Source: Streptomyces sp. NBC_01275 (GTDB taxonomy: Bacteria; Actinomycetota; Actinomycetes; Streptomycetales; Streptomycetaceae). From it: a DNA stretch of 64,000 nt. Position 1 is the first letter of the stretch. Every line of letters starts with the position of its first letter. The notes beneath the pieces were generated by a model, which saw nothing but the letters and a program-made list of their open reading frames with translations, did not search any database and was not told where the DNA came from. Position numbers and translations under genes: made by a program. The stretch spans positions 3,100,001 through 3,164,000 of the forward strand of contig NZ_JAPEOZ010000001.1 in NCBI RefSeq assembly GCF_026340655.1. Reading direction: 5' to 3'. Positions 1-64,000 of the stretch are shown here, piece after piece.

Positions 1-130
1 TTCAGGGTGTGCAGAAGGACCTGCTCGAGGTCCGTCCCCAGGGCCGGGGGAAGCTGACGAATGGCGTCCTGGAGCAATCGATCCCGGAATACCTCGGCCG
101 CAAATGGGCATCGAAGTCGGTCGGCATCTC
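1..130 (-). CDS. possible partial coding frame at window edge
   Basis: Read on the minus strand, one frame gives a peptide with a coding-like look (AAEVFRDRLLQDAIRQLPP, then ALGTDLEQVLLHTL) that runs off the window start. It would lie just downstream of the TauE/SafE gene. No clear start codon exists in this frame; a GTG at 171 opens a different frame (VLTSGQGPLDPVTHEMPTDF), so a frameshifted or degraded gene is possible. I do not recognise the family. Confidence 0.25.
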
Positions 131-171
131 GTGCGTGACCGGGTCGAGTGGCCCCTGCCCGGACGTGAGCA

Positions 172-954
172 CTACGCCAGCCACTGCTCGTACGCCAGGT
201 TCCCCACCAGCGCGAACACCACCGTCAGCAGGACGACGCGGACGAAACCGCTTCCCTGCTTGAGCGCCGTGTGCGCGCCGAGCGTGCCGCCCGCGAGGTT
301 GAAGACGGCCATCAGGGCCGCCAGCTGCCACAGCACCGTGCCCTGCCAGGCGAAGGTGGCCAGCGCGCCGGCGTTGGTGCAGCAGTTGACGATCTTGGCG
401 GTGGCCGAGGCGGTGACCAGGTCGAGGTGGAGGAGGGCGGTGAGGGCGAGGACCAGGAAGGTCCCGGTGCCGGGGCCGACGAGACCGTCGTAGAAACCGA
501 TTCCGAGGCCCGCGAGGCCGATCGCCGCGAGGACCTGGCGGCGGGTGGCCGGGCCGGTGGCGGGGGCGGCGCCGAAGGCGGGGCGCAGGATCACGAAGGC
601 GGCCACGCCCAGCAGCACCACCATGATCACCGGCTTGAGCACCTCGGTGCTCATCCCCGCGGCGAAGAAGGCCCCGCCCGACGACCCGGCCAGCGCCGCC
701 AGCCCGATCCGCACCGCGAGCCGAACGTCCACGGGCGCCCGGCGCGCATAGGTCACCGCCGCGCCCGAGGTGCCGACGATCGCGACCGCCTTGTTGGTGC
801 CGAGCACGGTGGCGACCGGGGTCCCGGCGGGCAGCCCGAGCAGCAGCACCGGCAGCAGCAGCAGGCCGCCGCCGCCCACCACCGCGTCGATCCAGCCGGC
901 CGCGAGGGCGGCGACGCAGAGGACGGCGACCGTGGTCAGGGGTATGTCGGGCAT
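172..954 (-). CDS. TauE/SafE family permease (sulfite/anion exporter-like)
   Basis: Integral membrane protein of about 260 residues, expected to move small anions or organic sulfonates across the cell membrane. It shows the family's repeated pattern of hydrophobic helices and the glycine-rich AAGWIDAVVGGGGLLLLP and NKAVAIVGTSGA segments at the two halves of the N-terminal repeat. I chose the ATG giving MPDIPLTTV because upstream codons (MRGSCTHRGRRVAV) are not membrane-like. It is divergent from nirBD, so a role in nitrogen or sulfur anion handling is possible but only inferred. The substrate cannot be read from the sequence. Confidence 0.88.
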   Translation of the reverse strand: MPDIPLTTVAVLCVAALAAGWIDAVVGGGGLLLLPVLLLGLPAGTPVATVLGTNKAVAIVGTSGAAVTYARRAPVDVRLAVRIGLAALAGSSGGAFFAAGMSTEVLKPVIMVVLLGVAAFVILRPAFGAAPATGPATRRQVLAAIGLAGLGIGFYDGLVGPGTGTFLVLALTALLHLDLVTASATAKIVNCCTNAGALATFAWQGTVLWQLAALMAVFNLAGGTLGAHTALKQGSGFVRVVLLTVVFALVGNLAYEQWLA

Positions 955-1068
955 GACCGCGACCCTACGGCCCCGGTGTGTGCACGAGCCACGCACCTGA
1001 GGATCTTCTGAGGTGGGAACCCGTTCGGCGAACCCTCACACCCGCCCCCCGCCCTCGCTGAGGGCAGC

Positions 1069-1106
1069 GTTCCTCGCGGGAAACAGTCGTGATGCGGTCG
1101 GGTAAC
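1069..1106 (+). promoter_or_regulatory. candidate GlnR box upstream of nirB
   Basis: GTTCC (1069-1073), six bases, then GAAAC (1080-1084) nearly matches the GlnR half-box GTnAC-n6-GAAAC. A further GTAAC lies at 1102-1106, in phase with the 11-bp spacing. GlnR activation of nirBD is established in S. coelicolor. The match here is imperfect and judged by eye. Confidence 0.4.
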
Positions 1107-1120
1107 ACCGGCGTCGCACG

Positions 1121-1158
1121 CTCCTGGACATGACCTCGCACTCCTGGACATGACCTCG
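1121..1158 (+). repeat. 20-bp tandem direct repeat in the nirB leader
   Basis: CTCCTGGACATGACCTCG occurs twice, at 1121-1138 and 1141-1158, separated by two bases and ending about 55 bases before the nirB start. It could be a regulator site or a simple duplication. Confidence 0.85.
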
Positions 1159-1214
1159 AGTCCGCCCCCGCTGCTCCACCCGCTCCACCTGCTCCCCAAC
1201 GATGGAGGCTCCTG

Positions 1215-3830
1215 ATGTCCACGACCGCACTTGTTGGGGACCGCCCCCGCCCCACAATCGTGCTCGTCGGCCACGGCATGGTCGGCCAGCGCTTCCTCGA
1301 AGCGCTCGCCGAGCGCGGCCTGACCGCCGCGCACCGCGTGGTCGTGCTGTGCGAGGAGCCGCGTCCCGCGTACGACCGCGTGCAGCTCACCTCGTACTTC
1401 TCGGGCCGGACGCCCGAGGACCTGTCGATGACCGACATGGCGTTCATCGCCGAGCACGGCATCGAACTGCACGTCGGCGACCCGGCGGTGACGATCGACC
1501 GGTCCGCGCGGCGGGTGACCGCCCGCTCCGGGCTGAGCGTCGACTACGACGTCCTCGTCCTGGCCACCGGCTCCTACCCGTTCGTGCCGCCCGTCCCGAA
1601 CAAGGACGCGGCCGGCTGCTTCGTCTACCGCACGATCGAGGACCTCCTCGCGATCGAGGAGTACGCCAGGACGAGGACGACGGGTGCGGTGGTCGGCGGC
1701 GGTCTGCTCGGCCTCGAGGCGGCCGGTGCGCTGAAGGGTCTCGGACTCACCTCCCACATCGTGGAGTTCGCGCCCCGCCTGATGCCCGTCCAGGTCGACG
1801 AGGGCGGTGGCGCCGCGCTGCTGCGCACCATCGAGGACATGGGCCTGTCCGTCCACACGGGCGTGGGCACGCAGGAGATCGTGGTCGACGAGTCCGGCGC
1901 GGTCACCGGGATGAAGCTCTCCGACGGCTCCGAACTCGCCACCGACCTGGTGGTGTTCAGCGCCGGCGTCCGCCCCCGCGACCAGCTGGCCCGCGAGAGC
2001 GGACTGACGGTCGGCGAGCGCGGCGGCATCGCCGTCGACGAGCAGTGCCGCAGCGTCGCCGACCCGCATGTGTTCGCGATCGGCGAGTGCGCGCTGGCCG
2101 CCGACGGCCGGGTGTACGGCCTGGTGGCCCCCGGCTACGAGCAGGCCGAGACGGTCGCCGCGACCATCGCGCAGGACGAGTCGGCGTTCACCGGCGCGGA
2201 CCTGTCCACCAAGCTGAAGCTTCTCGGCGTGGACGTGGCGTCCTTCGGCGACGCGCACGGCGCCGCCGAGGACTGCCTGGACGTCGTCTACTCCGACGCC
2301 CGCTCGGGCCTGTACAAGAAGCTGGTCATCGGCCGCGACGGCACCCTGCTGGGCGGCATCCTGGTCGGCGACGCGGACGCGTACGGCACCCTGCGCGCGT
2401 TCACCGGGTCCGTGCCGCCCGTCGCCCCCGAGTCGCTGGTCCTGCCGGCCGGTTCCGGAGAGGCCGTCCAGCTCGGCCCGTCCGCGCTGCCGGACGAGGC
2501 GATCATCTGCTCCTGCCACAACGTGTCGAAGGGCACGATCCGCGGCGCGGTGACCGAGCACTCCTGCACCACCGTGCCCGAGGTGAAGAAGTGCACCAAG
2601 GCCGGTACCGGCTGCGGCAGTTGCGTCAAGGTCCTCGGCCAGCTCGTCACCGCCGAGCTGGAGGCGAGCGGCGTCGAGGTCGACAAGGGCCTGTGCGGCT
2701 GCTTCTCCCAGACCCGCGAGGAGCTCTACGAGATCGTCCTCGCCCTGCGCATCAACACCTACCAGGACCTCCTCGACCGCTACGGTCGCGAGGGCGCCCG
2801 GGGCGGCGACGGCTGCGAGACCTGCAAGCCGGCGGTCGGCTCGATCATCGCCTCCCTCGCCCCGACGATCGGCGCGAGCGGCTACGTCCTGGACGGCGAG
2901 CAGGCGGCCCTCCAGGACAGCAACGACCACTTCCTCGCCAACCTCCAGAAGAACGGCTCGTACTCGGTCGTCCCGCGCATCCCCGGCGGTGAGATCACCC
3001 CCGAGGGGCTCATCGTGATCGGCGAGATCGCCCGCGACTTCGGCCTCTACACGAAGATCACCGGAGGTCAGCGGATCGACATGTTCGGCGCACGCGTCGA
3101 GCAGCTCCCGCTGATCTGGGCGCGGTTGGTGGACGCCGGCTTCGAGTCCGGCCACGCCTACGGCAAGTCCCTGCGCACCGTGAAGTCCTGCGTCGGCCAG
3201 ACCTGGTGCCGCTACGGCGTCCAGGACTCCGTCCGCATGGCGATCGACCTGGAGCTGCGCTACCGGGGGCTCAGGTCGCCCCACAAGCTCAAGTCGGCGG
3301 TCTCCGGCTGCGCCCGCGAGTGCGCCGAGGCCCAGTCCAAGGACTTCGGCATCATCGCCACCTCCAACGGCTGGAACCTCTACGTCGGCGGCAACGGCGG
3401 CGCGACCCCGCGCCACGCGGACCTGCTCGCGCAGGACCTCACCGACGCCGAACTGGTCCGCCTCATCGACCGGTTCCTGATGTTCTACATCCGCACCGCC
3501 GACCGCCTGGAGCGCACCTCGACCTGGCTGGAGCGGATCCCCGGCGGCCTGGACCACGTACGGGACGTGGTCGTGGAGGACTCCCTCGGCATCTGCGAGG
3601 AGCTGGAGTCCCTGATGACGGACCACGTGTCCCACTACCGCGACGAGTGGGCGACCACCATCAACGACCCCGAGAAGCTCGCCCGGTTCGTGTCGTTCGT
3701 CAACGCGCCGGACACCCCCGACCCGGTCGTCGGCTTCGTCCCCGAGCGCGACCAGATCAAGCCCGACCTGCCGCTGCTGACCATCGGCACGCGTCCCATG
3801 GAAGCTCTGGAAGGGAGCGCCCAGCGATGA
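1215..3830 (+). CDS. nirB: assimilatory nitrite reductase [NAD(P)H] large subunit
   Basis: Reduces nitrite to ammonium in the cytoplasm with six electrons from NAD(P)H through FAD, Fe-S and siroheme. The 871-residue chain has an FAD/NAD-binding oxidoreductase half (VLVGHGMVGQRF near residue 16), two BFD-type cysteine clusters (CSCHN plus CTKAGTGCGSC near 432-470, then CGCF and CETC), and the siroheme reductase half. The siroheme/4Fe-4S ligands C-x5-C and C-x3-C (CVGQTWC, CAREC) lie near residues 659-665 and 699-703. A GGAGG ribosome site precedes the ATG. Its stop overlaps the nirD start (ATGA), so the subunits are probably made in step. A possible GlnR box lies upstream. Confidence 0.97.
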   Translation: MSTTALVGDRPRPTIVLVGHGMVGQRFLEALAERGLTAAHRVVVLCEEPRPAYDRVQLTSYFSGRTPEDLSMTDMAFIAEHGIELHVGDPAVTIDRSARRVTARSGLSVDYDVLVLATGSYPFVPPVPNKDAAGCFVYRTIEDLLAIEEYARTRTTGAVVGGGLLGLEAAGALKGLGLTSHIVEFAPRLMPVQVDEGGGAALLRTIEDMGLSVHTGVGTQEIVVDESGAVTGMKLSDGSELATDLVVFSAGVRPRDQLARESGLTVGERGGIAVDEQCRSVADPHVFAIGECALAADGRVYGLVAPGYEQAETVAATIAQDESAFTGADLSTKLKLLGVDVASFGDAHGAAEDCLDVVYSDARSGLYKKLVIGRDGTLLGGILVGDADAYGTLRAFTGSVPPVAPESLVLPAGSGEAVQLGPSALPDEAIICSCHNVSKGTIRGAVTEHSCTTVPEVKKCTKAGTGCGSCVKVLGQLVTAELEASGVEVDKGLCGCFSQTREELYEIVLALRINTYQDLLDRYGREGARGGDGCETCKPAVGSIIASLAPTIGASGYVLDGEQAALQDSNDHFLANLQKNGSYSVVPRIPGGEITPEGLIVIGEIARDFGLYTKITGGQRIDMFGARVEQLPLIWARLVDAGFESGHAYGKSLRTVKSCVGQTWCRYGVQDSVRMAIDLELRYRGLRSPHKLKSAVSGCARECAEAQSKDFGIIATSNGWNLYVGGNGGATPRHADLLAQDLTDAELVRLIDRFLMFYIRTADRLERTSTWLERIPGGLDHVRDVVVEDSLGICEELESLMTDHVSHYRDEWATTINDPEKLARFVSFVNAPDTPDPVVGFVPERDQIKPDLPLLTIGTRPMEALEGSAQR

Positions 3831-4180
3831 CCCTGGCACCCGAGACCACCGATCTCAAAGTCCAACTCCAGCTCGACGAGGGATGGTTCACGGTCTGCGA
3901 CCTGAGCCTGCTCCTCCCCGGCCGGGGCGTGGCCGCGCTCCTGCCGGACGGCCGCCAGGTCGCCCTCTTCCGCGACCGCGGGGGCGAGCTGTACGCCGTC
4001 GACAACCGCGATCCCTTCGGCGGCGCGGCGGTCCTCTCCCGCGGCCTGACCGGCACCCACCAGGGCCGCCCGTTCGTCGCCTCGCCCCTGCTCAAGCAGC
4101 GCTTCGACCTGCTGGACGGGCGGTGCCTGGACGACGAGACGGTGCGCATCGCGACGTACGAGGTGCGGACGGCGGTGTGA
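3827..4180 (+). CDS. nirD: nitrite reductase small subunit
   Basis: Small subunit (117 residues) of the NADH-dependent nitrite reductase; it has the Rieske fold and supports NirB. The start ATG overlaps the nirB stop by four bases. As in other NirD proteins, the two Cys-His pairs of true Rieske proteins are missing: the first cluster position reads AVDNRDPFGGA and the second SPLLKQRFDLLDGRCLDD. It should therefore not bind a 2Fe-2S cluster. It is the last gene of the nirBD unit and faces the histidine kinase gene across 74 bases. Confidence 0.95.
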   Translation: MTLAPETTDLKVQLQLDEGWFTVCDLSLLLPGRGVAALLPDGRQVALFRDRGGELYAVDNRDPFGGAAVLSRGLTGTHQGRPFVASPLLKQRFDLLDGRCLDDETVRIATYEVRTAV

Positions 4181-4254
4181 CGGCTCGGCACCTCCGAAGA
4201 GGCGTTGCGTTCCCGCTGACTTCCGCCGATTCCGGCCTGGCATAGCGCGGTTCG

Positions 4255-5745
4255 TCAGACACCGCCCGGCGCCGTGGTCTGCAACGGCCGTTCCGCCGGT
4301 CGCTGGACGGGGACGCCGGCACCGGGTCGGGCCGGCACCGCCGGGAGCCGGACCACCGCGTCGAGGCCGCCGCGCGGCGCCCGCCGCAGAATCGCCTCGC
4401 CGCCGCTCGCATGGGCGAGGCGCTGCACCAGGGCGAGCCCCAACCCCGTACCCCCCTTGGGGGCGTTCGGCGCACGCCAGAAGCGGTCGAAGGCACGGCG
4501 GCGCTGCTCCTCGGTCATGCCGGGACCCTCGTCCATGACGTGCAGCTCGACCCAGCCGGGACCGGTCGGGCGGTGCGGGAAGCGGCGCTCGTGGGGCGTG
4601 TGGCGGCGCGGGTCGACGGAGACCGTGGAGCCGGGCGGCGCGACGCGCAGGGCGTTGGAGAGCAGGTTGTCGATGATCTGCTCCACCGCCCCCGGCAGCG
4701 CCAGCACTTCGCCCGTGTAGTCCCCGGCCAGCGCGAGCCAGACGCCGTGCTGCTCGTACAACGGCGTCCAGGCGCGGTGGCGTTCCGCGCACACCCGGCT
4801 CAGGTCGATCCGTTCCGGCCGGGCGGCGCTCTCGTCGAGCCGGGCCATCGCGAGCAGCCCCTCGACCATCCGGGCCAGCCGGTCGGTCTCGGTCAGCGCG
4901 GCGGTCAGCGAGCCCCTCGCGTGCAGGGCGATGTCGTTCTCCAGGTTCTCCAGCCGTAGCCGCAGCGCCGCGAGGGGGGTCTTCAGCTGGTGCGAGGCCT
5001 CGCCGGCGAAGGCGCGTTGGGAGGACAGCAGGTGTTCCAGGCGGGCGGCGGTGCGGTTGAAGGCGGCGGCGAGGCTGCGCACCTCCGGCGGCCCCTCGGT
5101 GATCGCCACCGGGGTGACGGAGCCGCCGACGGCCAACTCGTGTGTAGCGTGCTCCAGTTCGCGGATCGGACGGCCGGCCCAGCGGGCGATGGCGAACCCC
5201 ACGACGGCGACCGCGGCGAGCGCCGCGAAGCCGCCCAGGGCCAGCAACAGCCAGACGTGGTGCACCCGTTCGTGCACCATCCGGGTCGGCACGGTGATGC
5301 GTACGGCGCCCTGTTCCTCGACGCCGTGCCGGACCGGGACGGCCACCGCGAGGTACTGCACCCCGCCGATGGTGGAGGTGCGCACGTCCGCCGTGGCGGT
5401 GCCGCGCAGTGCGGCGGCGATGCCCGCACTGGAGGCGAGGCCGCGTCCCTCGCTCTCGGACAGCGGGTGCGAGGTGGCGAGCAGGACGCCCGAGCCGTCC
5501 ACGATCAGCACCTTGCCGCCGATGCGCTCGGCGCAGTGAGCGGCCCGCTCGGGCAGATCCTGCGCCGCCCGGCCCGCCGAGATCGACAGCGAGGCGAACG
5601 CCGACACCGACTCCGCCTCGTCCTTCGCCGCGTTGGTCACCCGCTCCCGCTCGCCGCGCGAGTAGACGTAGCCCAGCGGGATCTCCAGGCAGACCAGCAC
5701 GAGCGCGGCGAGCGTGAGGTAACTGAGCAGCAGGCGGCGGGTCAT
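4255..5745 (-). CDS. two-component sensor histidine kinase
   Basis: Membrane sensor kinase of 496 residues that should phosphorylate the response regulator encoded just before it. A first membrane helix covers about 5-27, an extracytoplasmic sensor region about 30-160, and a second helix about 163-187, followed by HAMP. The phospho-accepting His is about 252 in EASHQLKTPLAAL. The N box (QIIDNLLSNAL), G1 (DEGPGMTEEQ) and G2 (GGTGLGLALV) make up the ATPase domain. The start ATG overlaps the regulator's stop (ATGA). The signal is unknown; the location next to nirBD does not prove a link to nitrite. Confidence 0.95.
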   Translation of the reverse strand: MTRRLLLSYLTLAALVLVCLEIPLGYVYSRGERERVTNAAKDEAESVSAFASLSISAGRAAQDLPERAAHCAERIGGKVLIVDGSGVLLATSHPLSESEGRGLASSAGIAAALRGTATADVRTSTIGGVQYLAVAVPVRHGVEEQGAVRITVPTRMVHERVHHVWLLLALGGFAALAAVAVVGFAIARWAGRPIRELEHATHELAVGGSVTPVAITEGPPEVRSLAAAFNRTAARLEHLLSSQRAFAGEASHQLKTPLAALRLRLENLENDIALHARGSLTAALTETDRLARMVEGLLAMARLDESAARPERIDLSRVCAERHRAWTPLYEQHGVWLALAGDYTGEVLALPGAVEQIIDNLLSNALRVAPPGSTVSVDPRRHTPHERRFPHRPTGPGWVELHVMDEGPGMTEEQRRRAFDRFWRAPNAPKGGTGLGLALVQRLAHASGGEAILRRAPRGGLDAVVRLPAVPARPGAGVPVQRPAERPLQTTAPGGV

Positions 5746-6776
5746 CGGTAGGCCGCCGAGTGGTGGGGGCGATGGGGGGCGGGGTGCGGGTTCGTGGGGT
5801 TCGCGTACGTGGGGTTCGCGTTCGTCGGGTACTGGTTCCAGGAGTACTGGTCGCCCGGGTGCGGGCGGGCGGGCGGAGGTTCGTAGGCCGACGGCTCGTA
5901 GGACGGCTGCGGGACCGGTGGCTCGTATGCCGGCTGCCGGCTCGGCGGCTCGTACGCGGACTGCCGGCTCGGCGGCTCGTACGTCGGCGGGGTGGCCGGC
6001 GGCTGTGCGTGCACCGCCAGCCGGAAGCCCACTCCGCGCAGCGTCTGGATCCACGCCGGGTTGCCCAACTTCCGGCGCAGCGTGGCGACATGCACGTCCA
6101 GCGTCTTCGTCGGCCCCTCGTAGTGCGGGTCCCACACCCGGTCGAGGATCTGCTGCCGGGAGTAGACGGCGCCGGGATCCTCGGTGAGCAGCGCCAGCAG
6201 CTCGAACTCCTTGGGCGTCAGCGTGACCGCCGCCTCCCCCACCCACACCTGCCGGGTCCGCCGGTCGACGACGAGCGGCCCGACGGCGCCCTGGGTCGCC
6301 ACCGGAGGCGCGGACATGAAAGGAGACGTGGGAGGGGACATGGGCGAGGGCGAGGGCGAGGGCATGGCCGTAGGTGCGAAAGTCGGCTCCGTTCCGGCGA
6401 ACTCCCGCTCCACGAGCCCTCGTTGGGTACGCCGGGTCACCGCACGCACCCGTGCAACCAGCTCACGCATGCTGAACGGCTTCGCCAGGTAGTCGTCGGC
6501 GCCCAGTTCGAGGCCCAGCACCCGGTCGGCCTCCTCGCCCCGTGCGCTGAGGATGATGATGGGCACGTCCGAGGTCTGCCGGATGCCCCGGCAGACGTCG
6601 ATGCCGTCCACGTCGGGCAACCCCAGGTCGAGCAGCACGACATCGCCGTACGGCCCTCTCAACCCCTCGTTGCCGGTGGTGACGTGATGCACCGTCAGTC
6701 CGAAGTGGCCAAGACCCTCGACGAGCGGTTCGGCGATCGTCTGGTCGTCCTCGATGAGCAGGACTCGTACGCCCAT
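5742..6776 (-). CDS. OmpR/PhoB-type response regulator with proline-rich tail
   Basis: DNA-binding response regulator of 344 residues. The receiver domain (1-120) has acidic pocket D10-D11, phospho-acceptor D50, S77 and K99. A winged-helix domain (about 176-265; VTLTPKEFELLALL, RRKLGNPAWIQTLRGVGFRL) should bind promoters. Two features are unusual: a 50-residue Pro/Ser/Met linker (MPSPSPSPMSPPTSP) and an 80-residue Tyr/Pro/Asn tail with repeats of the form YEPPSRQSA. Both exceed the usual 220-240 residue length. It forms one transcription unit with the kinase gene. Confidence 0.95.
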   Translation of the reverse strand: MGVRVLLIEDDQTIAEPLVEGLGHFGLTVHHVTTGNEGLRGPYGDVVLLDLGLPDVDGIDVCRGIRQTSDVPIIILSARGEEADRVLGLELGADDYLAKPFSMRELVARVRAVTRRTQRGLVEREFAGTEPTFAPTAMPSPSPSPMSPPTSPFMSAPPVATQGAVGPLVVDRRTRQVWVGEAAVTLTPKEFELLALLTEDPGAVYSRQQILDRVWDPHYEGPTKTLDVHVATLRRKLGNPAWIQTLRGVGFRLAVHAQPPATPPTYEPPSRQSAYEPPSRQPAYEPPVPQPSYEPSAYEPPPARPHPGDQYSWNQYPTNANPTYANPTNPHPAPHRPHHSAAYR

Positions 6777-7081
6777 GCGTTCCCGTCTCTCCCATGAACC
6801 GAATTCGCTTGTTCCGTTGTTCCGTGGATCCGTCACGCTACAAGAACGGTCAATAGAACGTAAACATCGATCCGGACAATGTGAGCAGCGGCTCAGCCCG
6901 GAATCGTCTCCCGGAGCAGCCGCGGACGAAAACTGTCCCATTTTTGTCGGCGGTTTAGCGTTCCTCTAACCTTCGCCTGGCAAACGCTCCTCTACGGTGA
7001 TGAGGAACTGGTCGGCCCCCCACGACGACCAGCTCTGACCAGCTCTTACTGACTCTTGCTGGCTTTGACCTGGGAGGAAAC
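6777..7081 (+). promoter_or_regulatory. divergent promoter region, response regulator / carbonic anhydrase
   Basis: A 305-base gene-free region. For the carbonic anhydrase gene, TTGTCG (6944-6949), 17 bases and TAACCT (6967-6972) fits a vegetative promoter. The part nearer the regulator is AT-rich for this genome (around 6838-6870) and probably holds its promoter. A tandem 10-bp repeat GACCAGCTCT lies at 7027-7046. GGGAGGAAAC just before the GTG at 7082 is a strong ribosome site. Confidence 0.45.
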
Positions 7082-7687
7082 GTGAAGGCACTGCTGGACC
7101 GCGCCCGCTCGTTCAAGCGACGGGTCGAATTTGAAAGCACGGAATATCGGCGGCTGGCCGAAGGCCAATATCCCGAGGCATTGTTCATCACCTGCTCGGA
7201 CTCGCGGGTGATACCCGCCCTGATCACGGGCGCACGGCCCGGTGAGATATTCGAGCTGCGAAACGCGGGCAATATCGTTCCGCCGCACGGCCGGCAGGGC
7301 GCCTCGGGCGAGGCCGCCACCATCGAGTACGCACTGGAGGTGCTCGGCGTTCAGGACATCGTCGTGTGCGGTCACTCCCACTGCGGCGCGATGGGCGCCA
7401 TCAAGTCCGGCGACGACCTGTCCGCCCTGCCCGGCGTGGACGCCTGGCTGCAACTGGCCCGCCCCCGGCTGGCGCCCGTCCTCGACGGCGACGTCCTGGA
7501 CCCGTCGATGCCGGACGTCTCCCAGCTGAACGTCGTCAACCAGCTGACCGCACTGCGGAGTTACCCGGCCGCGCGACAGCGTCTCGACACCGGACGCCTG
7601 CGACTGCACGGCTGGTACTACGAGGTGGACACCGGCCAGGTGCACGAACTCGACAACGACGGTCTGTTCCGGGTGCACGCGGCATGA
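7082..7687 (+). CDS. beta-class carbonic anhydrase
   Basis: Zinc enzyme (201 residues) that interconverts CO2 and bicarbonate. The zinc ligands are visible: C38 with the D40-R42 dyad in ITCSDSR, and H98 and C101 in VVCGHSHCGAM. The length fits small bacterial beta enzymes. Translation starts at GTG behind GGGAGGAAAC. Its stop overlaps the start of the SulP gene (ATGA), a common pairing in which the enzyme supplies or consumes the bicarbonate carried by the transporter. Confidence 0.96.
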   Translation: MKALLDRARSFKRRVEFESTEYRRLAEGQYPEALFITCSDSRVIPALITGARPGEIFELRNAGNIVPPHGRQGASGEAATIEYALEVLGVQDIVVCGHSHCGAMGAIKSGDDLSALPGVDAWLQLARPRLAPVLDGDVLDPSMPDVSQLNVVNQLTALRSYPAARQRLDTGRLRLHGWYYEVDTGQVHELDNDGLFRVHAA

Positions 7688-9810
7688 GCGGCGCACACGC
7701 CCGGCACACGATCCCGAGGACGCCCGCCGGTCCACCGCCCGCCGGGCCGTCGAGCAACCCCGCCTCGTTCGGGCCGGATCGCTCCGACGGCGGGCTGGAC
7801 CCGCACACCGCCGGCTGGGACTACGCCGACGAGGGGCAGTCCTTCGACGCATGGCACGCCTCGGCCGAACACCGCGCCGTCGCCGGGCGGGACGCCCGGC
7901 CCGGGAAGGCCGCACCGCCCAGGAAGGCCGCACCGCCCGGGAAGGCCGCCCCACCCGGCAGGGGTCCCGCCACCAAGGCGCCCACCGGCAAGGCATCCGT
8001 CGGCAAGGCGACCAGCGGCAAGACGCCGAAGGCCGACCTGGCCACCGAGATCACCGCGTCCCTCGTCGTCTTCCTGGTCGCGCTCCCGCTGTGCATCGGC
8101 GTGGCCGTCGCCTCGGGGGTCTCCGCCGAGCTGGGCATCATCTCGGGCGTCATCGGCGGTCTGGTGGTGGGCGCGGCGCGCGGCAGCACGCTCCAGGTCA
8201 GCGGCCCGGCCGCCGGTCTCGCCGCGCTGGTCGCGGAGACCGTTCTCGAATACGGCGTCGCCATGCTCGGCGTGATCGTGCTCTTCTCGGGTCTGCTGCA
8301 GATCGTCCTCGGCCTGGTGAAGCTGGGCCGTTTCTTCCAGGCGATCTCCCTGGCCGTCGTCCAGGGCATGCTCGCGGGCATCGGCCTGCCGCTGATGTTC
8401 AGCCAGGCCTACCCGGCGATGGACGCGAAGGCCCCCGGCACCCCGCTGGAGAACATGGCCGGGATCCCCGCTCTGCTCGCGGACACGGTCGCCGACCCGC
8501 AGGCGATGATCGCGGCCGGCCTCGGCGTCGTCACGGTCGTGCTGAGCTTCCTGTGGAAGAAGGCGCCCGGACCGGTCAAGAAGGTCCCGGCGGCCCTGGT
8601 CGCGGTGGGCATCGGCATCGCGGTCGCCGCGCTGCCCGGCGTGGACGTGAAGACCCTCCAGGTGGGCAACCTGCTGGCCTCCGTCGACATACCCGGCCCG
8701 GAGCAGTTCGCGGGCCTGGCGGACGTCGGCGTCATCACCGCGATCCTCACCTTCACCGTGATCGCGTCCGCGGAGTCCCTCTTCACCGCGGCCGCCGTGG
8801 ACCGTATGCACGACGGCGCGCGCACCCGCTACAACCCGGAGCTGATCGCGCAGGGCGCCGGCAACACGCTCGCGGGCCTGCTGGGCGCGCTGCCCATCAC
8901 CGCGGTCGTGGCCCGCAGTTCGGCGAACGTCCAGGCGGGCGCGAAGACCCGCCTCTCCCGCACGCTGCACGGCCTGTGGCTGCTGGCGTTCGCCATCCTC
9001 CTCCCCCAGGTGCTGGCCCTGATCCCGATCGCGGTCCTGGCGGGCGTGCTCGTCCACAGCGGCTGGAAGCTCTTCGCGCCCGAGGAGTTCCCGAAGATGT
9101 GGCGGCAGGACCGGGGCGAGTTCGCGGTCATGACGATCACGACGCTGGTCATCGTGGCGACGGCCCTGCTGGAGGGCGTCCTGATCGGCCTCGCCGCGGG
9201 CATCGTGCTGGTCGCGGTGCGCATGTCGCGTACGGTCATCAAGCAGCACGACGAAGAGGACACCGCCAAGGTGGTCATGGCCGGGAACGCGACGTTCCTG
9301 CGCCTGCCCCAGCTCATCGAGGCCCTGGAGTCCGCCGCCGAGTCCGGCAAACCCCGGATCCGCCTGGACCTCACCGGCGTGACCCACCTCGACCACGCCT
9401 GCCGCAGCCAGGTGGAGGAGTTCACCGCCCAACAGCGCGGCAAGGGCCTACGGGTGGAACTCCTGATGCCGGGCCCGGCGAAACGCCCGCCCACGACAGC
9501 CGACCCGACGACGACCGGACCCACGACCGACCACCCCTCGCCCCCCGACCCCCTGCCCCGCCGCCCGGCCGCCCCGGCCGCCACCGCCGCGGCCCCCGGC
9601 CCCACCGCCGAGTGGTTCTACCTGGACACCAGGCCCATGCCGGAGGACTTCGCCCAGCGCTACGCGGAGGAGTACGCGCCGAGGCAGGAACGTCGAGAGG
9701 GGAACGGCCAGGGATACGGGGACGGCCAGGGACACGGGAACGGGCAGGCATACGGGAACGGGCAGGGCTATACGGAGGGGTGGCACGCGGACGGGTACGC
9801 GGCCCGCTGA
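7684..9810 (+). CDS. SulP family inorganic anion (probably bicarbonate) transporter
   Basis: Membrane transporter of 708 residues. The core, about 120-570, has the usual SulP helices (EITASLVVFLVALPLCIGVA, AARGSTLQVSGPAAGLAALV) and a C-terminal STAS-like domain (IRLDLTGVTHLDHACRSQVE). The coupling to carbonic anhydrase suggests bicarbonate as substrate rather than sulfate; this is inference. The ends are unusual: a 115-residue N-terminal tail with Lys/Ala/Pro repeats (KAAPPRKAAPPGKAAPPG) and a C-terminal tail with Gly/Asn/Gln/Tyr repeats (GNGQAYGNGQGY). Both tails are probably disordered and cytoplasmic. Confidence 0.93.
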   Translation: MSGAHARHTIPRTPAGPPPAGPSSNPASFGPDRSDGGLDPHTAGWDYADEGQSFDAWHASAEHRAVAGRDARPGKAAPPRKAAPPGKAAPPGRGPATKAPTGKASVGKATSGKTPKADLATEITASLVVFLVALPLCIGVAVASGVSAELGIISGVIGGLVVGAARGSTLQVSGPAAGLAALVAETVLEYGVAMLGVIVLFSGLLQIVLGLVKLGRFFQAISLAVVQGMLAGIGLPLMFSQAYPAMDAKAPGTPLENMAGIPALLADTVADPQAMIAAGLGVVTVVLSFLWKKAPGPVKKVPAALVAVGIGIAVAALPGVDVKTLQVGNLLASVDIPGPEQFAGLADVGVITAILTFTVIASAESLFTAAAVDRMHDGARTRYNPELIAQGAGNTLAGLLGALPITAVVARSSANVQAGAKTRLSRTLHGLWLLAFAILLPQVLALIPIAVLAGVLVHSGWKLFAPEEFPKMWRQDRGEFAVMTITTLVIVATALLEGVLIGLAAGIVLVAVRMSRTVIKQHDEEDTAKVVMAGNATFLRLPQLIEALESAAESGKPRIRLDLTGVTHLDHACRSQVEEFTAQQRGKGLRVELLMPGPAKRPPTTADPTTTGPTTDHPSPPDPLPRRPAAPAATAAAPGPTAEWFYLDTRPMPEDFAQRYAEEYAPRQERREGNGQGYGDGQGHGNGQAYGNGQGYTEGWHADGYAAR

Positions 9811-9812
9811 GG

Positions 9813-9894
9813 ATGGATGCACGGGCCAACGCGCACGCACTGTGCATCCATGCGCACGCACTGTGCATCCATGCGCACGTACTGCGCGCCCAAC
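9813..9894 (+). repeat. 21-bp tandem repeat and hairpin after the SulP gene
   Basis: The unit GCGCACGCACTGTGCATCC plus AT occurs at 9831-9851 and 9852-9872, with a decayed third copy from 9873. Upstream, ATGGATGCAC (9813-9822) is the exact reverse complement of GTGCATCCAT (9842-9851), so transcripts can fold a 10-bp stem. It sits between convergent genes and may act as a terminator, but there is no T tract. Confidence 0.7.
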
Positions 9895-9916
9895 GCGTCC
9901 GGCGTCCGCCCCTCCG

Positions 9917-10846
9917 CTACGCCCCCTTGAGGCCCTCGTACGACACCCCGGTCAGCCGTTCCGACTCCGCCCACAGCGCGGCGGACGCCCGGTCGTCGAG
10001 GGTCCAGGGCGCTCGCCGCGAGGGTGCGGGCGCCCCGCGCCACATCGCGAAGGAGGGCCCGGTGAAGGAGTCCGGCCGGACCCCGGGCGCGGTCGCCGCG
10101 TAGAGGGCGGGCAGCGCACCGGCCTCGGCGGGCTGGGCGATCACCCGGTTGCCGAGCTCCATCAGCCGCTCGGCGACCCGGCGCCCCTCCGCGCGCGGCC
10201 CGGCCGTCTGGAGGTTGGTCGCCGCGTACCCCGGGTGCGCGGCCGCCGCCACGACGTCGGCTCCGGTCGCCTCCAGCCTGCGCGCGAACTCGTGCGTGAA
10301 GAGCAGGTTGGCGGTCTTGGCGCGGCCGTAGGCGGTCCAACGCCGGTACCTGCGCTCGCTGTTGAGGTCATGGATGTCGATGTTGCCGAGCAGGTGCGCA
10401 AAGCTGGAAACGGTGACGACACGGGCGCCGGGCGTGGCGAGCAGTGCGGGCAGCAGCAGTCCGGTGAGGGCGAAGTGCCCGAGGTGGTTCACCCCGAACT
10501 GCGTCTCGAAGCCGTCGACGGTCGTGCCGTACGGCATCGCCATCACGCCCGCGTTGTTGACGAGCAGATCGACCCGCTCGTACGGCAGCCCGGCCGCGAA
10601 CTCCCTTACGGAGGCGAGGTCCCCGAGATCAAGAACCCGCAACTCGACGTCAGAACCCGGCACTTCATCGCGAAGCAGCTCGACGGCAGCCCTCCCCCGC
10701 GCCTCGCTCCGACACGCGAGGACCACCCGGGCCCCCTTGCGGGCCAGCTCCCGGGCGGTGACGTAGCCGAGGCCGCTGTTGGCGCCGGTGACGACCGCCG
10801 TGCGGCCGCCCTGGTCGGGGATGTCGTACGTGCTCCAGCCGGACAT
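9917..10846 (-). CDS. short-chain dehydrogenase/reductase
   Basis: NAD(P)-dependent oxidoreductase of 309 residues, of the WW-oxidoreductase/retinol-dehydrogenase-like branch. It shows the nucleotide motif TGANSGLG near residue 21, NNAGVM in the middle, a catalytic serine in VVTVSSFAH and the Y-x3-K motif in YGRAKTANLL. The substrate cannot be told from the sequence. It is transcribed alone and divergently from the exported protein gene at 11069. Confidence 0.92.
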   Translation of the reverse strand: MSGWSTYDIPDQGGRTAVVTGANSGLGYVTARELARKGARVVLACRSEARGRAAVELLRDEVPGSDVELRVLDLGDLASVREFAAGLPYERVDLLVNNAGVMAMPYGTTVDGFETQFGVNHLGHFALTGLLLPALLATPGARVVTVSSFAHLLGNIDIHDLNSERRYRRWTAYGRAKTANLLFTHEFARRLEATGADVVAAAAHPGYAATNLQTAGPRAEGRRVAERLMELGNRVIAQPAEAGALPALYAATAPGVRPDSFTGPSFAMWRGAPAPSRRAPWTLDDRASAALWAESERLTGVSYEGLKGA

Positions 10847-11068
10847 GACCGGTCTCCCTCCGCTGCTGCCTCGCAGCCTACGACGCGTGGGGTCACGCGT
10901 CCGGGAGCGCCGGAGCCGGGAGGGCCATCGAATTGAAAGGAACCTGACAGCGGGGGAATGGAACACGACCGGCCGCCGGCTCGTTACTCGCCCACGAAGC
11001 TCGCCGACGAAGTCGTCGTCACCAGGCAATGCGTCCGCCGCCCGACCCCACTCCCGGAGGCACCGACC

Positions 11069-12028
11069 ATGACCCGCACCCCCACCCCCGGCCCCACCCC
11101 CGGTCCGTCCCGCCGCACCGTCCTCGGCGGCGCAGCGGCGGCCGCACTCACCCTGACGGCGGTCACGGCGACTCCGGCCGGCGCCGCGACGAAGGCGCAG
11201 TGGCCCACCGACTACCCCCTCCCCGACGGCTGGCTGCCCGAGGGCATCGCCATCGGCAGCAAGCCGTACGCCTACCAGGGCTCCCGCGCCAACGGCGGCA
11301 TCTACCGCACCGACCTGCGCACCGGAGAGGGCCAGGTCCTCTACGCGGGCGGCACGGGCGAGATCGCGGTCGGCCTGAAGCTGGACCACGACGGCCTCCT
11401 GTACGTGGCGGGCAGCACCGGAGTGGCCCGGGTCATCGACTCCCGCACGGGCGAGCTGCTGACGACCCATCAACTCACTGAGGCAGCGGGCCACTTCATC
11501 AACGACGTCACCCTGCTCGGCGACCGCGCCTGGTTCACCGACTCACGCGAAGCCGTCCTGTACGGCGCACCGCGCGGCCGCACCGGCGAGATCCGCGCCC
11601 TCCCCCTCACCGGCGACTGGGTCCAGCTCCCCGACGTCATCAACGCCAACGGCGTCGTCGGCACACCGGACGGCCGCGGCCTGATCGTCGTCAAGAGCAC
11701 CCCGGGCGAGCTGTACAACGTGGACCTCAAGACGGGGTACGCCACGAAGATCACGCTGGTCGGCGCGACCGACGTCGCGAACGGCGACGGCCTCTACCGC
11801 ATAGGCCGCACCCTGTACGTCGTCCAGAACCGCCTGAACCTGATCAGCGTCTGGTCCCTCGACCGCACGGCGACCACCGCCACCCTGACCCGCACGATCA
11901 CCGACCCCCGCTTCGACGTCCCCACCACGGCTGCCCGCTACGGCGACCGCCTCTACCTGGTCAACGCCCGCTTCACGAGCCCACAGCTCCCGGAGACGAC
12001 GTTCACGGCGGTGGCGGTGTCGATCTGA
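11069..12028 (+). CDS. Tat-exported beta-propeller-like protein (SMP-30/gluconolactonase-like)
   Basis: Secreted protein of 319 residues. The N terminus carries a twin-arginine signal (SRRTVLGGAAAAALTLTA, cleavage likely after PAGA near residue 41). The rest is made of repeated strand-like segments (GGIYRTDLRTGEGQVLYAG, GLLYVAGSTGVARVIDSRTG, RTLYVVQNRLNLISVWSLD) that suggest a six-bladed propeller. A CGGAGG ribosome site lies seven bases before the ATG. Whether it is an enzyme or a binding protein is unknown. Confidence 0.85.
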   Translation: MTRTPTPGPTPGPSRRTVLGGAAAAALTLTAVTATPAGAATKAQWPTDYPLPDGWLPEGIAIGSKPYAYQGSRANGGIYRTDLRTGEGQVLYAGGTGEIAVGLKLDHDGLLYVAGSTGVARVIDSRTGELLTTHQLTEAAGHFINDVTLLGDRAWFTDSREAVLYGAPRGRTGEIRALPLTGDWVQLPDVINANGVVGTPDGRGLIVVKSTPGELYNVDLKTGYATKITLVGATDVANGDGLYRIGRTLYVVQNRLNLISVWSLDRTATTATLTRTITDPRFDVPTTAARYGDRLYLVNARFTSPQLPETTFTAVAVSI

Positions 12029-12056
12029 CGGACGGCTCCACCCAACCCTCGTGGCA

Positions 12057-12091
12057 GGGGCGGCACTTGGATGGAACCCGAGTGCCGCCCC
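12057..12091 (+). terminator. hairpin terminator after the exported protein gene
   Basis: GGGGCGGCACT (12057-12067) pairs perfectly with AGTGCCGCCCC (12081-12091) over a 13-base loop, 29 bases after the stop codon. There is no T run, as is common for Streptomyces terminators. Confidence 0.75.
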
Positions 12092-12175
12092 CGTCGTCTG
12101 ATGCGGCCTGGCATGATGAGCGCATGACGATGACGGTGACGATGACGATGACCACCACGGCCTGCCGAAAGGCAG

Positions 12176-12658
12176 ATGCCGCGTAGTCGCCCGGGCGCCC
12201 TGCGCGCTCGCCAGACCCCCGGCTCCCCCTCTCGCACCCGCACCCGCACCCGCGAGGAGCCCCAGCCGGAACGCATCCCCGGCCTCTCCGCCCGTACCAG
12301 CCTCGCGATCCACCGCGTGGAACACGAGCACGCCGGTTTCCACGTTTTCCGCGGCTCGACGGAGCGCGCGCTGCACCGCTACCACGCGTTCGTGACCACC
12401 CCCGGCCGCCGCATCCTCTACCCCCGCACGGCCGTGTGCCCCGCCTGCCCCGGCTGCGCCTTCGACGACGTCCGCCACGCCCGAGACGTTCTGGACGAGA
12501 TCCTCCCCCTGCTCCCACCCAGACCCCGCGCCGAACTGGCCCGCACGATAAAGACCCTGGACCGCCGCTACCTGCACCGCACCCTGCCCGACCCCCGCGT
12601 CCCGCCCACCGCCCCCTGGTGGCACCACCGCCTGGCCGAGGGCGCGGAGGGCTGGTGA
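12176..12658 (+). CDS. conserved-looking hypothetical protein with CPACPGC motif
   Basis: Predicted 160-residue cytoplasmic protein that I do not recognise. Residues 1-45 are Arg/Pro/Thr-rich and may not all be translated. The rest looks like a folded domain (LAIHRVEHEHAGFHVFRG, RILYPRTAVCPACPGC) with three close cysteines that could bind metal, and ends in a helical, Arg-rich segment. The chosen ATG follows CGAAAGGCAG, a modest ribosome site; a start further downstream is possible. It sits alone between a terminator and a convergent gene. Confidence 0.65.
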   Translation: MPRSRPGALRARQTPGSPSRTRTRTREEPQPERIPGLSARTSLAIHRVEHEHAGFHVFRGSTERALHRYHAFVTTPGRRILYPRTAVCPACPGCAFDDVRHARDVLDEILPLLPPRPRAELARTIKTLDRRYLHRTLPDPRVPPTAPWWHHRLAEGAEGW

Positions 12659-12751
12659 CCGATGCGCGCGCAAGGGCCACAAACAGGCCACGCCGTGCAC
12701 CGCCGGCACCGCTCCCGTCCACATGGGCGGACCGGGCTACGGCCGTGACGG

Positions 12752-13726
12752 CTACGCGCTCCCCACCTGATAGCCGTCCGCGTAGGTGACCAGCAACGGT
12801 CCCGCCCCGCGTTGATCACCTTCGTACCGCAGGACGACGGGCCGCTCGGTGAGAACGACGGCGTCCTCCAACGGCCACCACCACCCGCCGACCTGATACA
12901 CGGCCTCCTGCACAGCCTCCAGCGCCGACGACGCGGGCAGGCCGGCGGCGGCGAGCATGCAGCGCCAACGGATCAGCTCTCTCGGCGTGCTCCAGGAATC
13001 CAGCCAGCCGCCGAACTCCTCGAAGAAATAGATCCGCTCCCGGCTCGGCGGCGGTGGCGGCGTGATGACGTCCCCGTCCCGCCGGGGCGGCACGATGCGC
13101 TCCGGAACGGGACCACGGAGCCGACCCAGCAGCTCCCCGTACACCGACGTGGCAATGCGGGAGAGAGACTGATTGGTCGACCAGTCGAAAACCCTGCTCA
13201 TCTCCTGCTCCAGCTCGTAGGCACCGCGCACATCCCGCAGCCAGTGATAGTCGAGCTGGTCGAACATAGGGGACCCCAGAGCCTCGACTAGCTGCGCCTG
13301 CGCACCAGAGGTGTCGTAGAACACCTCGGCCACCCGCCGCCTCCCACGAACCTGAACCTGAACCTGCTCACGGATCCGCTCAACCGCCTGCGTCGCAAAC
13401 GCCGGTGCCACGGACATCGGCGGCCCGGCATCGGCATCGGCATCGGCATCGGCATCGGCATCGGCATCGGCGAGCGAAATCCCGTCGAGCCGCTCCTCCC
13501 ACCCACGCCACAACACCCAACTCGCCAGCGCGCCCCCGAGCGGCGAATCCATCCACACGACCGTCCGGGGAACGGCCATGCCATGCGCCCGATACACCTC
13601 GCCGACCGCGGCCTCAGCCGCCCCCCGATCACAACGCCCGGTGGACAGCCCACCCTTCAACCACCTGCCCGATTCCTCCACCACACGCGCCTTGACGGCC
13701 TCGGTCACCAACTCTTCATAGCCCAC
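12752..13726 (-). CDS. hypothetical protein with DUF6745-like features and Asp-Ala repeat
   Basis: A 324-residue protein of unknown function. It has the general look of large uncharacterised actinobacterial proteins with paired aromatic segments (FDQLDYHWLRDVRGAYELE, YFFEEFGGWLDSWSTPREL). The family name is a weak guess. A run of seven Asp-Ala dipeptides lies near residue 90 and is encoded by a hexanucleotide repeat. The GTG start (VGYEELVTEA) follows a GGAAGGG ribosome site. Confidence 0.75.
   Translation of the reverse strand: MGYEELVTEAVKARVVEESGRWLKGGLSTGRCDRGAAEAAVGEVYRAHGMAVPRTVVWMDSPLGGALASWVLWRGWEERLDGISLADADADADADADADAGPPMSVAPAFATQAVERIREQVQVQVRGRRRVAEVFYDTSGAQAQLVEALGSPMFDQLDYHWLRDVRGAYELEQEMSRVFDWSTNQSLSRIATSVYGELLGRLRGPVPERIVPPRRDGDVITPPPPPSRERIYFFEEFGGWLDSWSTPRELIRWRCMLAAAGLPASSALEAVQEAVYQVGGWWWPLEDAVVLTERPVVLRYEGDQRGAGPLLVTYADGYQVGSA
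13427..13470. repeat. hexanucleotide microsatellite (GGCATC)7
   Basis: Seven perfect GGCATC copies plus GG, read on the minus strand as GATGCC, i.e. Asp-Ala. It is inside the hypothetical gene at 12752-13726. Copy changes would keep the frame, because the unit is six bases. Confidence 0.95.
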
Positions 13727-13858
13727 GCGGCACGCCCTTCCCTTCAATGAATGCGTCTTTCCACCCCAGTCCCCCTTCGGCACCGGCACCCACCCTCCAA
13801 GCAGCAAGGGGCGGTCTCCCAGAAGGCGCCACCCCTTGCCTGTTCCTGCTCCCGACCG

Positions 13859-16156
13859 TCAATCCCGCCGAATCAGCTCGGGGTCGATCCGACGTCCGAT
13901 CAACGGCAGGGATCCGAGGGCGGCGACGACCACGACACCGAGAGCGGACGCGAGAAGCAGGGGCAGCCCTGCGCCGTCCCAGAAGATGGCCCCGCCACCT
14001 GTCACCAGGTAGCTGGACTCGGCCATCTTCCCGGTGACCACGGCCAGTACGAGCCCGATCCCCAAGGGCAACACCACCTGCGCGAACTGAACGGCCCGGA
14101 GCGTCCGGGGCCTGGCCCCGAGCAAGGCCAGCGCAGTGACCTGCGGTCGGCGTTCCACGGCTCGGTCGGTTGCAGCGACGAAGTAGGCGGCTACGCCGAT
14201 GATGAGGCCCAGGACCATGCCTACTGCCAGGAGGGTCTTGATGACTGTGATCTGCTGGAGGGCTGCGGCATCCACACCGTGCGCCTCGACCTCGATCGTA
14301 GGGTCGACCCCCGCGATGCCTTCGAGTACGGAGCGCACAGCCTCGGGGGCGGCGCTGCTCAGAAGAGCGAGAGTGGCTTCCCCCTCGGGGCGGAAACCGG
14401 CGGGGAAGGAGGACGGCGGGATCAGAACAGTGCCGCTGCCGACCATCTGCGCTGCCGTGTCGTCGTGGTAACGGACCGTCTGGCGTGGCACCTGCACCGT
14501 GACGACCCGGCGCTGCCCTTCGGAGTTCCGCAGGTGAAAGGGGAATCGGCTTCCTGGCTTGCTGTGCTCGTCGTACATGTGGTCCGGAACCATCAGCCGC
14601 GCAGGCCGTCCGTCGACGCAGTTCTCAACCGCTGATGCCATCCTGCGCAGCTGACCACAAGTGGCGATCACTGCACTGATACTCGTCGGCCATTCCTCGC
14701 TGTTGGAGTCCGTCCATGATTCCGCCAGAATGACGTGGCTGCGGACGCCCGGCACCTTCGTGAGCGCCCGCTCCTTGTTCTCAGGAACATCGCCAAGCCG
14801 CATGGTGTAGAGCTGAACCGGCGCAGTGTTCTTGGATACCTGATCAAGCTCGATGAGCACGCCCTGCGTGAGCGACGCCGCATAGACCAGCATCACCAGA
14901 CCGGTCGCCACGCGGATAGCTCCGCCCGGTTCCGCCTCGTTGCGGCGCATGGCAAGGCCGAGGGACAGCGAACCAGTCGATCGGGCCACCTGTCGGGCGA
15001 GGGCGCGCGAGAGGACCGGCAGCGAAAGCACGAGACCGGTACCGACCAGCACGACGGCGAGTGGCATCAGGATCGAGGAGAGCCCTGTGTCGGTGGGTGC
15101 ATGCCCCGTCGCACCGGCCACGCAGTATCCGATGACAATGCCCACTCCTGGAACAAGCGGGAGCAGGCCCCAGAGGCGAGGCGCTTTCTCCACGGCGCTG
15201 CGCCGCACGGCCAACGGGTTGGCCGCAGCCTTCTTCGCTCCGACCCGGCCCACGAACCAGGCCATCGCCGGACAACCCGCCAGGCAGATGAAGAGTGCGA
15301 TCACGGGCAGCGAACCGTCAGCCGGGTACCACTTGAATCCAGGCAGCCCGATCCGTGAAACCAGTTGGTTGACGACCCAGTACGCGCCCAGACCGAGGAC
15401 AGCTCCCAGCAAGGCGGCAGCAACGGTCTCGGACGCATTGACGCGCTGTGTGCCCTTTCTGCTCAGTCCGAGCAAGCGCAGCGCCGCCAACCGCCTCATA
15501 CGAGCGGCGGCGGACAGCTGGGCACACACGGAGAGAAAGACCGCCAGCGGAAGCAGCACGACGCCTGCCAAGGTGAAGCGCAGGATATCGAGTGTCGAAG
15601 GCTCCACGGTGGGAAAGCGTGTGTCCGATCCTCCGAACTCCGTCAAATGCCCGCCTGCCTTGAGCTCCTCTCGACTGGCACCGATGTATGCGTAGAGCTC
15701 GTCGGGTTGAGCCAGTCCCTGGGCTGAAATCAGCCCCATCTCTCTCCCGGGCAGGAGTTGCGCAAGGCCGGGATCGCTCCTCAGGAGCTCGTGCAGCCGA
15801 GGCGACACAAACACCTCACCAGAGTCGGGAAGTTCACGGAGACCCGGCGGTGGGTTGATGGGCGTTTTTCCCATGGCCACGAAGATCCGCGTGAGGGGTT
15901 CCGAACCGTAGGGGTCCAGCCTGGTGAGTGCGAGCCCGCTCCCCCCGGTGGAGAGACAACTGCCCCGCCCGTTCGAGCAATCCGGCTCACGAGCTGCCTT
16001 GCGGGCGTCCTGGGCGGCGAGAATGCCGGGAATCGCGAGGACGACCGCCAGACAGCACACCCCGATCCCGCTGCCCACGACCATGAGCAGGAAACGCACA
16101 CGATTACCCCGCCCGCTGCCCAGCAACAGCCGTAAGCCCAAGAGGAGTTCCCTCAC
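13859..16156 (-). CDS. FtsX-like ABC transporter permease
   Basis: Membrane subunit (765 residues) of a MacB/LolCE-type ABC system, which usually moves lipids, peptides or lipoproteins or transmits mechanical force rather than importing nutrients. Ten hydrophobic helices are visible in the pattern of two FtsX domains with a large external domain after the first helix (about 45-190) and another after about residue 450. The GTG start overlaps the stop of the ATPase gene (GTGA). The base composition is visibly lower in GC than the flanks, suggesting acquisition. The substrate is unknown. Confidence 0.9.
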   Translation of the reverse strand: MRELLLGLRLLLGSGRGNRVRFLLMVVGSGIGVCCLAVVLAIPGILAAQDARKAAREPDCSNGRGSCLSTGGSGLALTRLDPYGSEPLTRIFVAMGKTPINPPPGLRELPDSGEVFVSPRLHELLRSDPGLAQLLPGREMGLISAQGLAQPDELYAYIGASREELKAGGHLTEFGGSDTRFPTVEPSTLDILRFTLAGVVLLPLAVFLSVCAQLSAAARMRRLAALRLLGLSRKGTQRVNASETVAAALLGAVLGLGAYWVVNQLVSRIGLPGFKWYPADGSLPVIALFICLAGCPAMAWFVGRVGAKKAAANPLAVRRSAVEKAPRLWGLLPLVPGVGIVIGYCVAGATGHAPTDTGLSSILMPLAVVLVGTGLVLSLPVLSRALARQVARSTGSLSLGLAMRRNEAEPGGAIRVATGLVMLVYAASLTQGVLIELDQVSKNTAPVQLYTMRLGDVPENKERALTKVPGVRSHVILAESWTDSNSEEWPTSISAVIATCGQLRRMASAVENCVDGRPARLMVPDHMYDEHSKPGSRFPFHLRNSEGQRRVVTVQVPRQTVRYHDDTAAQMVGSGTVLIPPSSFPAGFRPEGEATLALLSSAAPEAVRSVLEGIAGVDPTIEVEAHGVDAAALQQITVIKTLLAVGMVLGLIIGVAAYFVAATDRAVERRPQVTALALLGARPRTLRAVQFAQVVLPLGIGLVLAVVTGKMAESSYLVTGGGAIFWDGAGLPLLLASALGVVVVAALGSLPLIGRRIDPELIRRD

Positions 16157-16839
16157 GACGCCTCCCGCACTTGGGCCGTGAGCACTCCGTCGCACATGGT
16201 GTACCGGTTGTCAGCCCGCGCTGCCACCTGCGTGTCGTGGGTCACGAGCACCACGGCCGTCCCCTGCGATCGTGCCAGGGTGAGGAATTCATCCAGCACA
16301 GCCGTAGCGTTGCCGCTGTCGAGCGAGCCAGTGGGTTCATCTGCGAAAACGACGGCAGGCCTGTGTACCAACGCACGTGCCACCGCGACGCGTTGACTCT
16401 GCCCTCCGGACACTTGCGACGGACGTCGCTCGCGCAGGTCCGCGAGGCCGAGCCGCCCCAGGACCTCACCGGCCACGGCGAGGGCTTCAGCCTTGCGCTG
16501 TCCGGCAAGCCGGAGCGGCAGCGCCGTGTTTTCCTCCACGGTCAGTTCGGGCAGAAGTTCGCCGTACTGGAAGACGAAGCCGAACCGTTCACGACGAAGC
16601 GCGCTGAGCTCTTCGTCATCGAGCGCACCGAGGGAGCGCCCTTCGAAACAGACCTCACCGCAGGCAACTGGCAGCACCCCTGCCAGGCAATAGAGCAGCG
16701 ACGACTTGCCCGACCCGCTTTGACCGGTGATCGCTGCGACCTCGCCTCGGCGCAGCGCGATCTGCGCGTTCCTGACGGCCGGCGTCTCCCCATAGAAGAG
16801 GTCGACTCCCTTGGCGGAAAGGACTTCTGACGTGTTGAT
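16153..16839 (-). CDS. ABC transporter ATP-binding protein (no standard start codon)
   Basis: ATPase partner of the permease. In frame from 16839 are Walker A (GQSGSGKSSLL), Q loop (FVFQYGELLPELT), signature (VSGGQSQRVAVARAL), Walker B (AVVFADEPTGSLD) and H loop (VLVTHD), about 228 residues. No ATG, GTG or TTG precedes Walker A in this frame: stops TGA and TAG are followed directly by a ribosome-site-like AGGGG, six bases, then ATC at 16839-16837. I propose AUC as start. The first ordinary start (GTG before LPVACGEV) would delete the P-loop. A sequence error or inactive gene is the alternative. Confidence 0.8.
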   Translation of the reverse strand: MNTSEVLSAKGVDLFYGETPAVRNAQIALRRGEVAAITGQSGSGKSSLLYCLAGVLPVACGEVCFEGRSLGALDDEELSALRRERFGFVFQYGELLPELTVEENTALPLRLAGQRKAEALAVAGEVLGRLGLADLRERRPSQVSGGQSQRVAVARALVHRPAVVFADEPTGSLDSGNATAVLDEFLTLARSQGTAVVLVTHDTQVAARADNRYTMCDGVLTAQVREAS

Positions 16840-16858
16840 CTCGTTCCCCTATCAAGAG

Positions 16859-16890
16859 CCCGAGCCCAGGGGCATCCACCTGGGCTCGGG
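16859..16890 (-). terminator. hairpin terminator after the small secreted protein gene
   Basis: CCCGAGCCCAGG (16859-16870) and CCTGGGCTCGGG (16879-16890) form a perfect 12-bp stem with an 8-base loop, just after the stop of the minus-strand gene at 16904. It separates that gene from the ABC transporter genes. Confidence 0.85.
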
Positions 16891-16903
16891 AAGTCGGACC
16901 GGA

Positions 16904-17332
16904 TCAGCCACGGTCCCAGTCGTACGAGTAGCCTTGCTCCGGAGCACAGTTGTCCGGACGCAGGGCACCCCGGTCGCGGCAGACTCGGAGCTTGGCTTTG
17001 CCCGTGTAGCGCTGTGCACCATCCCAATTGGAGTGGTGGAGTCGGACGGAACTCCGCTGCTTGCCGTAGTACCGCACCCAGTCGTGCCCCTGAATCTTGA
17101 CCTCGACGTACACGTTGTGCCGGTCAGCAGCGATCGTGTCCTTGAGCTGTCCCCACCATTCGAAGGCACCATGGTTGACCCCGGGCCGGTTGAACTTGTA
17201 CTTCCCGTTGCTGAACTCGACGCCTTGCGGGTCGAGGTTCGGGATCGTCCCCTTCACCGGCGAAGCAAATGCCGTCACCGCCGCGCTGAGCACCAAACCA
17301 GCCGCAGCCAAACCGAGCACTGCCCTCTTCAT
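16904..17332 (-). CDS. small secreted protein of unknown function
   Basis: A 142-residue protein with a clear Sec signal peptide (MKRAVLGLAAAGLVLSAAVT, cut after AFA). The mature part is basic and aromatic (GYSYDW, HDWVRYYGKQRSSVRLHHSN) with two cysteines that could pair (CRDRG, DNCAPE). GGAGG precedes the ATG. I do not recognise the family. It lies upstream of the ABC ATPase/permease genes in the same direction but is separated from them by a terminator. Confidence 0.85.
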   Translation of the reverse strand: MKRAVLGLAAAGLVLSAAVTAFASPVKGTIPNLDPQGVEFSNGKYKFNRPGVNHGAFEWWGQLKDTIAADRHNVYVEVKIQGHDWVRYYGKQRSSVRLHHSNWDGAQRYTGKAKLRVCRDRGALRPDNCAPEQGYSYDWDRG

Positions 17333-17475
17333 GCACACCTCCATAACCAATAGCGACATCTCCATCGCCATGAGTAACGGACTGTAGCGGTGCGTAAGTT
17401 GACAGAAACGATCTATCGCCTCATAACCATCACATCAGGCGATCGAAATCCAGACACGCTCACCGAAAAGCACAA

Positions 17476-17508
17476 GAGGGCGACACCCCCGCACAGGGTG
17501 TCGCCCTC
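17476..17508 (-). terminator. hairpin terminator of ppdK
   Basis: GAGGGCGACACCC (17476-17488) pairs perfectly with GGGTGTCGCCCTC (17496-17508) over a 7-base loop. It lies about 80 bases past the ppdK stop. Confidence 0.88.
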
Positions 17509-17587
17509 CTCTTGCGTGCCGGAACCGCCGTCGATCGGTGAGGGTCGGGGACCGGCGGCGGTTCCGGGGTTCTGGTGTCCGGAGGGG

Positions 17588-20308
<2,721 letters not shown>

Positions 20309-20512
20309 GGGTCTCGACTCCTCGAGGACGCGGTGGCTGCCCTGACGGCCAGGAACATACCCAGATCGAAGGCTCCTGGGTACGTCCACTCACGCGTCAT
20401 GTGCCCGTAACCAGTCGTCCGCCAGCGGATCGAAAGTCAAGGCTGGGCAAGCTCCGGGCGGTGGATGTTTTCACTTCTTGAACGCAGGCACCCCCTCCAC
20501 CCATAAGTTTAC

Positions 20513-20625
20513 GCTCAGATGAGCGCCGTATGCCACGTTTGATTTCGATCGATGAACGATCAAGGGGTGGCACCGAGTGCCACCCCTTGGAGAAGTACAG
20601 CCGCTCATGATCCGCTCATCTGAGC
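20513..20625. promoter_or_regulatory. paired GCTCAnnTGAGC palindromes upstream of ppdK
   Basis: GCTCAGATGAGC at 20513-20524 and its exact reverse complement GCTCATCTGAGC at 20614-20625 are each imperfect palindromes (GCTCA, two bases, TGAGC). They flank a strong hairpin and lie 205 and 306 bases before the ppdK start codon. They look like a two-site operator for a dimeric regulator that could loop DNA. No known regulator site is recognised. Confidence 0.5.
20561..20589. terminator. strong hairpin between ROK gene and ppdK
   Basis: CAAGGGGTGGCAC (20561-20573) and GTGCCACCCCTTG (20577-20589) form a perfect 13-bp stem with a 3-base loop. It may terminate minus-strand transcription from the ROK gene, or act as a leader attenuator of ppdK. 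Confidence 0.75.
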
Positions 20626-20713
20626 AGCAAGCCCCTCAAGGGTGGCGAGAATCACGCTTCCGGCAGCGCCCGGATTTCATCATGCGGACAGTCCGCAGAC
20701 ACGTCTCGGAGTG

Positions 20714-20851
20714 GAAACGCGCCCGTCACACGAGCGCGAGGGACCACGCGAACGCGCCCCTCACGCGGGTACGGAGAGCGCGCGAACGCGTCCATCTCAC
20801 GGGCGCGGGGAGCACACGAACACGCCCGTACCACGAGCGTCCCTCACACCC
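20714..20851. repeat. four imperfect 34-bp tandem repeats
   Basis: Units beginning GAACGCGCCC or close variants start at 20714 (36 bp), 20750, 20784 and 20818 (34 bp each); the last runs into the ROK gene stop codon. The consensus is roughly GAACGCGCCCNTCACGCG followed by GCGCGGGGAGCRCRC. The period is not a multiple of three, so the repeat is not a coding remnant in one frame. The function is unknown. Confidence 0.7.
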
Positions 20852-22064
20852 CCAGCGCCAGCAACCGCTCCTCCACCCGGTCCGGCGCGTACAGGTGCTC
20901 CACGACCAGCGCACCCGCTCCCACCAGCCCCGCACGCTCCCCCAGGCGCGAGGTCACGATCTCCAGGCGGGCCGTGGAGCGGGGCAGTGCCCGCTGGTAG
21001 AGCAGCTCGCGCACGCCCGTGAGGAAGGGGGTTCCGGCCAGATCCCCGGCGATCATGAGCACGCCCGGATTGAGGAGCGTCACGACCGTCGCCAGTACGT
21101 CCCCCACCCGGCGCCCCGCCTCACGCGCCAGCGCGGCCGCGCCCGGATGCCCGGCGGCGAGCAGGTCCCGCACATCTGAGCCCGAGGATGCCGGAACGCC
21201 GGACTCCGCCAGCTTCCGGGCCACCGCGCCGCCGCTCGCGACGGCCGCGAGACAGCCGTGGGAACCGCAGCGGCACAGGGCCTCCGTGCCGACCCTGATG
21301 TGACCGATGTCGCCGGCGCCGCCGTCGACGCCCCGGAAGACCGAGCCGCCGACCACGACCCCGGCGCCGATGCCCGTCGAGACCTTGACCAGCACGAACG
21401 CCGAGCAGTCGGCGTATCCGGTGCGCTGTTCGCCGTACGCCATGAGGTTGGCGTCGTTGTCGACGAGGACGGGGACGCGGGGGGCGCCCGTGCGTTCGGT
21501 GAAGGCGCGGGACAGGCGGCCCCTTATGTCGTAGCCGTCCCAGCCGGGCATGATCGGCGGCTGGACGACCCGGCCGGTCTCGTTGTCGACGGGGCCGGGG
21601 ACGGCGAGGCCGATGCCGCAGACCTCGTCGGCGCGGTGGCCGGCCTTCTCCAGCAGCTCGGCGAACCAGCCGCCCAGCTCGCCGAGGACCGCGTCCGGGC
21701 CGTCCTCGATGAGCAGCGTGCCGCTGTGCTCGGCCAGGATCTCGCCCGTCAGGGACAGCACGGCCGCGCGCGCGTGCCGGGTCTCGAGGTCGGCGGCGAG
21801 GACGACGGCGTGCGCGTCGTCGAACTCCAGGGTGATCGAGGGGCGTCCGCCGAGCGGCGAGTCGACCGGGCCGCCCGCGCCCTCGCGCAGCCAGCCCGCA
21901 CGGAAGAGCCGGTCCAGGCGTTGGCCGACGGTGGCGCGGGAGAGACCGGTCACCTGCTGGAGCGCACCGCGGGTCGTCGCCCGTCCGCTGCGCACCAGTT
22001 CCAGCAGATCTCCGGCGCCGGCCTGACCGCCCGCCCTGCCGGTCCGTCCCGGACGTCCGGTCAT
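20844..22064 (-). CDS. ROK family transcriptional regulator/sugar kinase-like protein
   Basis: A 406-residue protein with an N-terminal winged helix (about 15-65: GALQQVTGLSRATVGQRLDR) followed by a ROK domain. The ROK zinc motif is CRCGSHGCLAAVASG and the sugar/ATP region includes VLVDNDANLMAYGE and GDIGHIRVG. Such proteins usually repress sugar-use genes and are released by a sugar ligand. I chose the ATG at 22064 because AAGGGGG lies five to six bases before it; the GTG two codons upstream has no spacing. Divergence from the glycosidase pair makes those genes its likely targets. Confidence 0.93.
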   Translation of the reverse strand: MTGRPGRTGRAGGQAGAGDLLELVRSGRATTRGALQQVTGLSRATVGQRLDRLFRAGWLREGAGGPVDSPLGGRPSITLEFDDAHAVVLAADLETRHARAAVLSLTGEILAEHSGTLLIEDGPDAVLGELGGWFAELLEKAGHRADEVCGIGLAVPGPVDNETGRVVQPPIMPGWDGYDIRGRLSRAFTERTGAPRVPVLVDNDANLMAYGEQRTGYADCSAFVLVKVSTGIGAGVVVGGSVFRGVDGGAGDIGHIRVGTEALCRCGSHGCLAAVASGGAVARKLAESGVPASSGSDVRDLLAAGHPGAAALAREAGRRVGDVLATVVTLLNPGVLMIAGDLAGTPFLTGVRELLYQRALPRSTARLEIVTSRLGERAGLVGAGALVVEHLYAPDRVEERLLALGV

Positions 22065-22184
22065 GCGCACCCCCTTGTGTTTCTCAACCTTGCATTACAT
22101 ATTGAGTTTTGCGTGTTAAATAGACGTAACCCTACGGTAGCCACTGCCGAACCAGTCGGCCTTGTCGTCTTCGGGGAGCCCCGA
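22065..22184 (+). promoter_or_regulatory. divergent promoter/operator region, ROK gene / glycosidase operon
   Basis: The region is AT-rich for this genome. On the plus strand TTGCAT (22090-22095), 18 bases and TGTTAA could be a promoter. CTCAA (22084-22088) and TTGAG (22102-22106) form a short inverted repeat that could be a ROK operator. GGGGAG (22173-22178) is the ribosome site for the GTG at 22185. Confidence 0.4.
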
Positions 22185-23675
22185 GTGGATCGCACTGCCC
22201 AGCTCATCGCCCGCCCGGCGGAGTACGCCGTTGCATACGATCCGGCGGCCCCGCCGGGTCCGCTGCACCTCAGGGCGGTGGACGTGCTGGAGAGCAACTG
22301 GACGGGAACCTCGACGGTCCCCTCCCGCCATCTGTACCCGCACCAGTGGTCCTGGGACTCCGCGTTCATCGCGATCGGACTGCGGCACGTCTCGCCGCGC
22401 AGGGCGCAGACCGAGCTGGAGACGCTGCTGGCCGCCCAGTGGGACGACGGGCGCATCCCGCACATCGTCTTCAACCCCTCCGTGCCGCTCGACGCGTACT
22501 TCCCGAGCCCCGACTTCTGGCGCTCCTCGACCGCGGGGCGCGCTGCGGGCGCCCCGCGCACCGTACAGACCTCGGGCATCGTGCAGCCACCGGTGCACGC
22601 GCTGGCGGCCTGGCTGGTGCACCGCGCCGACCCGGGTCTCTCGCGGGCGCGCGGCTTCCTCTCCCGGGTGTATCCCCGGCTGGCCGCCTGGCACCGCTAT
22701 CTGCTGCACCGGCGGGACCTGGGCGGCGGCGGGCTGGTGTCGATCGTCCACCCGTGGGAGCAGGGGATGGACAACGCCCCCTCCTGGGACGCCCCGCTCG
22801 CCCGCGTCACCCCGGCCCCGGCCCGCTCCTTCCGCCGCGCCGACCTCGACCACGGCGCGGCCGAGGACCGGCCGACCGATCTGGACTACGGACGGTATGT
22901 GCGACTGGCGACGGACTACCGGGAGAGCGGTTACACAAGGGAAGCCGGCGAGTTCGCCGTGGAGGATCCCTCCTTCAACGCGCTGCTCATCGCCTCCGAG
23001 CACGCCCTCGCGTGCATCGCGCACGAGCTGGGAGCGGCGGGCACGGCCCGGCACGCGCGTGCGGAGCGGCTGACGGCCGCGCTCGTGGAGCGGTTGTGGG
23101 ATCCGGCGGAGGGGCTGTTCTTCTGCCGGGACGTGCGCGGCGGGGATCTCATCCGCGAACGAGGGGTCTCCGGCCTCGTCCCCCTGCTCCTGCCCGGCCT
23201 GCCGCGCGAGGTGACCGCCGCGCTCGTACGGACCCTGCGTGGCCCGCACTTCGGCGTGGGCGACCGCACCCGGCTCGTGCCCAGCTACGACCTGCTCGGC
23301 GAGGCCTTCGACCCGCACCGCTACTGGCGCGGCCCGGCCTGGTTCAACACGAGCTGGCTCCTGGAACGGGGCCTCAGGCTGCACGGCGAGCGCGCCCGGG
23401 CGGACGCACTGCGCGAGGCCGTCCTGGACATCGCCGACACCTCGGACTTCGCGGAGTACGTCGACCCGTACACCGGCGAGGCCTGCGGGGCCACCGGCTT
23501 CAGCTGGACCGCCGCGCTCACGCTCGACCTGCTGCACAGCGACACCGATACCGGCAGCACCAGCACCGCACCCGATATCAGCACCTCAAGCTCATCCAGC
23601 TCATCCAGCTCATCCAGCTCATCCAGCTCATCAAGTACGGCTATCGCGGCTCTCAAGGGAGGGGACCGGGGATGA
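22185..23675 (+). CDS. MGH1/GH63-like glycoside hydrolase
   Basis: Predicted cytoplasmic (alpha/alpha)6-barrel glycosidase of 496 residues, similar in style to mannosylglycerate hydrolase/GH63/trehalase-type enzymes. Typical segments are NWTGTSTVPSRHLYPHQWSW, WDSAFIAIGLRHV, IVQPPVHALAAW, HPWEQGMDNAPSWD and RYWRGPAWFNTSWLLERGL. The exact substrate is not readable. The C terminus ends in a run of about 20 serines encoded by a 9-bp repeat. Its stop overlaps the next gene's start (ATGA), and the divergent ROK gene probably controls it. Confidence 0.85.
   Translation: MDRTAQLIARPAEYAVAYDPAAPPGPLHLRAVDVLESNWTGTSTVPSRHLYPHQWSWDSAFIAIGLRHVSPRRAQTELETLLAAQWDDGRIPHIVFNPSVPLDAYFPSPDFWRSSTAGRAAGAPRTVQTSGIVQPPVHALAAWLVHRADPGLSRARGFLSRVYPRLAAWHRYLLHRRDLGGGGLVSIVHPWEQGMDNAPSWDAPLARVTPAPARSFRRADLDHGAAEDRPTDLDYGRYVRLATDYRESGYTREAGEFAVEDPSFNALLIASEHALACIAHELGAAGTARHARAERLTAALVERLWDPAEGLFFCRDVRGGDLIRERGVSGLVPLLLPGLPREVTAALVRTLRGPHFGVGDRTRLVPSYDLLGEAFDPHRYWRGPAWFNTSWLLERGLRLHGERARADALREAVLDIADTSDFAEYVDPYTGEACGATGFSWTAALTLDLLHSDTDTGSTSTAPDISTSSSSSSSSSSSSSSSSSTAIAALKGGDRG
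23585..23635 (+). repeat. 9-bp tandem repeat encoding poly-serine
   Basis: CTCATCCAG repeats four times perfectly (23591-23626) with decayed copies at each end. In the gene's frame it encodes only serine; in the next frame it would read Leu-Ile-Gln. It lies at the extreme C terminus of the glycosidase. Confidence 0.92.
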
Positions 23676-25609
23676 CGGACCGGCATCATCTGCTCGTGTA
23701 CGGCGGGACGTTCGCCGCCGTGGGCGACCGCGGGGACATCAGCGGCGTACGGGGCTCCGGGTCCCCGGAGGGGTTATTCGTCCGGGACGCCCGGCACCTC
23801 AGCCGCTGGCAGTTGACCGTCGACGGGGCGGTTCCGGAGACGCTGACGCCGGTCGCGGACGGCGACACCGCGCGCTGTGTGCTCGTCCCGCGCGGCGGTC
23901 GCACCGAGCCGCCGTCCTGCACGCTCTTCCGTGAACAGGCCGTCGGCGACAGCTCGTTCGTGGAGTCGCTGCGGGTCGTCAGCAACCGCCCGACGGCGAC
24001 GACGGTCCGGCTCGCGGTCACCGTCGACGCCGACTTCACCGACCAGTTCGAACTGCGCTCCGACCACCGGACGTACGCCAAGGGAGGCGTCGTCCGTCGC
24101 CGCCAAGTCCTCGACGACGGCGTGGAGTTCACCTACCGGCGCGGCGAGTGGCGGTCGGTCACCACGGTGACCGCCGAGCCGGCCCCGGACGGGGTCGAGG
24201 AGACCGGCACCGGCGCCCGCCGCCTGGTGTGGACGCTGGAACTCGAGCCGCACGGCTCCGTCGAGCTGACGCTGCGCGTGATGGCCCGCCCGCACGGCGA
24301 GAAGCGGGCCCTGCGGGTGCCCCGCTCCCCGGCCGCGGTGACCGAGCAGGTGATCGCGCAGGAAGGCGAGTTCGTGGAGGGCGTGGCCTTCCCGACCGGC
24401 TGGCCCGAGCTGGCCGCGGCCTGCGCGCGCGGTCTCGCCGACCTCGCCTCGCTCCAGGTCCAGGCGAGCGGCCCGGACGGCGAGGAGTTGCGCGTCCCGG
24501 CGGCGGGGGCCCCCTGGTTCCTGACGCTGCTGGGCCGCGACGCCCTCCTCACCTCGCTCTTCGCCCTCCCCTACCGCCCCGGACCGACCCGCGCCACCCT
24601 GCTGGCGCTCGCCGCGGCGCAGGCCAAGGAGGTCGGCCCGGAGTCGGTGTCCCAGCCCGGCAAGATCGTCCACGAGGTGCGGCACGGCGAACTCGCCCAC
24701 TTCGGACAGGTCCCGTACGGCCGTTACTACGGCTCGGTGGACGCGACCCCGCTGTTCCTCGTCGTCCTCGGCGCGTACGTCGAGCAGACCGGCGACGCGG
24801 CGCTGGCGCGCCGGCTGGAGCCGAACGCGCGGGCGGCGATCGGCTGGATGCTGGACCACGGCGGCCTCACCTCCCGCGGCTACCTGGTCTACCGCGCCGA
24901 CCAGGGCGGCCTCGCCAACCAGAACTGGAAGGACTCCCCCGGCGCGATCTGCTCCGCCGACGGCACCCGGGCCGGTGGGCCGGTGATGGCGGCGGGGGCC
25001 CAGGGGTACGCGTACGACGCGCTGCGCCGTACGGCGTGGGTCGCGCGGACGGTGTGGGACGACGACACCTACGCCGCCCTGCTGGAACAGGCTGCCGCCG
25101 ACCTGCGAGACCGTTTCCAGCGGGACTTCTGGATGCGGGAGCAGTCCTTCCCGGCGCTCGCGCTCGACGGCGAGGGCCGCCAGGTCGACGCGCTCGCCTC
25201 GGACGCCGGCCATCTGCTCTGGTCCGGCCTGCTGGACAAGGAGTACGGCGAGGTCGTCGGCCGACGGCTCCTCGAACCGGACTTCTTCTCCGGCTGGGGC
25301 GTACGCACGCTGGCGGCGGGGCAGCCGGCGTACCACCCGCTGTCGTACCACCGCGGTTCGGTCTGGCCGCACGACAACGCGCTGATCACGCTCGGGCTCG
25401 CCCGCTACGGCCTGCACGACGAGGCCCGCACGGTCGCCCACGCCCTGGTCGACGCGGCGACCGCGACCGGCCACCGCCTCCCCGAGGTCCTCGCGGGCTA
25501 CGGCCGCGACACCCACGCGGAGCCGGTGCCGTACCCGCACGCGTGCGTACGGGAGTCCCGTTCGGCGGCGGCCCCGTTGGCGCTGCTCACGGCGGTCGGG
25601 GGCGCGTGA
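23672..25609 (+). CDS. glycogen-debranching/amylo-alpha-1,6-glucosidase-like protein
   Basis: A 645-residue protein with an N-terminal beta-rich domain of the debranching-enzyme type (about 1-220: GLFVRDARHLSRWQLTVDG) and a C-terminal (alpha/alpha)6 domain (about 260-640: PWFLTLLGRDALLTSLFALP, NQNWKDSPGAI, SYHRGSVWPHDNALI). It should act on alpha-linked glucans or oligosaccharides in the cytoplasm. Its ATG overlaps the upstream stop behind GGGAGGGG, so it is co-translated with the GH63-like enzyme. No sugar transporter is adjacent, so the substrate may be made inside the cell. Confidence 0.87.
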   Translation: MTDRHHLLVYGGTFAAVGDRGDISGVRGSGSPEGLFVRDARHLSRWQLTVDGAVPETLTPVADGDTARCVLVPRGGRTEPPSCTLFREQAVGDSSFVESLRVVSNRPTATTVRLAVTVDADFTDQFELRSDHRTYAKGGVVRRRQVLDDGVEFTYRRGEWRSVTTVTAEPAPDGVEETGTGARRLVWTLELEPHGSVELTLRVMARPHGEKRALRVPRSPAAVTEQVIAQEGEFVEGVAFPTGWPELAAACARGLADLASLQVQASGPDGEELRVPAAGAPWFLTLLGRDALLTSLFALPYRPGPTRATLLALAAAQAKEVGPESVSQPGKIVHEVRHGELAHFGQVPYGRYYGSVDATPLFLVVLGAYVEQTGDAALARRLEPNARAAIGWMLDHGGLTSRGYLVYRADQGGLANQNWKDSPGAICSADGTRAGGPVMAAGAQGYAYDALRRTAWVARTVWDDDTYAALLEQAAADLRDRFQRDFWMREQSFPALALDGEGRQVDALASDAGHLLWSGLLDKEYGEVVGRRLLEPDFFSGWGVRTLAAGQPAYHPLSYHRGSVWPHDNALITLGLARYGLHDEARTVAHALVDAATATGHRLPEVLAGYGRDTHAEPVPYPHACVRESRSAAAPLALLTAVGGA

Positions 25610-25731
25610 CGCTGCGCTCGGCGGGGCCTGGCGCAGTGTTCGCCGTGGTGCTCGCCGTGCTGCTTGGCTCGGCGTTTGCACGGTGTTTGCCGAGCGGTGG
25701 CCGAGGGGGCTGAACACCGGCCGACGGCAGG

Positions 25732-25797
25732 CCGTACGAAACTGGGGCGGATCCGGTTTCCCGGATCGGATCCGCCGAACCACCGGGCTTCGTACGG
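25732..25797. promoter_or_regulatory. nested inverted repeats before the sulfatase gene
   Basis: Outer arms CCGTACGAA (25732-25740) and TTCGTACGG (25789-25797) enclose inner arms GGCGGATCC (25746-25754) and GGATCCGCC (25768-25776). An alternative small hairpin, GATCCGG with CCGGATC, fits inside. The structure ends at the ribosome site, so it could be an operator or control translation. Confidence 0.6.
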
Positions 25798-25809
25798 AAG
25801 GACCCTCGG

Positions 25810-27978
25810 GTGCCTGTCTCCACTCCCTCTCGCCAACTGCCTGAACCACAAGAACCCGAGAAGACCGAGGGTGCGGCGGATGCCGTGGACGCCAAGGAAC
25901 CCGAGGACTCCGTAGAGGTCGAGGAGGCGGAGGAGGCCGTCGAGGGCGAGAGCAAATCCGAGCCCGAGCCCAAGAAGGAATCCGACCCCGAGGCCGAGGC
26001 CAAGAACGAGCCCGAGCCCGAGCCCGAGAACGAACCCGTGGCCAAGGACGAACCCGAGCCCGAGGCCAAGGACGAACCCGAGCCCGAGCCCGAGGCCAAG
26101 GACGAACCCGAGCCCGAGCCCGAGGCCAAGGACGAACCCGAGCCCGAGCCCGAGGCCAAGGACGAACCCGAGCCCGAGCCCGAGGCCAAGGACGAACCCG
26201 AGCCCGAGCCCGAGGCCAAGGACGAACCCGAGCCCGAGCCCGTGTCGGCAGACGAACCCGCACCCGACTCCGCGCCCGAGTCCTCCTCCCCTACCCCCAC
26301 CCCCCGTTCCCGTCTGTCCCACTGGTGGGCCTGGCGGGACCGGCATCCGCGTGCCGCGCGTGTGGTGTGGTGGACGGTCACCGTGTTGTCGCTGGTCCTC
26401 GTCGTCGGGGCGCTGTTGCTGCCGAACCGGCTCGCCGCGCTTCAGGTGAACCGTTTCGTGCGGTTGCCCGGGGAGGCGATCATCGGCGCGGCCGTGCTGC
26501 TGGCGCTGCCGCGCCGGCCGCGGGTGGCGCTGGCGGCGCTGGGCGGGGCGGTCCTCGGGGCGCTGACCATCGTGAACCTGCTCGACATGGGTTTCATGGA
26601 GTATCTGGGCCGCGACTTCAACCTGGTCCTGGACTGGGGGCTGCTGGACGACGCCCAGTCGTACGTCGCCGACTCGATGGGCTCGACGACGGCGCTCCTC
26701 GCCTCGATCGGCGTCGTCGTCCTCGTCGTCCTCGTCCTGACCCTGATGGCGCTGGCGACGGTCCGGCTCAGCAACATCCTGGTGCGCGACACCCGGCAGG
26801 CGACCCGGGCCACGCTGATCGCGGGCACGGCCTGGATCACCTGCTCGGTGCTGGGTCTGCAGTTCGCCGGCATCCCGGTCGCCTCCGACCGCGTCGCGAA
26901 CCGGCTCGAGTCCGAGGCACGGCATGTGCGGGAGACGCTCCGGGACGAGGCCGCGTTCGCGAAGGTGGCCCGCAGCGACACCTTCGGCGCGACCCCGCCC
27001 GACCAGCTCGTGCCCGATCTGCGGGGCAAGGACATGATCTTCACGTTCATCGAGAGCTACGGTCGCAGCGCCATCGAGGACCCGATCATGGCCCCCGGCG
27101 TCGACCAGACCCTCGACGCGAGCACGGACGCCCTCGCGAAGGCCGGCTTCCACGCCAAGAGCGGCTGGCTGACCTCGGCGACGTACGGCGGCAGCAGTTG
27201 GCTCGGCCACTCCACCACCCTGTCGGGGCTGTGGGTCGACAACCAGCAGCGCTACCGCACGGTCATGTCGAGCGACCATCTCTCCCTCACCAAGGCGTTC
27301 CAGAAGACCGGCGCGTGGGACACCGTCGGCGTCATGCCGGGTGTGCAGAAGACCTGGCCGGAGGCGAAGTTCTACGGCCTGGACAAGGTCTACAACGCTT
27401 TCCAGATGGGTTACCAGGGACCGAAGTTCAGCTGGTCGACGATGCCCGACCAGTACGCGCTGGAGGCGTTCCAGCGGCTGGAGCACAGCAAGAAGCGTGA
27501 CAAGGCGCTGATGTCGGAGATCATCCTGACCTCCAGCCACCAGCCCTGGGCCCCCATCCCGAAGATGGTCGACTGGGACCAGGTCGGCGACGGCTCGATC
27601 TTCAAGGGCATCCAGGAGGCCGGTCTGAAGGCGTCCGACGTCGTCACCGACTCCACCAAGTCCCGCCAGGAGTACGGCAAGTCCATCCAGTACTCGGTGA
27701 CCGCGCTCACCCAGTGGCTGGAGCGCTACGGCAGCGAGGACACCGTCCTGGTCTTCCTCGGCGACCACCAGCCCATCTCACGGGTCAGCGGCGACAACGC
27801 CAGCTGGGACGTGCCGATCTCGATCGTCGCCAAGGACCCGAAGGTCCTCGACAAGATCGCGGACTGGAACTGGACGGACGGTCTGAAGCCGGCCCACAAG
27901 GCCCCGGTGTGGAAGATGAGCTCGTTCCGCGACAAGTTCCTCACGGCGTACGGTTCGACCCCGCATCCCTCCAGCTGA
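25810..27978 (+). CDS. LtaS-like membrane sulfatase/phosphoglycerol transferase
   Basis: Membrane enzyme of 722 residues of the alkaline phosphatase superfamily, probably transferring or cleaving polyol-phosphate groups outside the membrane. Residues 1-160 form an acidic, disordered cytoplasmic tail with DEPEPEPEAK repeats. About four membrane helices follow (VVWWTVTVLSLVLVVGALLL, VALAALGGAVLGALTIVNL, LLASIGVVVLVVLVLTLMAL, ATLIAGTAWITCSVLGLQF). The external domain has MIFTFIESYGRSA, YGGSSWLGHSTTLSG and VFLGDHQPIS metal/active-site motifs. The GTG start follows GGAAGGA. Streptomycetes usually lack classical lipoteichoic acid, so the acceptor is uncertain. Confidence 0.9.
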   Translation: MPVSTPSRQLPEPQEPEKTEGAADAVDAKEPEDSVEVEEAEEAVEGESKSEPEPKKESDPEAEAKNEPEPEPENEPVAKDEPEPEAKDEPEPEPEAKDEPEPEPEAKDEPEPEPEAKDEPEPEPEAKDEPEPEPEAKDEPEPEPVSADEPAPDSAPESSSPTPTPRSRLSHWWAWRDRHPRAARVVWWTVTVLSLVLVVGALLLPNRLAALQVNRFVRLPGEAIIGAAVLLALPRRPRVALAALGGAVLGALTIVNLLDMGFMEYLGRDFNLVLDWGLLDDAQSYVADSMGSTTALLASIGVVVLVVLVLTLMALATVRLSNILVRDTRQATRATLIAGTAWITCSVLGLQFAGIPVASDRVANRLESEARHVRETLRDEAAFAKVARSDTFGATPPDQLVPDLRGKDMIFTFIESYGRSAIEDPIMAPGVDQTLDASTDALAKAGFHAKSGWLTSATYGGSSWLGHSTTLSGLWVDNQQRYRTVMSSDHLSLTKAFQKTGAWDTVGVMPGVQKTWPEAKFYGLDKVYNAFQMGYQGPKFSWSTMPDQYALEAFQRLEHSKKRDKALMSEIILTSSHQPWAPIPKMVDWDQVGDGSIFKGIQEAGLKASDVVTDSTKSRQEYGKSIQYSVTALTQWLERYGSEDTVLVFLGDHQPISRVSGDNASWDVPISIVAKDPKVLDKIADWNWTDGLKPAHKAPVWKMSSFRDKFLTAYGSTPHPSS
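26047..26250 (+). repeat. 30-bp minisatellite, five identical copies
   Basis: Five perfect 30-bp copies (26071-26220) encode DEPEPEPEAK; a 24-bp copy precedes them (26047-26070) and a diverged copy follows. Identity at the DNA level indicates recent expansion. Copy changes would keep the frame. Confidence 0.97.
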
Positions 27979-28019
27979 CCCCCGTCGGCGGACTCCGACC
28001 GGCTGGGCTTCCACCGACA

Positions 28020-28072
28020 GGAAGCTCAGCCGCCGGAAGAAGCCCGGCCGCGGCGGAAGTTCAGCCGCCGGA
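28020..28072. terminator. bidirectional hairpin region between convergent genes
   Basis: GGAAGCTCAGCCGCCGGA (28020-28037) and GGAAGTTCAGCCGCCGGA (28055-28072) are near-identical direct repeats. CCGCCG and CGGCGG elements within and between them allow alternative stems. It covers the stop codon of the dihydrouridine synthase gene and probably ends transcription from both sides. Confidence 0.5.
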
Positions 28073-29266
28073 GGTGTCCAGCTCCGCGTCCTCGCTGACG
28101 CCCGCACAGTCGTAGGGGTCCTTCAGCCAGCCGTCCGGGAGTACGACGCGGTTGTTGCCGGAGGTGCGGCCGCGAGGCCCGTCCGCGCCGGTCGGCCAGG
28201 GCTGGTCGAGGTCCAACTCGTCCAGCCCGGAACGGAGCTCCTCCAGGGACGACGTGATCGCGAGCCGCTTGCGCATCTCGGAGCCGACCGCGAATCCCTT
28301 CAGGTACCAGGCGACGTGCTTGCGGAAGTCGATGACCCCGCGCGCCTCGTCGCCGATCCACTCGCCGAGCAGGGTGGCGTGGCGGACCATGACGTCGGCG
28401 ACCTCGCGCAGCGACGGGCGGGCGATGTCCTCCGTACGGCCCTCGAAGGCGGCCACCAGGTCGGCGAACAGCCACGGCCGGCCCAGGCATCCGCGCCCGA
28501 CCACCACTCCGTCGCAACCGGTCTCCCGCACCATCCGCAGCGCGTCCTCGGCGGACCAGATGTCGCCGTTGCCGAGGACGGGGATCTCGGGAACGTGCTC
28601 CTTGAGGCGGGCGATCGCGTCCCAGTCCGCCGTGCCGCCGTAGTGCTGGGCGGCGGTGCGGCCGTGCAGCGCGATCGCCGTGACGCCCTCCTCGACGGCG
28701 ATGCGGCCGGCGTCGAGGTAGGTGATGTGGTCGTCGTCGATGCCCTTGCGCATCTTCATCGTCACGGGCAGGTCTCCCGCGCCGGTGACGGCCTCGCGCA
28801 GGATGGCGCGCAGCAGGTTGCGCTTGTAGGGGAGGGCCGAGCCGCCGCCCTTGCGGGTCACCTTGGGGACCGGGCAGCCGAAGTTCAGGTCGATGTGGTC
28901 GGCGAGGCCCTCCTCCGCGATCATGCGGACGGCCTTGCCGACGGTCGCCGGGTCGACGCCGTACAGCTGGATCGAGCGCGGCTTCTCGGTCGCGTCGAAG
29001 TGGATCAGCTGCATGGTCTTCTCGTTGCGCTCGACCAGCGCCCGCGTCGTGATCATCTCGCTGACGAACAGCCCCTTGCCGCCGCTGGCTGCATCCTTTG
29101 AGTCGCCTTCGGCGAAGGACCTGCACAGGGTGCGGAAGGGCGCGTTGGTGATCCCGGCCATAGGGGCCAGCACGACGGGCGTCTGGACGGCGTGCGGGCC
29201 GATCTGCAGGGTGCGGTTCTCGGTCCGGTTCTCGGTCCGGTTCTCGGTGGGCGCGGTCGTGGGCAT
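28061..29266 (-). CDS. dusB: tRNA-dihydrouridine synthase
   Basis: FMN enzyme (401 residues) that reduces specific uridines in tRNA to dihydrouridine. Visible are the FMN-barrel start (VVLAPMAGITNAPFRTLCR), the catalytic Cys in HIDLNFGCPVPKVTRKGGG, and phosphate-binding segments (IPVLGNGDIWS, GVVVGRGCLGRPWLF). The N terminus has three ENRT units from a 12-bp repeat. I chose the ATG at 29266, although GGGGGA lies very close to it; an ATG six codons upstream (29284) is possible. It is divergent from a drug exporter gene. Confidence 0.94.
   Translation of the reverse strand: MPTTAPTENRTENRTENRTLQIGPHAVQTPVVLAPMAGITNAPFRTLCRSFAEGDSKDAASGGKGLFVSEMITTRALVERNEKTMQLIHFDATEKPRSIQLYGVDPATVGKAVRMIAEEGLADHIDLNFGCPVPKVTRKGGGSALPYKRNLLRAILREAVTGAGDLPVTMKMRKGIDDDHITYLDAGRIAVEEGVTAIALHGRTAAQHYGGTADWDAIARLKEHVPEIPVLGNGDIWSAEDALRMVRETGCDGVVVGRGCLGRPWLFADLVAAFEGRTEDIARPSLREVADVMVRHATLLGEWIGDEARGVIDFRKHVAWYLKGFAVGSEMRKRLAITSSLEELRSGLDELDLDQPWPTGADGPRGRTSGNNRVVLPDGWLKDPYDCAGVSEDAELDTSGG
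29208..29243. repeat. 12-bp tandem repeat in dusB N-terminal codons
   Basis: GGTTCTCGGTCC occurs about three times and encodes ENRT units on the minus strand, at residues 7-18 of the dihydrouridine synthase. Confidence 0.88.
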
Positions 29267-29324
29267 TCCCCCATTGTCACGCATCGGCGCGAGTGCCCGG
29301 CATCCCGCTCCGGCAATGATCATG

Positions 29325-29340
29325 TAACAGTCATTAGTTA
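29325..29340. promoter_or_regulatory. candidate operator upstream of DHA2 exporter
   Basis: TAAC, eight bases, GTTA forms an inverted repeat (29325-29340) in an AT-rich stretch 25 bases before the exporter start. It could be a TetR- or MarR-type site; no such regulator gene is adjacent. Confidence 0.35.
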
Positions 29341-29365
29341 GACGCACTATCGAAATCGGCGTACG

Positions 29366-30826
29366 ATGAAACGCATGCCCGAGCTCAGTCAACGTCGGCG
29401 TCTGCTCGTCCTCGCCATCTGCTGCATGAGTCTGCTGATCGTGAGCCTCGACGTCACCGTCCTCAATGTCGCCCTCCCCGCCATGCAGAGCGACCTGCAC
29501 GCCAGCACCTCCGGTCTTCAGTGGACGATCGACGCGTACACGCTGGTGCTGGCCGCGCTGCTGATGCTCGCGGGCTCGACGGCCGACCGGATCGGCCGTA
29601 AGAAGGTCTTCCTGGCGGGCCTGGTCGTGTTCTCGCTCGGCTCGCTGCTGTGCTCCCTCGCGCCGAGCCTGGAGCTGCTGATCGCGGCTCGCATGGTGCA
29701 GGCGGTCGGCGGCTCGATGCTGAACCCGGTCGCCATGTCGATCATCACCAACACCTTCACCGCCCCGCGCGAGCGCGCCCGCGCGATCGGCGTGTGGGGC
29801 GCGGTCGTCGGCATATCGATGGCCGCGGGCCCGCTGCTGGGCGGACTGCTGGTGGAGTCGGTGGGCTGGCGCTCGATCTTCTGGCTCAACCTGCCGGTCG
29901 GCCTGGCGGCCCTCCTGGCGACCCTGCGCTACGTCCCCGAGTCCCGCGCCCCCAAGGCCCGCCGCCCCGACCCGGTCGGCCAGCTGCTGGTGATCGCGCT
30001 CTTCGGCTCCCTGACGTACGCGATCATCGAGGCCCCGAGCGCGGGGATCGCGACGAGCGGACCGTTCGCGGCGGTCGCGCTGGCCGCGCTGCTCGGCCTG
30101 CTCTGGTACGAGCCCCGGCGCGACGAACCCCTCATCGACCTGCGGTTCTTCCGCTCGGCACCGTTCAGCGGGGCAACCGTGGTCGCGATCAGCGCGTTCG
30201 CGGCGCTGGGCGGGTTCCTGTTCATGTCCACGCTGTACCTACAGAACGTGCGCGGCCTGGACGCCCTGCACGCCGGCCTGTGGATGCTGCCGATGGCCGT
30301 GCCGACGTTCCTGTGCGCCCCGCTCTCCGGACGGCTGGTCGGCAGCCGGGGGCCGCGGCTGCCGCTGATCATCGCGGGCCTGGCGATGACGACGAGCGGG
30401 CTGCTGTTCGCCGCGTTCGACGCGGAGACGTCCGACGTGACGCTGTTCCTCGGGTACGCGCTGTTCGGCGTGGGCTTCGGCTTCGTGAACGCGCCGATCA
30501 CCAACACGGCGGTGTCGGGCATGCCGCGCAGTCAGGCCGGGGTCGCCGCGGCCGTCGCCTCCACCAGCCGCCAGCTGGGGCAGACGCTCGGCGTCGCGGT
30601 GATCGGGGCGGTGTTGGCCACGGGGATCGGCGAGTCGTCGTATCGCGAAGGGTTCGGCTCCGCCGCGGTGCCGGGGTGGTGGATTCTCACCGGGTGCGGT
30701 GTCGCGGTGTTGGTGCTTGGAGTGGTGACCACGGGGGCGTGGGCCCGGCGGAGCGCTGCTCAGGCTGCGGAGAGGTTGAAGGAGCCCGAGGTTTCGGAGG
30801 TTGTGGGGGTTTCGGGTCGTGTGTGA
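29366..30826 (+). CDS. MFS transporter, DHA2 (EmrB/QacA-like) family
   Basis: Proton-driven multidrug exporter of 486 residues with about 14 membrane helices. The motif A region is LAGSTADRIGRKKVFLAGLV, the N-terminal DHA2 motif LLIVSLDVTVLNVALPAM, and the motif C region GISMAAGPLLGGLLV. Two nearby starts exist (29366 and 29375); the second could fit a leaderless transcript from a TACGAT -10 element. No local repressor is adjacent. The substrate is unknown. Confidence 0.93.
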   Translation: MKRMPELSQRRRLLVLAICCMSLLIVSLDVTVLNVALPAMQSDLHASTSGLQWTIDAYTLVLAALLMLAGSTADRIGRKKVFLAGLVVFSLGSLLCSLAPSLELLIAARMVQAVGGSMLNPVAMSIITNTFTAPRERARAIGVWGAVVGISMAAGPLLGGLLVESVGWRSIFWLNLPVGLAALLATLRYVPESRAPKARRPDPVGQLLVIALFGSLTYAIIEAPSAGIATSGPFAAVALAALLGLLWYEPRRDEPLIDLRFFRSAPFSGATVVAISAFAALGGFLFMSTLYLQNVRGLDALHAGLWMLPMAVPTFLCAPLSGRLVGSRGPRLPLIIAGLAMTTSGLLFAAFDAETSDVTLFLGYALFGVGFGFVNAPITNTAVSGMPRSQAGVAAAVASTSRQLGQTLGVAVIGAVLATGIGESSYREGFGSAAVPGWWILTGCGVAVLVLGVVTTGAWARRSAAQAAERLKEPEVSEVVGVSGRV

Positions 30827-30899
30827 GTGCAAGTCCGCTGGGGCTGGTCGCGCCCACGCGGCGGAGCCGCATATCGACACAGCCCCGCGCCCCTGACCC

Positions 30900-31778
30900 C
30901 TAAGCAAGTGCGCTCGCCGCCGGTTGCAAAGCAGACCCCGACTCCATCGCGTAAAGCCTCGCCAGTCGCTCCCTCGACTCCTCGTCCACCGGGGCGTACG
31001 TCACCATCCGCGCCCCCAGTTCCGGGCTCAGCCACAGGTCTGTGTGGTGGAGGGTGAGGAGGCCCACGTGGGCGTTGCGGAACTGTTTGGTCTTGGTTCG
31101 GCTGGCGACGATCTCGTAGCGCTCCCAGTTCTCGCGGAACTCGGGGGACTCCGCCTGGAGGCGCTTGACCAGCATCTTCCAGGCCGGTTCGGAGAGATGG
31201 CCGGCCATGGAGGCGCGCAGTCTCGCCGCCATCAGACGCATCGCCTCCTCGAGGTGGACGATCGACTCCCGCCACTGCGGATTGGTGTGGACGAGGAGCA
31301 TGCAGTTGCGGTCCTCGGGCGGGACGGCGTCGAGGTCGCACAGGAGACGGGCGTAGGTGCGGTTGTAGGCCAGGATGTCGTAGCGGCTGTTCTGGACACA
31401 GGCGGGCATCGGGTCGAGTTGGTCGAGCAGTTCGCGTACGGCGTCCGTGACGCCGGTGCAGGACGCGGCCGGGGTCGGGTCGTTCGCGTCGGCCAGCTGG
31501 AACAGGTGGGCGCGTTCGCTGCGGTCGAGCATCAGGGTGCGGGCGAGGGCGTCCAGGACCTGGACGGAGACATGGATGTCCCGGGCCTGTTCGAGCCAGG
31601 TGTACCAGGTGACGCCGACCGCGGAGAGGTGGGCGACCTCCTCGCGACGCAGGCCGGGGGTACGCCGGCGCGTTCCCCGCTCCAGGCCCACCTGCTCGGG
31701 GGTGATGCGCTCACGGCGGCTGCGCAGAAAGGCGGCCAGTTCGTGACGCCGGACGTCCGCCTGAACCATCGTCGTCAT
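30900..31778 (-). CDS. MmyB-type XRE transcriptional regulator
   Basis: A 292-residue regulator with an N-terminal helix-turn-helix (about 10-75: LAAFLRSRRERITPEQVGL, PGLRREEVAHLSAVGVTWYT) and a C-terminal MmyB-like ligand domain (about 105-270: ACVQNSRYDILAYNRTYARL). Such proteins usually control a divergent oxidoreductase or exporter gene and may bind a fatty acid. Here the neighbour is a DHA2 exporter whose promoter contains an inverted repeat. Confidence 0.92.
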   Translation of the reverse strand: MTTMVQADVRRHELAAFLRSRRERITPEQVGLERGTRRRTPGLRREEVAHLSAVGVTWYTWLEQARDIHVSVQVLDALARTLMLDRSERAHLFQLADANDPTPAASCTGVTDAVRELLDQLDPMPACVQNSRYDILAYNRTYARLLCDLDAVPPEDRNCMLLVHTNPQWRESIVHLEEAMRLMAARLRASMAGHLSEPAWKMLVKRLQAESPEFRENWERYEIVASRTKTKQFRNAHVGLLTLHHTDLWLSPELGARMVTYAPVDEESRERLARLYAMESGSALQPAASALA

Positions 31779-31807
31779 GACACCAGGGTGCCTCGCCCCG
31801 GAGCCTG

Positions 31808-31839
31808 TTGCCAGGTACTCCTTCTACCAGGATAAGGAG
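31808..31839 (+). promoter_or_regulatory. promoter and operator of the second DHA2 exporter
   Basis: TTGCCA (31808-31813), 17 bases and GATAAG (31831-31836) fit a vegetative promoter. CTCCTT and AAGGAG (31834-31839) form an inverted repeat overlapping it, and GGTAC occurs on both sides. A bound XRE regulator would block RNA polymerase. Confidence 0.55.
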
Positions 31840-31879
31840 ACTCTGGTACCCGCCTGAGAGTCGGCGCAGGCTCGGGACC

Positions 31880-33361
31880 GTGACCGAAGCGACCGTCCCC
31901 ATCTCATCAGAGACCTCATCAAAGACCTCGTCAGAGGTCTCCTCCGAAGCCGCGTCCACAACCCCTTCACCCCTCGCCCCCGGCACCCTCAGCCCGCTCG
32001 GGCTGTTCACCGTGCTGCTCGCCGCAGCGCTCCCCCTCATCGACTTCTTCATCGTCAACGTCGCCCTGCCCACCATCGGCCGCGACCTCGCCGCGAGCGA
32101 GTCCGTCCTCGAACTCGTCGTCGCCGGGTACGGTCTCGCGTACGCCGTGCTGCTCGTCCTCGGTGGACGGCTCGGCGACCTGTTCGGACGCCGTCGGCTC
32201 TTCCTGGGCGGCATGGCCGCCTTCGGGCTGACCTCGCTGGCCTGCGGACTCGCGCCCGACGCCTGGTCGCTGGTCGCGGCCCGCGTCGCACAGGGCGCGG
32301 CGGCCGCCGCGATGGTCCCGCAGGTGCTCGCCACCATCCAGTCGTCCACCGAGGGCCCCCGCCGCGCCAAGGCGATGAGCCTGTACGGCGCGACCGCCGG
32401 CCTCTCCATGGTGGCGGGCCAGATCCTGGGCGGGGTGCTGGTCGCCGCCGACCTCGCCGGCACCGGCTGGCGGTCGGTGTTCCTGGTGAACGTCCCCGTG
32501 GTGATCGTCGGGCTGATCCTCGCCGTCCGTACCGTTCCGGAAACGCGTTCCCAGCGCCCCGAACCCGTGGACGGGCCCGGCACCGTACTGCTCGCCGTGG
32601 CCCTGCTGACGCTGCTCGCCCCGCTCACCGAGGGCCGGGCGGCGGGCTGGCCGCTGTGGACGTGGCTGTCACTGGCCGCGTTCCCCTTGGCCGCGGGCGC
32701 GTTCTACGCGGTGGAGCGGCGGGCCGACCGTCTCGGCCGTACGCCGCTGGTGCCGCCGAGCCTGTTCGCGCTGACCTCGCTGCGACGCGGACTGACGATC
32801 ATGGCACCGCTCGCCGTCGGTTTCAGCGGGTTCATGTTCGTCGTCGCGGTGGCCCTGCAGAGCGGGGCCGGACTGGGGCCGGTCCCGGCCGGGCTGGCGC
32901 TCGCGCCGATGGCCCTCGCCTTCTTCCTCGCCTCGCTCGCCGGGCCCCGGCTGATCGCCCGGTTCGGGTCGCGGGTGGTGACGGCGGGCGCGGTCCTGCA
33001 GGGGCTGGGCGTGGTGCTCATCCTGCTCGCGGTGCGCGCCGACTGGCCCGACGTCGGCCTCGTCGAACTGCTGCCCGGCGCGGTGGTCGCGGGCGCGGGC
33101 CAGGCGCTCCAACTGCCCGTCGTCATGCGGATCGTGATGTCCGAGGTGCCGCCGGCCCGCGCGGGCGTCGGCAGCGGCGTGATGGTGACCACCCAGCAGG
33201 CGTCCCTGGCGCTGGGCGTGGCCACCCTCGGCACCCTCTTCCTCTCCCTGGTCCCCGGGATGGGCATGCGCGACGCGCTGACGACGACGCTCGCCGTGCA
33301 ACTGGGCGGGGTCGTCCTGACCGGGCTGCTGAGTCTGCGGCTGCCCCGAAAGGTCGGCTGA
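31880..33361 (+). CDS. MFS transporter, DHA2 family
   Basis: Exporter of 493 residues with about 14 membrane helices, preceded by a 35-residue Ser/Thr-rich tail (SSETSSKTSSEVSSEAAS). Motif A is LGGRLGDLFGRRRLFLGGMA and motif C is GATAGLSMVAGQILGGVLV. I chose the GTG at 31880 (VTEATVPIS), because the upstream frame overlaps the promoter. It is divergent from the MmyB-type regulator, its probable repressor. Confidence 0.93.
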   Translation: MTEATVPISSETSSKTSSEVSSEAASTTPSPLAPGTLSPLGLFTVLLAAALPLIDFFIVNVALPTIGRDLAASESVLELVVAGYGLAYAVLLVLGGRLGDLFGRRRLFLGGMAAFGLTSLACGLAPDAWSLVAARVAQGAAAAAMVPQVLATIQSSTEGPRRAKAMSLYGATAGLSMVAGQILGGVLVAADLAGTGWRSVFLVNVPVVIVGLILAVRTVPETRSQRPEPVDGPGTVLLAVALLTLLAPLTEGRAAGWPLWTWLSLAAFPLAAGAFYAVERRADRLGRTPLVPPSLFALTSLRRGLTIMAPLAVGFSGFMFVVAVALQSGAGLGPVPAGLALAPMALAFFLASLAGPRLIARFGSRVVTAGAVLQGLGVVLILLAVRADWPDVGLVELLPGAVVAGAGQALQLPVVMRIVMSEVPPARAGVGSGVMVTTQQASLALGVATLGTLFLSLVPGMGMRDALTTTLAVQLGGVVLTGLLSLRLPRKVG

Positions 33362-33382
33362 GAAGCTGAACGAACCGGGGTC

Positions 33383-34435
33383 TCACCACAGGCCCGACCC
33401 GGAGTCGTGACCCCCGTCGTCGCCGTGATCGCCGTGATCGCCGTGGTCTCCGTGGTCCTCATGGCCCTCGAAGGCGTCGTGAACGTCCGTGACGTCGTCG
33501 TACATCCCGTGGGGGGCGTCGTAGGAGTCGTACGGGTCACCCTGGTCGTACGTGTCATGGGCCAGGTGGTCGACGTGATCGACGTGATCGACGTAGGGGT
33601 CGGCACCGAAGTCGGCGTCGGTACCGGGGTCGGTCTCGGTACCGGGGCCGGGGTCTGGGTCTGGGTCCGTACCGGAGTCGGTGGCGTCGGTCCCCGACCA
33701 GACCTCCCGTGCGGCCCAGCCTCCCACCCCCAGACCGCCCGCCCCGGCGAGGCGGCGGCCCCAGCGGCTGCGGTGTTCCGGGGGTGCGCCGTCGGTCAGG
33801 GCCGGGCCGGGGTAGGCGGGCACCAGGCCGCGCGGGCCGCCCGACCGGGGGACGTACACCCAGCCGCGCGCCCGGAATTCCTTGTCCGGGACGCCCACCT
33901 CCAGCGGGGCGAAGTGACCGGCCGCGGGTTCGTCTTGGCGTTGTGCGAGGACGTCGCGGTAGAGGTCGTCGGTGACGGCCAGGGCCAGGTCGCTGTCCGC
34001 CCGGCCGCCGAGCGCGGCCCGCAGCTGGGGCGAGTCCAGCACCCGGCAGGCGTGCACGACCGCCGTGCCGACGAACCCCGTCGCCGCCACGTACACCAGC
34101 CCCTGCGCCACGGACGCCCGCAGCCGGATCCGGCCGCCCGCGCCCGGTCTGTGGTTCAACCGGTGCAGAGCGCCCCGCAGTCCGCGTACGGCCGCCGGCA
34201 GGGCGTGTCCCTCGTCGATGCCCGGGGGCCAGATCAGCAGCTGCCCGTCCCCGCGGTCCTGGCGCGCGCAGTGGGCCGGGTCCACGCCGGCCACCCGGCA
34301 GGCCTGCTGCATCGCCCACAGCAGCCGGTCCTGCACGTCGAGGGCGGCGAAGTTCAGGCGTTTGCTGTATCCCTCGACGTCGACGACCAGGCACAGACGG
34401 CGGACGCCGGGGACCGCTGGCTCTTGGCCGGGCAT
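33383..34435 (-). CDS. class III nucleotide cyclase-like protein with acidic His/Asp tail
   Basis: A 350-residue protein. Residues 12-200 resemble an adenylate/guanylate cyclase domain: both metal-binding Asp positions are kept (D19 in VVDVEGYS and D63 in RGDGQLL). The transition-state Asn of the N-x3-R motif appears replaced by Val127 while Arg131 remains. So it may be active, altered in product, or only a binding domain. Residues 250-350 are rich in Asp, Gly, His and Tyr with GDH repeats and may bind metal. GAAGGGA precedes the ATG. It lies beside the dynamin/Hsp70 operon. Confidence 0.75.
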   Translation of the reverse strand: MPGQEPAVPGVRRLCLVVDVEGYSKRLNFAALDVQDRLLWAMQQACRVAGVDPAHCARQDRGDGQLLIWPPGIDEGHALPAAVRGLRGALHRLNHRPGAGGRIRLRASVAQGLVYVAATGFVGTAVVHACRVLDSPQLRAALGGRADSDLALAVTDDLYRDVLAQRQDEPAAGHFAPLEVGVPDKEFRARGWVYVPRSGGPRGLVPAYPGPALTDGAPPEHRSRWGRRLAGAGGLGVGGWAAREVWSGTDATDSGTDPDPDPGPGTETDPGTDADFGADPYVDHVDHVDHLAHDTYDQGDPYDSYDAPHGMYDDVTDVHDAFEGHEDHGDHGDHGDHGDDGGHDSGSGLW

Positions 34436-34490
34436 CGCAACGATCCCTTCTCTTAGGGGAGTTGAGGGGAACGGCGTCGGCGAGGACCGT

Positions 34491-34516
34491 CGGACTCCCT
34501 CCCGGGAGGGAGTCCG
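34491..34516. terminator. perfect 26-bp palindrome
   Basis: CGGACTCCCTCCC (34491-34503) followed directly by its reverse complement (34504-34516). In RNA it gives a long stem with a small loop, probably terminating the acidic-protein transcript; as DNA it could also be an operator for the cyclase-like gene. Confidence 0.8.
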
Positions 34517-34647
34517 GCGGACGGCGGCTGCCTAGCCTCGGTGACGTGGGCACGATCCGTTCCCACGGCGGGGAATCCGCGGCCGCCCGTCCGTCCGGTC
34601 CACCGGACCCCGGGGGAGGGCGGGCGGTCCGGGCCCCGGCCACGGGT

Positions 34648-34920
34648 TCAGACGGTCGGCGAATCCCCGGAGTCGTGCGAGTCGTCGTCGGCGTAGGAGT
34701 CGTCGTCGGCGTAGGAGTCGTCCGCGCCGTAGGAGTCGTCGGCGTAGGAGTCGTCGGCGGCATGAGAGCCGTCCGTGTCGTAGGCATCGGGCTCGTGGCC
34801 GTTCTCGCCGACGACGTACTCGGAAACGGATGTGTAGCCGGTTCCGTCCGCCGCCTCGATGACATCGTGCTCGGTCAACCGACCTTCGTCCCAGGTGTGT
34901 TCGTCCTCGTCCGTCGTCAT
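34648..34920 (-). CDS. small acidic repeat protein
   Basis: A 90-residue, strongly acidic protein. Residues 1-45 have normal composition (TEHDVIEAADGTGYTSVSEY); the rest is made of Ser/Tyr/Ala/Asp repeats such as DDSYADDSYGADDSYADD. GAGGGGGG lies before the ATG. I do not recognise it. It is upstream of the cyclase-like gene on the same strand and divergent from the first dynamin gene. Confidence 0.75.
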   Translation of the reverse strand: MTTDEDEHTWDEGRLTEHDVIEAADGTGYTSVSEYVVGENGHEPDAYDTDGSHAADDSYADDSYGADDSYADDDSYADDDSHDSGDSPTV

Positions 34921-35085
34921 GTCGCCCCCCTCTCGACCTCTCGGTCGTCGCCATCATGGCGTCCGGGAAGGGTCGAGTCGAGGAAAAAGCCGAAAAACAG
35001 TCAAGTCAGGTTTTCGCCGGGCACAATGACTTTTCTTGTGGGATGGGTCACATCGACTCGGAGAGCGGGTGAAGGGGGGAGACCC

Positions 35086-36738
35086 ATGAACGCCGAGGAC
35101 GCCTTGACCGGTTGCGCCCGCGCCGCCGAGCAGGCCGGAAAGGCGGCCGACGGGCTGGCCCAGGTGCTGCGAGCCGCCGCCGACGGGCTGGGGGAACCGT
35201 TGCGGCTCGCCGTGGCCGGGCAGATCAAGCGCGGCAAGTCCACTCTGGTGAACGCGCTGCTGGGCGAGCGCATCGCCCTCACCGGGCAGCTCGAAGTCAC
35301 CTTCACGGTCAGCGAGTTGTACTACGCCAGGGAGCGTAGGGTGACCGTCCGCCGACGGGACGGTTCCAGCCGGACGCTGCCGGCCGAGGCGTTCGGCGAG
35401 ATGACCGCCCGCGACGAGAGCCGGGCCGCGCTCCTGGCCGACGTGGAACGCGTCGAACACGGCCTGCCCAACCCGCTGTTGCGTGCCTTCCGGCTGGCGG
35501 ACACCCCGGGTCTCGGCAGCGTCCACGGCGTCGACTCGCAGAACACCCATGACTTCCTGGGCATCTCCTCCTTCGCCGGGGAGGAGGACCGCAAGGCGTT
35601 CGAGGCCGCCCTCGCCGCATCGGGCCGCACCGCGCGGGACGTGCACGACGACAGTGTGAACGAGATCCGGCGGGCCGACGCCGTGCTGTACCTCTTCGCG
35701 CGCGGCCTGCACGACCAGGACCGCCTGGGCGTACGGGAGTTCCTCGGCAACGCGGGCGACGACCGCACCCCGCTCAACACCTTCGGCGTGCTCAGCCGCT
35801 GCGATCTGCAGTGGCCGCCCAGCCAGGACTACGACGACGACTGCGACCCCCTCACCTGGGACCCGATGGCCGAGTCGGCCAAGATCGCCGAGAAGAACCT
35901 CGAACGGCCCAGCGTGCGCTCGGTGTTCTTCACGATCGTGCCGATCGCCGGGCTCCTCGGCGAGGGAGCGCAGTTGCTCACCGGCGACGAGCTCGACGTG
36001 CTCGCCGACCTCGCGAAGGCTCCGCCCCGGGTGCTGGTGAACCGGCTGACGGACACGGGCGTGTTCGCCACGGCCGAGCAGCTGCGGGGCATCGACGTGC
36101 CCGCGGACCTGCGCAGGGCCCTGATCGCGCGGATCGGCAGCTGGGGCGTCCACCTCGCCTGCGGGTTCCTGCGGGACGGGGCGAACGAGGAGCAGCTGCG
36201 GGCCGCGCTGGTCGAGGCGAGCGGTGTGGGCAGGCTGCGGGATCTCGTCGGCCGCCACTTCGGCAACCGCAACTCCCTGATCAAGCTGGACCACGGGTTG
36301 CGCTCGGTCGAGGGCGCGCTGGCCGGACTGCGCCGCGATGCCGTGAACGGCGGGCCCGCAGTACCGCCCGTCGCCGCCGAGGTGGCCGAGCGGCTGGAAC
36401 GGCTGCGTGCCCGCACGGCCGGCTTCGCCGAGCTGGCCGTCCTCTCCGCGTACTACCGCGACGAGCTGCGGTTGTCCCCGGCCGAGACGGACGAACTCCT
36501 GCGGATCACCGGGGAGTACGGCACGTCCCTGCCCAGTCGGCTCGGCCTGCCGCAGGACGCCGCACCGCACGAGCTGCGGGCCGCCGCCCTGGCCCGCGTC
36601 CACCGCTGGGCCCGCCGCGAGCAGGACCCGACCCTGGACCGCCCCTCGCTCCAGGCCGTACGAGCGGTACGCCGTGGCTGCGAGCGCCTGCTGCACGCCG
36701 TCCCGGAGTCGGCCGCATCCCGAGAGGAAGGCGCGTGA
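35086..36738 (+). CDS. dynamin-like GTPase (first)
   Basis: Large GTPase of 550 residues, expected to bind membrane or protein partners and change shape on GTP hydrolysis. P-loop GQIKRGKST at 45-53, G2 threonine region near 70-75 (EVTFTVSEL), G3 DTPG at 139-142, and a G4-like SRCDL after about 230. An insertion (VDSQNTHDFLGISSFAGEED) follows G3. The C-terminal half is helical. GAAGGGGGGA precedes the ATG. It opens an operon, with four bases before the GrpE-like gene. No membrane helix is obvious. Confidence 0.85.
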   Translation: MNAEDALTGCARAAEQAGKAADGLAQVLRAAADGLGEPLRLAVAGQIKRGKSTLVNALLGERIALTGQLEVTFTVSELYYARERRVTVRRRDGSSRTLPAEAFGEMTARDESRAALLADVERVEHGLPNPLLRAFRLADTPGLGSVHGVDSQNTHDFLGISSFAGEEDRKAFEAALAASGRTARDVHDDSVNEIRRADAVLYLFARGLHDQDRLGVREFLGNAGDDRTPLNTFGVLSRCDLQWPPSQDYDDDCDPLTWDPMAESAKIAEKNLERPSVRSVFFTIVPIAGLLGEGAQLLTGDELDVLADLAKAPPRVLVNRLTDTGVFATAEQLRGIDVPADLRRALIARIGSWGVHLACGFLRDGANEEQLRAALVEASGVGRLRDLVGRHFGNRNSLIKLDHGLRSVEGALAGLRRDAVNGGPAVPPVAAEVAERLERLRARTAGFAELAVLSAYYRDELRLSPAETDELLRITGEYGTSLPSRLGLPQDAAPHELRAAALARVHRWARREQDPTLDRPSLQAVRAVRRGCERLLHAVPESAASREEGA

Positions 36739-36742
36739 GCCC

Positions 36743-37558
36743 ATGACGGATCACATGGAAGGCTCGGAAGGCTCGGAACGCGAGGGGTCCCGCTGGCGCG
36801 GCTGGGGCGGCCGACGCGTCCGCCCCACCGAGAGCCGGAACGGCGAGGACAACGCCGGAGACAAGACGGGGAGCAAGACAGGCAGCAAGACGGGGAGCAA
36901 GACGGGGAGCAACGGCCAAGGCGGGGCCCGGCTCGACACCCTGGCCGAGTTCGAGGCTCGGGTCGAGGCCGCGACGCAGGCCCATGCCGCGACCGAGGCG
37001 CAGGCGTTGCGCGACACCCTCGCCGCCCTGCGCTCCCGCCTCGACCACGCCCTGGACGAGCTCGCCGACTGCCGGTCCGTCCTGGAGCTACGGGACGAGC
37101 AACTTGCCCTCCACGTAGGGGAGTCGGCCCGTGCCGCCGAGGAGATCGACGCCCTGCGCGCTCGTCTGGACTCCCAGGCCGCCCTCGCCGCCGAACTGCG
37201 CGCACTCCGGGAGACCGCCGCGCAGCCGCCTGCCGTCGTGCCCGAACTAGTTCGTACCGCGGACCAATTGGTGGACCTACGGTCCTCCGTGGCGGCCGGG
37301 GGCATCGACGCGGCGACGCTGCTGCGGTGGCTGGACCGCCGGCTGCCCGACCTGCTCGCCCGGGCCGACATCGAGACGGTCCAGGACGAGGACGAGGGTC
37401 CGCTGGACCTTTCCCGGCACGAGGTCGTGGAGACCCGCCCCGGCCCGGGGCCGCACCCCCGCGTCCTGGCGACCGTCCGCCCCGGCTACCGCTGGCACGG
37501 CCGCGTCCTGCGCCCGCAACAGGTCATCGCGTCCGTGGACGACACAGCACACGAATGA
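36743..37558 (+). CDS. GrpE-like protein with long coiled coil
   Basis: A 271-residue protein. Residues 1-62 are charged and disordered with four GSKT units; about 65-160 form a coiled coil; the C terminus (226-265) matches the GrpE beta domain: HEVVETRPG, then VLATVRPGYRWHGRVLRPQQ. GrpE releases ADP from Hsp70, and the next gene encodes an Hsp70, so this is probably its dedicated exchange factor. It is more divergent than the housekeeping GrpE. It starts four bases after the dynamin gene. Confidence 0.75.
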   Translation: MTDHMEGSEGSEREGSRWRGWGGRRVRPTESRNGEDNAGDKTGSKTGSKTGSKTGSNGQGGARLDTLAEFEARVEAATQAHAATEAQALRDTLAALRSRLDHALDELADCRSVLELRDEQLALHVGESARAAEEIDALRARLDSQAALAAELRALRETAAQPPAVVPELVRTADQLVDLRSSVAAGGIDAATLLRWLDRRLPDLLARADIETVQDEDEGPLDLSRHEVVETRPGPGPHPRVLATVRPGYRWHGRVLRPQQVIASVDDTAHE

Positions 37559-37655
37559 CAAGCCCAACAAAGCCCGACCAAGCCCGACCAAGCCCAACCG
37601 CACACGCACATCACGCACAGACCCCGGGGGGACCGGGGAGGGGGAGGCATGCGTC

Positions 37656-39185
37656 ATGTCCGCATTGGCGTACGGAATCGACCTGGGAACGTCCAACTCG
37701 TCGATCATGGTGAGCTCGACCGACGGCACCCTGGTCCGCGTCAACGACCCGGCGTCGGGTCGGCCCTTCGTCCCGACCAGCGTCTGTCTGGGCCCGGGCG
37801 GACGGCTCCTGGTCGGCACCGAGGCCGAGAACGGCAAGAAGCTGCGGCCGGGCGACTATCGCAGCGAGTTCAAGCGGGACATCGGCGAGGACACCCCCTC
37901 GCCGATCGGCAACGCGTCCTACACCCCGCTCGACCTGGCCGCGAAGGTGCTGGAGTTCCTGCGCGAACAGGCCGAGCGGGCCGTGCCGGGCCGCCCCCGG
38001 CGGGTCGTGCTGACCGTGCCCGTGACCTGGGAGCGGGCCCGCCGCGGTGACATCCTGGACGCGGCCGTACGGGCGGGCTTCACCCGCGCCGACGTGGTCC
38101 TGGAGAGCGAGCCCGAGGCCGCCGTCCGCACGGCCTTCGAGGGGCTCGTCGAGGGCCCCCGCACGGTCCTCGTGTACGACCTCGGCGGCGGCACCTTCGA
38201 CTGCGCGGTGGCCCGCCGCGCCCCGGACGACACCTTCGAGGTCCTCGGCAGTCACGGGCTGGACGACATCGGCGGCTCCGACTTCACCCGCGCCGTCCTC
38301 GCCCTGTTGCGCAACCGCTTCCCGGGCCCGATGGCCGACCTCCTCGACGCCCACGGCGACGGCCACGTCGACGACGACACCCTGCGCCGCCGCATCCAGC
38401 TGTTCGACACCTGCGAGACGATCAAGGTACGGCTCTCCTCCCGCCGCGCCTACGAGGAACTCGTCACCGAACTCACCCCGCCCCTCGAACTCTCCCTCCC
38501 CCGCGAGGAGTTCGTGAAGGTCATCGCGCCCCTCGTCCGACTCACGGTGAAGAGCTGCGGGGACATGCTGGCGCATGCCGACCTGACCTGGGCGGACGTC
38601 GACCACGTGATCCCGGTAGGCGGCTCGGCCAAGATCCCGCTGGTCCGCAACCTGCTGACGGAGCAGTGGGGGCGGACGGTCCGCGTACCGGACGAGCCCG
38701 AGCTGGCCGTCGTCAGGGGCGCGGTCCTGTACGCCCGCGCCCAGTTGCGGCAGGAGGAGGCGGAGCGCCGGGCCAAGGCCGCGGCGAAGGCCAGGGCGGA
38801 GAAGGAGCGGCTGGAGCGCAGGGCGGCCGCCGCCGAGAAGAAACGGCGGGAGAGGCAGGAGCGCGAGGAACGGGAGGCCGCGGCGAGGAAGGCGGAGAAG
38901 GAGATCATGAAGAAGGTGAACGAGGGCCTGCCCAAGGCCGGTTCGACGTCGTCGGCGTCCACAGCCGCTTCCCGTCCCGCGTCGTCTTCCTCCTCCTCGT
39001 CCTCCTCGTCCGTCCAGCCGTCCACCCTCGTCGGGGGCGGGTGCGCCGGGATGTTCGGGGGCGGGGTGCTCGCGGGCATCATCGGGGCGCTCTTCGCCGG
39101 CGGGGACGTCTCGGACGGCGCGTTCGCGTTCTTCGTCATCGCCGGAGCGGTCGTCGGCGCGATCGTCGCCGCGGCGAACTCCTGA
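37656..39185 (+). CDS. Hsp70-family ATPase with C-terminal coiled coil and membrane anchor
   Basis: A 509-residue protein. Residues 1-362 are a full Hsp70 nucleotide-binding domain: phosphate-1 YGIDLGTSNSSI (6-17), phosphate-2 VYDLGGGTFD (173-182), adenosine motif IPVGGSAKIPLVRNL (319-333). The usual substrate-binding domain is missing. In its place come a charged coiled coil (362-425), a Ser-rich linker (430-455) and two hydrophobic segments (458-482, 489-507). The ATPase therefore appears to be tethered to the membrane. GGAGG lies eight bases before the ATG. The neighbours supply a GrpE-like factor; no J-domain gene is seen. Confidence 0.88.
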   Translation: MSALAYGIDLGTSNSSIMVSSTDGTLVRVNDPASGRPFVPTSVCLGPGGRLLVGTEAENGKKLRPGDYRSEFKRDIGEDTPSPIGNASYTPLDLAAKVLEFLREQAERAVPGRPRRVVLTVPVTWERARRGDILDAAVRAGFTRADVVLESEPEAAVRTAFEGLVEGPRTVLVYDLGGGTFDCAVARRAPDDTFEVLGSHGLDDIGGSDFTRAVLALLRNRFPGPMADLLDAHGDGHVDDDTLRRRIQLFDTCETIKVRLSSRRAYEELVTELTPPLELSLPREEFVKVIAPLVRLTVKSCGDMLAHADLTWADVDHVIPVGGSAKIPLVRNLLTEQWGRTVRVPDEPELAVVRGAVLYARAQLRQEEAERRAKAAAKARAEKERLERRAAAAEKKRRERQEREEREAAARKAEKEIMKKVNEGLPKAGSTSSASTAASRPASSSSSSSSSSVQPSTLVGGGCAGMFGGGVLAGIIGALFAGGDVSDGAFAFFVIAGAVVGAIVAAANS

Positions 39186-39211
39186 CCGGCCGGCCGAGAG
39201 ACGGAGTTCCC

Positions 39212-41203
39212 GTGCAGAACACGCAGAACACGCAGAACACTCCCCCTCCCCCGAACGCCACCGCAGGGCAGAGCGCGCAGCAGACCGAACTGGACCGCCT
39301 TCGCGCCGACATCCTCGCCTTCTTCCCGACCGTCGCCGACCTGCTGGACGAGGAGGACGCCTCGACCCGGCGCAGGGTCCTCGCGGAGAGCAGGGAGCGG
39401 CTGGCCTCCGACGAGTACTACGTCGTCGTCTGCGGCGAGTTCCGGCGCGGAAAGTCGAGCCTGCTCAACGCGCTCGTCAGGCGGCGCAAGCTGTTTCCGG
39501 TGGCGGTGGACGTGACCACGGCCATCGTGGCCACCCTGCGCTGGGGTCCGACCGAGCGGGCACGGGTGTGGCCCCTGCCCGACCCGAACCGGCCGGACTC
39601 CCGCCCCGCGCCCTTCGAGGTGCCGCTGGCGGAGGTGCGGCGGTACGCGACCGAGCAGGAGAACCCGGACAACGTCAAACGGGTGGACCGTATCGAGATG
39701 GAAGCGCCGTTCGCGCCGCTGAGGTCGGGGCTGGTGCTGGTGGACACCCCGGGGGTGGGGAGCGTCAACCCCGCGCATACGGCGGCCACCCGTTCCGTGC
39801 TGCCGCGGGCCGACGCCGTGCTGTTCGTCGGATCGGCGGTGGAACCGCTCTCGACCGTGGAGCTGGACTTCCTGCGGTACACGCTGGAGCGGTGTCCGGT
39901 GATCGTCACCGCCGTGACGATGATCGACAAGGTGGTGGATCCGGACCCGGTGGTCGCGCAGGCCAGGGCCCGGATCGCCCGGGTCTCGCAGGTGCCGCCG
40001 GAGGACCTCGTGGTCGTAGGGGTGTCGGCGTTCCGGCGGTGGGCGGCCGAGGAGGAAGAGGATCCGGTGCTGGCGGCCGATTCCGGCTTCCCGGAGTTGG
40101 AGTCGGCGCTGTGGGAGGGGCTCGCCGAGACCTGCGGGCGGGCGGCCCTGCGGATCGCGCTGGACCGGCTCGACGAGACCCTGGAGGAGATCGCCGCGCC
40201 GCTCACGAACGAGGCCGCGGCGCTGCAGAGCGGTGAGGCGCTGGCGGAGGTGGAGAAGGAGATCCTCCGGACGCAGGAGACGCTCACGGCGTTGCGCTCG
40301 CAGAGCAGCCGGTGGCGGCGCGAGCTCCAGGACGATCTGGAGCAGGCCGTGCGTCCGGTGCGCGGGCGGCTGACGGCGGCGATGGACGCGGCGCGGGAGG
40401 CGTTCCGCCGGGGCTGCGAGGACGAGCGGGCGGCGAAGGAGCCCGAGCGGCTGGTGCGGGCGGCCACGCTGGCCCTGCTGGAGGCGTCCGACCGGGCGGT
40501 GAAGGAGCTGGAGTCGGCGGTCCTGGAGGTGGCGCAGCGGTACGGTTCGCTGGCCTCGGTCCCGCTGACCGCGCAGGTCGCGGCCCCGGCCGTGCCGAAG
40601 CTGTCGACGCCGTCGCTGTCGGGGCTCGGCGAGGAGTCGGCCGGCACGGCGGGGAAAGGCGGCTGGAAGCGGTCGCGTATCGCGTGGAGCAGCGGTGAGG
40701 CGGGCAGTGGCATGGGGCTGGCGGCCGGGGCGGTGATCGGTCTGGTCATCCCGGTGATCGGGCCCTGGATCGGCGGTTTCGTCGGCAGTCTGATCGGCCA
40801 GTTCGCCGGGATGATCGGCGGCAGCAGGCAGGACCGGGCCGACGAGGAGGCGCGGGCCGCCCGGGAGCGCACCCGGCGGTTGAAGGAGAGCGTGCTGCCG
40901 GTGCTGGACTCCGGCCGCCGTCAGGTGGAGCAGGAGTTCAACGGGCACATCCGGGACAGCTCCCGGGCCCTGGCGAACGCCCTGGAGGACCAGCTGGCCG
41001 CCCAGGCCGAGACCATGGCCGGGACGGTGCGCCGGCTCCAGGAGGTCCGGCGCAGCACGGCCCGGGAGCGTGCCGAACGCCTGCCGGTCGTGCGGCGACG
41101 GCTGGCCGCCCTGGACCCGGTCCGCCGGCGCTCCCAGGACCTGCGCCGACGTGTCGCCCGCCTCGGCGCGACCCCGCCCTCCGACGGCCCGGCCCCCGCA
41201 TGA
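39212..41203 (+). CDS. dynamin-like GTPase (second), membrane-inserting
   Basis: A 663-residue GTPase. P-loop GEFRRGKSS at 75-83, G2 threonines near 102-103 (VDVTTAIVATL), G3 VDTPGVGSVN, G4 TMIDKV. A long helical region follows, then a Gly-rich hydrophobic stretch (GLAAGAVIGLVIPVIGPWI and on to GMIGG) that could insert in membrane, and a C-terminal coiled coil. This layout resembles bacterial dynamin-like proteins. The GTG start follows ACGGAG. The N terminus has three QNT units from a 9-bp repeat. The stop overlaps the Crp-type gene start. Confidence 0.87.
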   Translation: MQNTQNTQNTPPPPNATAGQSAQQTELDRLRADILAFFPTVADLLDEEDASTRRRVLAESRERLASDEYYVVVCGEFRRGKSSLLNALVRRRKLFPVAVDVTTAIVATLRWGPTERARVWPLPDPNRPDSRPAPFEVPLAEVRRYATEQENPDNVKRVDRIEMEAPFAPLRSGLVLVDTPGVGSVNPAHTAATRSVLPRADAVLFVGSAVEPLSTVELDFLRYTLERCPVIVTAVTMIDKVVDPDPVVAQARARIARVSQVPPEDLVVVGVSAFRRWAAEEEEDPVLAADSGFPELESALWEGLAETCGRAALRIALDRLDETLEEIAAPLTNEAAALQSGEALAEVEKEILRTQETLTALRSQSSRWRRELQDDLEQAVRPVRGRLTAAMDAAREAFRRGCEDERAAKEPERLVRAATLALLEASDRAVKELESAVLEVAQRYGSLASVPLTAQVAAPAVPKLSTPSLSGLGEESAGTAGKGGWKRSRIAWSSGEAGSGMGLAAGAVIGLVIPVIGPWIGGFVGSLIGQFAGMIGGSRQDRADEEARAARERTRRLKESVLPVLDSGRRQVEQEFNGHIRDSSRALANALEDQLAAQAETMAGTVRRLQEVRRSTARERAERLPVVRRRLAALDPVRRRSQDLRRRVARLGATPPSDGPAPA

Positions 41204-41880
41204 CCGCCGTCTGGGCGGCCGGCAGCCTGCTGGACACGATCGACACGGTGGACCGGGACGCGCTGCTACGACTGGGCACCCGGCGTCGGTACGCCGACCA
41301 GGAGGTGTTGATGGCGGCCGGGGCGGTCGGCGACGCGGTGTACATGCTGCTCGACGGCCTGGTCCTGGTGGTGGGGGCGACGGAGGACGGCGAGGAGCCG
41401 GTGCTGGCGATCCGCGCGGCGGGCGAGGTGGTCGGGGAGCTGGCGGTGCTGGACGGGAATCTGCGGTCCGCCACCGTGCGGGCCGCGGGTCCGGTCACCG
41501 CGCTGCGGATCGCCCCCGCGTCGTTCATCGCGTTTCTGCACTCGCATCCGGCGGCCCAGTTGCAGGTGTTGCGCAGTGTGGCGCGCAAGCTGCGGTCCGC
41601 CACCCAGCGGCGGATAGAGACCAGCGGCTGCGACGCACGGCGACGGCTGGCCCGGGTGCTGTACGAGCTGGCGGCGGAGTACGGCCGTCCGCGCCGCGAC
41701 GGTGCCGTGTTGCTGGAACTGTCGCTGAGCCAGCGGGCGTTGGGCAGTCTGGCCGGGGTGTCGGTGTCCACGACGGAACGGATGCTGGCGGAACTGCGCG
41801 CGGAGAACGTCCTGACAACCGGTTACCGACAGTTGCTCCTGCTGTCCCCGGACCGCCTGACGACCCTGTGCGGCTACTGA
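41200..41880 (+). CDS. Crp/Fnr family transcriptional regulator
   Basis: A 226-residue regulator with an N-terminal cyclic-nucleotide-binding fold (about 15-125: MLLDGLVLVV, GEVVGELAVLDGNLRSATVR) and a C-terminal winged helix (about 140-220: LELSLSQRALGSLAGVSVST). The phosphate-binding cassette keeps GELAxL and an Arg. The ATG overlaps the dynamin stop (ATGA). With a cyclase-like gene nearby, it might sense a cyclic nucleotide and control this operon; this is inference. Confidence 0.9.
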   Translation: MTAVWAAGSLLDTIDTVDRDALLRLGTRRRYADQEVLMAAGAVGDAVYMLLDGLVLVVGATEDGEEPVLAIRAAGEVVGELAVLDGNLRSATVRAAGPVTALRIAPASFIAFLHSHPAAQLQVLRSVARKLRSATQRRIETSGCDARRRLARVLYELAAEYGRPRRDGAVLLELSLSQRALGSLAGVSVSTTERMLAELRAENVLTTGYRQLLLLSPDRLTTLCGY

Positions 41881-41984
41881 TGCCCGGCGTCCTTCGGCGT
41901 CCCCGGCGCCCCCGTATCTCCAGTCCCCGTCAACTCCCCGTAACGATCCTCCCATTGATCTTCCCGTTACTGCACACTCGCGTC

Positions 41985-42203
41985 ATGCCACAGATGACGA
42001 CGAGCAAGGTGAGCCGCTGGGACCAGCACGGCCGCGAGCATGTGGTCCGGGTGCAGCGTTCGGGTGTGCAGCGCACCATCAGATGTGACACGTGCGGCTG
42101 GCGGAAGGGAGCGCAGTTCCTGCCCTGGCTGAAGGCGGCCGAGCATCTCGCCGAGGCCCACCAGGCGACCGTGGACCCGGCGGAGGAACAGCCGCCGCGA
42201 TGA
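41985..42203 (+). CDS. small putative zinc-finger protein
   Basis: A 72-residue protein with CDTCGWRKGAQFLPWLKAAE followed by HLAEAH, a Cys-x2-Cys...His-x4-His pattern that could bind zinc. The N terminus is basic (VSRWDQHGREHVVRVQRSG). An internal ATG at 41994 is a possible alternative start. It lies 104 bases after the Crp-type gene, and could be the last member of that operon or independent. Confidence 0.65.
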   Translation: MPQMTTSKVSRWDQHGREHVVRVQRSGVQRTIRCDTCGWRKGAQFLPWLKAAEHLAEAHQATVDPAEEQPPR

Positions 42204-42225
42204 GTTCAGCACCGGAAGGCCGGCC

Positions 42226-43398
42226 ATGAGCGCTCTTTACGACACCCTGCGACGGTACGTCGACGACGGCGTCGTGCCCGGAGCGGTGGGCCTGGTGGCC
42301 CGCGGCGACGACGTGGAGACGGTGGCCGTCGGCTCGCTGGACGCGGAGGGCTCCGCGCCGATGACCCGGGAGTCCCTGTTCCGGGTCGCCTCGATCACCA
42401 AGCCGATCACGGCGGCGGCGCTGCTGACGCTGGTGGAGGACGAGCGGCTCGCGCTGGAGTCGCCGGTGGCCGAGTGGCTGCCGGAACTGGCGAAGCCGCT
42501 GGTGGTCCGTACGCCGTCCGGCCCCGTGGACGACCTGGTCCCGGCGGCCCGTCCGATCACCGTCGAGGACCTGCTGACCTCCCGCCCGGGATGGGGCTTC
42601 CCCTCGGACTTCGCGCTGCCCGCCGTCCAGGCGCTCTTCGGCGTGCAGAGGGACGGCCGGTTCCCGCAGGGGTATCCCGGCCCGGACGCCTGGCTGGCGG
42701 AGCTGGCCCGGGTGCCGCTGCTGTACCAGCCCGGCGAGGCGTGGCTGTACGGCACGGCGTCCGACCTCCAGGGCGTGCTGATCGCGCGGGCGTCGGGACG
42801 TACGCTGCCCGACTTCCTCGCGGAGCGGATCTTCGAGCCGTTGGGCATGAAGGACACGGCGTTCGAGGTGCCGAAGGAGAAGCGGGACCGTTTCACCACC
42901 GCCTACACCGCATACAGTCCCGACGGCGCGGGCGGCACGGGCGGGGCGGGTGCGCTGGAGGTGGCGGACGTGCCGGACGGCGAGTGGAACCGCCTGCCCG
43001 CGTTTCCGTCCGGGGGCGGGGGCCTGGCGTCGACGGCCGACGACATGCTGGCCTTCTTCCGGCTGCTCCTGCACAGCGGCGAGGCGGGCGGCCGGCGGAT
43101 CCTCTCCCCCGGCTCGGTCAGCCGGATGACCGCCAACCACCTCACCCCGGCCCAGCGCGAGATCGGGGCGCTCTTCCTGGAGGGCCAGGGCTGGGGCTAC
43201 GGCGCGCAGGTCGACGTGACCCCCGCCGACCCGTGGAACGTCCCCGGCCGCTACGGCTGGGTCGGCGGCACCGGCACCACGGCCCACCTCGTCCCGCCCA
43301 CCGGCATGATCACGATCCTGCTGACCCAGGTGGCGATGGAGAGCCCGACGCCGACCCCGCTGATGCGGGACTTCTGGCGGTGCACGGCGGGGGCCTGA
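42226..43398 (+). CDS. serine hydrolase (beta-lactamase/class C-like family)
   Basis: A 390-residue serine hydrolase. The active-site S-x-x-K is ASITKPITAAAL near residue 52, the Tyr motif is GEAWLYGTASDLQGVLI, and the third motif resembles HxG as GGTGTTAHLVPP. No signal peptide is seen, so it is probably a cytoplasmic esterase or amidase rather than a cell-wall enzyme. It begins 22 bases after the small zinc-finger gene. Confidence 0.92.
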   Translation: MSALYDTLRRYVDDGVVPGAVGLVARGDDVETVAVGSLDAEGSAPMTRESLFRVASITKPITAAALLTLVEDERLALESPVAEWLPELAKPLVVRTPSGPVDDLVPAARPITVEDLLTSRPGWGFPSDFALPAVQALFGVQRDGRFPQGYPGPDAWLAELARVPLLYQPGEAWLYGTASDLQGVLIARASGRTLPDFLAERIFEPLGMKDTAFEVPKEKRDRFTTAYTAYSPDGAGGTGGAGALEVADVPDGEWNRLPAFPSGGGGLASTADDMLAFFRLLLHSGEAGGRRILSPGSVSRMTANHLTPAQREIGALFLEGQGWGYGAQVDVTPADPWNVPGRYGWVGGTGTTAHLVPPTGMITILLTQVAMESPTPTPLMRDFWRCTAGA

Positions 43399-43448
43399 GC
43401 GGGAGCCGCCCCTCTGGGTCGGCGCCGGTCGGCGCTTTGCGCGTGTGG

Positions 43449-44396
43449 TCAGGCGACGCGGAGGACGCTCTTTCCCCGGGTGACGCCCTCGGCGAGGCGC
43501 TGCACGGCGACGGCCAGGTCTGCAAGGTCGTACTCGGCGGTGACGTCCACGCGCACCCGGCCGTCGGCGACGAGGCCGAGGGCACGGCGGGCGCTGTCGG
43601 CGAGCCGCTCGGGGTGGGTCCGGCTGAGCAGGTTGCCGTTGTAGGTCAGCAGTGACTTGCCGTGCATGAGCAGGTCGTTGGCATCGGCGAGGACGGGTTC
43701 GTACGTGGCGAGGTTGCCGTAAGCCACCAGTCGGCCGTGCGCCGCGAGCCGCTCGAGGCCGGCGGTGCGGGTCGAGCCGCCGACCGGGTCGAGGATCACG
43801 TCGAACGTGTCGTCGCCGAGCTTGGCCGGGAACTCCTCGCGGAGCAGGAGCCGGTCGTACCCGAACTGCGCGGCGTAGTCGGCCCTTTCTGCGGTGCCGA
43901 CCACGCCGACGATCCGGCCCGCTCCGGCCAGCCGGGCGAACTGGGCGGCGAGTGTGCCGACCGAGCCGGCGGCCGCGTGGATCAGCACGGTTTCGCCGGG
44001 CCGCACCTGCGCGGCGGTGTTGATCAGGTCGTAGGCGGTCGGCGCGCCCCATCCGAGCCCTGCGGCCGTCCTCAGCGGCATGCCGCCGATGCCGAACGCG
44101 AGCGTGGCGGACGCGAGGACCGTCTCGGCGTAGGCCCCTGAGTCGGTCAGCGCGGTGACGGCCTCGCCGACACGGCGTACGTCGACGTCCGCGCCGACCG
44201 CGACGATGTGCCCGGACGCCTCGAACCCGGGGACGAAGGGACGCGGTACGGCGAAGTGGCCGTCCCTGACCATGGTGTCGCCCCACTGGATCCCGGCGTA
44301 GGCCACGCGGATCGCCACCTGGCCGGGGCCGGCGGCGGGCTCGTCGAGTTCGGCGACCCGGTAGCGGTCATCGGCGTCGAGAACGACAGCCTTCAT
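43449..44396 (-). CDS. zinc-less quinone oxidoreductase (MDR family)
   Basis: NADPH-dependent oxidoreductase of 315 residues. The catalytic domain starts MKAVVLDADDRYRVAELDEP with PGFEASGHIVAVG; the nucleotide site is AAGSVGTLAAQFARLAGAGR. The zinc-binding cysteines of alcohol dehydrogenases are absent, as in quinone reductases. GGGG precedes the ATG. It is divergent from a MarR gene across a region with a long inverted repeat, so it probably responds to an electrophile or phenolic compound. Confidence 0.93.
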   Translation of the reverse strand: MKAVVLDADDRYRVAELDEPAAGPGQVAIRVAYAGIQWGDTMVRDGHFAVPRPFVPGFEASGHIVAVGADVDVRRVGEAVTALTDSGAYAETVLASATLAFGIGGMPLRTAAGLGWGAPTAYDLINTAAQVRPGETVLIHAAAGSVGTLAAQFARLAGAGRIVGVVGTAERADYAAQFGYDRLLLREEFPAKLGDDTFDVILDPVGGSTRTAGLERLAAHGRLVAYGNLATYEPVLADANDLLMHGKSLLTYNGNLLSRTHPERLADSARRALGLVADGRVRVDVTAEYDLADLAVAVQRLAEGVTRGKSVLRVA

Positions 44397-44413
44397 GGTT
44401 ACAGCCCCCTGTG

Positions 44414-44468
44414 TTGACTCAGTATCCTTACAGTCGACAACCGTAGGTATGTAAGGTTCCTGAGTCAA
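44414..44468. promoter_or_regulatory. MarR operator: 18-bp inverted repeat
   Basis: TTGACTCAGTATCCTTAC (44414-44431) and GTAAGGTTCCTGAGTCAA (44451-44468) match as inverted arms at 16 of 18 positions, 19 bases apart. On the minus strand the right arm gives TTGACT, 17 bases, TACGGT, a good promoter for the oxidoreductase. A bound regulator would cover both divergent promoters. Confidence 0.85.
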
Positions 44469-44501
44469 GCCATGAACCTGGCAATGGAGTGGGAGTGCGC
44501 G

Positions 44502-44972
44502 ATGGAAGCCCCGGTCGAGAACGACCTCTGCACCCGGATCAGGCGGTCGGAGCAGGCGCTGATGGCGCACCACGAAGCGGTGCTGCGCGCCTACGGGCTG
44601 ACCATGACGCAGTACACCGTGCTGTTGGTCCTCTCACGCGAAGGCGGCATGTCCGGGGCCCAACTGGCCCGCTCCTGCGGGGTGACGCAGCAGAGCATGA
44701 GCAGCGTGCTGACCAACATGGAGACCAAGGAACTCATCCGCCGCGAGACGTCCCCGGTACACGCCAAGGTGCAGATCGCCACCCTCACCGATGAGGGCCG
44801 GGCGCTGCTGGACCGCGCCTACCAGGAGGTGATCGTCCTCGAGCGCGCGCTCACCGACGCGTTCACGCCCTCCGAGCACGCCGCACTCTGCGCACTCCTG
44901 GAACGCGCCACCACCGTCCTGATCCAGCAGACGCGCCACGCGACGGCCCCGCCCGCACAGGCCGACCGCTAA
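44502..44972 (+). CDS. MarR family transcriptional regulator
   Basis: A 156-residue winged-helix repressor (RRSEQALMAHHEAVLRAYGL, MSGAQLARSCGVTQQSMSSV, ATLTDEGRALLDRAYQEV). I chose the ATG at 44502 because GGGAG lies six bases upstream; two earlier in-frame ATGs (44472, 44484) have no ribosome site and 44472 is close to the operator. Its TAA overlaps by two bases the stop codon of the convergent TetR gene. Confidence 0.93.
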   Translation: MEAPVENDLCTRIRRSEQALMAHHEAVLRAYGLTMTQYTVLLVLSREGGMSGAQLARSCGVTQQSMSSVLTNMETKELIRRETSPVHAKVQIATLTDEGRALLDRAYQEVIVLERALTDAFTPSEHAALCALLERATTVLIQQTRHATAPPAQADR

Positions 44973-45559
44973 GCCCGCAGCCCCCGCAGCACCAGGTCGA
45001 GGACCTCCTCGAACTCGGCGTATGTCTCCGGCCGCTCCCACTCCGGTGAGTGGCAGGGGTCGTGGAAGCGGGCCGTGGCGTGGAAGACGGCGCGGGCCGC
45101 GACTCGGGGGTCGGGGGCGGTGAAGACGCCGGCGTCGACGCCCGCGCCGATGATCGCGGCGAGCTGGTCGACCAGGTCGGCGATGTGCTGCCGTCCGAGT
45201 TCGGTGCCCTGCTCCCGGACGAGGACCTTGTAGGTGGCGAACAGCTCGGGGTCGTCGCCCGCCTTGCTGCGCTTGGCCGCGAACAGCCCGGCCAGCCAGT
45301 CCCGCAGCCGGGTCTCCGGGTCGCGGTCCTCGGCGGCGACGATGCCGGACAGGGCGTCGGACGTACGGTCCAGCCAGCGCTTCGTGACCGCTTCCCGCAA
45401 CGCGGCCTTCGTGCGGAAGTGCCGGTACACGCTTCCATGGCTGACGCCGAGCGCGCGGGCCACGTCGACCACGGTGGCCTTGGCCGGGCCGTGGCGACGC
45501 AGCACCTCCTCGGTCGCTTCGAGGATGCGCTCGGCGGTCAGGGTCTCGCTGGGGGCCAT
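44969..45559 (-). CDS. TetR family transcriptional regulator
   Basis: A 196-residue regulator. Helix-turn-helix at about 28-50 (TVVDVARALGVSHGSVYRHF), with a ligand domain that follows the usual helical pattern. It is 26 bases downstream of the aldo-keto reductase gene on the same strand, so the two may share a transcript. The palindrome before that gene is its likely operator. Confidence 0.94.
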   Translation of the reverse strand: MAPSETLTAERILEATEEVLRRHGPAKATVVDVARALGVSHGSVYRHFRTKAALREAVTKRWLDRTSDALSGIVAAEDRDPETRLRDWLAGLFAAKRSKAGDDPELFATYKVLVREQGTELGRQHIADLVDQLAAIIGAGVDAGVFTAPDPRVAARAVFHATARFHDPCHSPEWERPETYAEFEEVLDLVLRGLRA

Positions 45560-45585
45560 GGAGGAGACCGTACCCGCAGGGGCGA

Positions 45586-46596
<1,011 letters not shown>

Positions 46597-46618
46597 GCCG
46601 AGAAGCCTGGCATGACGA

Positions 46619-46642
46619 CTGACAGATTTCAATATCTGTCAG
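46619..46642. promoter_or_regulatory. TetR-type palindromic operator
   Basis: CTGACAGAT (46619-46627), six bases, ATCTGTCAG (46634-46642) is a perfect 9-bp inverted repeat. A partial copy, CTGTCAGATGTCAG, continues at 46643 and beyond. It lies just before the aldo-keto reductase gene and is the probable site of the TetR regulator encoded in the same unit. Confidence 0.85.
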
Positions 46643-46652
46643 CTGTCAGATG

Positions 46653-46850
46653 TCAGTCATTGCGCTTCCACGCGATGAAGCGACTCCAGGCCGCCGCGTC
46701 GAAGAGGAGGGCACCCTGGGAGGGGTCCTTGCTGTCCCGGACGGGGACGAGGGAGGGGGTGCCGTCGGCGACCTCGAGGCAGTTACCGCCGTCCGTGTTG
46801 CTGTAGCTGCTCTTGCGCCACGTGACACTGCTCAGGTCGATGGCTCGCAC
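46653..46850 (-). CDS. DUF397 domain protein
   Basis: A 65-residue DUF397 protein (WRKSSYSNTDGGNCLEVADG, VPVRDSKDPSQGALLFDAAA), a family that usually partners with a DUF5753 XRE regulator, perhaps as its antagonist. The GTG start follows AGGAAG and overlaps the end of the XRE gene by 19 bases, as is usual for this pair. Confidence 0.95.
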   Translation of the reverse strand: MRAIDLSSVTWRKSSYSNTDGGNCLEVADGTPSLVPVRDSKDPSQGALLFDAAAWSRFIAWKRND

Positions 46851-47674
46851 GGCACTTCCTCCAACATCCGCAAGATGAACGTCCGCGACTCGGCAGGGTT
46901 CAGCGCCAGGTCACGTACCGCATCATATGTGCGGTGCAGGGCCTCAACCTTGCCTGTTTCCTCGATCAGTTCGCCCCGTACGTCGTTTTCGGTATAGGCG
47001 ACGGTACGGGCGTCCAGCAACCGCAGGAACATCGTGTCGGTGTTCATCAGGCCGTGTGGGCCAGAGCCGAACGGCAGCACATGAAGGGTGACGTTCGGGC
47101 GCTCCGCCACCTCCAGCAGATACTCCAACTGCCGCCGCCACTCCCCCAGATCGCGCAGGGAATTGCGCAGCACCGCTTCGGCAAGGATCGCCCGGAACGG
47201 CGGGGCCTCGGCCCCCTCCAGCAACTTCCGTCGACTCGTACGCGCCTCGACCTGCTGAGTCAGCTCCTGCCCCCGGAGCCCGCCCGCCGTTAGCGCCTCA
47301 TGCGCGTACCCGTCTGTCTGAAGCAGACCCGGGGGCGAGCTCACCGAGAACTGCCACAGCCCCACCGCCTCGGACTCCAGCAGCATGTACCTGCGGTACT
47401 GCTCCTTGAACTGCGACGGATCCGCGACCGCCAACTCCCACAACACCAGCAACATCGGCGTCGTACCGTAGTACTGATCCAGCGCCTCGACGATCTCCGG
47501 GCTGCCCAGGCTCTGACCCCCCTCCATCTTCCCGAAGTTGGACGCGTCCCACCCCAGCACCTCCGCCAGCTGCCGGAGGCTCTCCCCCTTGCCGGTGCGC
47601 AGTAAGCGCAGTTCTTCCGCGAACCGTCGCCGGGGTTCCTGGCTCCGTCCCGTGATCACCCGCCTTGGCGGCAT
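46832..47674 (-). CDS. XRE regulator with DUF5753 domain
   Basis: A 280-residue regulator with an N-terminal helix-turn-helix (about 15-75: LRLLRTGKGESLRQLAEVLG, WDASNFGKMEGGQ) and a DUF5753 domain (SSPPGLLQTDGYAHEALTAG, LHVLPFGSGPHGLM). It pairs with the overlapping DUF397 gene. Such BldB/WhiJ-like pairs are linked to development or antibiotic control in Streptomyces. Confidence 0.95.
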   Translation of the reverse strand: MPPRRVITGRSQEPRRRFAEELRLLRTGKGESLRQLAEVLGWDASNFGKMEGGQSLGSPEIVEALDQYYGTTPMLLVLWELAVADPSQFKEQYRRYMLLESEAVGLWQFSVSSPPGLLQTDGYAHEALTAGGLRGQELTQQVEARTSRRKLLEGAEAPPFRAILAEAVLRNSLRDLGEWRRQLEYLLEVAERPNVTLHVLPFGSGPHGLMNTDTMFLRLLDARTVAYTENDVRGELIEETGKVEALHRTYDAVRDLALNPAESRTFILRMLEEVPCEPST

Positions 47675-47837
47675 CTCACCCCTCCGGAAGTTGTGGAATT
47701 AACGCCGCCGGGAGAGAACCCGCCCTCGTCAACGGCCTGTCGGCACCGCGCGAGGGCCATTCTGAGATCAGCCCTCACAACCCAGAGTAGCCCAACCCTC
47801 ACATTTAGTATGTAAGTTGGGTGAAAGGAGCGAATCC

Positions 47838-48260
47838 ATGACGCCGGATCAGGCTCTCCCCCACGAGCTGCCCCACGACCTCCCCCACCCGCGCGGCACC
47901 CTGCTGTACGACCCCGCGACGGACAGGGTCGGCGAGTACCAGGACCGCTGCGGGCCCTACGCGCTGCTGCGGCCGGTCGGCGGCGGCCGCGAATGGCAGG
48001 CCGACCCGGCGACCCTGCGCCCGGCCACCCGCGAGGAACGGCTCAGCGCGAGCCTGCGCGCGGCGAACCAGCGCTCCCCTCGGACCGACGGACCCTTCCT
48101 CCTCGGCACGCGTCGGCCCCCCGTGCCGGAGCCGGACTGCGCCGAGTGCGAGGAACTGGCGACCCTGCGCACGACCGCACAGGCCGCACACGACTACAGC
48201 GCGGAAACCGATGCCAACGTGCTGCTGCGCAGGCACCAGCACCAGGACCACCCCCAGTGA
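47838..48260 (+). CDS. hypothetical protein divergent from the XRE/DUF397 pair
   Basis: A 140-residue protein that I do not recognise. It has a His/Pro-rich start (LPHELPHDLPHPRG), a segment GTLLYDPATDRVGEYQDRCG often seen in small proteins next to XRE/DUF397 genes, and a Cys pair in PDCAECEELATL. GAAAGGAG lies eight bases before the ATG. The neighbouring XRE regulator may control it. Confidence 0.8.
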   Translation: MTPDQALPHELPHDLPHPRGTLLYDPATDRVGEYQDRCGPYALLRPVGGGREWQADPATLRPATREERLSASLRAANQRSPRTDGPFLLGTRRPPVPEPDCAECEELATLRTTAQAAHDYSAETDANVLLRRHQHQDHPQ

Positions 48261-48404
48261 CGGCCTGACGGCCTGCCGCCCTGCCGTCCTGAGCCCTGAC
48301 GACCTGTTGACCAGGCAACCAACAGCCGTCCCACCAACCCGAATTGCGGCTTCGGCACCACGGGCCTACGGTCGATACAGGGGTTTCTCTTTGGCGGTAC
48401 GGCC

Positions 48405-50294
48405 ATGACGAACTTCGACGACAGCGCGGGACGCGTGATCGCGGGACGATACCGGTTGCTGAACAAGATCGGCGCCGGCGGCATGGGAAGGGTCTGGCTC
48501 GCCTACGACCTGGAACTGGCCTGCGAGGTCGCGATCAAGGAGATCATCTTCGCGCAGGACCTGTCGGAAACAGAGCTCGCCGCCCGGGTGTCCCGGGCCC
48601 GCAGCGAGGCCCGTATGGCGGCCCGGCTGCGCGACCATCCCCACGTGGCCACAGTCCACGACGTCGTCGACGAGGACGGCTGGCCGTGGATCGTGATGGC
48701 GTACGTGCCCGGCGCGACGACCCTCCAGGAGGTCGTCCGCGAGCACGGGCCGCTGGACGTGCAGGAGACCGCCCGGATCGGCCTGGCCGTGCTGGACGCC
48801 CTGCTCACGGGCCACCGGATCGGCATCCTGCACCGGGACGTCAAGCCGGCCAACATCCTGCTGACGACCCCAGGCCCCGACGCCCCGTACCCCGAAGAGC
48901 ACGGCCAGATCCTGCTCGCGGACTACGGCATCGCGCTCCGCCCCGACTCCGGCGAACCCCGTCTCACCTCCGCCTCCGGCATCGTCGGCACGGCCGGCTT
49001 TCTCGCGCCGGAACGGGCCCGTGGCGCACCGCCGAGCGCCCCCGCCGACCTGTTCGCCCTGGGCGCGACGCTCTACTTCGCCGTCAGCGGGAAGGGGCCC
49101 TTCGACCGCGACTCGGAGGCCTCCACCCTGACCGCCCTCCTCTTCGAGGCACCCGTCCCACCGGAACACGCCCGCGAACTGACCCCCGTCCTGACCGGCC
49201 TCCTGGCCAAGACGCCCGAGGAACGCATGGACGGCGAGGAGGCGGCCCGCAGACTGGCCGAGGTGGCGACGGCGGCCCGGAGAACGGTCGTGGAAACACC
49301 GCCCGCCCCACCGAAGCCGACCGTGGTGGTCCCTCACCCCCAACCGCCGAACACCCCCCAGCCACCGAACACCCCCCAGCCGCCGCACACCCCCGAACCG
49401 CCGAGAGAACCCGACTCTCCCCACAGAAGGTCCCGCAAGGGCCTCATCGCCCTCCTCGCGGTCGCGCTCCTGCTGATCGGCGGCGGAGTGTGGGCGGGCA
49501 CCGCCATGTCCGGCAGCAAGGACGGGAAAAACGTCGCGGACACCCCAAGCCCGACGGGACCGGTCAAGCTGTACGGCGAGAACGTGGATCTGACGAAGGA
49601 ACTTCAGCCCGGGGACTGCGTCTCGACGGTCTGGGCCCAGGGCAAGCTGAAGGGCGTACCCAGTTCCGTGGGGGTTGTGGACTGCGTCGACACAGCAGAA
49701 CAAGTGGACGGCCAGGTGGTCAAGACGGACGCGGCCACCTCCCTGGACGACGCGAAGGAGAACGGCCCGGCCCGCTGCAAGGACCTCCTGGCGGCCACCG
49801 TGCACCGGATGGCCGACGCCCAGGCGTACGGACTCCCGCCGGGCGAGCAGGGATGGGACAACGGCGTGCACAGCACTGCCTGCCTGATCTTCAACAAGAC
49901 CGTCACCTTGTACGGACCGGTCGACACCTTCCGCAACCAGGGCGAAGTGGTCTGGCTGACCAACAGCTCGATCGGTGACTGCCTCAACACCAAAGACACG
50001 ACCACGCTGATCCTCGGCGACTGCAGCGCTCCCCACAACGAGCAGGTCGTCGGCTTCGTGAAGGCACCCGCCGGCATGTCCTACACGTCGGCCTACGACC
50101 AATCGCCGAAGCTGTGCACGAACAAGTACTCATCGACCTACGGAAACGGCCCCGGCCAGGACCTGAACGCCTGGACGAACAAGACCGACTACACCGACGG
50201 CTTCCGGTACGTGATGTGCACCGTGTACCGCCCCGACGGCAAAAAGCTGACGGGAGACGTAACCGCCCCCGCCAGCTTCCGCTTCACCCGCTAA
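48405..50294 (+). CDS. transmembrane serine/threonine protein kinase with DYG motif
   Basis: A 629-residue receptor kinase. The cytoplasmic domain (1-275) has the Gly loop GAGGMGRV, K45, HRDVKPAN (143-150) and an APE motif. The metal motif is DYG (173-175) instead of DFG. A Pro-rich linker with three NTPQPP-like repeats leads to one membrane helix (LIALLAVALLLIGGGVWAG). The external part, about 200 residues, holds six or more cysteines, likely disulfide-bonded (GDCVSTVWA, DCLNTKDTT, GDCSAPHNE, KLCTNKYSS, VMCTVYR), and may be the sensor. Confidence 0.93.
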   Translation: MTNFDDSAGRVIAGRYRLLNKIGAGGMGRVWLAYDLELACEVAIKEIIFAQDLSETELAARVSRARSEARMAARLRDHPHVATVHDVVDEDGWPWIVMAYVPGATTLQEVVREHGPLDVQETARIGLAVLDALLTGHRIGILHRDVKPANILLTTPGPDAPYPEEHGQILLADYGIALRPDSGEPRLTSASGIVGTAGFLAPERARGAPPSAPADLFALGATLYFAVSGKGPFDRDSEASTLTALLFEAPVPPEHARELTPVLTGLLAKTPEERMDGEEAARRLAEVATAARRTVVETPPAPPKPTVVVPHPQPPNTPQPPNTPQPPHTPEPPREPDSPHRRSRKGLIALLAVALLLIGGGVWAGTAMSGSKDGKNVADTPSPTGPVKLYGENVDLTKELQPGDCVSTVWAQGKLKGVPSSVGVVDCVDTAEQVDGQVVKTDAATSLDDAKENGPARCKDLLAATVHRMADAQAYGLPPGEQGWDNGVHSTACLIFNKTVTLYGPVDTFRNQGEVVWLTNSSIGDCLNTKDTTTLILGDCSAPHNEQVVGFVKAPAGMSYTSAYDQSPKLCTNKYSSTYGNGPGQDLNAWTNKTDYTDGFRYVMCTVYRPDGKKLTGDVTAPASFRFTR

Positions 50295-50300
50295 AAAGCA

Positions 50301-51683
50301 CTACGCACCGACGAGGCGACCCGCCAGGTACCCCTCGATCTGGTCCAGCGACACGCGCTCCTGCTTCATCGAGTCACGCTCACGCACGGTGACGGCGTTG
50401 TCGTCGAGCGTGTCGAAGTCGACCGTCACGCAGTACGGCGTGCCGATCTCGTCCTGGCGACGGTAGCGGCGGCCGATCGCGCCCGCGTCGTCGAACTCGA
50501 TGTTCCAGTTCTGGCGCAGCGCGGCCGCCAGGCCCTTGGCCTTCGGGGACAGCTCGGGGTTGCGGGACAGCGGGAGCACCGCGACCTTCACCGGGGCCAG
50601 ACGGTGGTCGAGGCGCAGGACCGTGCGCTTCTCGAGCTTGCCCTTGGCGTTGGGGGCCTCGTCCTCGACGTACGCGTCGAGCAGGAACGCGAGCATCGCG
50701 CGGCCGACGCCGGCGGCGGGCTCGATGACGTACGGCGTCCAGCGCTCCTGGGCGTCCTGGTCGAAGTAGGAGAGGTCCTGACCGGAGGCCTTGGAGTGCG
50801 CGCTGAGGTCGAAGTCCGTGCGGTTGGCGACGCCCTCCAGCTCGCCCCACTCGTTGCCGCCGAACTGGAAGCGGTACTCGATGTCAGCGGTGCGCTTGGA
50901 GTAGTGGGAGAGCTTCTCCTTCGGGTGGTCGTACCACCGCATGTTCTCCTCGCGCATGCCGAGACCGGTGTACCAGTTCCAGCGCTGCTCCATCCAGTAC
51001 TCCTGCCACTTCTCGTCCTCGCCCGGCTTGACGAAGAACTCCATCTCCATCTGCTCGAACTCGCGGGTGCGGAAGATGAAGTTGCCGGGCGTGATCTCGT
51101 TGCGGAAGGACTTGCCCATCTGGGCGATGCCGAACGGCGGCTTGCGGCGCGAAGTGGTCTGCACCTGGGCGAAGTTGGTGAAGATGCCCTGGGCGGTCTC
51201 GGGGCGCAGATACGCGACGGAACCGGTGTCCTGCGTCGGGCCGAGGTGGGTGGAGAGCAGACCCGAGAACTGCTTGGGCTCGGTGAACTGGCCCTTGTTG
51301 CCGCAGTTGGGGCAGTTCACGTCCGCCAGGCCGTTCTCCGGCTGGCGGTGGTGCTTGGCCTCGTAGGCCTCCTCCAGGTGGTCCGCGCGGAACCGCTTGT
51401 GGCAGGAGGTGCACTCGGTGAGCGGGTCGGAGAAGGTGGCGACGTGACCGGAGGCGACCCAGACCTCGGGGGCCAGGATGACGGACGAGTCGATGCCGAC
51501 CACGTCCTCGCGCGACGTCACCATGTAGCGCCACCACTGGCGCTTCAGGTTCTCCTTGAGCTCGACACCCAGCGGTCCGTAGTCCCACGCGGCCTTCTGG
51601 CCGCCGTAGATCTCACTACAGGGGAATACAAAGCCACGGCGCTTGCTCAGGCTGACGATGGTGTCGATCTTGTCGGCGGCCAC
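50301..51683 (-). CDS. glyS: glycyl-tRNA synthetase
   Basis: Class II alpha2-type synthetase (460 residues) that charges glycine to tRNA-Gly. Typical segments are [20 protein letters not shown], a zinc-type pair ([17 protein letters not shown]), [25 protein letters not shown] and [18 protein letters not shown]. The GTG start follows GAGAG. It stands alone, convergent with the kinase gene across six bases. Confidence 0.97.
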
Positions 51684-51853
51684 GATGCTCTCTTCATAAC
51701 GACGACGGGCGACGAAGCGAGGTGCTTCCAGCGAATGCTTCAGGGTACCGGCGGGGGCTCCCCCTCGGCCAAATCGGTTCCCGTCGCCGCCCCGCTCACA
51801 GGGGGTCGTACCGGCGCGCTTCAGGCCTTACCAGGCCCTTACCCCAGGCTTTG

Positions 51854-51891
51854 TTGACAACGGTTTCCATATTTGTTGAAAATGACTGTCA
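51854..51891 (+). promoter_or_regulatory. znuA promoter with Zur box
   Basis: TGAAAATGACTGTCA (51877-51891) resembles the Streptomyces Zur box TGaaAATGATTTTCA and touches the znuA ATG. TTGACA (51854-51859) lies 17 bases upstream, so the Zur box would cover the -10 region, and the transcript could be leaderless. Confidence 0.6.
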
Positions 51892-52850
51892 TGAACGTAC
51901 GACGACAGTACATATCCGGGGTGGCCATGGCGGCCGTCGGCGTCCTCGGCCTCGGCACTCTCTCCGCCTGCGCCACCGACAGCGCGGCCGCCGGCAACAC
52001 GGACAAGTTCGACGTCGTCGCGTCGTTCTACCCGATGGCCTACCTCGCCGAGCAGATCGGCGGGGACCATGTGCACGTCACCAGCCTGACCGAGCCCGGC
52101 CAGGAACCGCACGACCTGGAGATCAGCGCCAAGCAGACCGCGGCCCTCCAGGAGTCCGACGCGGTGCTCTACCTCAAGAACCTCCAGCCCTCCGTCGACG
52201 ACGCCGTGGCCCAGTCCGAGATCAAGACGAAGATCGACGCCGCCTCCCTCACCACGCTGGAGAAGCACGGCAACGAGGTCGGCGGCCACGCGGCCTCGCA
52301 CGACGACTCCGAGAACGAGGAGCTGGCCGGCCTCGACCCCCACATCTGGCTCGACCCGGTGCGCTACGCCCAGGTCGCCGAGGGCGTCGGCAAGGCCTTC
52401 GAGAAGGCCGACCCCGACCACGCGGCCGACTACAAGACCAACACCGCGGCCCTCGTGAAGAAGCTCGACGCCCTGAACACCGAGTTCGAGACCGGGCTCG
52501 CGCACACGAAGACCAAGGTCTTCATCACCACCCACGCCGCCTTCGGCTACCTCGCCGAGCGCTACGGCCTGACCGAGGAGGCCATCAACGGCCTCGACCC
52601 CGAGTCGGAGCCCAGCGCGGCCCGGGTGAAGGACCTTGAGAAGATGGCCAAGGCCGACGGCGTCACCACGGTGTTCTACGAGACGCTCGTCAGCGACAAG
52701 ACCGCGAAGACCATCGCCTCCGACGCCGACCTCAAGACCGACGTCCTCGACCCGATCGAGGGCATCACGGCCAAGTCCCGGGGCAAGGACTACTTCTCGG
52801 TCCAGCAGGCGAACCTCAAGGCGCTGCAGACGGCCCTGGGAACCAAGTGA
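51891..52850 (+). CDS. znuA: zinc ABC transporter substrate-binding lipoprotein
   Basis: Lipid-anchored zinc-binding protein of 319 residues. A lipobox LSAC puts the lipidated Cys at 27. Cluster A-I features include VVASFYPMAYLAEQIGGDHV, GQEPHDLEIS (His ligand), the acidic/His loop HGNEVGGHAASHDDSE, GLDPHIWLDP and FITTHAAFGYL. I chose MNVRRQ because two earlier ATGs (51873, 51882) fall within the Zur box/promoter. First gene of znuACB. Confidence 0.95.
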   Translation: MNVRRQYISGVAMAAVGVLGLGTLSACATDSAAAGNTDKFDVVASFYPMAYLAEQIGGDHVHVTSLTEPGQEPHDLEISAKQTAALQESDAVLYLKNLQPSVDDAVAQSEIKTKIDAASLTTLEKHGNEVGGHAASHDDSENEELAGLDPHIWLDPVRYAQVAEGVGKAFEKADPDHAADYKTNTAALVKKLDALNTEFETGLAHTKTKVFITTHAAFGYLAERYGLTEEAINGLDPESEPSAARVKDLEKMAKADGVTTVFYETLVSDKTAKTIASDADLKTDVLDPIEGITAKSRGKDYFSVQQANLKALQTALGTK

Positions 52851-52867
52851 CCTTTACGGAGGGCGTC

Positions 52868-53656
52868 ATGGACGCGAGGGCAGCAGCCGAAGCCGAGCCC
52901 GTCATCGCGATGCGCGGGGTCCGCGCCGACCTGGGCGGACGCCCCGTCCTGCGGGGCGTCGACCTCACCGTGCGCCGCGGCGAGGTCGTCGCGCTGCTCG
53001 GCGCGAACGGCTCCGGGAAGTCGACCGCCGTACGCAGCGTCATCGGCCAGGTCCCCCTCGCCGCGGGGGAGATCGAGCTGTTCGGCAGCCCACGCCGCCG
53101 CTTCCGGGACTGGTCGCGGGTCGGCTACGTCCCGCAGCGCACCACCGCCGCGGGCGGCGTCCCCGCCACGGTGACCGAGATCGTCTCCTCGGGACGCCTC
53201 TCCCGCACCCGCTTCGGCGTCTTCCGCAAGGCCGACCACGCGGCCGTACGGCACGCCCTGGACCTCGTCGGCATGACGGACCGGGCGAAGGACGACGTCG
53301 ACGCCCTCTCCGGCGGCCAGCACCAGCGGGTGCTGATCGCCCGCGCGCTCGCCTCCGAACCCGAGCTGCTGATCATGGACGAGCCGATGGCGGGCGTCGA
53401 CCTGGCCAGCCAGGAGGTGCTCGCGCGGACCCTGCGCGAGCAGGTCGCCGCCGGCACGACCGTCCTGCTCGTCCTGCACGAACTGGGCCCCCTGGAGCCC
53501 CTGATCGACCGGGCGGTCGTCCTGCGCGACGGCTGCGTCCTGCACGACGGCCCGCCTCCGCAGGCACTGGGACAACACGCCCTGCCCGGCCACGACCACG
53601 TACACCCGCACGCCCACGCGGGCGTCGAACCGATCCGCACGGGACTGCTGAGCTGA
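52868..53656 (+). CDS. znuC: zinc ABC transporter ATP-binding protein
   Basis: ATPase of 262 residues: Walker A GANGSGKST, signature LSGGQHQRVLIARAL, Walker B LLIMDEPMAGVD, H loop LVLHEL. The C terminus has a His-rich tail (GHDHVHPHAHAGVE) that may sense or hold zinc. I chose the ATG at 52868 because GGAGGG lies five bases upstream; a GTG at 52847 overlapping the znuA stop is the alternative. Confidence 0.95.
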   Translation: MDARAAAEAEPVIAMRGVRADLGGRPVLRGVDLTVRRGEVVALLGANGSGKSTAVRSVIGQVPLAAGEIELFGSPRRRFRDWSRVGYVPQRTTAAGGVPATVTEIVSSGRLSRTRFGVFRKADHAAVRHALDLVGMTDRAKDDVDALSGGQHQRVLIARALASEPELLIMDEPMAGVDLASQEVLARTLREQVAAGTTVLLVLHELGPLEPLIDRAVVLRDGCVLHDGPPPQALGQHALPGHDHVHPHAHAGVEPIRTGLLS

Positions 53657-54558
53657 TGGACCTCCTGAACTACGCCTTCATGCAGCGGGCCCTCCTGGCC
53701 GCCGTCCTCGTCGGCATCACCGCCCCCGCCGTCGGCATCTACCTCGTCCAGCGTCGGCAGGCCCTGATGGGCGACGGCATCGGCCATGTCGCGATGACCG
53801 GCGTCGGCCTCGGCTTCCTGCTGAACGCCTCCCCGGTCTGGATGGCCACCGCCGTCTCCGTCCTCGGCGCGGTCGCCATGGAACTGATCCGCTGGTACGG
53901 CAAGACCCGCGGCGACATCGCCCTCGCCATGCTCTTCTACGGCGGCATGGCCGGCGGCGTGATGTTCATCAACCTCGCGCCCTCGGGCTCCAACGCGAAC
54001 CTCACGTCGTACCTCTTCGGGTCCCTGTCCACGGTCTCCGAGTCAGACGTCACGGCGATCTGCCTGCTCGCCGGCTTCGTCGTCCTGGTCACCCTCGGGC
54101 TGCGCCGCCAGCTGTTCGCCGTCAGCCAGGACGAGGAGTTCGCGCGGGTGACCGGGCTGCCGGTGCGCGCGCTGAACCTGCTCACCGCGGTCACGGCGGC
54201 GGTCACGGTGACCGTCGCGATGCGCGTGGTGGGGCTGTTGCTGGTGTCGGCGCTGATGGTCGTGCCGGTGGCGGCCGCCCAGCAGCTGAGCCGCAGCTTC
54301 GCCGCGACGTTCGCGACAGCGGTCGCCATCGGCGTCTCCGTGACGATCGGCGGCACCGTCACCTCGTACTACCAGGACGTTCCGCCCGGGGCGACGATCG
54401 TGCTGCTGACCATCGGCGCGTTCGTCGCGCTGAGCGTGCTGGCCGCGCCGCTGGCCCGTCGCCGCGCCCGCGCGCTGGCGGCCGCACAGCCCGCCGGGGA
54501 CCCCGCAGAGTGCGCGATTCCGGCCACGAGGAAGGCGGAGGGCGAGGTCGGCGTCTGA
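53656..54558 (+). CDS. znuB: zinc ABC transporter permease
   Basis: Membrane subunit of 300 residues with about eight hydrophobic helices (FMQRALLAAVLVGITAPAVG, VVLVTLGLRRQLFAVSQDEE, LLLVSALMVVPVAAAQQL). The start overlaps the znuC stop by one base (TGATG). It completes the zinc uptake operon. Confidence 0.95.
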   Translation: MDLLNYAFMQRALLAAVLVGITAPAVGIYLVQRRQALMGDGIGHVAMTGVGLGFLLNASPVWMATAVSVLGAVAMELIRWYGKTRGDIALAMLFYGGMAGGVMFINLAPSGSNANLTSYLFGSLSTVSESDVTAICLLAGFVVLVTLGLRRQLFAVSQDEEFARVTGLPVRALNLLTAVTAAVTVTVAMRVVGLLLVSALMVVPVAAAQQLSRSFAATFATAVAIGVSVTIGGTVTSYYQDVPPGATIVLLTIGAFVALSVLAAPLARRRARALAAAQPAGDPAECAIPATRKAEGEVGV

Positions 54559-54626
54559 CCGCGCACAGTTCGGGCTGGCACAATGGCCCGGCAAGCCCGG
54601 CAAGCCGCAGACGTGAGGAGGCAACG

Positions 54627-55046
54627 GTGACTACCGCTGGACCGCCCGTGAAGGGCCGCGCCACCCGGCAGCGTGCCGCAGTCGCGGCGGCGCTCGACGA
54701 GGTCGACGAGTTCCGCAGCGCGCAGGAACTGCACGACATGCTCAAGCACAAGGGCGACTCGGTCGGGCTCACCACGGTGTACCGCACGCTCCAGAACCTC
54801 GCCGACGCCGGCGAGGTCGACGTCCTGCGCACCTCCGACGGCGAGTCCGTCTACCGCCGCTGCTCCACCGGCGAGCACCACCACCACCTCGTCTGCCGCG
54901 TCTGCGGCAAGGCGGTGGAGGTGGAGGGCCCCGCCGTCGAGAAGTGGGCCGAGGCCATCGCCGCGGAACACGGCTACGTCAACGTCGCCCACACGGTCGA
55001 GATCTTCGGCACCTGCGCGGACTGCGCGAACGCAAAGCCCGCCTGA
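54627..55046 (+). CDS. zur: zinc uptake regulator (Fur family)
   Basis: Fur-family repressor of 139 residues: winged helix (about 10-80: LTTVYRTLQNLADAGEVDVL), metal region HHHHLVCRVCGKAVEVEGP, and structural zinc pair CADC near the end. With zinc bound it should repress znuACB. GTG start behind GAGGAG, 68 bases after znuB; no clear Zur box was found in that gap. Confidence 0.95.
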   Translation: MTTAGPPVKGRATRQRAAVAAALDEVDEFRSAQELHDMLKHKGDSVGLTTVYRTLQNLADAGEVDVLRTSDGESVYRRCSTGEHHHHLVCRVCGKAVEVEGPAVEKWAEAIAAEHGYVNVAHTVEIFGTCADCANAKPA

Positions 55047-55123
55047 GCCGAAGCGCGGCCCCGGACCGCGGCCAGGGAGGACGGCCGTGGACGGCGACCC
55101 TGCACGACGGCCCCACGACGGCC

Positions 55124-55936
55124 CTAGACGTCGGTGCGGACTCCCGCCGGCATCGGGCGGCGGACGGCGGTGAACAGACGGGCCAGGATGGCCGAGCGGC
55201 CGTGGTCCGCCTGAGTGGGCGCGATGGCGGCCACCCCGTCCTGGAGCCAGCGGTCCCAGTCGGGCCGGTCGGCCGGATCCAGACGATCGTGCGCCTGCGC
55301 CATGTCCAGGATCCGGGAGCCTATCTCGGTCGCCATGGAACCGCCGTGAAAGCGGTACCGGCTGCCGATCTCACCCAGGTGACAGATGCTCGTCCGGCCG
55401 CCGGACAGGGCGATCGAGATGTTGAGGTACGACTCCACGCCGAAGTCCGCCGGCAGGGGCGTGCGCAGGAACCGCGTGCGGACCGCCCGGTACCCCGTCA
55501 GCGCGTTCGCCCCATGGAAGCCGACCTCCGGGAAGAAAGCCGAGGTCAGCGGCTCGTAGATGGTGAACGTGGACGCCAGTATCGTCCCCGGGTAGTCGTA
55601 CTCGTAGTCGCCTATGACATGGTCCGCGGCACTGCCCGCCGCGGCCTCGCGCAGCAGGACGGCGACGTTGTGCTGTGAGGTCACCAGGTCCGCGTCGAGG
55701 AAGCACGTCCACTCGGTCCGCACGGTGGCGATCGCCGCGTTCATGGCCGCGCCCTTGCCCAGCGGGCCGCGCAGCACCTCCGCCCCGGCCTCGCGCGCTC
55801 TCTCCGCCGTGCCGTCGCTCGAGCCGCTGTCGACGACCAGGACACGGTCGCCGTCCTGGGCGGCGGCGAGGGCCTGACCGACGATCTCGGCGACCGTCCC
55901 CTCTTCGTTGTGGGCAGGAATCACGAACGTGAACAA
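55124..55936 (-). CDS. family 2 glycosyltransferase
   Basis: A 270-residue GT-A enzyme like glucosyl-3-phosphoglycerate synthase or dolichol-phosphate-type transferases. Motifs: FVIPAHNEEGTVAEIV, VLVVDSGSSDGTAERA, GKGAAMNAA and the metal-binding DAD in CFLDADLVTS. A TTG start with GGGGG eight bases upstream fits best. No membrane helix is present. It precedes neither zur nor uppS in an operon; both neighbours are separated by about 80-110 bases. Confidence 0.92.
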   Translation of the reverse strand: MFTFVIPAHNEEGTVAEIVGQALAAAQDGDRVLVVDSGSSDGTAERAREAGAEVLRGPLGKGAAMNAAIATVRTEWTCFLDADLVTSQHNVAVLLREAAAGSAADHVIGDYEYDYPGTILASTFTIYEPLTSAFFPEVGFHGANALTGYRAVRTRFLRTPLPADFGVESYLNISIALSGGRTSICHLGEIGSRYRFHGGSMATEIGSRILDMAQAHDRLDPADRPDWDRWLQDGVAAIAPTQADHGRSAILARLFTAVRRPMPAGVRTDV

Positions 55937-56049
55937 CTGAGAACCCCCGGTACGACTGGGCCGACGGAAGCGATCCTATGGTGTGATCGTTGCTCCCGTC
56001 GGTCCCGACGGTGAACCAGGGGTGATTCCCGGCCGCGAACTCGGGGCGG

Positions 56050-56892
56050 CTACGGGGCGGTTGTGTCCCCGCCCTCCATCGCCAGCAGCTCCTCGTTCGG
56101 GATCGCGCCGCCGAACCGACGGTCGCGGGAGGCGAATTCGACGCAGGCCCGCCACAGGTCACGGCGGTCGAAGTCCGGCCACAGGACGTCCTGGAAGACC
56201 AGCTCGGCGTAAGCGCTCTGCCAGAGCAGGTAGTTGGAGGTGCGCTGCTCGCCGCTCGGGCGCAGGAACATGTCGACGTCCGGCATGTCCGGGTAGTACA
56301 GGTACTTGGCGAGGGTCTTCTCGTTCACCTTCGACGGATCGAGGCGGCCCGCCTTCACGTCCTCGGCCAGCGCCTGCGCCGCGTCGGCGATCTCGGCGCG
56401 GCCGCCGTAGTTCATGCAGAAGTACAGCGTGAGCCGGTCGTTGTCCTTGGTCTGCTCCTGGGCGATCTGGAGCTCCTTGGCGACCGACTTCCACAACTTC
56501 GGCATACGGCCCACCCAGCGCACCCGGATGCCGAGCTCGTCGAGGGTGTCGCGGGTCTTGCGGATGAAGTCGCGGTTGAAGTTCATCAGGAAGCGGACCT
56601 CGTCGGGCGAGCGCTTCCAGTTCTCGGTGGAGAACGCGTACAGGGAGATGTTCTTCACACCCATCTCGACCGCGCCCTGCAGCACGTCGAGGACCTGCTC
56701 GGCTCCGACCTTGTGCCCCTCGGTGCGCGGCAGCCCGCGCTCCTTGGCCCAGCGCCCGTTGCCGTCCATGACGATCGCGACATGGGTGGGGACCAGCTCG
56801 CCGGGGAGCTTCGGGGGGCGCGCGCCGGACGGGTGCGGCTCGGGCGACTTGTACTCCCGACGCTGCCGCCCCAGGAACCCGCGTACGACCAT
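56050..56892 (-). CDS. uppS: isoprenyl transferase (undecaprenyl diphosphate synthase)
   Basis: cis-Prenyltransferase of 280 residues that makes long-chain polyprenyl diphosphate for cell-wall lipid carriers. Motifs: HVAIVMDGNGRWAKERGLPR (catalytic Asp), GHKVGAEQVLD, LYAFSTENWKRSPDEV, FLRPSGEQRTSNYLLWQSAY and ELVFQDVLWPDF. It lies 56 bases downstream of recO on the same strand, the usual order in Streptomyces. Confidence 0.97.
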   Translation of the reverse strand: MVVRGFLGRQRREYKSPEPHPSGARPPKLPGELVPTHVAIVMDGNGRWAKERGLPRTEGHKVGAEQVLDVLQGAVEMGVKNISLYAFSTENWKRSPDEVRFLMNFNRDFIRKTRDTLDELGIRVRWVGRMPKLWKSVAKELQIAQEQTKDNDRLTLYFCMNYGGRAEIADAAQALAEDVKAGRLDPSKVNEKTLAKYLYYPDMPDVDMFLRPSGEQRTSNYLLWQSAYAELVFQDVLWPDFDRRDLWRACVEFASRDRRFGGAIPNEELLAMEGGDTTAP

Positions 56893-56948
56893 GTCTTTCT
56901 CGTCTCCTCAGTCTTGCTCTGCCACGTGCTGTTTCTCTACGTCACGCG

Positions 56949-57695
56949 CTATTTCTCTACGTACCGAAGGGAGCGCAGGCCGCGCTCCAGATGCCAGTGC
57001 AGGTAGGCGGAGACCAGCCCGCTGCCCTCCCGGACGTGCCGCGGCTCGGTCGCGTCCGCGGTCTCCCAGTCTCCCGTGAGCAGCGCGCCCAGCAGGACCA
57101 GGGTCTGCGGCGAGGGCACGACGCTGCCGGCCACCCGGCAGTCGACGCAGACCGAGCCGCCGGCGGCCACCGAGAAGAACCGGTTCGGCCCGGGCATCCC
57201 GCACTTGGCGCAGTCGCCGAAACTGGGCGCGTAACCGTTCACGGCGAGCGACCGCAGCAGAAAGGCGTCGAGGACGAGGTGCGGGGCGTGCTCGCCCCGG
57301 GCCAGGGTGCGCAGCGCCCCGACGAGCAGCAGATACTGCTGCACGGCCGGCTCGCCCTCATGGTCGGTGAACCGCTCGGCGGTCTCCAGCATGGCCGTCC
57401 CGGCGGTGTAGCGCGCGTAGTCGGTGACGATCCCGCCGCCGTACGGGGCGATGGTCTCGCTCTGGGTGCACAGCGGCAGCCCGCGGCCGATCAGCTCGCC
57501 GCCCCGCGCGAAGAACTGCACGTCGACGTGGGAGAAGGGTTCGAGACGGGCCCCGAACTTGGACTTCGTCCGCCGCACCCCCCGAGCCACGGCCCGCACC
57601 CGCCCATGCCCCCGCGTCAACAACGTGATGATGCGATCCGCCTCGCCGAGTTTCTGGGTCCTCAGGACGACGCCGTCATCGCGAAAGAGACTCAT
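56949..57695 (-). CDS. recO: DNA repair protein RecO
   Basis: Recombination mediator (248 residues) that helps load RecA at gaps. N-terminal OB fold (MSLFRDDGVVLRTQKLGEAD, VRAVARGVRRTKSKFGARLE) and a four-Cys zinc site (CAKCGMPGP...SVCVDCR). Its ATG overlaps the stop of a small upstream reading frame that is a duplicate of its own first codons. The ribosome site right before this ATG is weak, so translation may depend on that upstream frame. Confidence 0.96.
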   Translation of the reverse strand: MSLFRDDGVVLRTQKLGEADRIITLLTRGHGRVRAVARGVRRTKSKFGARLEPFSHVDVQFFARGGELIGRGLPLCTQSETIAPYGGGIVTDYARYTAGTAMLETAERFTDHEGEPAVQQYLLLVGALRTLARGEHAPHLVLDAFLLRSLAVNGYAPSFGDCAKCGMPGPNRFFSVAAGGSVCVDCRVAGSVVPSPQTLVLLGALLTGDWETADATEPRHVREGSGLVSAYLHWHLERGLRSLRYVEK

Positions 57696-57844
57696 CGCGC
57701 ACCGCCGTGAGACTGCTGGGGGTGCGGCCCGCGGCGCAGCCGCAGTCGGACGCCGTGTCCCCCGCGAGACTGCAGCATGATGCGATCCGCCTCGCCCAGC
57801 TTCTGGGTGCGCAGCACGATGCCGTCGTCGCGGAACAGGCTCAT
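57692..57844 (-). pseudogene. duplicated recO 5' fragment (translatable 50-codon frame)
   Basis: Encodes MSLFRDDGIVLRTQKLGEAD then RIMLQSRGGHGVRLRLRRG and a short tail. The first 22 residues match RecO at 21 positions, and the next part still resembles the RecO sequence RGHGRVRAVARGVRR. A good ribosome site (GGAG) precedes its ATG. Its TGA overlaps the recO ATG. It is a tandem partial duplication, now an upstream coupled frame; whether the peptide has a role is unknown. Confidence 0.85.
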
Positions 57845-57964
57845 GGCTCCATTCTCGCCTACGCGGAGGCGGCCGTGTGCGCCGCTCGCGACGATCGCAC
57901 GCAACCGTGAGGCGGGAGGCGACGTCCGTGACGGAGGAGACGTAGTCGACGAACGGAGAGAACG

Positions 57965-58942
57965 ATCTTAGGCTCGCCCCCCTCCCCCTCCTCCCCCTCC
58001 GCCCCTTCCCCCTCCGCCCTCTCCCCTTCCCCGAAGTCCGGACGCGCTTCCCGGCGCACCCTGCTCACCGCCGCCGCCGGGGCCGCCGCGGCCCTCGTGG
58101 CCGCCGGACCGGCCCGCGCGGCCGCGGACTCCGCCACCGCTGTCACCGCCGTCAGCCCCGTCACCGACCGGCTGCGCGACCTGGAGGCCGGGCACGGGGC
58201 CCGGCTGGGCGTGTTCGCGTACAACGTGCGCACCCGGCGGTCGGTCCGGTACCGCGCCGACGAGCTCTTCCCGGTCTGCTCGCTGTTCAAGACCCTCGCG
58301 GTGGGCGGTGTGCTGCGCGATCTGGACCGGGACGGGGAGGTGCTGGCCCGCCGGATCCACTACACGGCCGACGATCTGGTGGAGAACTCCCCCGAGACCT
58401 CGAAGCACGTGGCCGACGGCATGACGGTCGCCGAGCTGTGCGCCGCGGCTGTCCAGCTCAGCGACAACACGGCCGGAAACCTGTTGCTGCGCGAGCTGGG
58501 CGGCCCCGCCGCGATCACCCGCTTCGCCCGTTCCGTCGGCGACCGGGTGACCCGCCTGGACCGCTGGGAGCCCGACCTCAACTCGGCCGAGCCGGGGCGG
58601 GTGACGGACACGACGAGCCCGTACGCGATCGGCCGCACCTACGCCCGGCTGGTCCTCGGCGACGCGCTGGCCCCCGCCGACCGCCGCCGGCTGACCGACT
58701 GGATGCTGGGTACGGCGACCAGCGGCAACCGCTTCCGCAAGGGTCTGCCGACGGACTGGACGGTCGCCGACAAGACCGGCGGCGGCTGGTACGGCGCGGA
58801 CAACGACGCCGGGATCGCCTGGACGCCGGACGGCGCCCCGGTCGTGCTGGCCGTACAGCTGACCAAGCCCGACCGGGACGCGGCCTACGACCACGAGCTG
58901 ATCGTGGAGACGGCCGCGCTGCTGGCCCAGACGCTCGGGTAA
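57965..58942 (+). CDS. class A beta-lactamase with twin-arginine signal; start uncertain
   Basis: Secreted serine beta-lactamase. All key motifs are present: S-x-x-K in VCSLFKTLAVG, SDN in LSDNTAGNLLL, the omega-loop Glu in RWEPDLN, and KTG in ADKTGGGWYG. The first ordinary start is GTG at 58097. The same frame upstream encodes a clear Tat signal (ASRRTLLTAAAGAAAALVAA, then GPARA) and is open back to 57932, but has no ATG, GTG or TTG. GGAGAG followed by ATC at 57965 is a possible start; the next codon is a rare TTA. A conservative call is 58097-58942. Confidence 0.85.
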   Translation: MLGSPPSPSSPSAPSPSALSPSPKSGRASRRTLLTAAAGAAAALVAAGPARAAADSATAVTAVSPVTDRLRDLEAGHGARLGVFAYNVRTRRSVRYRADELFPVCSLFKTLAVGGVLRDLDRDGEVLARRIHYTADDLVENSPETSKHVADGMTVAELCAAAVQLSDNTAGNLLLRELGGPAAITRFARSVGDRVTRLDRWEPDLNSAEPGRVTDTTSPYAIGRTYARLVLGDALAPADRRRLTDWMLGTATSGNRFRKGLPTDWTVADKTGGGWYGADNDAGIAWTPDGAPVVLAVQLTKPDRDAAYDHELIVETAALLAQTLG

Positions 58943-58982
58943 CCCGGGCAGCAGCGCGGTCGCCGGGTCCGGACCGGTCGGC

Positions 58983-59969
58983 TCAGACGCCGCCGGCCGG
59001 GTCGGACCCGTTGCTCCCCACGCGCAGGCCGCCGGGCACCCCGTTCGGGGAGTTGGCCGGCGCGGCGGCCTCCCAGAGCAGGTTGAACCGGCGGATGAGG
59101 GGCTCGACCTCGTTCGCGCGGGCGTTGACCGTCGTCGAGGAGTTCACGCTGAGCTGGTCGGCGTGGATCTCGTAGGACAGCGCCTCGTCGAAGACGATGA
59201 AGTCGATCATCTTGCCGCGGCGGAAGTACGGCGGGAGCTCCTCCAGGGCGACCACCCGGACGTCGATGCCCATGTCCCGCTGCTCGGTGCAGATCGGGCC
59301 GAGGGCCCCGAACTCCTCGGGGCGTTTCACGATGAACAGCCGCCTGACCCTGATCTGCCGTTCGATGATGGCCTCGCGCTGGGCCGTCAGATAGCGGCCG
59401 GCCGGCTCGGTGCTCCAGAAGCCGTCGTCGACCACGGTGGTGCTGATGGCGTCGATGCTCTCGCGGGTGCACCCGGTGAGCGTCATGAGCCAGTCGTGGT
59501 TCTCGCCGGGGCACTCGGCGCTGAGGTTGGTGAAGTCCTCCATCTGCGCGGCGAGACGGTCGATCTCCGCGTGCGCGAACGCGTGCAGGATGTCCGGCCC
59601 CATGGAGACGACCTTGGTCGCGTGCTCGGCGAGCCGGGGCACCCCGTCGCCGCGCAGCTTCTCCACCTCGTTGAAGAGCTTGGTCGCTCTGCCGATGTCG
59701 GCGAACCGGTCGTCCACCGAGTTCTTCACGGCGTGCATCTGGTTCACGAAGGACGCCAGGAACTGCACGATCAGCACGATGCCGCCGCACAGCACGGACA
59801 GCACGAGCTGCCAGGGACCGTCCTCCTCGGACGGCCCGAACACATTGGTGAGCAGGTAGACCGCGCCGCCCACCACGACCGTGACCAGGATTTTCTGGGT
59901 CACATGTCGGGCGCCTTCGCCGTCGCGGGCCGGGCCTCCCCAGAAATACGAACTCGTCGGTGCATTCAT
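58983..59969 (-). CDS. membrane protein of unknown function beside the SCO2521-2524-type cassette
   Basis: A 328-residue protein with two membrane helices near the N terminus (ILVTVVVGGAVYLLTNVFG, LVLSVLCGGIVLIVQFLASF), a helical region, and a C-terminal globular domain (IRVRRLFIVKRPEEFGALGP, YFRRGKMIDFIVFDEALSYE) that recalls signalling domains fused in actinobacterial conflict proteins. I do not assign a family. The ATG at 59969 follows GGGGGAG. It is downstream of the SCO2521-like gene on the same strand. Confidence 0.8.
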   Translation of the reverse strand: MNAPTSSYFWGGPARDGEGARHVTQKILVTVVVGGAVYLLTNVFGPSEEDGPWQLVLSVLCGGIVLIVQFLASFVNQMHAVKNSVDDRFADIGRATKLFNEVEKLRGDGVPRLAEHATKVVSMGPDILHAFAHAEIDRLAAQMEDFTNLSAECPGENHDWLMTLTGCTRESIDAISTTVVDDGFWSTEPAGRYLTAQREAIIERQIRVRRLFIVKRPEEFGALGPICTEQRDMGIDVRVVALEELPPYFRRGKMIDFIVFDEALSYEIHADQLSVNSSTTVNARANEVEPLIRRFNLLWEAAAPANSPNGVPGGLRVGSNGSDPAGGV

Positions 59970-60020
59970 CTCACTTTCTCCCCCCGTCGGGATCGTGCGG
60001 GACACGTGCGGTGGTGCCGT

Positions 60021-60095
60021 CAGGGTGTCGTCAGGTCTTCAGATGTCGTCAGGCGTCGTCCGGTTGCCGTCATGGCGTCGTCATGGCGTCGTCAA
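60021..60095. repeat. short degenerate repeats around GGCGTCGTCA
   Basis: Units such as GGCGTCGTC, TGGCGTCGTCA and TGTCGTCAGG recur five or more times between the unknown membrane protein gene and the end of the SCO2521-like gene, reaching the latter's stop codon. No clear period. Confidence 0.6.
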
Positions 60096-61046
60096 CGCTT
60101 CGCGCCTCGTGAGGTTCTGCACGGCCAGCTGGTCGCGGATGCGCTGGGCCAGGGTGTTCCACTGCCGGCTGAAGCCGGGGTACTTCTCCAACTCCTCCCA
60201 GGGCGAGTGCAGTGCGCGGTCGACGCGCGCCTGCGGCATCCACAGGTGCAGCAGATGGTCGACCAGCGGGCGCAGCACCTTCAGGGCGGCCGTGCCGTCC
60301 GCGGAGCCGAGCCGCAGCCCGTCCAGCTTGTCGGCCACGGTCGTCAACAGCCAGTCGTGCAGGGCGAGATCCTCGCAGAGCTCGGCCGCGGCGGCGGGCT
60401 CGGTGCCGCGCGGCAGCCGCAGCTCGACGATCCGCAGGCCGTCCCCGGCCTCGGTGAAGTGCAGCGACGCCTCCTCGCCGTCGCCGGCCGGCGAGGCGGT
60501 CCAGCGCAGGCTGGTGTCGGCGGTGGTGAGCGGGGTGTCGTAGTCGAGGAGCTGGTGGCGGCGGGAGATCCTCGCCAGCAGGCTCTCGGCGATCGAGCCG
60601 ACGTCCAGATCGCCCTGCTGATGCCCCGCCAGAAAGCCTTCGGTGACGGACTTTTCGGCGAGCCGCCCGACCGGGACCAGACAGCCGGGGCGGACCAGGT
60701 AGTAGCCCCAGGGCTGGCGGCGGTCGGGGCCGTCGGCCGGGGCGCTGAAGTACGCCGTGGACTGCAGCACCCGGCCCTCGACGAGCCCCGCCCGGGCGGT
60801 CACCGTGCCGACGGCACGGATCCTGGTCCCGGTGGCGGTGGGCAGCCGGCAGTCGACGCCGGTGAGGACGTCCGGGGAGACGGCGTGCCGGTTGGGACGC
60901 CGGGACAGCCGTACGCGTTCGTCGGCGCGCAGGCGCAGCAGTTGCTCGGCGGCCCGCTCGTCCACCGCGTCCCGGGTGGGCAGCAGGCAGGTGCGCACCT
61001 CGCCGCAGGCGAGGACGGGACCGTCGGTCGTGCCCAGGCCGCTCAT
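60081..61046 (-). CDS. SCO2521-family protein
   Basis: A 321-residue cytoplasmic protein without a recognised enzymatic motif. The family call rests on position in the four-gene cassette and memory of the S. coelicolor order. Segments: LACGEVRTCLLPTRDAVDER, AVGTVTARAGLVEGRVLQST, PWGYYLVRPGCLVPVGRL. The ATG lies one base after the stop of the SCO2522-like gene, so translation is coupled. Confidence 0.78.
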   Translation of the reverse strand: MSGLGTTDGPVLACGEVRTCLLPTRDAVDERAAEQLLRLRADERVRLSRRPNRHAVSPDVLTGVDCRLPTATGTRIRAVGTVTARAGLVEGRVLQSTAYFSAPADGPDRRQPWGYYLVRPGCLVPVGRLAEKSVTEGFLAGHQQGDLDVGSIAESLLARISRRHQLLDYDTPLTTADTSLRWTASPAGDGEEASLHFTEAGDGLRIVELRLPRGTEPAAAAELCEDLALHDWLLTTVADKLDGLRLGSADGTAALKVLRPLVDHLLHLWMPQARVDRALHSPWEELEKYPGFSRQWNTLAQRIRDQLAVQNLTRREALTTP

Positions 61047-61047
61047 C

Positions 61048-62046
61048 TCACAGCCCCGGCGGAAACACGTAGGACGTGCGGTCCACGACGCCTGCGGGCA
61101 CGGTGAAGCCCTCCCCCGCCGACCGGTCGGCGACCTGTTGCACCGCCTCGGCCTCGACATGGACCTGGTCGAGGATGACGCGTACGGCGTGCTCGACGGG
61201 CAGGAACCGGGCCGGGAGCACGCTGCAGGTGAGGTACGCGGTGAAGGGGGCCGCCGCCTTGTTGAGCTGGAGGACGGGCGGGAGCGCGTCCCACTCGGCC
61301 GGGAACTCCCGGTCGAACCACTTGGCGGGGGTCAGCACCGCCGCGCCGTTGTCGCGCAGCAGTCCGAGCCGGACCAGCTGCCAGACGGAGGCCAGGAAGG
61401 CGCAGGACCACAGGCGCTCCTCCTCGGGTCCGCTCCACAGTTCGACGTCCATGAACACGGAGTGGCCGCGGGCGCCGGTCTCGCCGGGCGGCTGCCAGAC
61501 GACGCCGGTGGAGTCCAGGGCGGCGGAGGTGCGCTGGGCGGGGGTGCGGCGGCCGTTGGTGAGCCAGCCGGTGCGGCTGACGGGCGGGCGAAAGCCGTTG
61601 CTGCCGGGCGGCGGCGACTCCACCAGCCGGTGCAGGACGGACTCGGCGAGCTCGGCGCGGTCGCGGTGGGCGGGGTCGGCGACGGCGCAGCCCGACTCGC
61701 GGGCCAGGTAGTCGATGGTCAGCCCGGCCTCGGCGGCCGCTTCGAGCAGAGGCGGTATCAGTTCGGCGGGGGTGGACAGCCGGGAGAAGTAGTCGTCGAT
61801 GAGAAAGCAGGTGCTGATCCGGGGCCGTTTCCCGCCTGTCAGCGGACCCAGACCGGCGCGGGCGGCGTCCACCCAGGGGCGTACGGCGGCGAAGTGCCGG
61901 CGCAGCCGGGAGGGGCCCTCGATGAAGTCCTCCATGTACAAGTGGCCTAATTCCAGGGAGAGATGGGAGAACGGCACGGATTCCGTGCGGGGCTCCGCGC
62001 TGGTCTCCCGGAAAGCGGTTCCGGCCCCGTTTCCGGCCCCGTTCAC
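61048..62046 (-). CDS. SCO2522-family protein
   Basis: A 332-residue protein with FSHLSLELGHLYMEDFIEGP and RISTCFLIDDYFSRL near the start and a conserved-looking C-terminal region (SVLPARFLPVEHAVRVILDQ). No known catalytic motif. The GTG start overlaps the stop of the P-loop gene (GTGA). Family name from context and memory. Confidence 0.78.
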   Translation of the reverse strand: MNGAGNGAGTAFRETSAEPRTESVPFSHLSLELGHLYMEDFIEGPSRLRRHFAAVRPWVDAARAGLGPLTGGKRPRISTCFLIDDYFSRLSTPAELIPPLLEAAAEAGLTIDYLARESGCAVADPAHRDRAELAESVLHRLVESPPPGSNGFRPPVSRTGWLTNGRRTPAQRTSAALDSTGVVWQPPGETGARGHSVFMDVELWSGPEEERLWSCAFLASVWQLVRLGLLRDNGAAVLTPAKWFDREFPAEWDALPPVLQLNKAAAPFTAYLTCSVLPARFLPVEHAVRVILDQVHVEAEAVQQVADRSAGEGFTVPAGVVDRTSYVFPPGL

Positions 62047-62969
62047 AACTGCCCCCAGAACTTGTCGTCGGTCAGCCGCTCGGCGAGGTCTCCCATGGCC
62101 TGCCAGGTCTCGTTGTTGGCGATCCGGCGGTCGTGCACGTCCTCGTCGGTGATGAGGCGTTCCTGCCATTGCAGAACGGGTTCCAGGGGAATGGACGCCA
62201 GTGCCCTGGTCTTGCCGATGCCCCGGCCGGCCGCGAGTTCCTCGAGTTCTTTGTCGCACTGGCGCATCCACGCGTACTGCGCGGGAGACACCTGGGACCA
62301 CAGGGGCGACTCAAGATCGGGAACGGCGGCCCGGACGAACCTGATCGAGCCGGTCAGCGCGTCCGGCACATGGCCCATCGCTATGCCGGCCTGCACAATG
62401 CCCTGCTTTCCGTACACGAGTTCGGCGGCGGCCATCACATGCTGGCGGGTCCAGCGGTGATAGACGAGCCAGCGTGTTTTGAGGCGTCCCAGCCCGCCGC
62501 GCGGCGAGGTCGCGGCGAGGGCGAGGTCCATGGCATAGCTGCGGCCGGCGCTCAAGTCGATGATGATGAGGTCGAATTCACGCTTGAGTCGCAGAACGAG
62601 GTCCACGCAGCGGTGCAGGTTCTCCTCGTCGGTGACGAATTCACCGCCGGTGCGGTCGCCGGGCAGCAGGACCAGCCGTCCGGAGCCGCCGGGCCTGGTG
62701 CGCAGCACGGGGTGCTCGGTGCGCGCCCAGACGTCGACCCGCAGCGGTTCCCCGGTCTTGCCCTTCAGATACGAGTGCAGACCGCGCCCCTCGGCCTCGG
62801 AGAGGACGTCGGGCAGGTCGAACACGGCGGCGGCGGTGGGCGATCCGAAGTCGAAGTCCAGGTAGCAGACGTCGTCCCCGTCCAGGGCTCGGTGGTAGGC
62901 GAGGTTGGCGCTGGTGACCGAGCGGCCGGTGCCTCCCTTGTCGGAGGCGGCGAAGACGAGCACGGTCAC
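62043..62969 (-). CDS. SCO2523-family ParA/MinD-like protein with variant P-loop
   Basis: A 308-residue protein. The N terminus VLVFAASDKGGTGRSVTSAN is a MinD/ParA-type deviant Walker A in which the usual Lys before Ser/Thr is Arg (R16). K11, the signature lysine, remains. The Walker B-like strands VCYLDFDFGSPTAAAVFD and LIIIDLSAGRSYAMDLAL follow. It may bind ATP with altered hydrolysis. The GTG start overlaps the stop of the SCO2524-like gene. Confidence 0.88.
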   Translation of the reverse strand: MTVLVFAASDKGGTGRSVTSANLAYHRALDGDDVCYLDFDFGSPTAAAVFDLPDVLSEAEGRGLHSYLKGKTGEPLRVDVWARTEHPVLRTRPGGSGRLVLLPGDRTGGEFVTDEENLHRCVDLVLRLKREFDLIIIDLSAGRSYAMDLALAATSPRGGLGRLKTRWLVYHRWTRQHVMAAAELVYGKQGIVQAGIAMGHVPDALTGSIRFVRAAVPDLESPLWSQVSPAQYAWMRQCDKELEELAAGRGIGKTRALASIPLEPVLQWQERLITDEDVHDRRIANNETWQAMGDLAERLTDDKFWGQL

Positions 62970-64000
62970 ACCCCCCGGGACCCGGTGCCCCGGGCTCGGG
63001 CGAGGGCGTAGAGCCGGGAGAGGACGCCGAGGGCCAGCGAGTGGGCGGTGCCGGGCTGTTTGTCGACCAGTTCCCGGGCGCGGCGCAGGTCGGCCTCGAT
63101 GCCCTTGATCTCTTCTCCCTGGGGGCTCTTGGGGGTGGGGGCGGGCTGCAGCATCTGTTCCTTGCCGAAGAGGTGGGCGGCCTCGCTGAGGGCCGCCTGG
63201 GCCAGCGTCGACATGTCGTTGCTGCGGATCGGGTCCTGGGAGTAGAGGGCGTGCGCGGCGACCATGCACTCGGTGACGCGCTCGGTGATGCTCCAGGACA
63301 ACGGCCCCTGCCGGACCGGTGATTCGGGGTAGACGGCGTGCACGTTGTCCCACAGGCCGACGCCCTCGCCGTCGTTGACGCGGCGCTGCCAGAGGTGGTC
63401 GAGGATGTCCTCGGAGAGCCTGAGCAAACGGTCCTGCGAGCCGATGCTCCTCGACAGCGCGCCCAGTTGGATGGTCCGCTTGAGCAGCTGCGCGGAGAAG
63501 TCGCCCATCGTCCACTTCATGGCGGGGCCGATGTCCTCGCTGCCCAGGAGCGGCAGGGTGACCCCGGGGTTGTGCAGTCCGATCGCCGGGTCCTCACGGG
63601 TGGTGCCGCTGGTGATGCGGCCGCGTTCGGCGAGGCGTTCCATGACGGCGACGGTGCGGGTGAGGTCGTCGTCGGTGGCGCGGCGGCGGACCAGGTCGTG
63701 GACGAGGATGGAGGCGACGGAGAGCGAGAAGTACTCCGACTCCAGCTGCTGGAGCGTGGTGCGCCAGGGGATCTCCTCCAGCGGCCAGGTCGCGGCGTCG
63801 AAGCGGGCGATGGCGGACCAGTACTGCTGGGTGATCTCCCAGCGCAGCCGGAGCGCGTCGGCCAGCTTCTGCTGTTCGGCGTTGAGCAGGCCGAGGACGA
63901 GGGTGCGCTCGGACGACAGGTCGGGGATGCCGTCGAGGGCGACGACGGTGAAGTACAGGTAGGGCACGGCGCGGGCGACGCCCTGCGGCTGCTTGCCGAT
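62966..64000 (-). CDS. SCO2524-family protein, partial at window end
   Basis: At least 344 residues; the frame stays open to the window end (IGKQPQGVARAVPYLYFT), so the start is outside. A GTG at 63967 is probably internal. Mostly helical (LNAEQQKLADALRLRWEITQ, WRTTLQQLESEYFSLSVASI, QDRLLRLSEDILDHLWQRR). No catalytic motif recognised. It leads the cassette, each gene overlapping or nearly touching the next. Confidence 0.82.
   Translation of the reverse strand: MGKQPQGVARAVPYLYFTVVALDGIPDLSSERTLVLGLLNAEQQKLADALRLRWEITQQYWSAIARFDAATWPLEEIPWRTTLQQLESEYFSLSVASILVHDLVRRRATDDDLTRTVAVMERLAERGRITSGTTREDPAIGLHNPGVTLPLLGSEDIGPAMKWTMGDFSAQLLKRTIQLGALSRSIGSQDRLLRLSEDILDHLWQRRVNDGEGVGLWDNVHAVYPESPVRQGPLSWSITERVTECMVAAHALYSQDPIRSNDMSTLAQAALSEAAHLFGKEQMLQPAPTPKSPQGEEIKGIEADLRRARELVDKQPGTAHSLALGVLSRLYALARARGTGSRGV

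Follow-up and report, generated by a model that had tools for sequence, protein, structure and literature searches.

Genes and features of the locus

The region 33383-41880 of the window (the whole stretch of Streptomyces sp. NBC_01275 DNA analysed, 64,000 nucleotides) contains two dynamin genes and genes for a GrpE-like protein, an Hsp70 and a Crp-type regulator, with a cyclase-fold gene and an acidic-protein gene placed divergently (Table 1). The domain calls of an earlier sequence-only reading (two dynamins, GrpE-like, Hsp70, Crp, cyclase-like and acidic proteins) were borne out by Pfam matches and a predicted model. Both flanking genes are present in eight related genomes, and since they lie 119-158 bp apart in six of these, the seven-gene block looks, as judged from sequence, like a gain by single insertion. 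No direct repeats were found at the borders of the insert. No RNA family reached its gathering score between 31000 and 43500, and scans for promoters and terminators gave signals no commoner than in shuffled sequence.

Table 1 Features of the dynamin-Hsp70 block (positions in the window)
Feature	Position	Strand	Remarks
Class III cyclase-fold gene, D/H-rich acidic tail	33383..34435	-	Fold domain at residues about 10-197
Acidic repetitive 90-aa protein, 33% D+E	34648..34920	-	No family match
Crp-site-like palindrome TGTGGGATGGGTCACA	35037..35052	.	Divergent intergenic region
Dynamin 1 (probably IniC-like, by position)	35086..36738	+	Pfam Dynamin_N, 42.6 bits
GrpE-like protein	36743..37558	+	Pfam GrpE, 35 bits (cut-off 25.8)
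Hsp70 nucleotide-binding domain protein	37656..39185	+	No substrate-binding domain detected
Dynamin 2 (IniA-like along most of the protein)	39212..41203	+	Pfam, 82.1 bits; phmmer match to IniA 6j72
Crp/Fnr-type regulator	41200..41880	+	Pfam; PDB match 3h3u

Dynamin 1 has the GTPase motifs and, by hydropathy, no strong hydrophobic paddle; its best PDB match is the N-terminal part of IniA (E 2e-10). Dynamin 2 also has the GTPase motifs; it matches IniA (6j72) over residues 48-623 of 663 (phmmer, E 2.4e-23) and has a hydrophobic, glycine-rich hairpin near residue 503 (hydropathy). With PADLOC it matched LeoA (E 2.6e-22), LeoBC (E 1.3e-20) and, weakly, JetC and PDC-M09B.

The window Hsp70 consists of the nucleotide-binding domain, a charged stretch and a C-terminal hydrophobic hairpin. 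It keeps the ATPase residues Asp8, Lys70, Glu147, Asp168 and Thr173 (numbered as in the DnaK of the same genome), and neither a DnaK substrate-binding domain nor the interdomain linker was found in it. Hsp70s usually require a J-domain partner; no J-domain match was obtained among the seven block genes with Pfam. The GrpE-like protein probably has a coiled coil, followed by a GrpE wing domain at its C-terminus, and PADLOC gave an LmuB match of coiled-coil type (E 0.0011). A protein search with it returned two relatives among 8000 scored candidates and a single-sequence search matched in 2 of 61 genomes, the source genome counted; P0001 and P0002 are Streptomyces homologues.

A class III nucleotidyl cyclase fold was found in a predicted model of the product of the first gene, the tail of which ends in Trp. 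When residues were compared by eye in a weak alignment (E 0.086), both metal-binding Asp and an Arg were kept and the transition-state Asn position was not; the substrate-choosing Lys was seemingly not kept either, the alignment to a solved cyclase being weak. These residues presumably have the roles familiar from cyclases in general. The catalytic competence of the protein is thus doubtful on sequence grounds, and the cyclic-nucleotide signal to Crp suggested earlier is weakened by the apparent loss of the Asn and the Lys.

The Crp regulator matches the Crp/Fnr-family regulator 3h3u in the PDB (E 6.7e-15) and carries a GEL...RSA stretch, which we take to resemble the phosphate-binding cassette motif of cNMP domains. 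The palindrome is the sole match with at most one mismatch to TGTGA-N6-TCACA in the 64 kb, 0.81 being expected by chance; in the checked regions of five other loci (L046, L112, L113, L007 and L053) the best Crp-like site had at least three mismatches. The cNMP domain of the regulator also matched Pycsar proteins in PADLOC. A Pycsar identity was considered because a cyclase-fold gene is paired with a cNMP-binding gene; it was rejected, as the cyclase-fold protein had no PycC match and the cNMP protein has a DNA-binding domain and is not an effector.

Recurrence across genomes

In a census of 394 genomes of the class, dynamin 2 was found at 60 places, spread over 57 genomes. Dynamin 1 lay within 7 kb at all 60 (within 200 bp at 46), and the G1 motif was present in 58 of the 60 dynamin 1 and 56 of the 60 dynamin 2 proteins. 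A non-DnaK Hsp70 was found within 7 kb at 51 places, against about 0.7 expected, so that the genes form a module, as had been proposed, rather than a set of unrelated neighbours; the other nine loci had no Hsp70 within that distance. Before counting, matches to canonical DnaK (six) and to canonical GrpE (three) were removed by hand, and a canonical dnaK near iniBAC-type loci was thereby rejected as the source of the signal. The partners recurred in 21 of 24 genera, but their exact order was not conserved; of the conservation expected beyond close relatives, the partnership therefore holds and the order does not. At 47 of the 60 loci, counted without a null model, an acidic or IniB-type ORF lay near dynamin 2, and the acidic 90-aa protein is a possible counterpart of IniB-type acidic partners. 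At L009-L014 the dynamin 2 match was weak and the Hsp70 profile search gave no match. Among phages, 16 records had Hsp70 matches, none reaching 80% query coverage.

A GrpE-like gene lay within 7 kb of dynamin 2 at 16 of 60 places. Divergent GrpEs, defined as GrpE genes scoring below 50 bits, numbered 18 in the 57 dynamin-2 genomes, 16 of them at dynamin loci, and one in 57 dynamin-2-negative genomes. GrpE was on the same strand as both dynamins in all 16 GrpE loci and between them in eight. Hsp70 was opposite in strand to dynamin 2 in eight GrpE loci, where the two are thus not in one operon, and three (L075, L078 and L081) had no Hsp70 in the stretch compared. An IniR-type STAND-LuxR regulator occurred in 34 of the 60 dynamin-2 loci and an IniB N-terminal domain protein in 32. 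The GrpE and IniR loci did not overlap and fell on opposite sides of one branch of the dynamin tree. GrpE was absent from L007 and L046, relatives on the same tree branch as the GrpE loci, and from the Streptomyces loci L109, L110, L112 and L113.

A DnaK-type substrate-binding domain was detected in none of the 70 non-canonical Hsp70s at the loci. Among Hsp70s of 400-900 aa, the ATPase residues were intact in 17/17 from GrpE loci; in those from IniR loci they were fully kept in 9/44, in four more as far as readable, and degenerate in 31/44, 29 of which came from a single family. The decay being largely confined to one family, a single event may account for it. The Hsp70s of family f6, unlike that of the window, do not keep the ATPase residues. 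Membrane segments were called by hydropathy alone, some barely above threshold; of the 13 GrpE loci having an Hsp70, 12 had a segment predicted on GrpE or Hsp70, and the shift of the anchor between the two suggests that they are in contact. Since 12 of the 17 Hsp70s of GrpE loci had no hydrophobic segment beyond residue 330, an Hsp70 bound to the membrane, like that of the window, is not typical of these loci.

Several sister loci carry other control genes. The Streptomyces locus L112 has a DO-GTPase pair with Hsp70, Crp and cyclase genes (Pfam), and the ORFs of L113 are about 93% identical to it; a DO-GTPase was present, and a GAP1 match absent, among the scanned genes of L112 and L114. Cyclase-fold and Crp genes occurred together in 5 of 66 loci, and each in six (hypergeometric p 4e-6, kinship ignored, and near kin L112 and L113 both counted), which upholds their pairing. 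Other sister loci have a vWA-PP2C-kinase set with a C39 peptidase, the kinase and vWA slightly below the Pfam cut-offs. On the Anabaena plasmid pANA01 a dynamin pair occurs with Hsp70, DO-GTPase and C39 peptidase, and a 187-aa protein and the C39 protein are 41% and 44% identical to Streptomyces proteins. PADLOC matched a kinase in L109 (best PD-T4-6) and, weakly, the Anabaena dynamin to AriA/ZorA. A candidate J-domain in L047 (HPD triplet) was discarded, as the protein matches a C39-like peptidase.

Comparison with known systems

The mycobacterial iniBAC locus (IniB, IniA and IniC, with regulator IniR) likewise has an IniA-like and IniC-like dynamin pair and an acidic or IniB-type partner. 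In genus g8, iniBAC-type by profile and likely Mycobacterium, a non-DnaK Hsp70 lay within 7 kb at 17/17 places, and in M. smegmatis a dnaK-like gene adjoins iniR (PMC5760070). The window differs in its additional GrpE, Crp and cyclase-fold genes; it has no IniR-type regulator within 7 kb of dynamin 2 and no IniB-N match, and its dynamin is on the other side of the dynamin tree. The block represents a lineage sister to the iniBAC-type dynamin loci, one that carries GrpE. IniA has scission activity, described as low, with which IniC is suggested to help (PMC6715688).

In the cyanobacterial 'chaperone clade' of DLPs, a DnaK-domain protein is encoded downstream of the dynamin and a dynamin-Hsp70 link has already been proposed; the available portion of that description does not mention GrpE, Crp, cyclase, loss of the substrate-binding domain or pairing (PMC5827413). 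With this and the M. smegmatis gene in print, calling the module undescribed was too strong. The GAP1-N2 DO-GTPase systems described by Kaur et al. 2020 (PMC7159879) also join GTPases to HSP70 and GrpE, in actinobacteria and in membrane proximity, and a subset has HSP70 without a substrate-binding domain. Their GTPases are DO-GTPases, accompanied by GAP1 and FNIII proteins, and the word dynamin is absent from the main text (PMC7159879). The seven block genes gave no DO-GTPase or GAP1 match in Pfam. The dynamins of LeoA/LeoBC (Eleos) are encoded side by side, and we know of no Hsp70 or GrpE in their loci or in those of Cj-DLP1/2. Cj-DLP1/2 are, as in the window, a dynamin pair encoded side by side (PMC6104087).

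Discussion

Because related gene sets recur in many bacteria, the block looks like a little-described membrane-acting machine. Our leading reading, given about an even chance, is a membrane machine of two dynamins whose gate is an Hsp70 ATPase switch, tethered to the membrane and served by a GrpE exchange factor of its own. In such a machine the dynamins would pair heterotypically, the IniA-like one inserting into the membrane and the IniC-like one acting as soluble partner, and their assembly on the cell membrane would be gated by ATP through the tethered nucleotide-binding domain, which may act on the dynamins and would be reset by the GrpE-type factor. Crp would set expression, perhaps informed by the cyclase-fold protein. 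The machine could serve to repair or remodel the membrane when the envelope is attacked or a phage infects, and we infer a function in envelope stress or conflict defence.

A conflict system directed against phages or invaders, comparable to the NTP-dependent ones described by Kaur et al. 2020, would use the dynamin pair as membrane effector, with Hsp70/GrpE, DO-GTPase and kinase-phosphatase-vWA sets as interchangeable sensing or threshold parts. We consider this rather unlikely, even though control parts are swapped among the sister loci, the distribution in the genus is patchy (6/121 genomes), and dynamin 2 resembles LeoA and LeoBC, Dynamins/Eleos being counted among defence systems (PMC11811056). 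The LeoA likeness may, however, be to dynamins in general; PADLOC matched no complete known defence system in the block, the dynamins giving LeoA/LeoBC matches, and nothing for the Hsp70, cyclase-fold and acidic proteins; and the other branch of the tree holds loci of the iniBAC type, for which a response to cell-wall drugs has been described (PMC5760070) and we saw no link to phage.

The sequence-only reading had favoured ATP-driven assembly or disassembly of a dynamin coat by Hsp70 and GrpE, as by Hsc70 on clathrin. The co-occurrence of the genes and the intact ATPase residues beside a GrpE are consistent with it, but the consistent lack of a substrate-binding domain, together with the missing linker, leaves no visible part for Hsc70-like uncoating by substrate binding, and no J-domain match was obtained among the seven block genes; this reading is weakened and now seems improbable. 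That the genes form merely a co-inherited stress regulon with no shared complex would suit the variable gene order and the often divergent Hsp70, but is very improbable given that divergent GrpE hardly occurs away from dynamin loci and that the predicted anchor shifts between GrpE and Hsp70.

More broadly, and at slightly less than even odds, the gated two-dynamin machine may belong to a cross-phylum mobile dynamin class with a membrane-tethered Hsp70 switch free of the substrate-binding domain, a dedicated GrpE and an interchangeable control part (Hsp70-GrpE, DO-GTPase, kinase-phosphatase-vWA, cyclase-Crp or IniR), of which iniBAC would be one specialised branch, its Hsp70 turned into a pseudo-ATPase. 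A dedicated Hsp70-GrpE pair at a dynamin pair would offer a concrete, testable controller for iniBAC-type and other bacterial dynamins. If true, the proposal would provide a case of an Hsp70 ATPase that lacks a peptide-binding domain and works as a switch, and would link the cell-wall-stress loci of the iniBAC type with the GTPase conflict systems found in multicellular bacteria.

Distribution of the dynamin loci

Of 394 genomes of this class, spanning 137 genera, 57 from 24 genera matched a dynamin 2 profile (A1, built from 40 sequences; E up to 1e-40), giving 60 places in all. All of these were inspected (59 fetched loci and the window), with genes called by a codon-usage script tried on the window and with profiles grown from the window genes. 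Dynamin 1 lay within 7 kb of dynamin 2 at all 60 places and within 200 bp at 46. A non-canonical Hsp70 gene lay within 7 kb at 51 places (21 of the 24 genera, 12 of 13 families), compared with about 0.7 expected from a simple density estimate based on Hsp70 numbers per genome, in a census of one class in which relatives are not independent and one genus supplies 17 of the 60 places. A GrpE-like gene was near dynamin 2 at 16 places (10 genera, 5 families), and the cyclase and Crp profiles each matched near it at three.

Among the matches listed in the openly accessible literature for bacterial dynamins, IniA/IniC, iniBAC, Eleos, DO-GTPase and Hsp70/GrpE, none described a dynamin-Hsp70-GrpE locus, and none was listed for dynamin together with GrpE and bacterial dynamin. 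Published work already reports that some cyanobacterial dynamins have a DnaK gene downstream (PMC5827413), that a dnaK-like gene neighbours iniR in M. smegmatis (PMC5760070) and that HSP70 and GrpE occur together in DO-GTPase systems (PMC7159879).

GrpE-type and IniR-type loci

Divergent GrpE is largely specific to dynamin loci. Pfam GrpE matches below 50 bits numbered 18 in the 57 dynamin-2-positive genomes, 16 at dynamin loci and 2 elsewhere (one of the 18, in genome G122, falls below the Pfam cut-off), against 1 in 57 dynamin-2-negative genomes from the same draw, which were taken in handle order without genus matching and were overall smaller and less complete (44 passed the quality line, compared with 55 of the positive genomes). 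All seven scanned of the 15 other dynamin-locus GrpE-like proteins were above the Pfam cut-off, some barely. The GrpE proteins of loci L098-L102 have an unusual architecture, with the GrpE domain terminal after a lipobox-like leader and one membrane segment. In the family f19 loci (L084, L098-L102), ORFs of 81-120 amino acids close to the GrpE genes encode Asp-rich proteins with DxDGDG repeats, suggesting calcium binding.

The IniR-type STAND-LuxR profile matched 34 of the 60 loci and the IniB-N profile 32, and an acidic or IniB-type ORF was near dynamin 2 in 47, acidity being scored without a null model. IniR and GrpE never occurred in the same locus (0 of 60). A tree of dynamin 2 with 62 rows, which carries a long-branch warning and is rooted for drawing only, has a branch with support 100/99 that separates all 16 GrpE loci, together with L007 and L046, from all 35 IniR loci. 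The Hsp70s of GrpE loci and those of IniR loci also formed clusters in a quick tree (57 rows, family f6 thinned), but 5 and 3 changes were needed. Locus L008, recorded as an acidobacterial MAG, carries a dynamin pair, Hsp70 and IniR, and may be a mis-binned contig.

Features of the Hsp70 proteins

The substrate-binding domain (SBD) of the genome's own DnaK, used as a probe, matched five of six canonical DnaKs, the sixth being truncated by the end of its stretch, and none of the 70 non-canonical Hsp70s of dynamin loci; a hydrophobic segment is present beyond residue 330 in 50 of these 70. A membrane segment was predicted in GrpE or Hsp70 in 12 of the 13 GrpE loci with an Hsp70, some barely over threshold, L047 being the exception with none in either protein; none was predicted in the three GrpE loci lacking Hsp70.

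The window Hsp70 retains all checked ATPase residues, as do all 17 Hsp70s of GrpE loci and four of five from loci with neither GrpE nor IniR. Among 44 Hsp70s of IniR loci, nine retain all of these residues, four more retain all readable ones and 31 do not, 29 of the 31 belonging to family f6. The f6 proteins beside an IniA/IniC-type pair have lost ATPase residues (Asp, Lys and Thr positions), mostly have one membrane segment, and are likely pseudo-ATPases.

Coordinates of features in the window and in fetched loci
Source	Position	Feature
Window	28061-29284	Neighbour gene of the block
Window	33383-33600	Tail region of the cyclase-fold gene
L045, GrpE-type locus	10894-12818	Resolvase and IS605 OrfB/Cas12f1-like TnpB gene, inserted between dynamin 2 and Hsp70
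L089	12592-14379	Example of an f6 Hsp70 beside an IniA/IniC-type pair
L112	7969-9507	Protein of the 412-512 aa group near DO-GTPases/dynamins; no Pfam or PADLOC match
L114 (pANA01)	1375-2613	Same group; no Pfam or PADLOC match
L114 (pANA01)	4749-6188	Same group; no Pfam or PADLOC match
L114 (pANA01)		Cluster of Hsp70 (match to nucleotide-binding domain only), DO-GTPase1, DO-GTPase2 (below cut-off), C39 peptidase and two dynamins

Proposed exchange of control parts and apparent gain of the block

The control parts of the dynamin loci appear to be interchangeable. At E 1e-60, dynamin 2 was present in 6 of 121 same-genus genomes drawn, with Hsp70 nearby in all five positives besides the window. 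Two of these loci have vWA, PP2C, kinase and C39 peptidase genes beside dynamin 2 (by Pfam in L109, PP2C and C39 are above the cut-offs, vWA and kinase below), two have DO-GTPase genes with Crp and cyclase (L112 by Pfam, L113 by identity), and the fifth is truncated by a contig end. Of 72,556 plasmid records searched, a single one, pANA01 of Anabaena sp. 90, matched at E 1e-20; its 187-aa protein shares 41% identity, and its C39 protein 44%, with their Streptomyces-genus counterparts. The DO-GTPase cluster of pANA01 is plasmid-borne; Kaur et al. describe their DO-GTPase systems as nearly absent in cyanobacteria (PMC7159879).

The neighbour gene was present in 30 of 31 genomes, its own genome counted. 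Both block-flanking genes were present in 8 of 18 same-genus stretches fetched, lying 119-158 bp apart in six, separated by 2,102 bp of other sequence in one and rearranged in one; at E 1e-60, dynamin 2 was matched in none of the 18 genomes. Given this spacing, the interval delimited by the sequence-only reading fits the acquisition of about 8.5 kb, or alternatively losses in other genomes; the block appears to be a single insertion.

Possible mechanism and regulation

The Crp protein aligns with a solved Crp/Fnr regulator across the nucleotide-binding cassette. The divergent intergenic region of the block contains one Crp-like site, but the relatives examined showed no such site. Many cyclase-fold homologues have long D/H/G-rich tails, several closing on or near Trp, possibly serving metal binding or docking.

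IniA showed membrane scission activity, relatively low according to the authors, with IniC proposed as a possible helper (PMC6715688). In the window, dynamin 2 has a hydrophobic hairpin and dynamin 1 just a weaker peak, an asymmetry that fits a heterotypic pair such as Cj-DLP1/2 (PMC6104087). An Hsp70 nucleotide-binding domain with a dedicated GrpE and without an SBD is best read as a putative ATP switch rather than as a folding chaperone.
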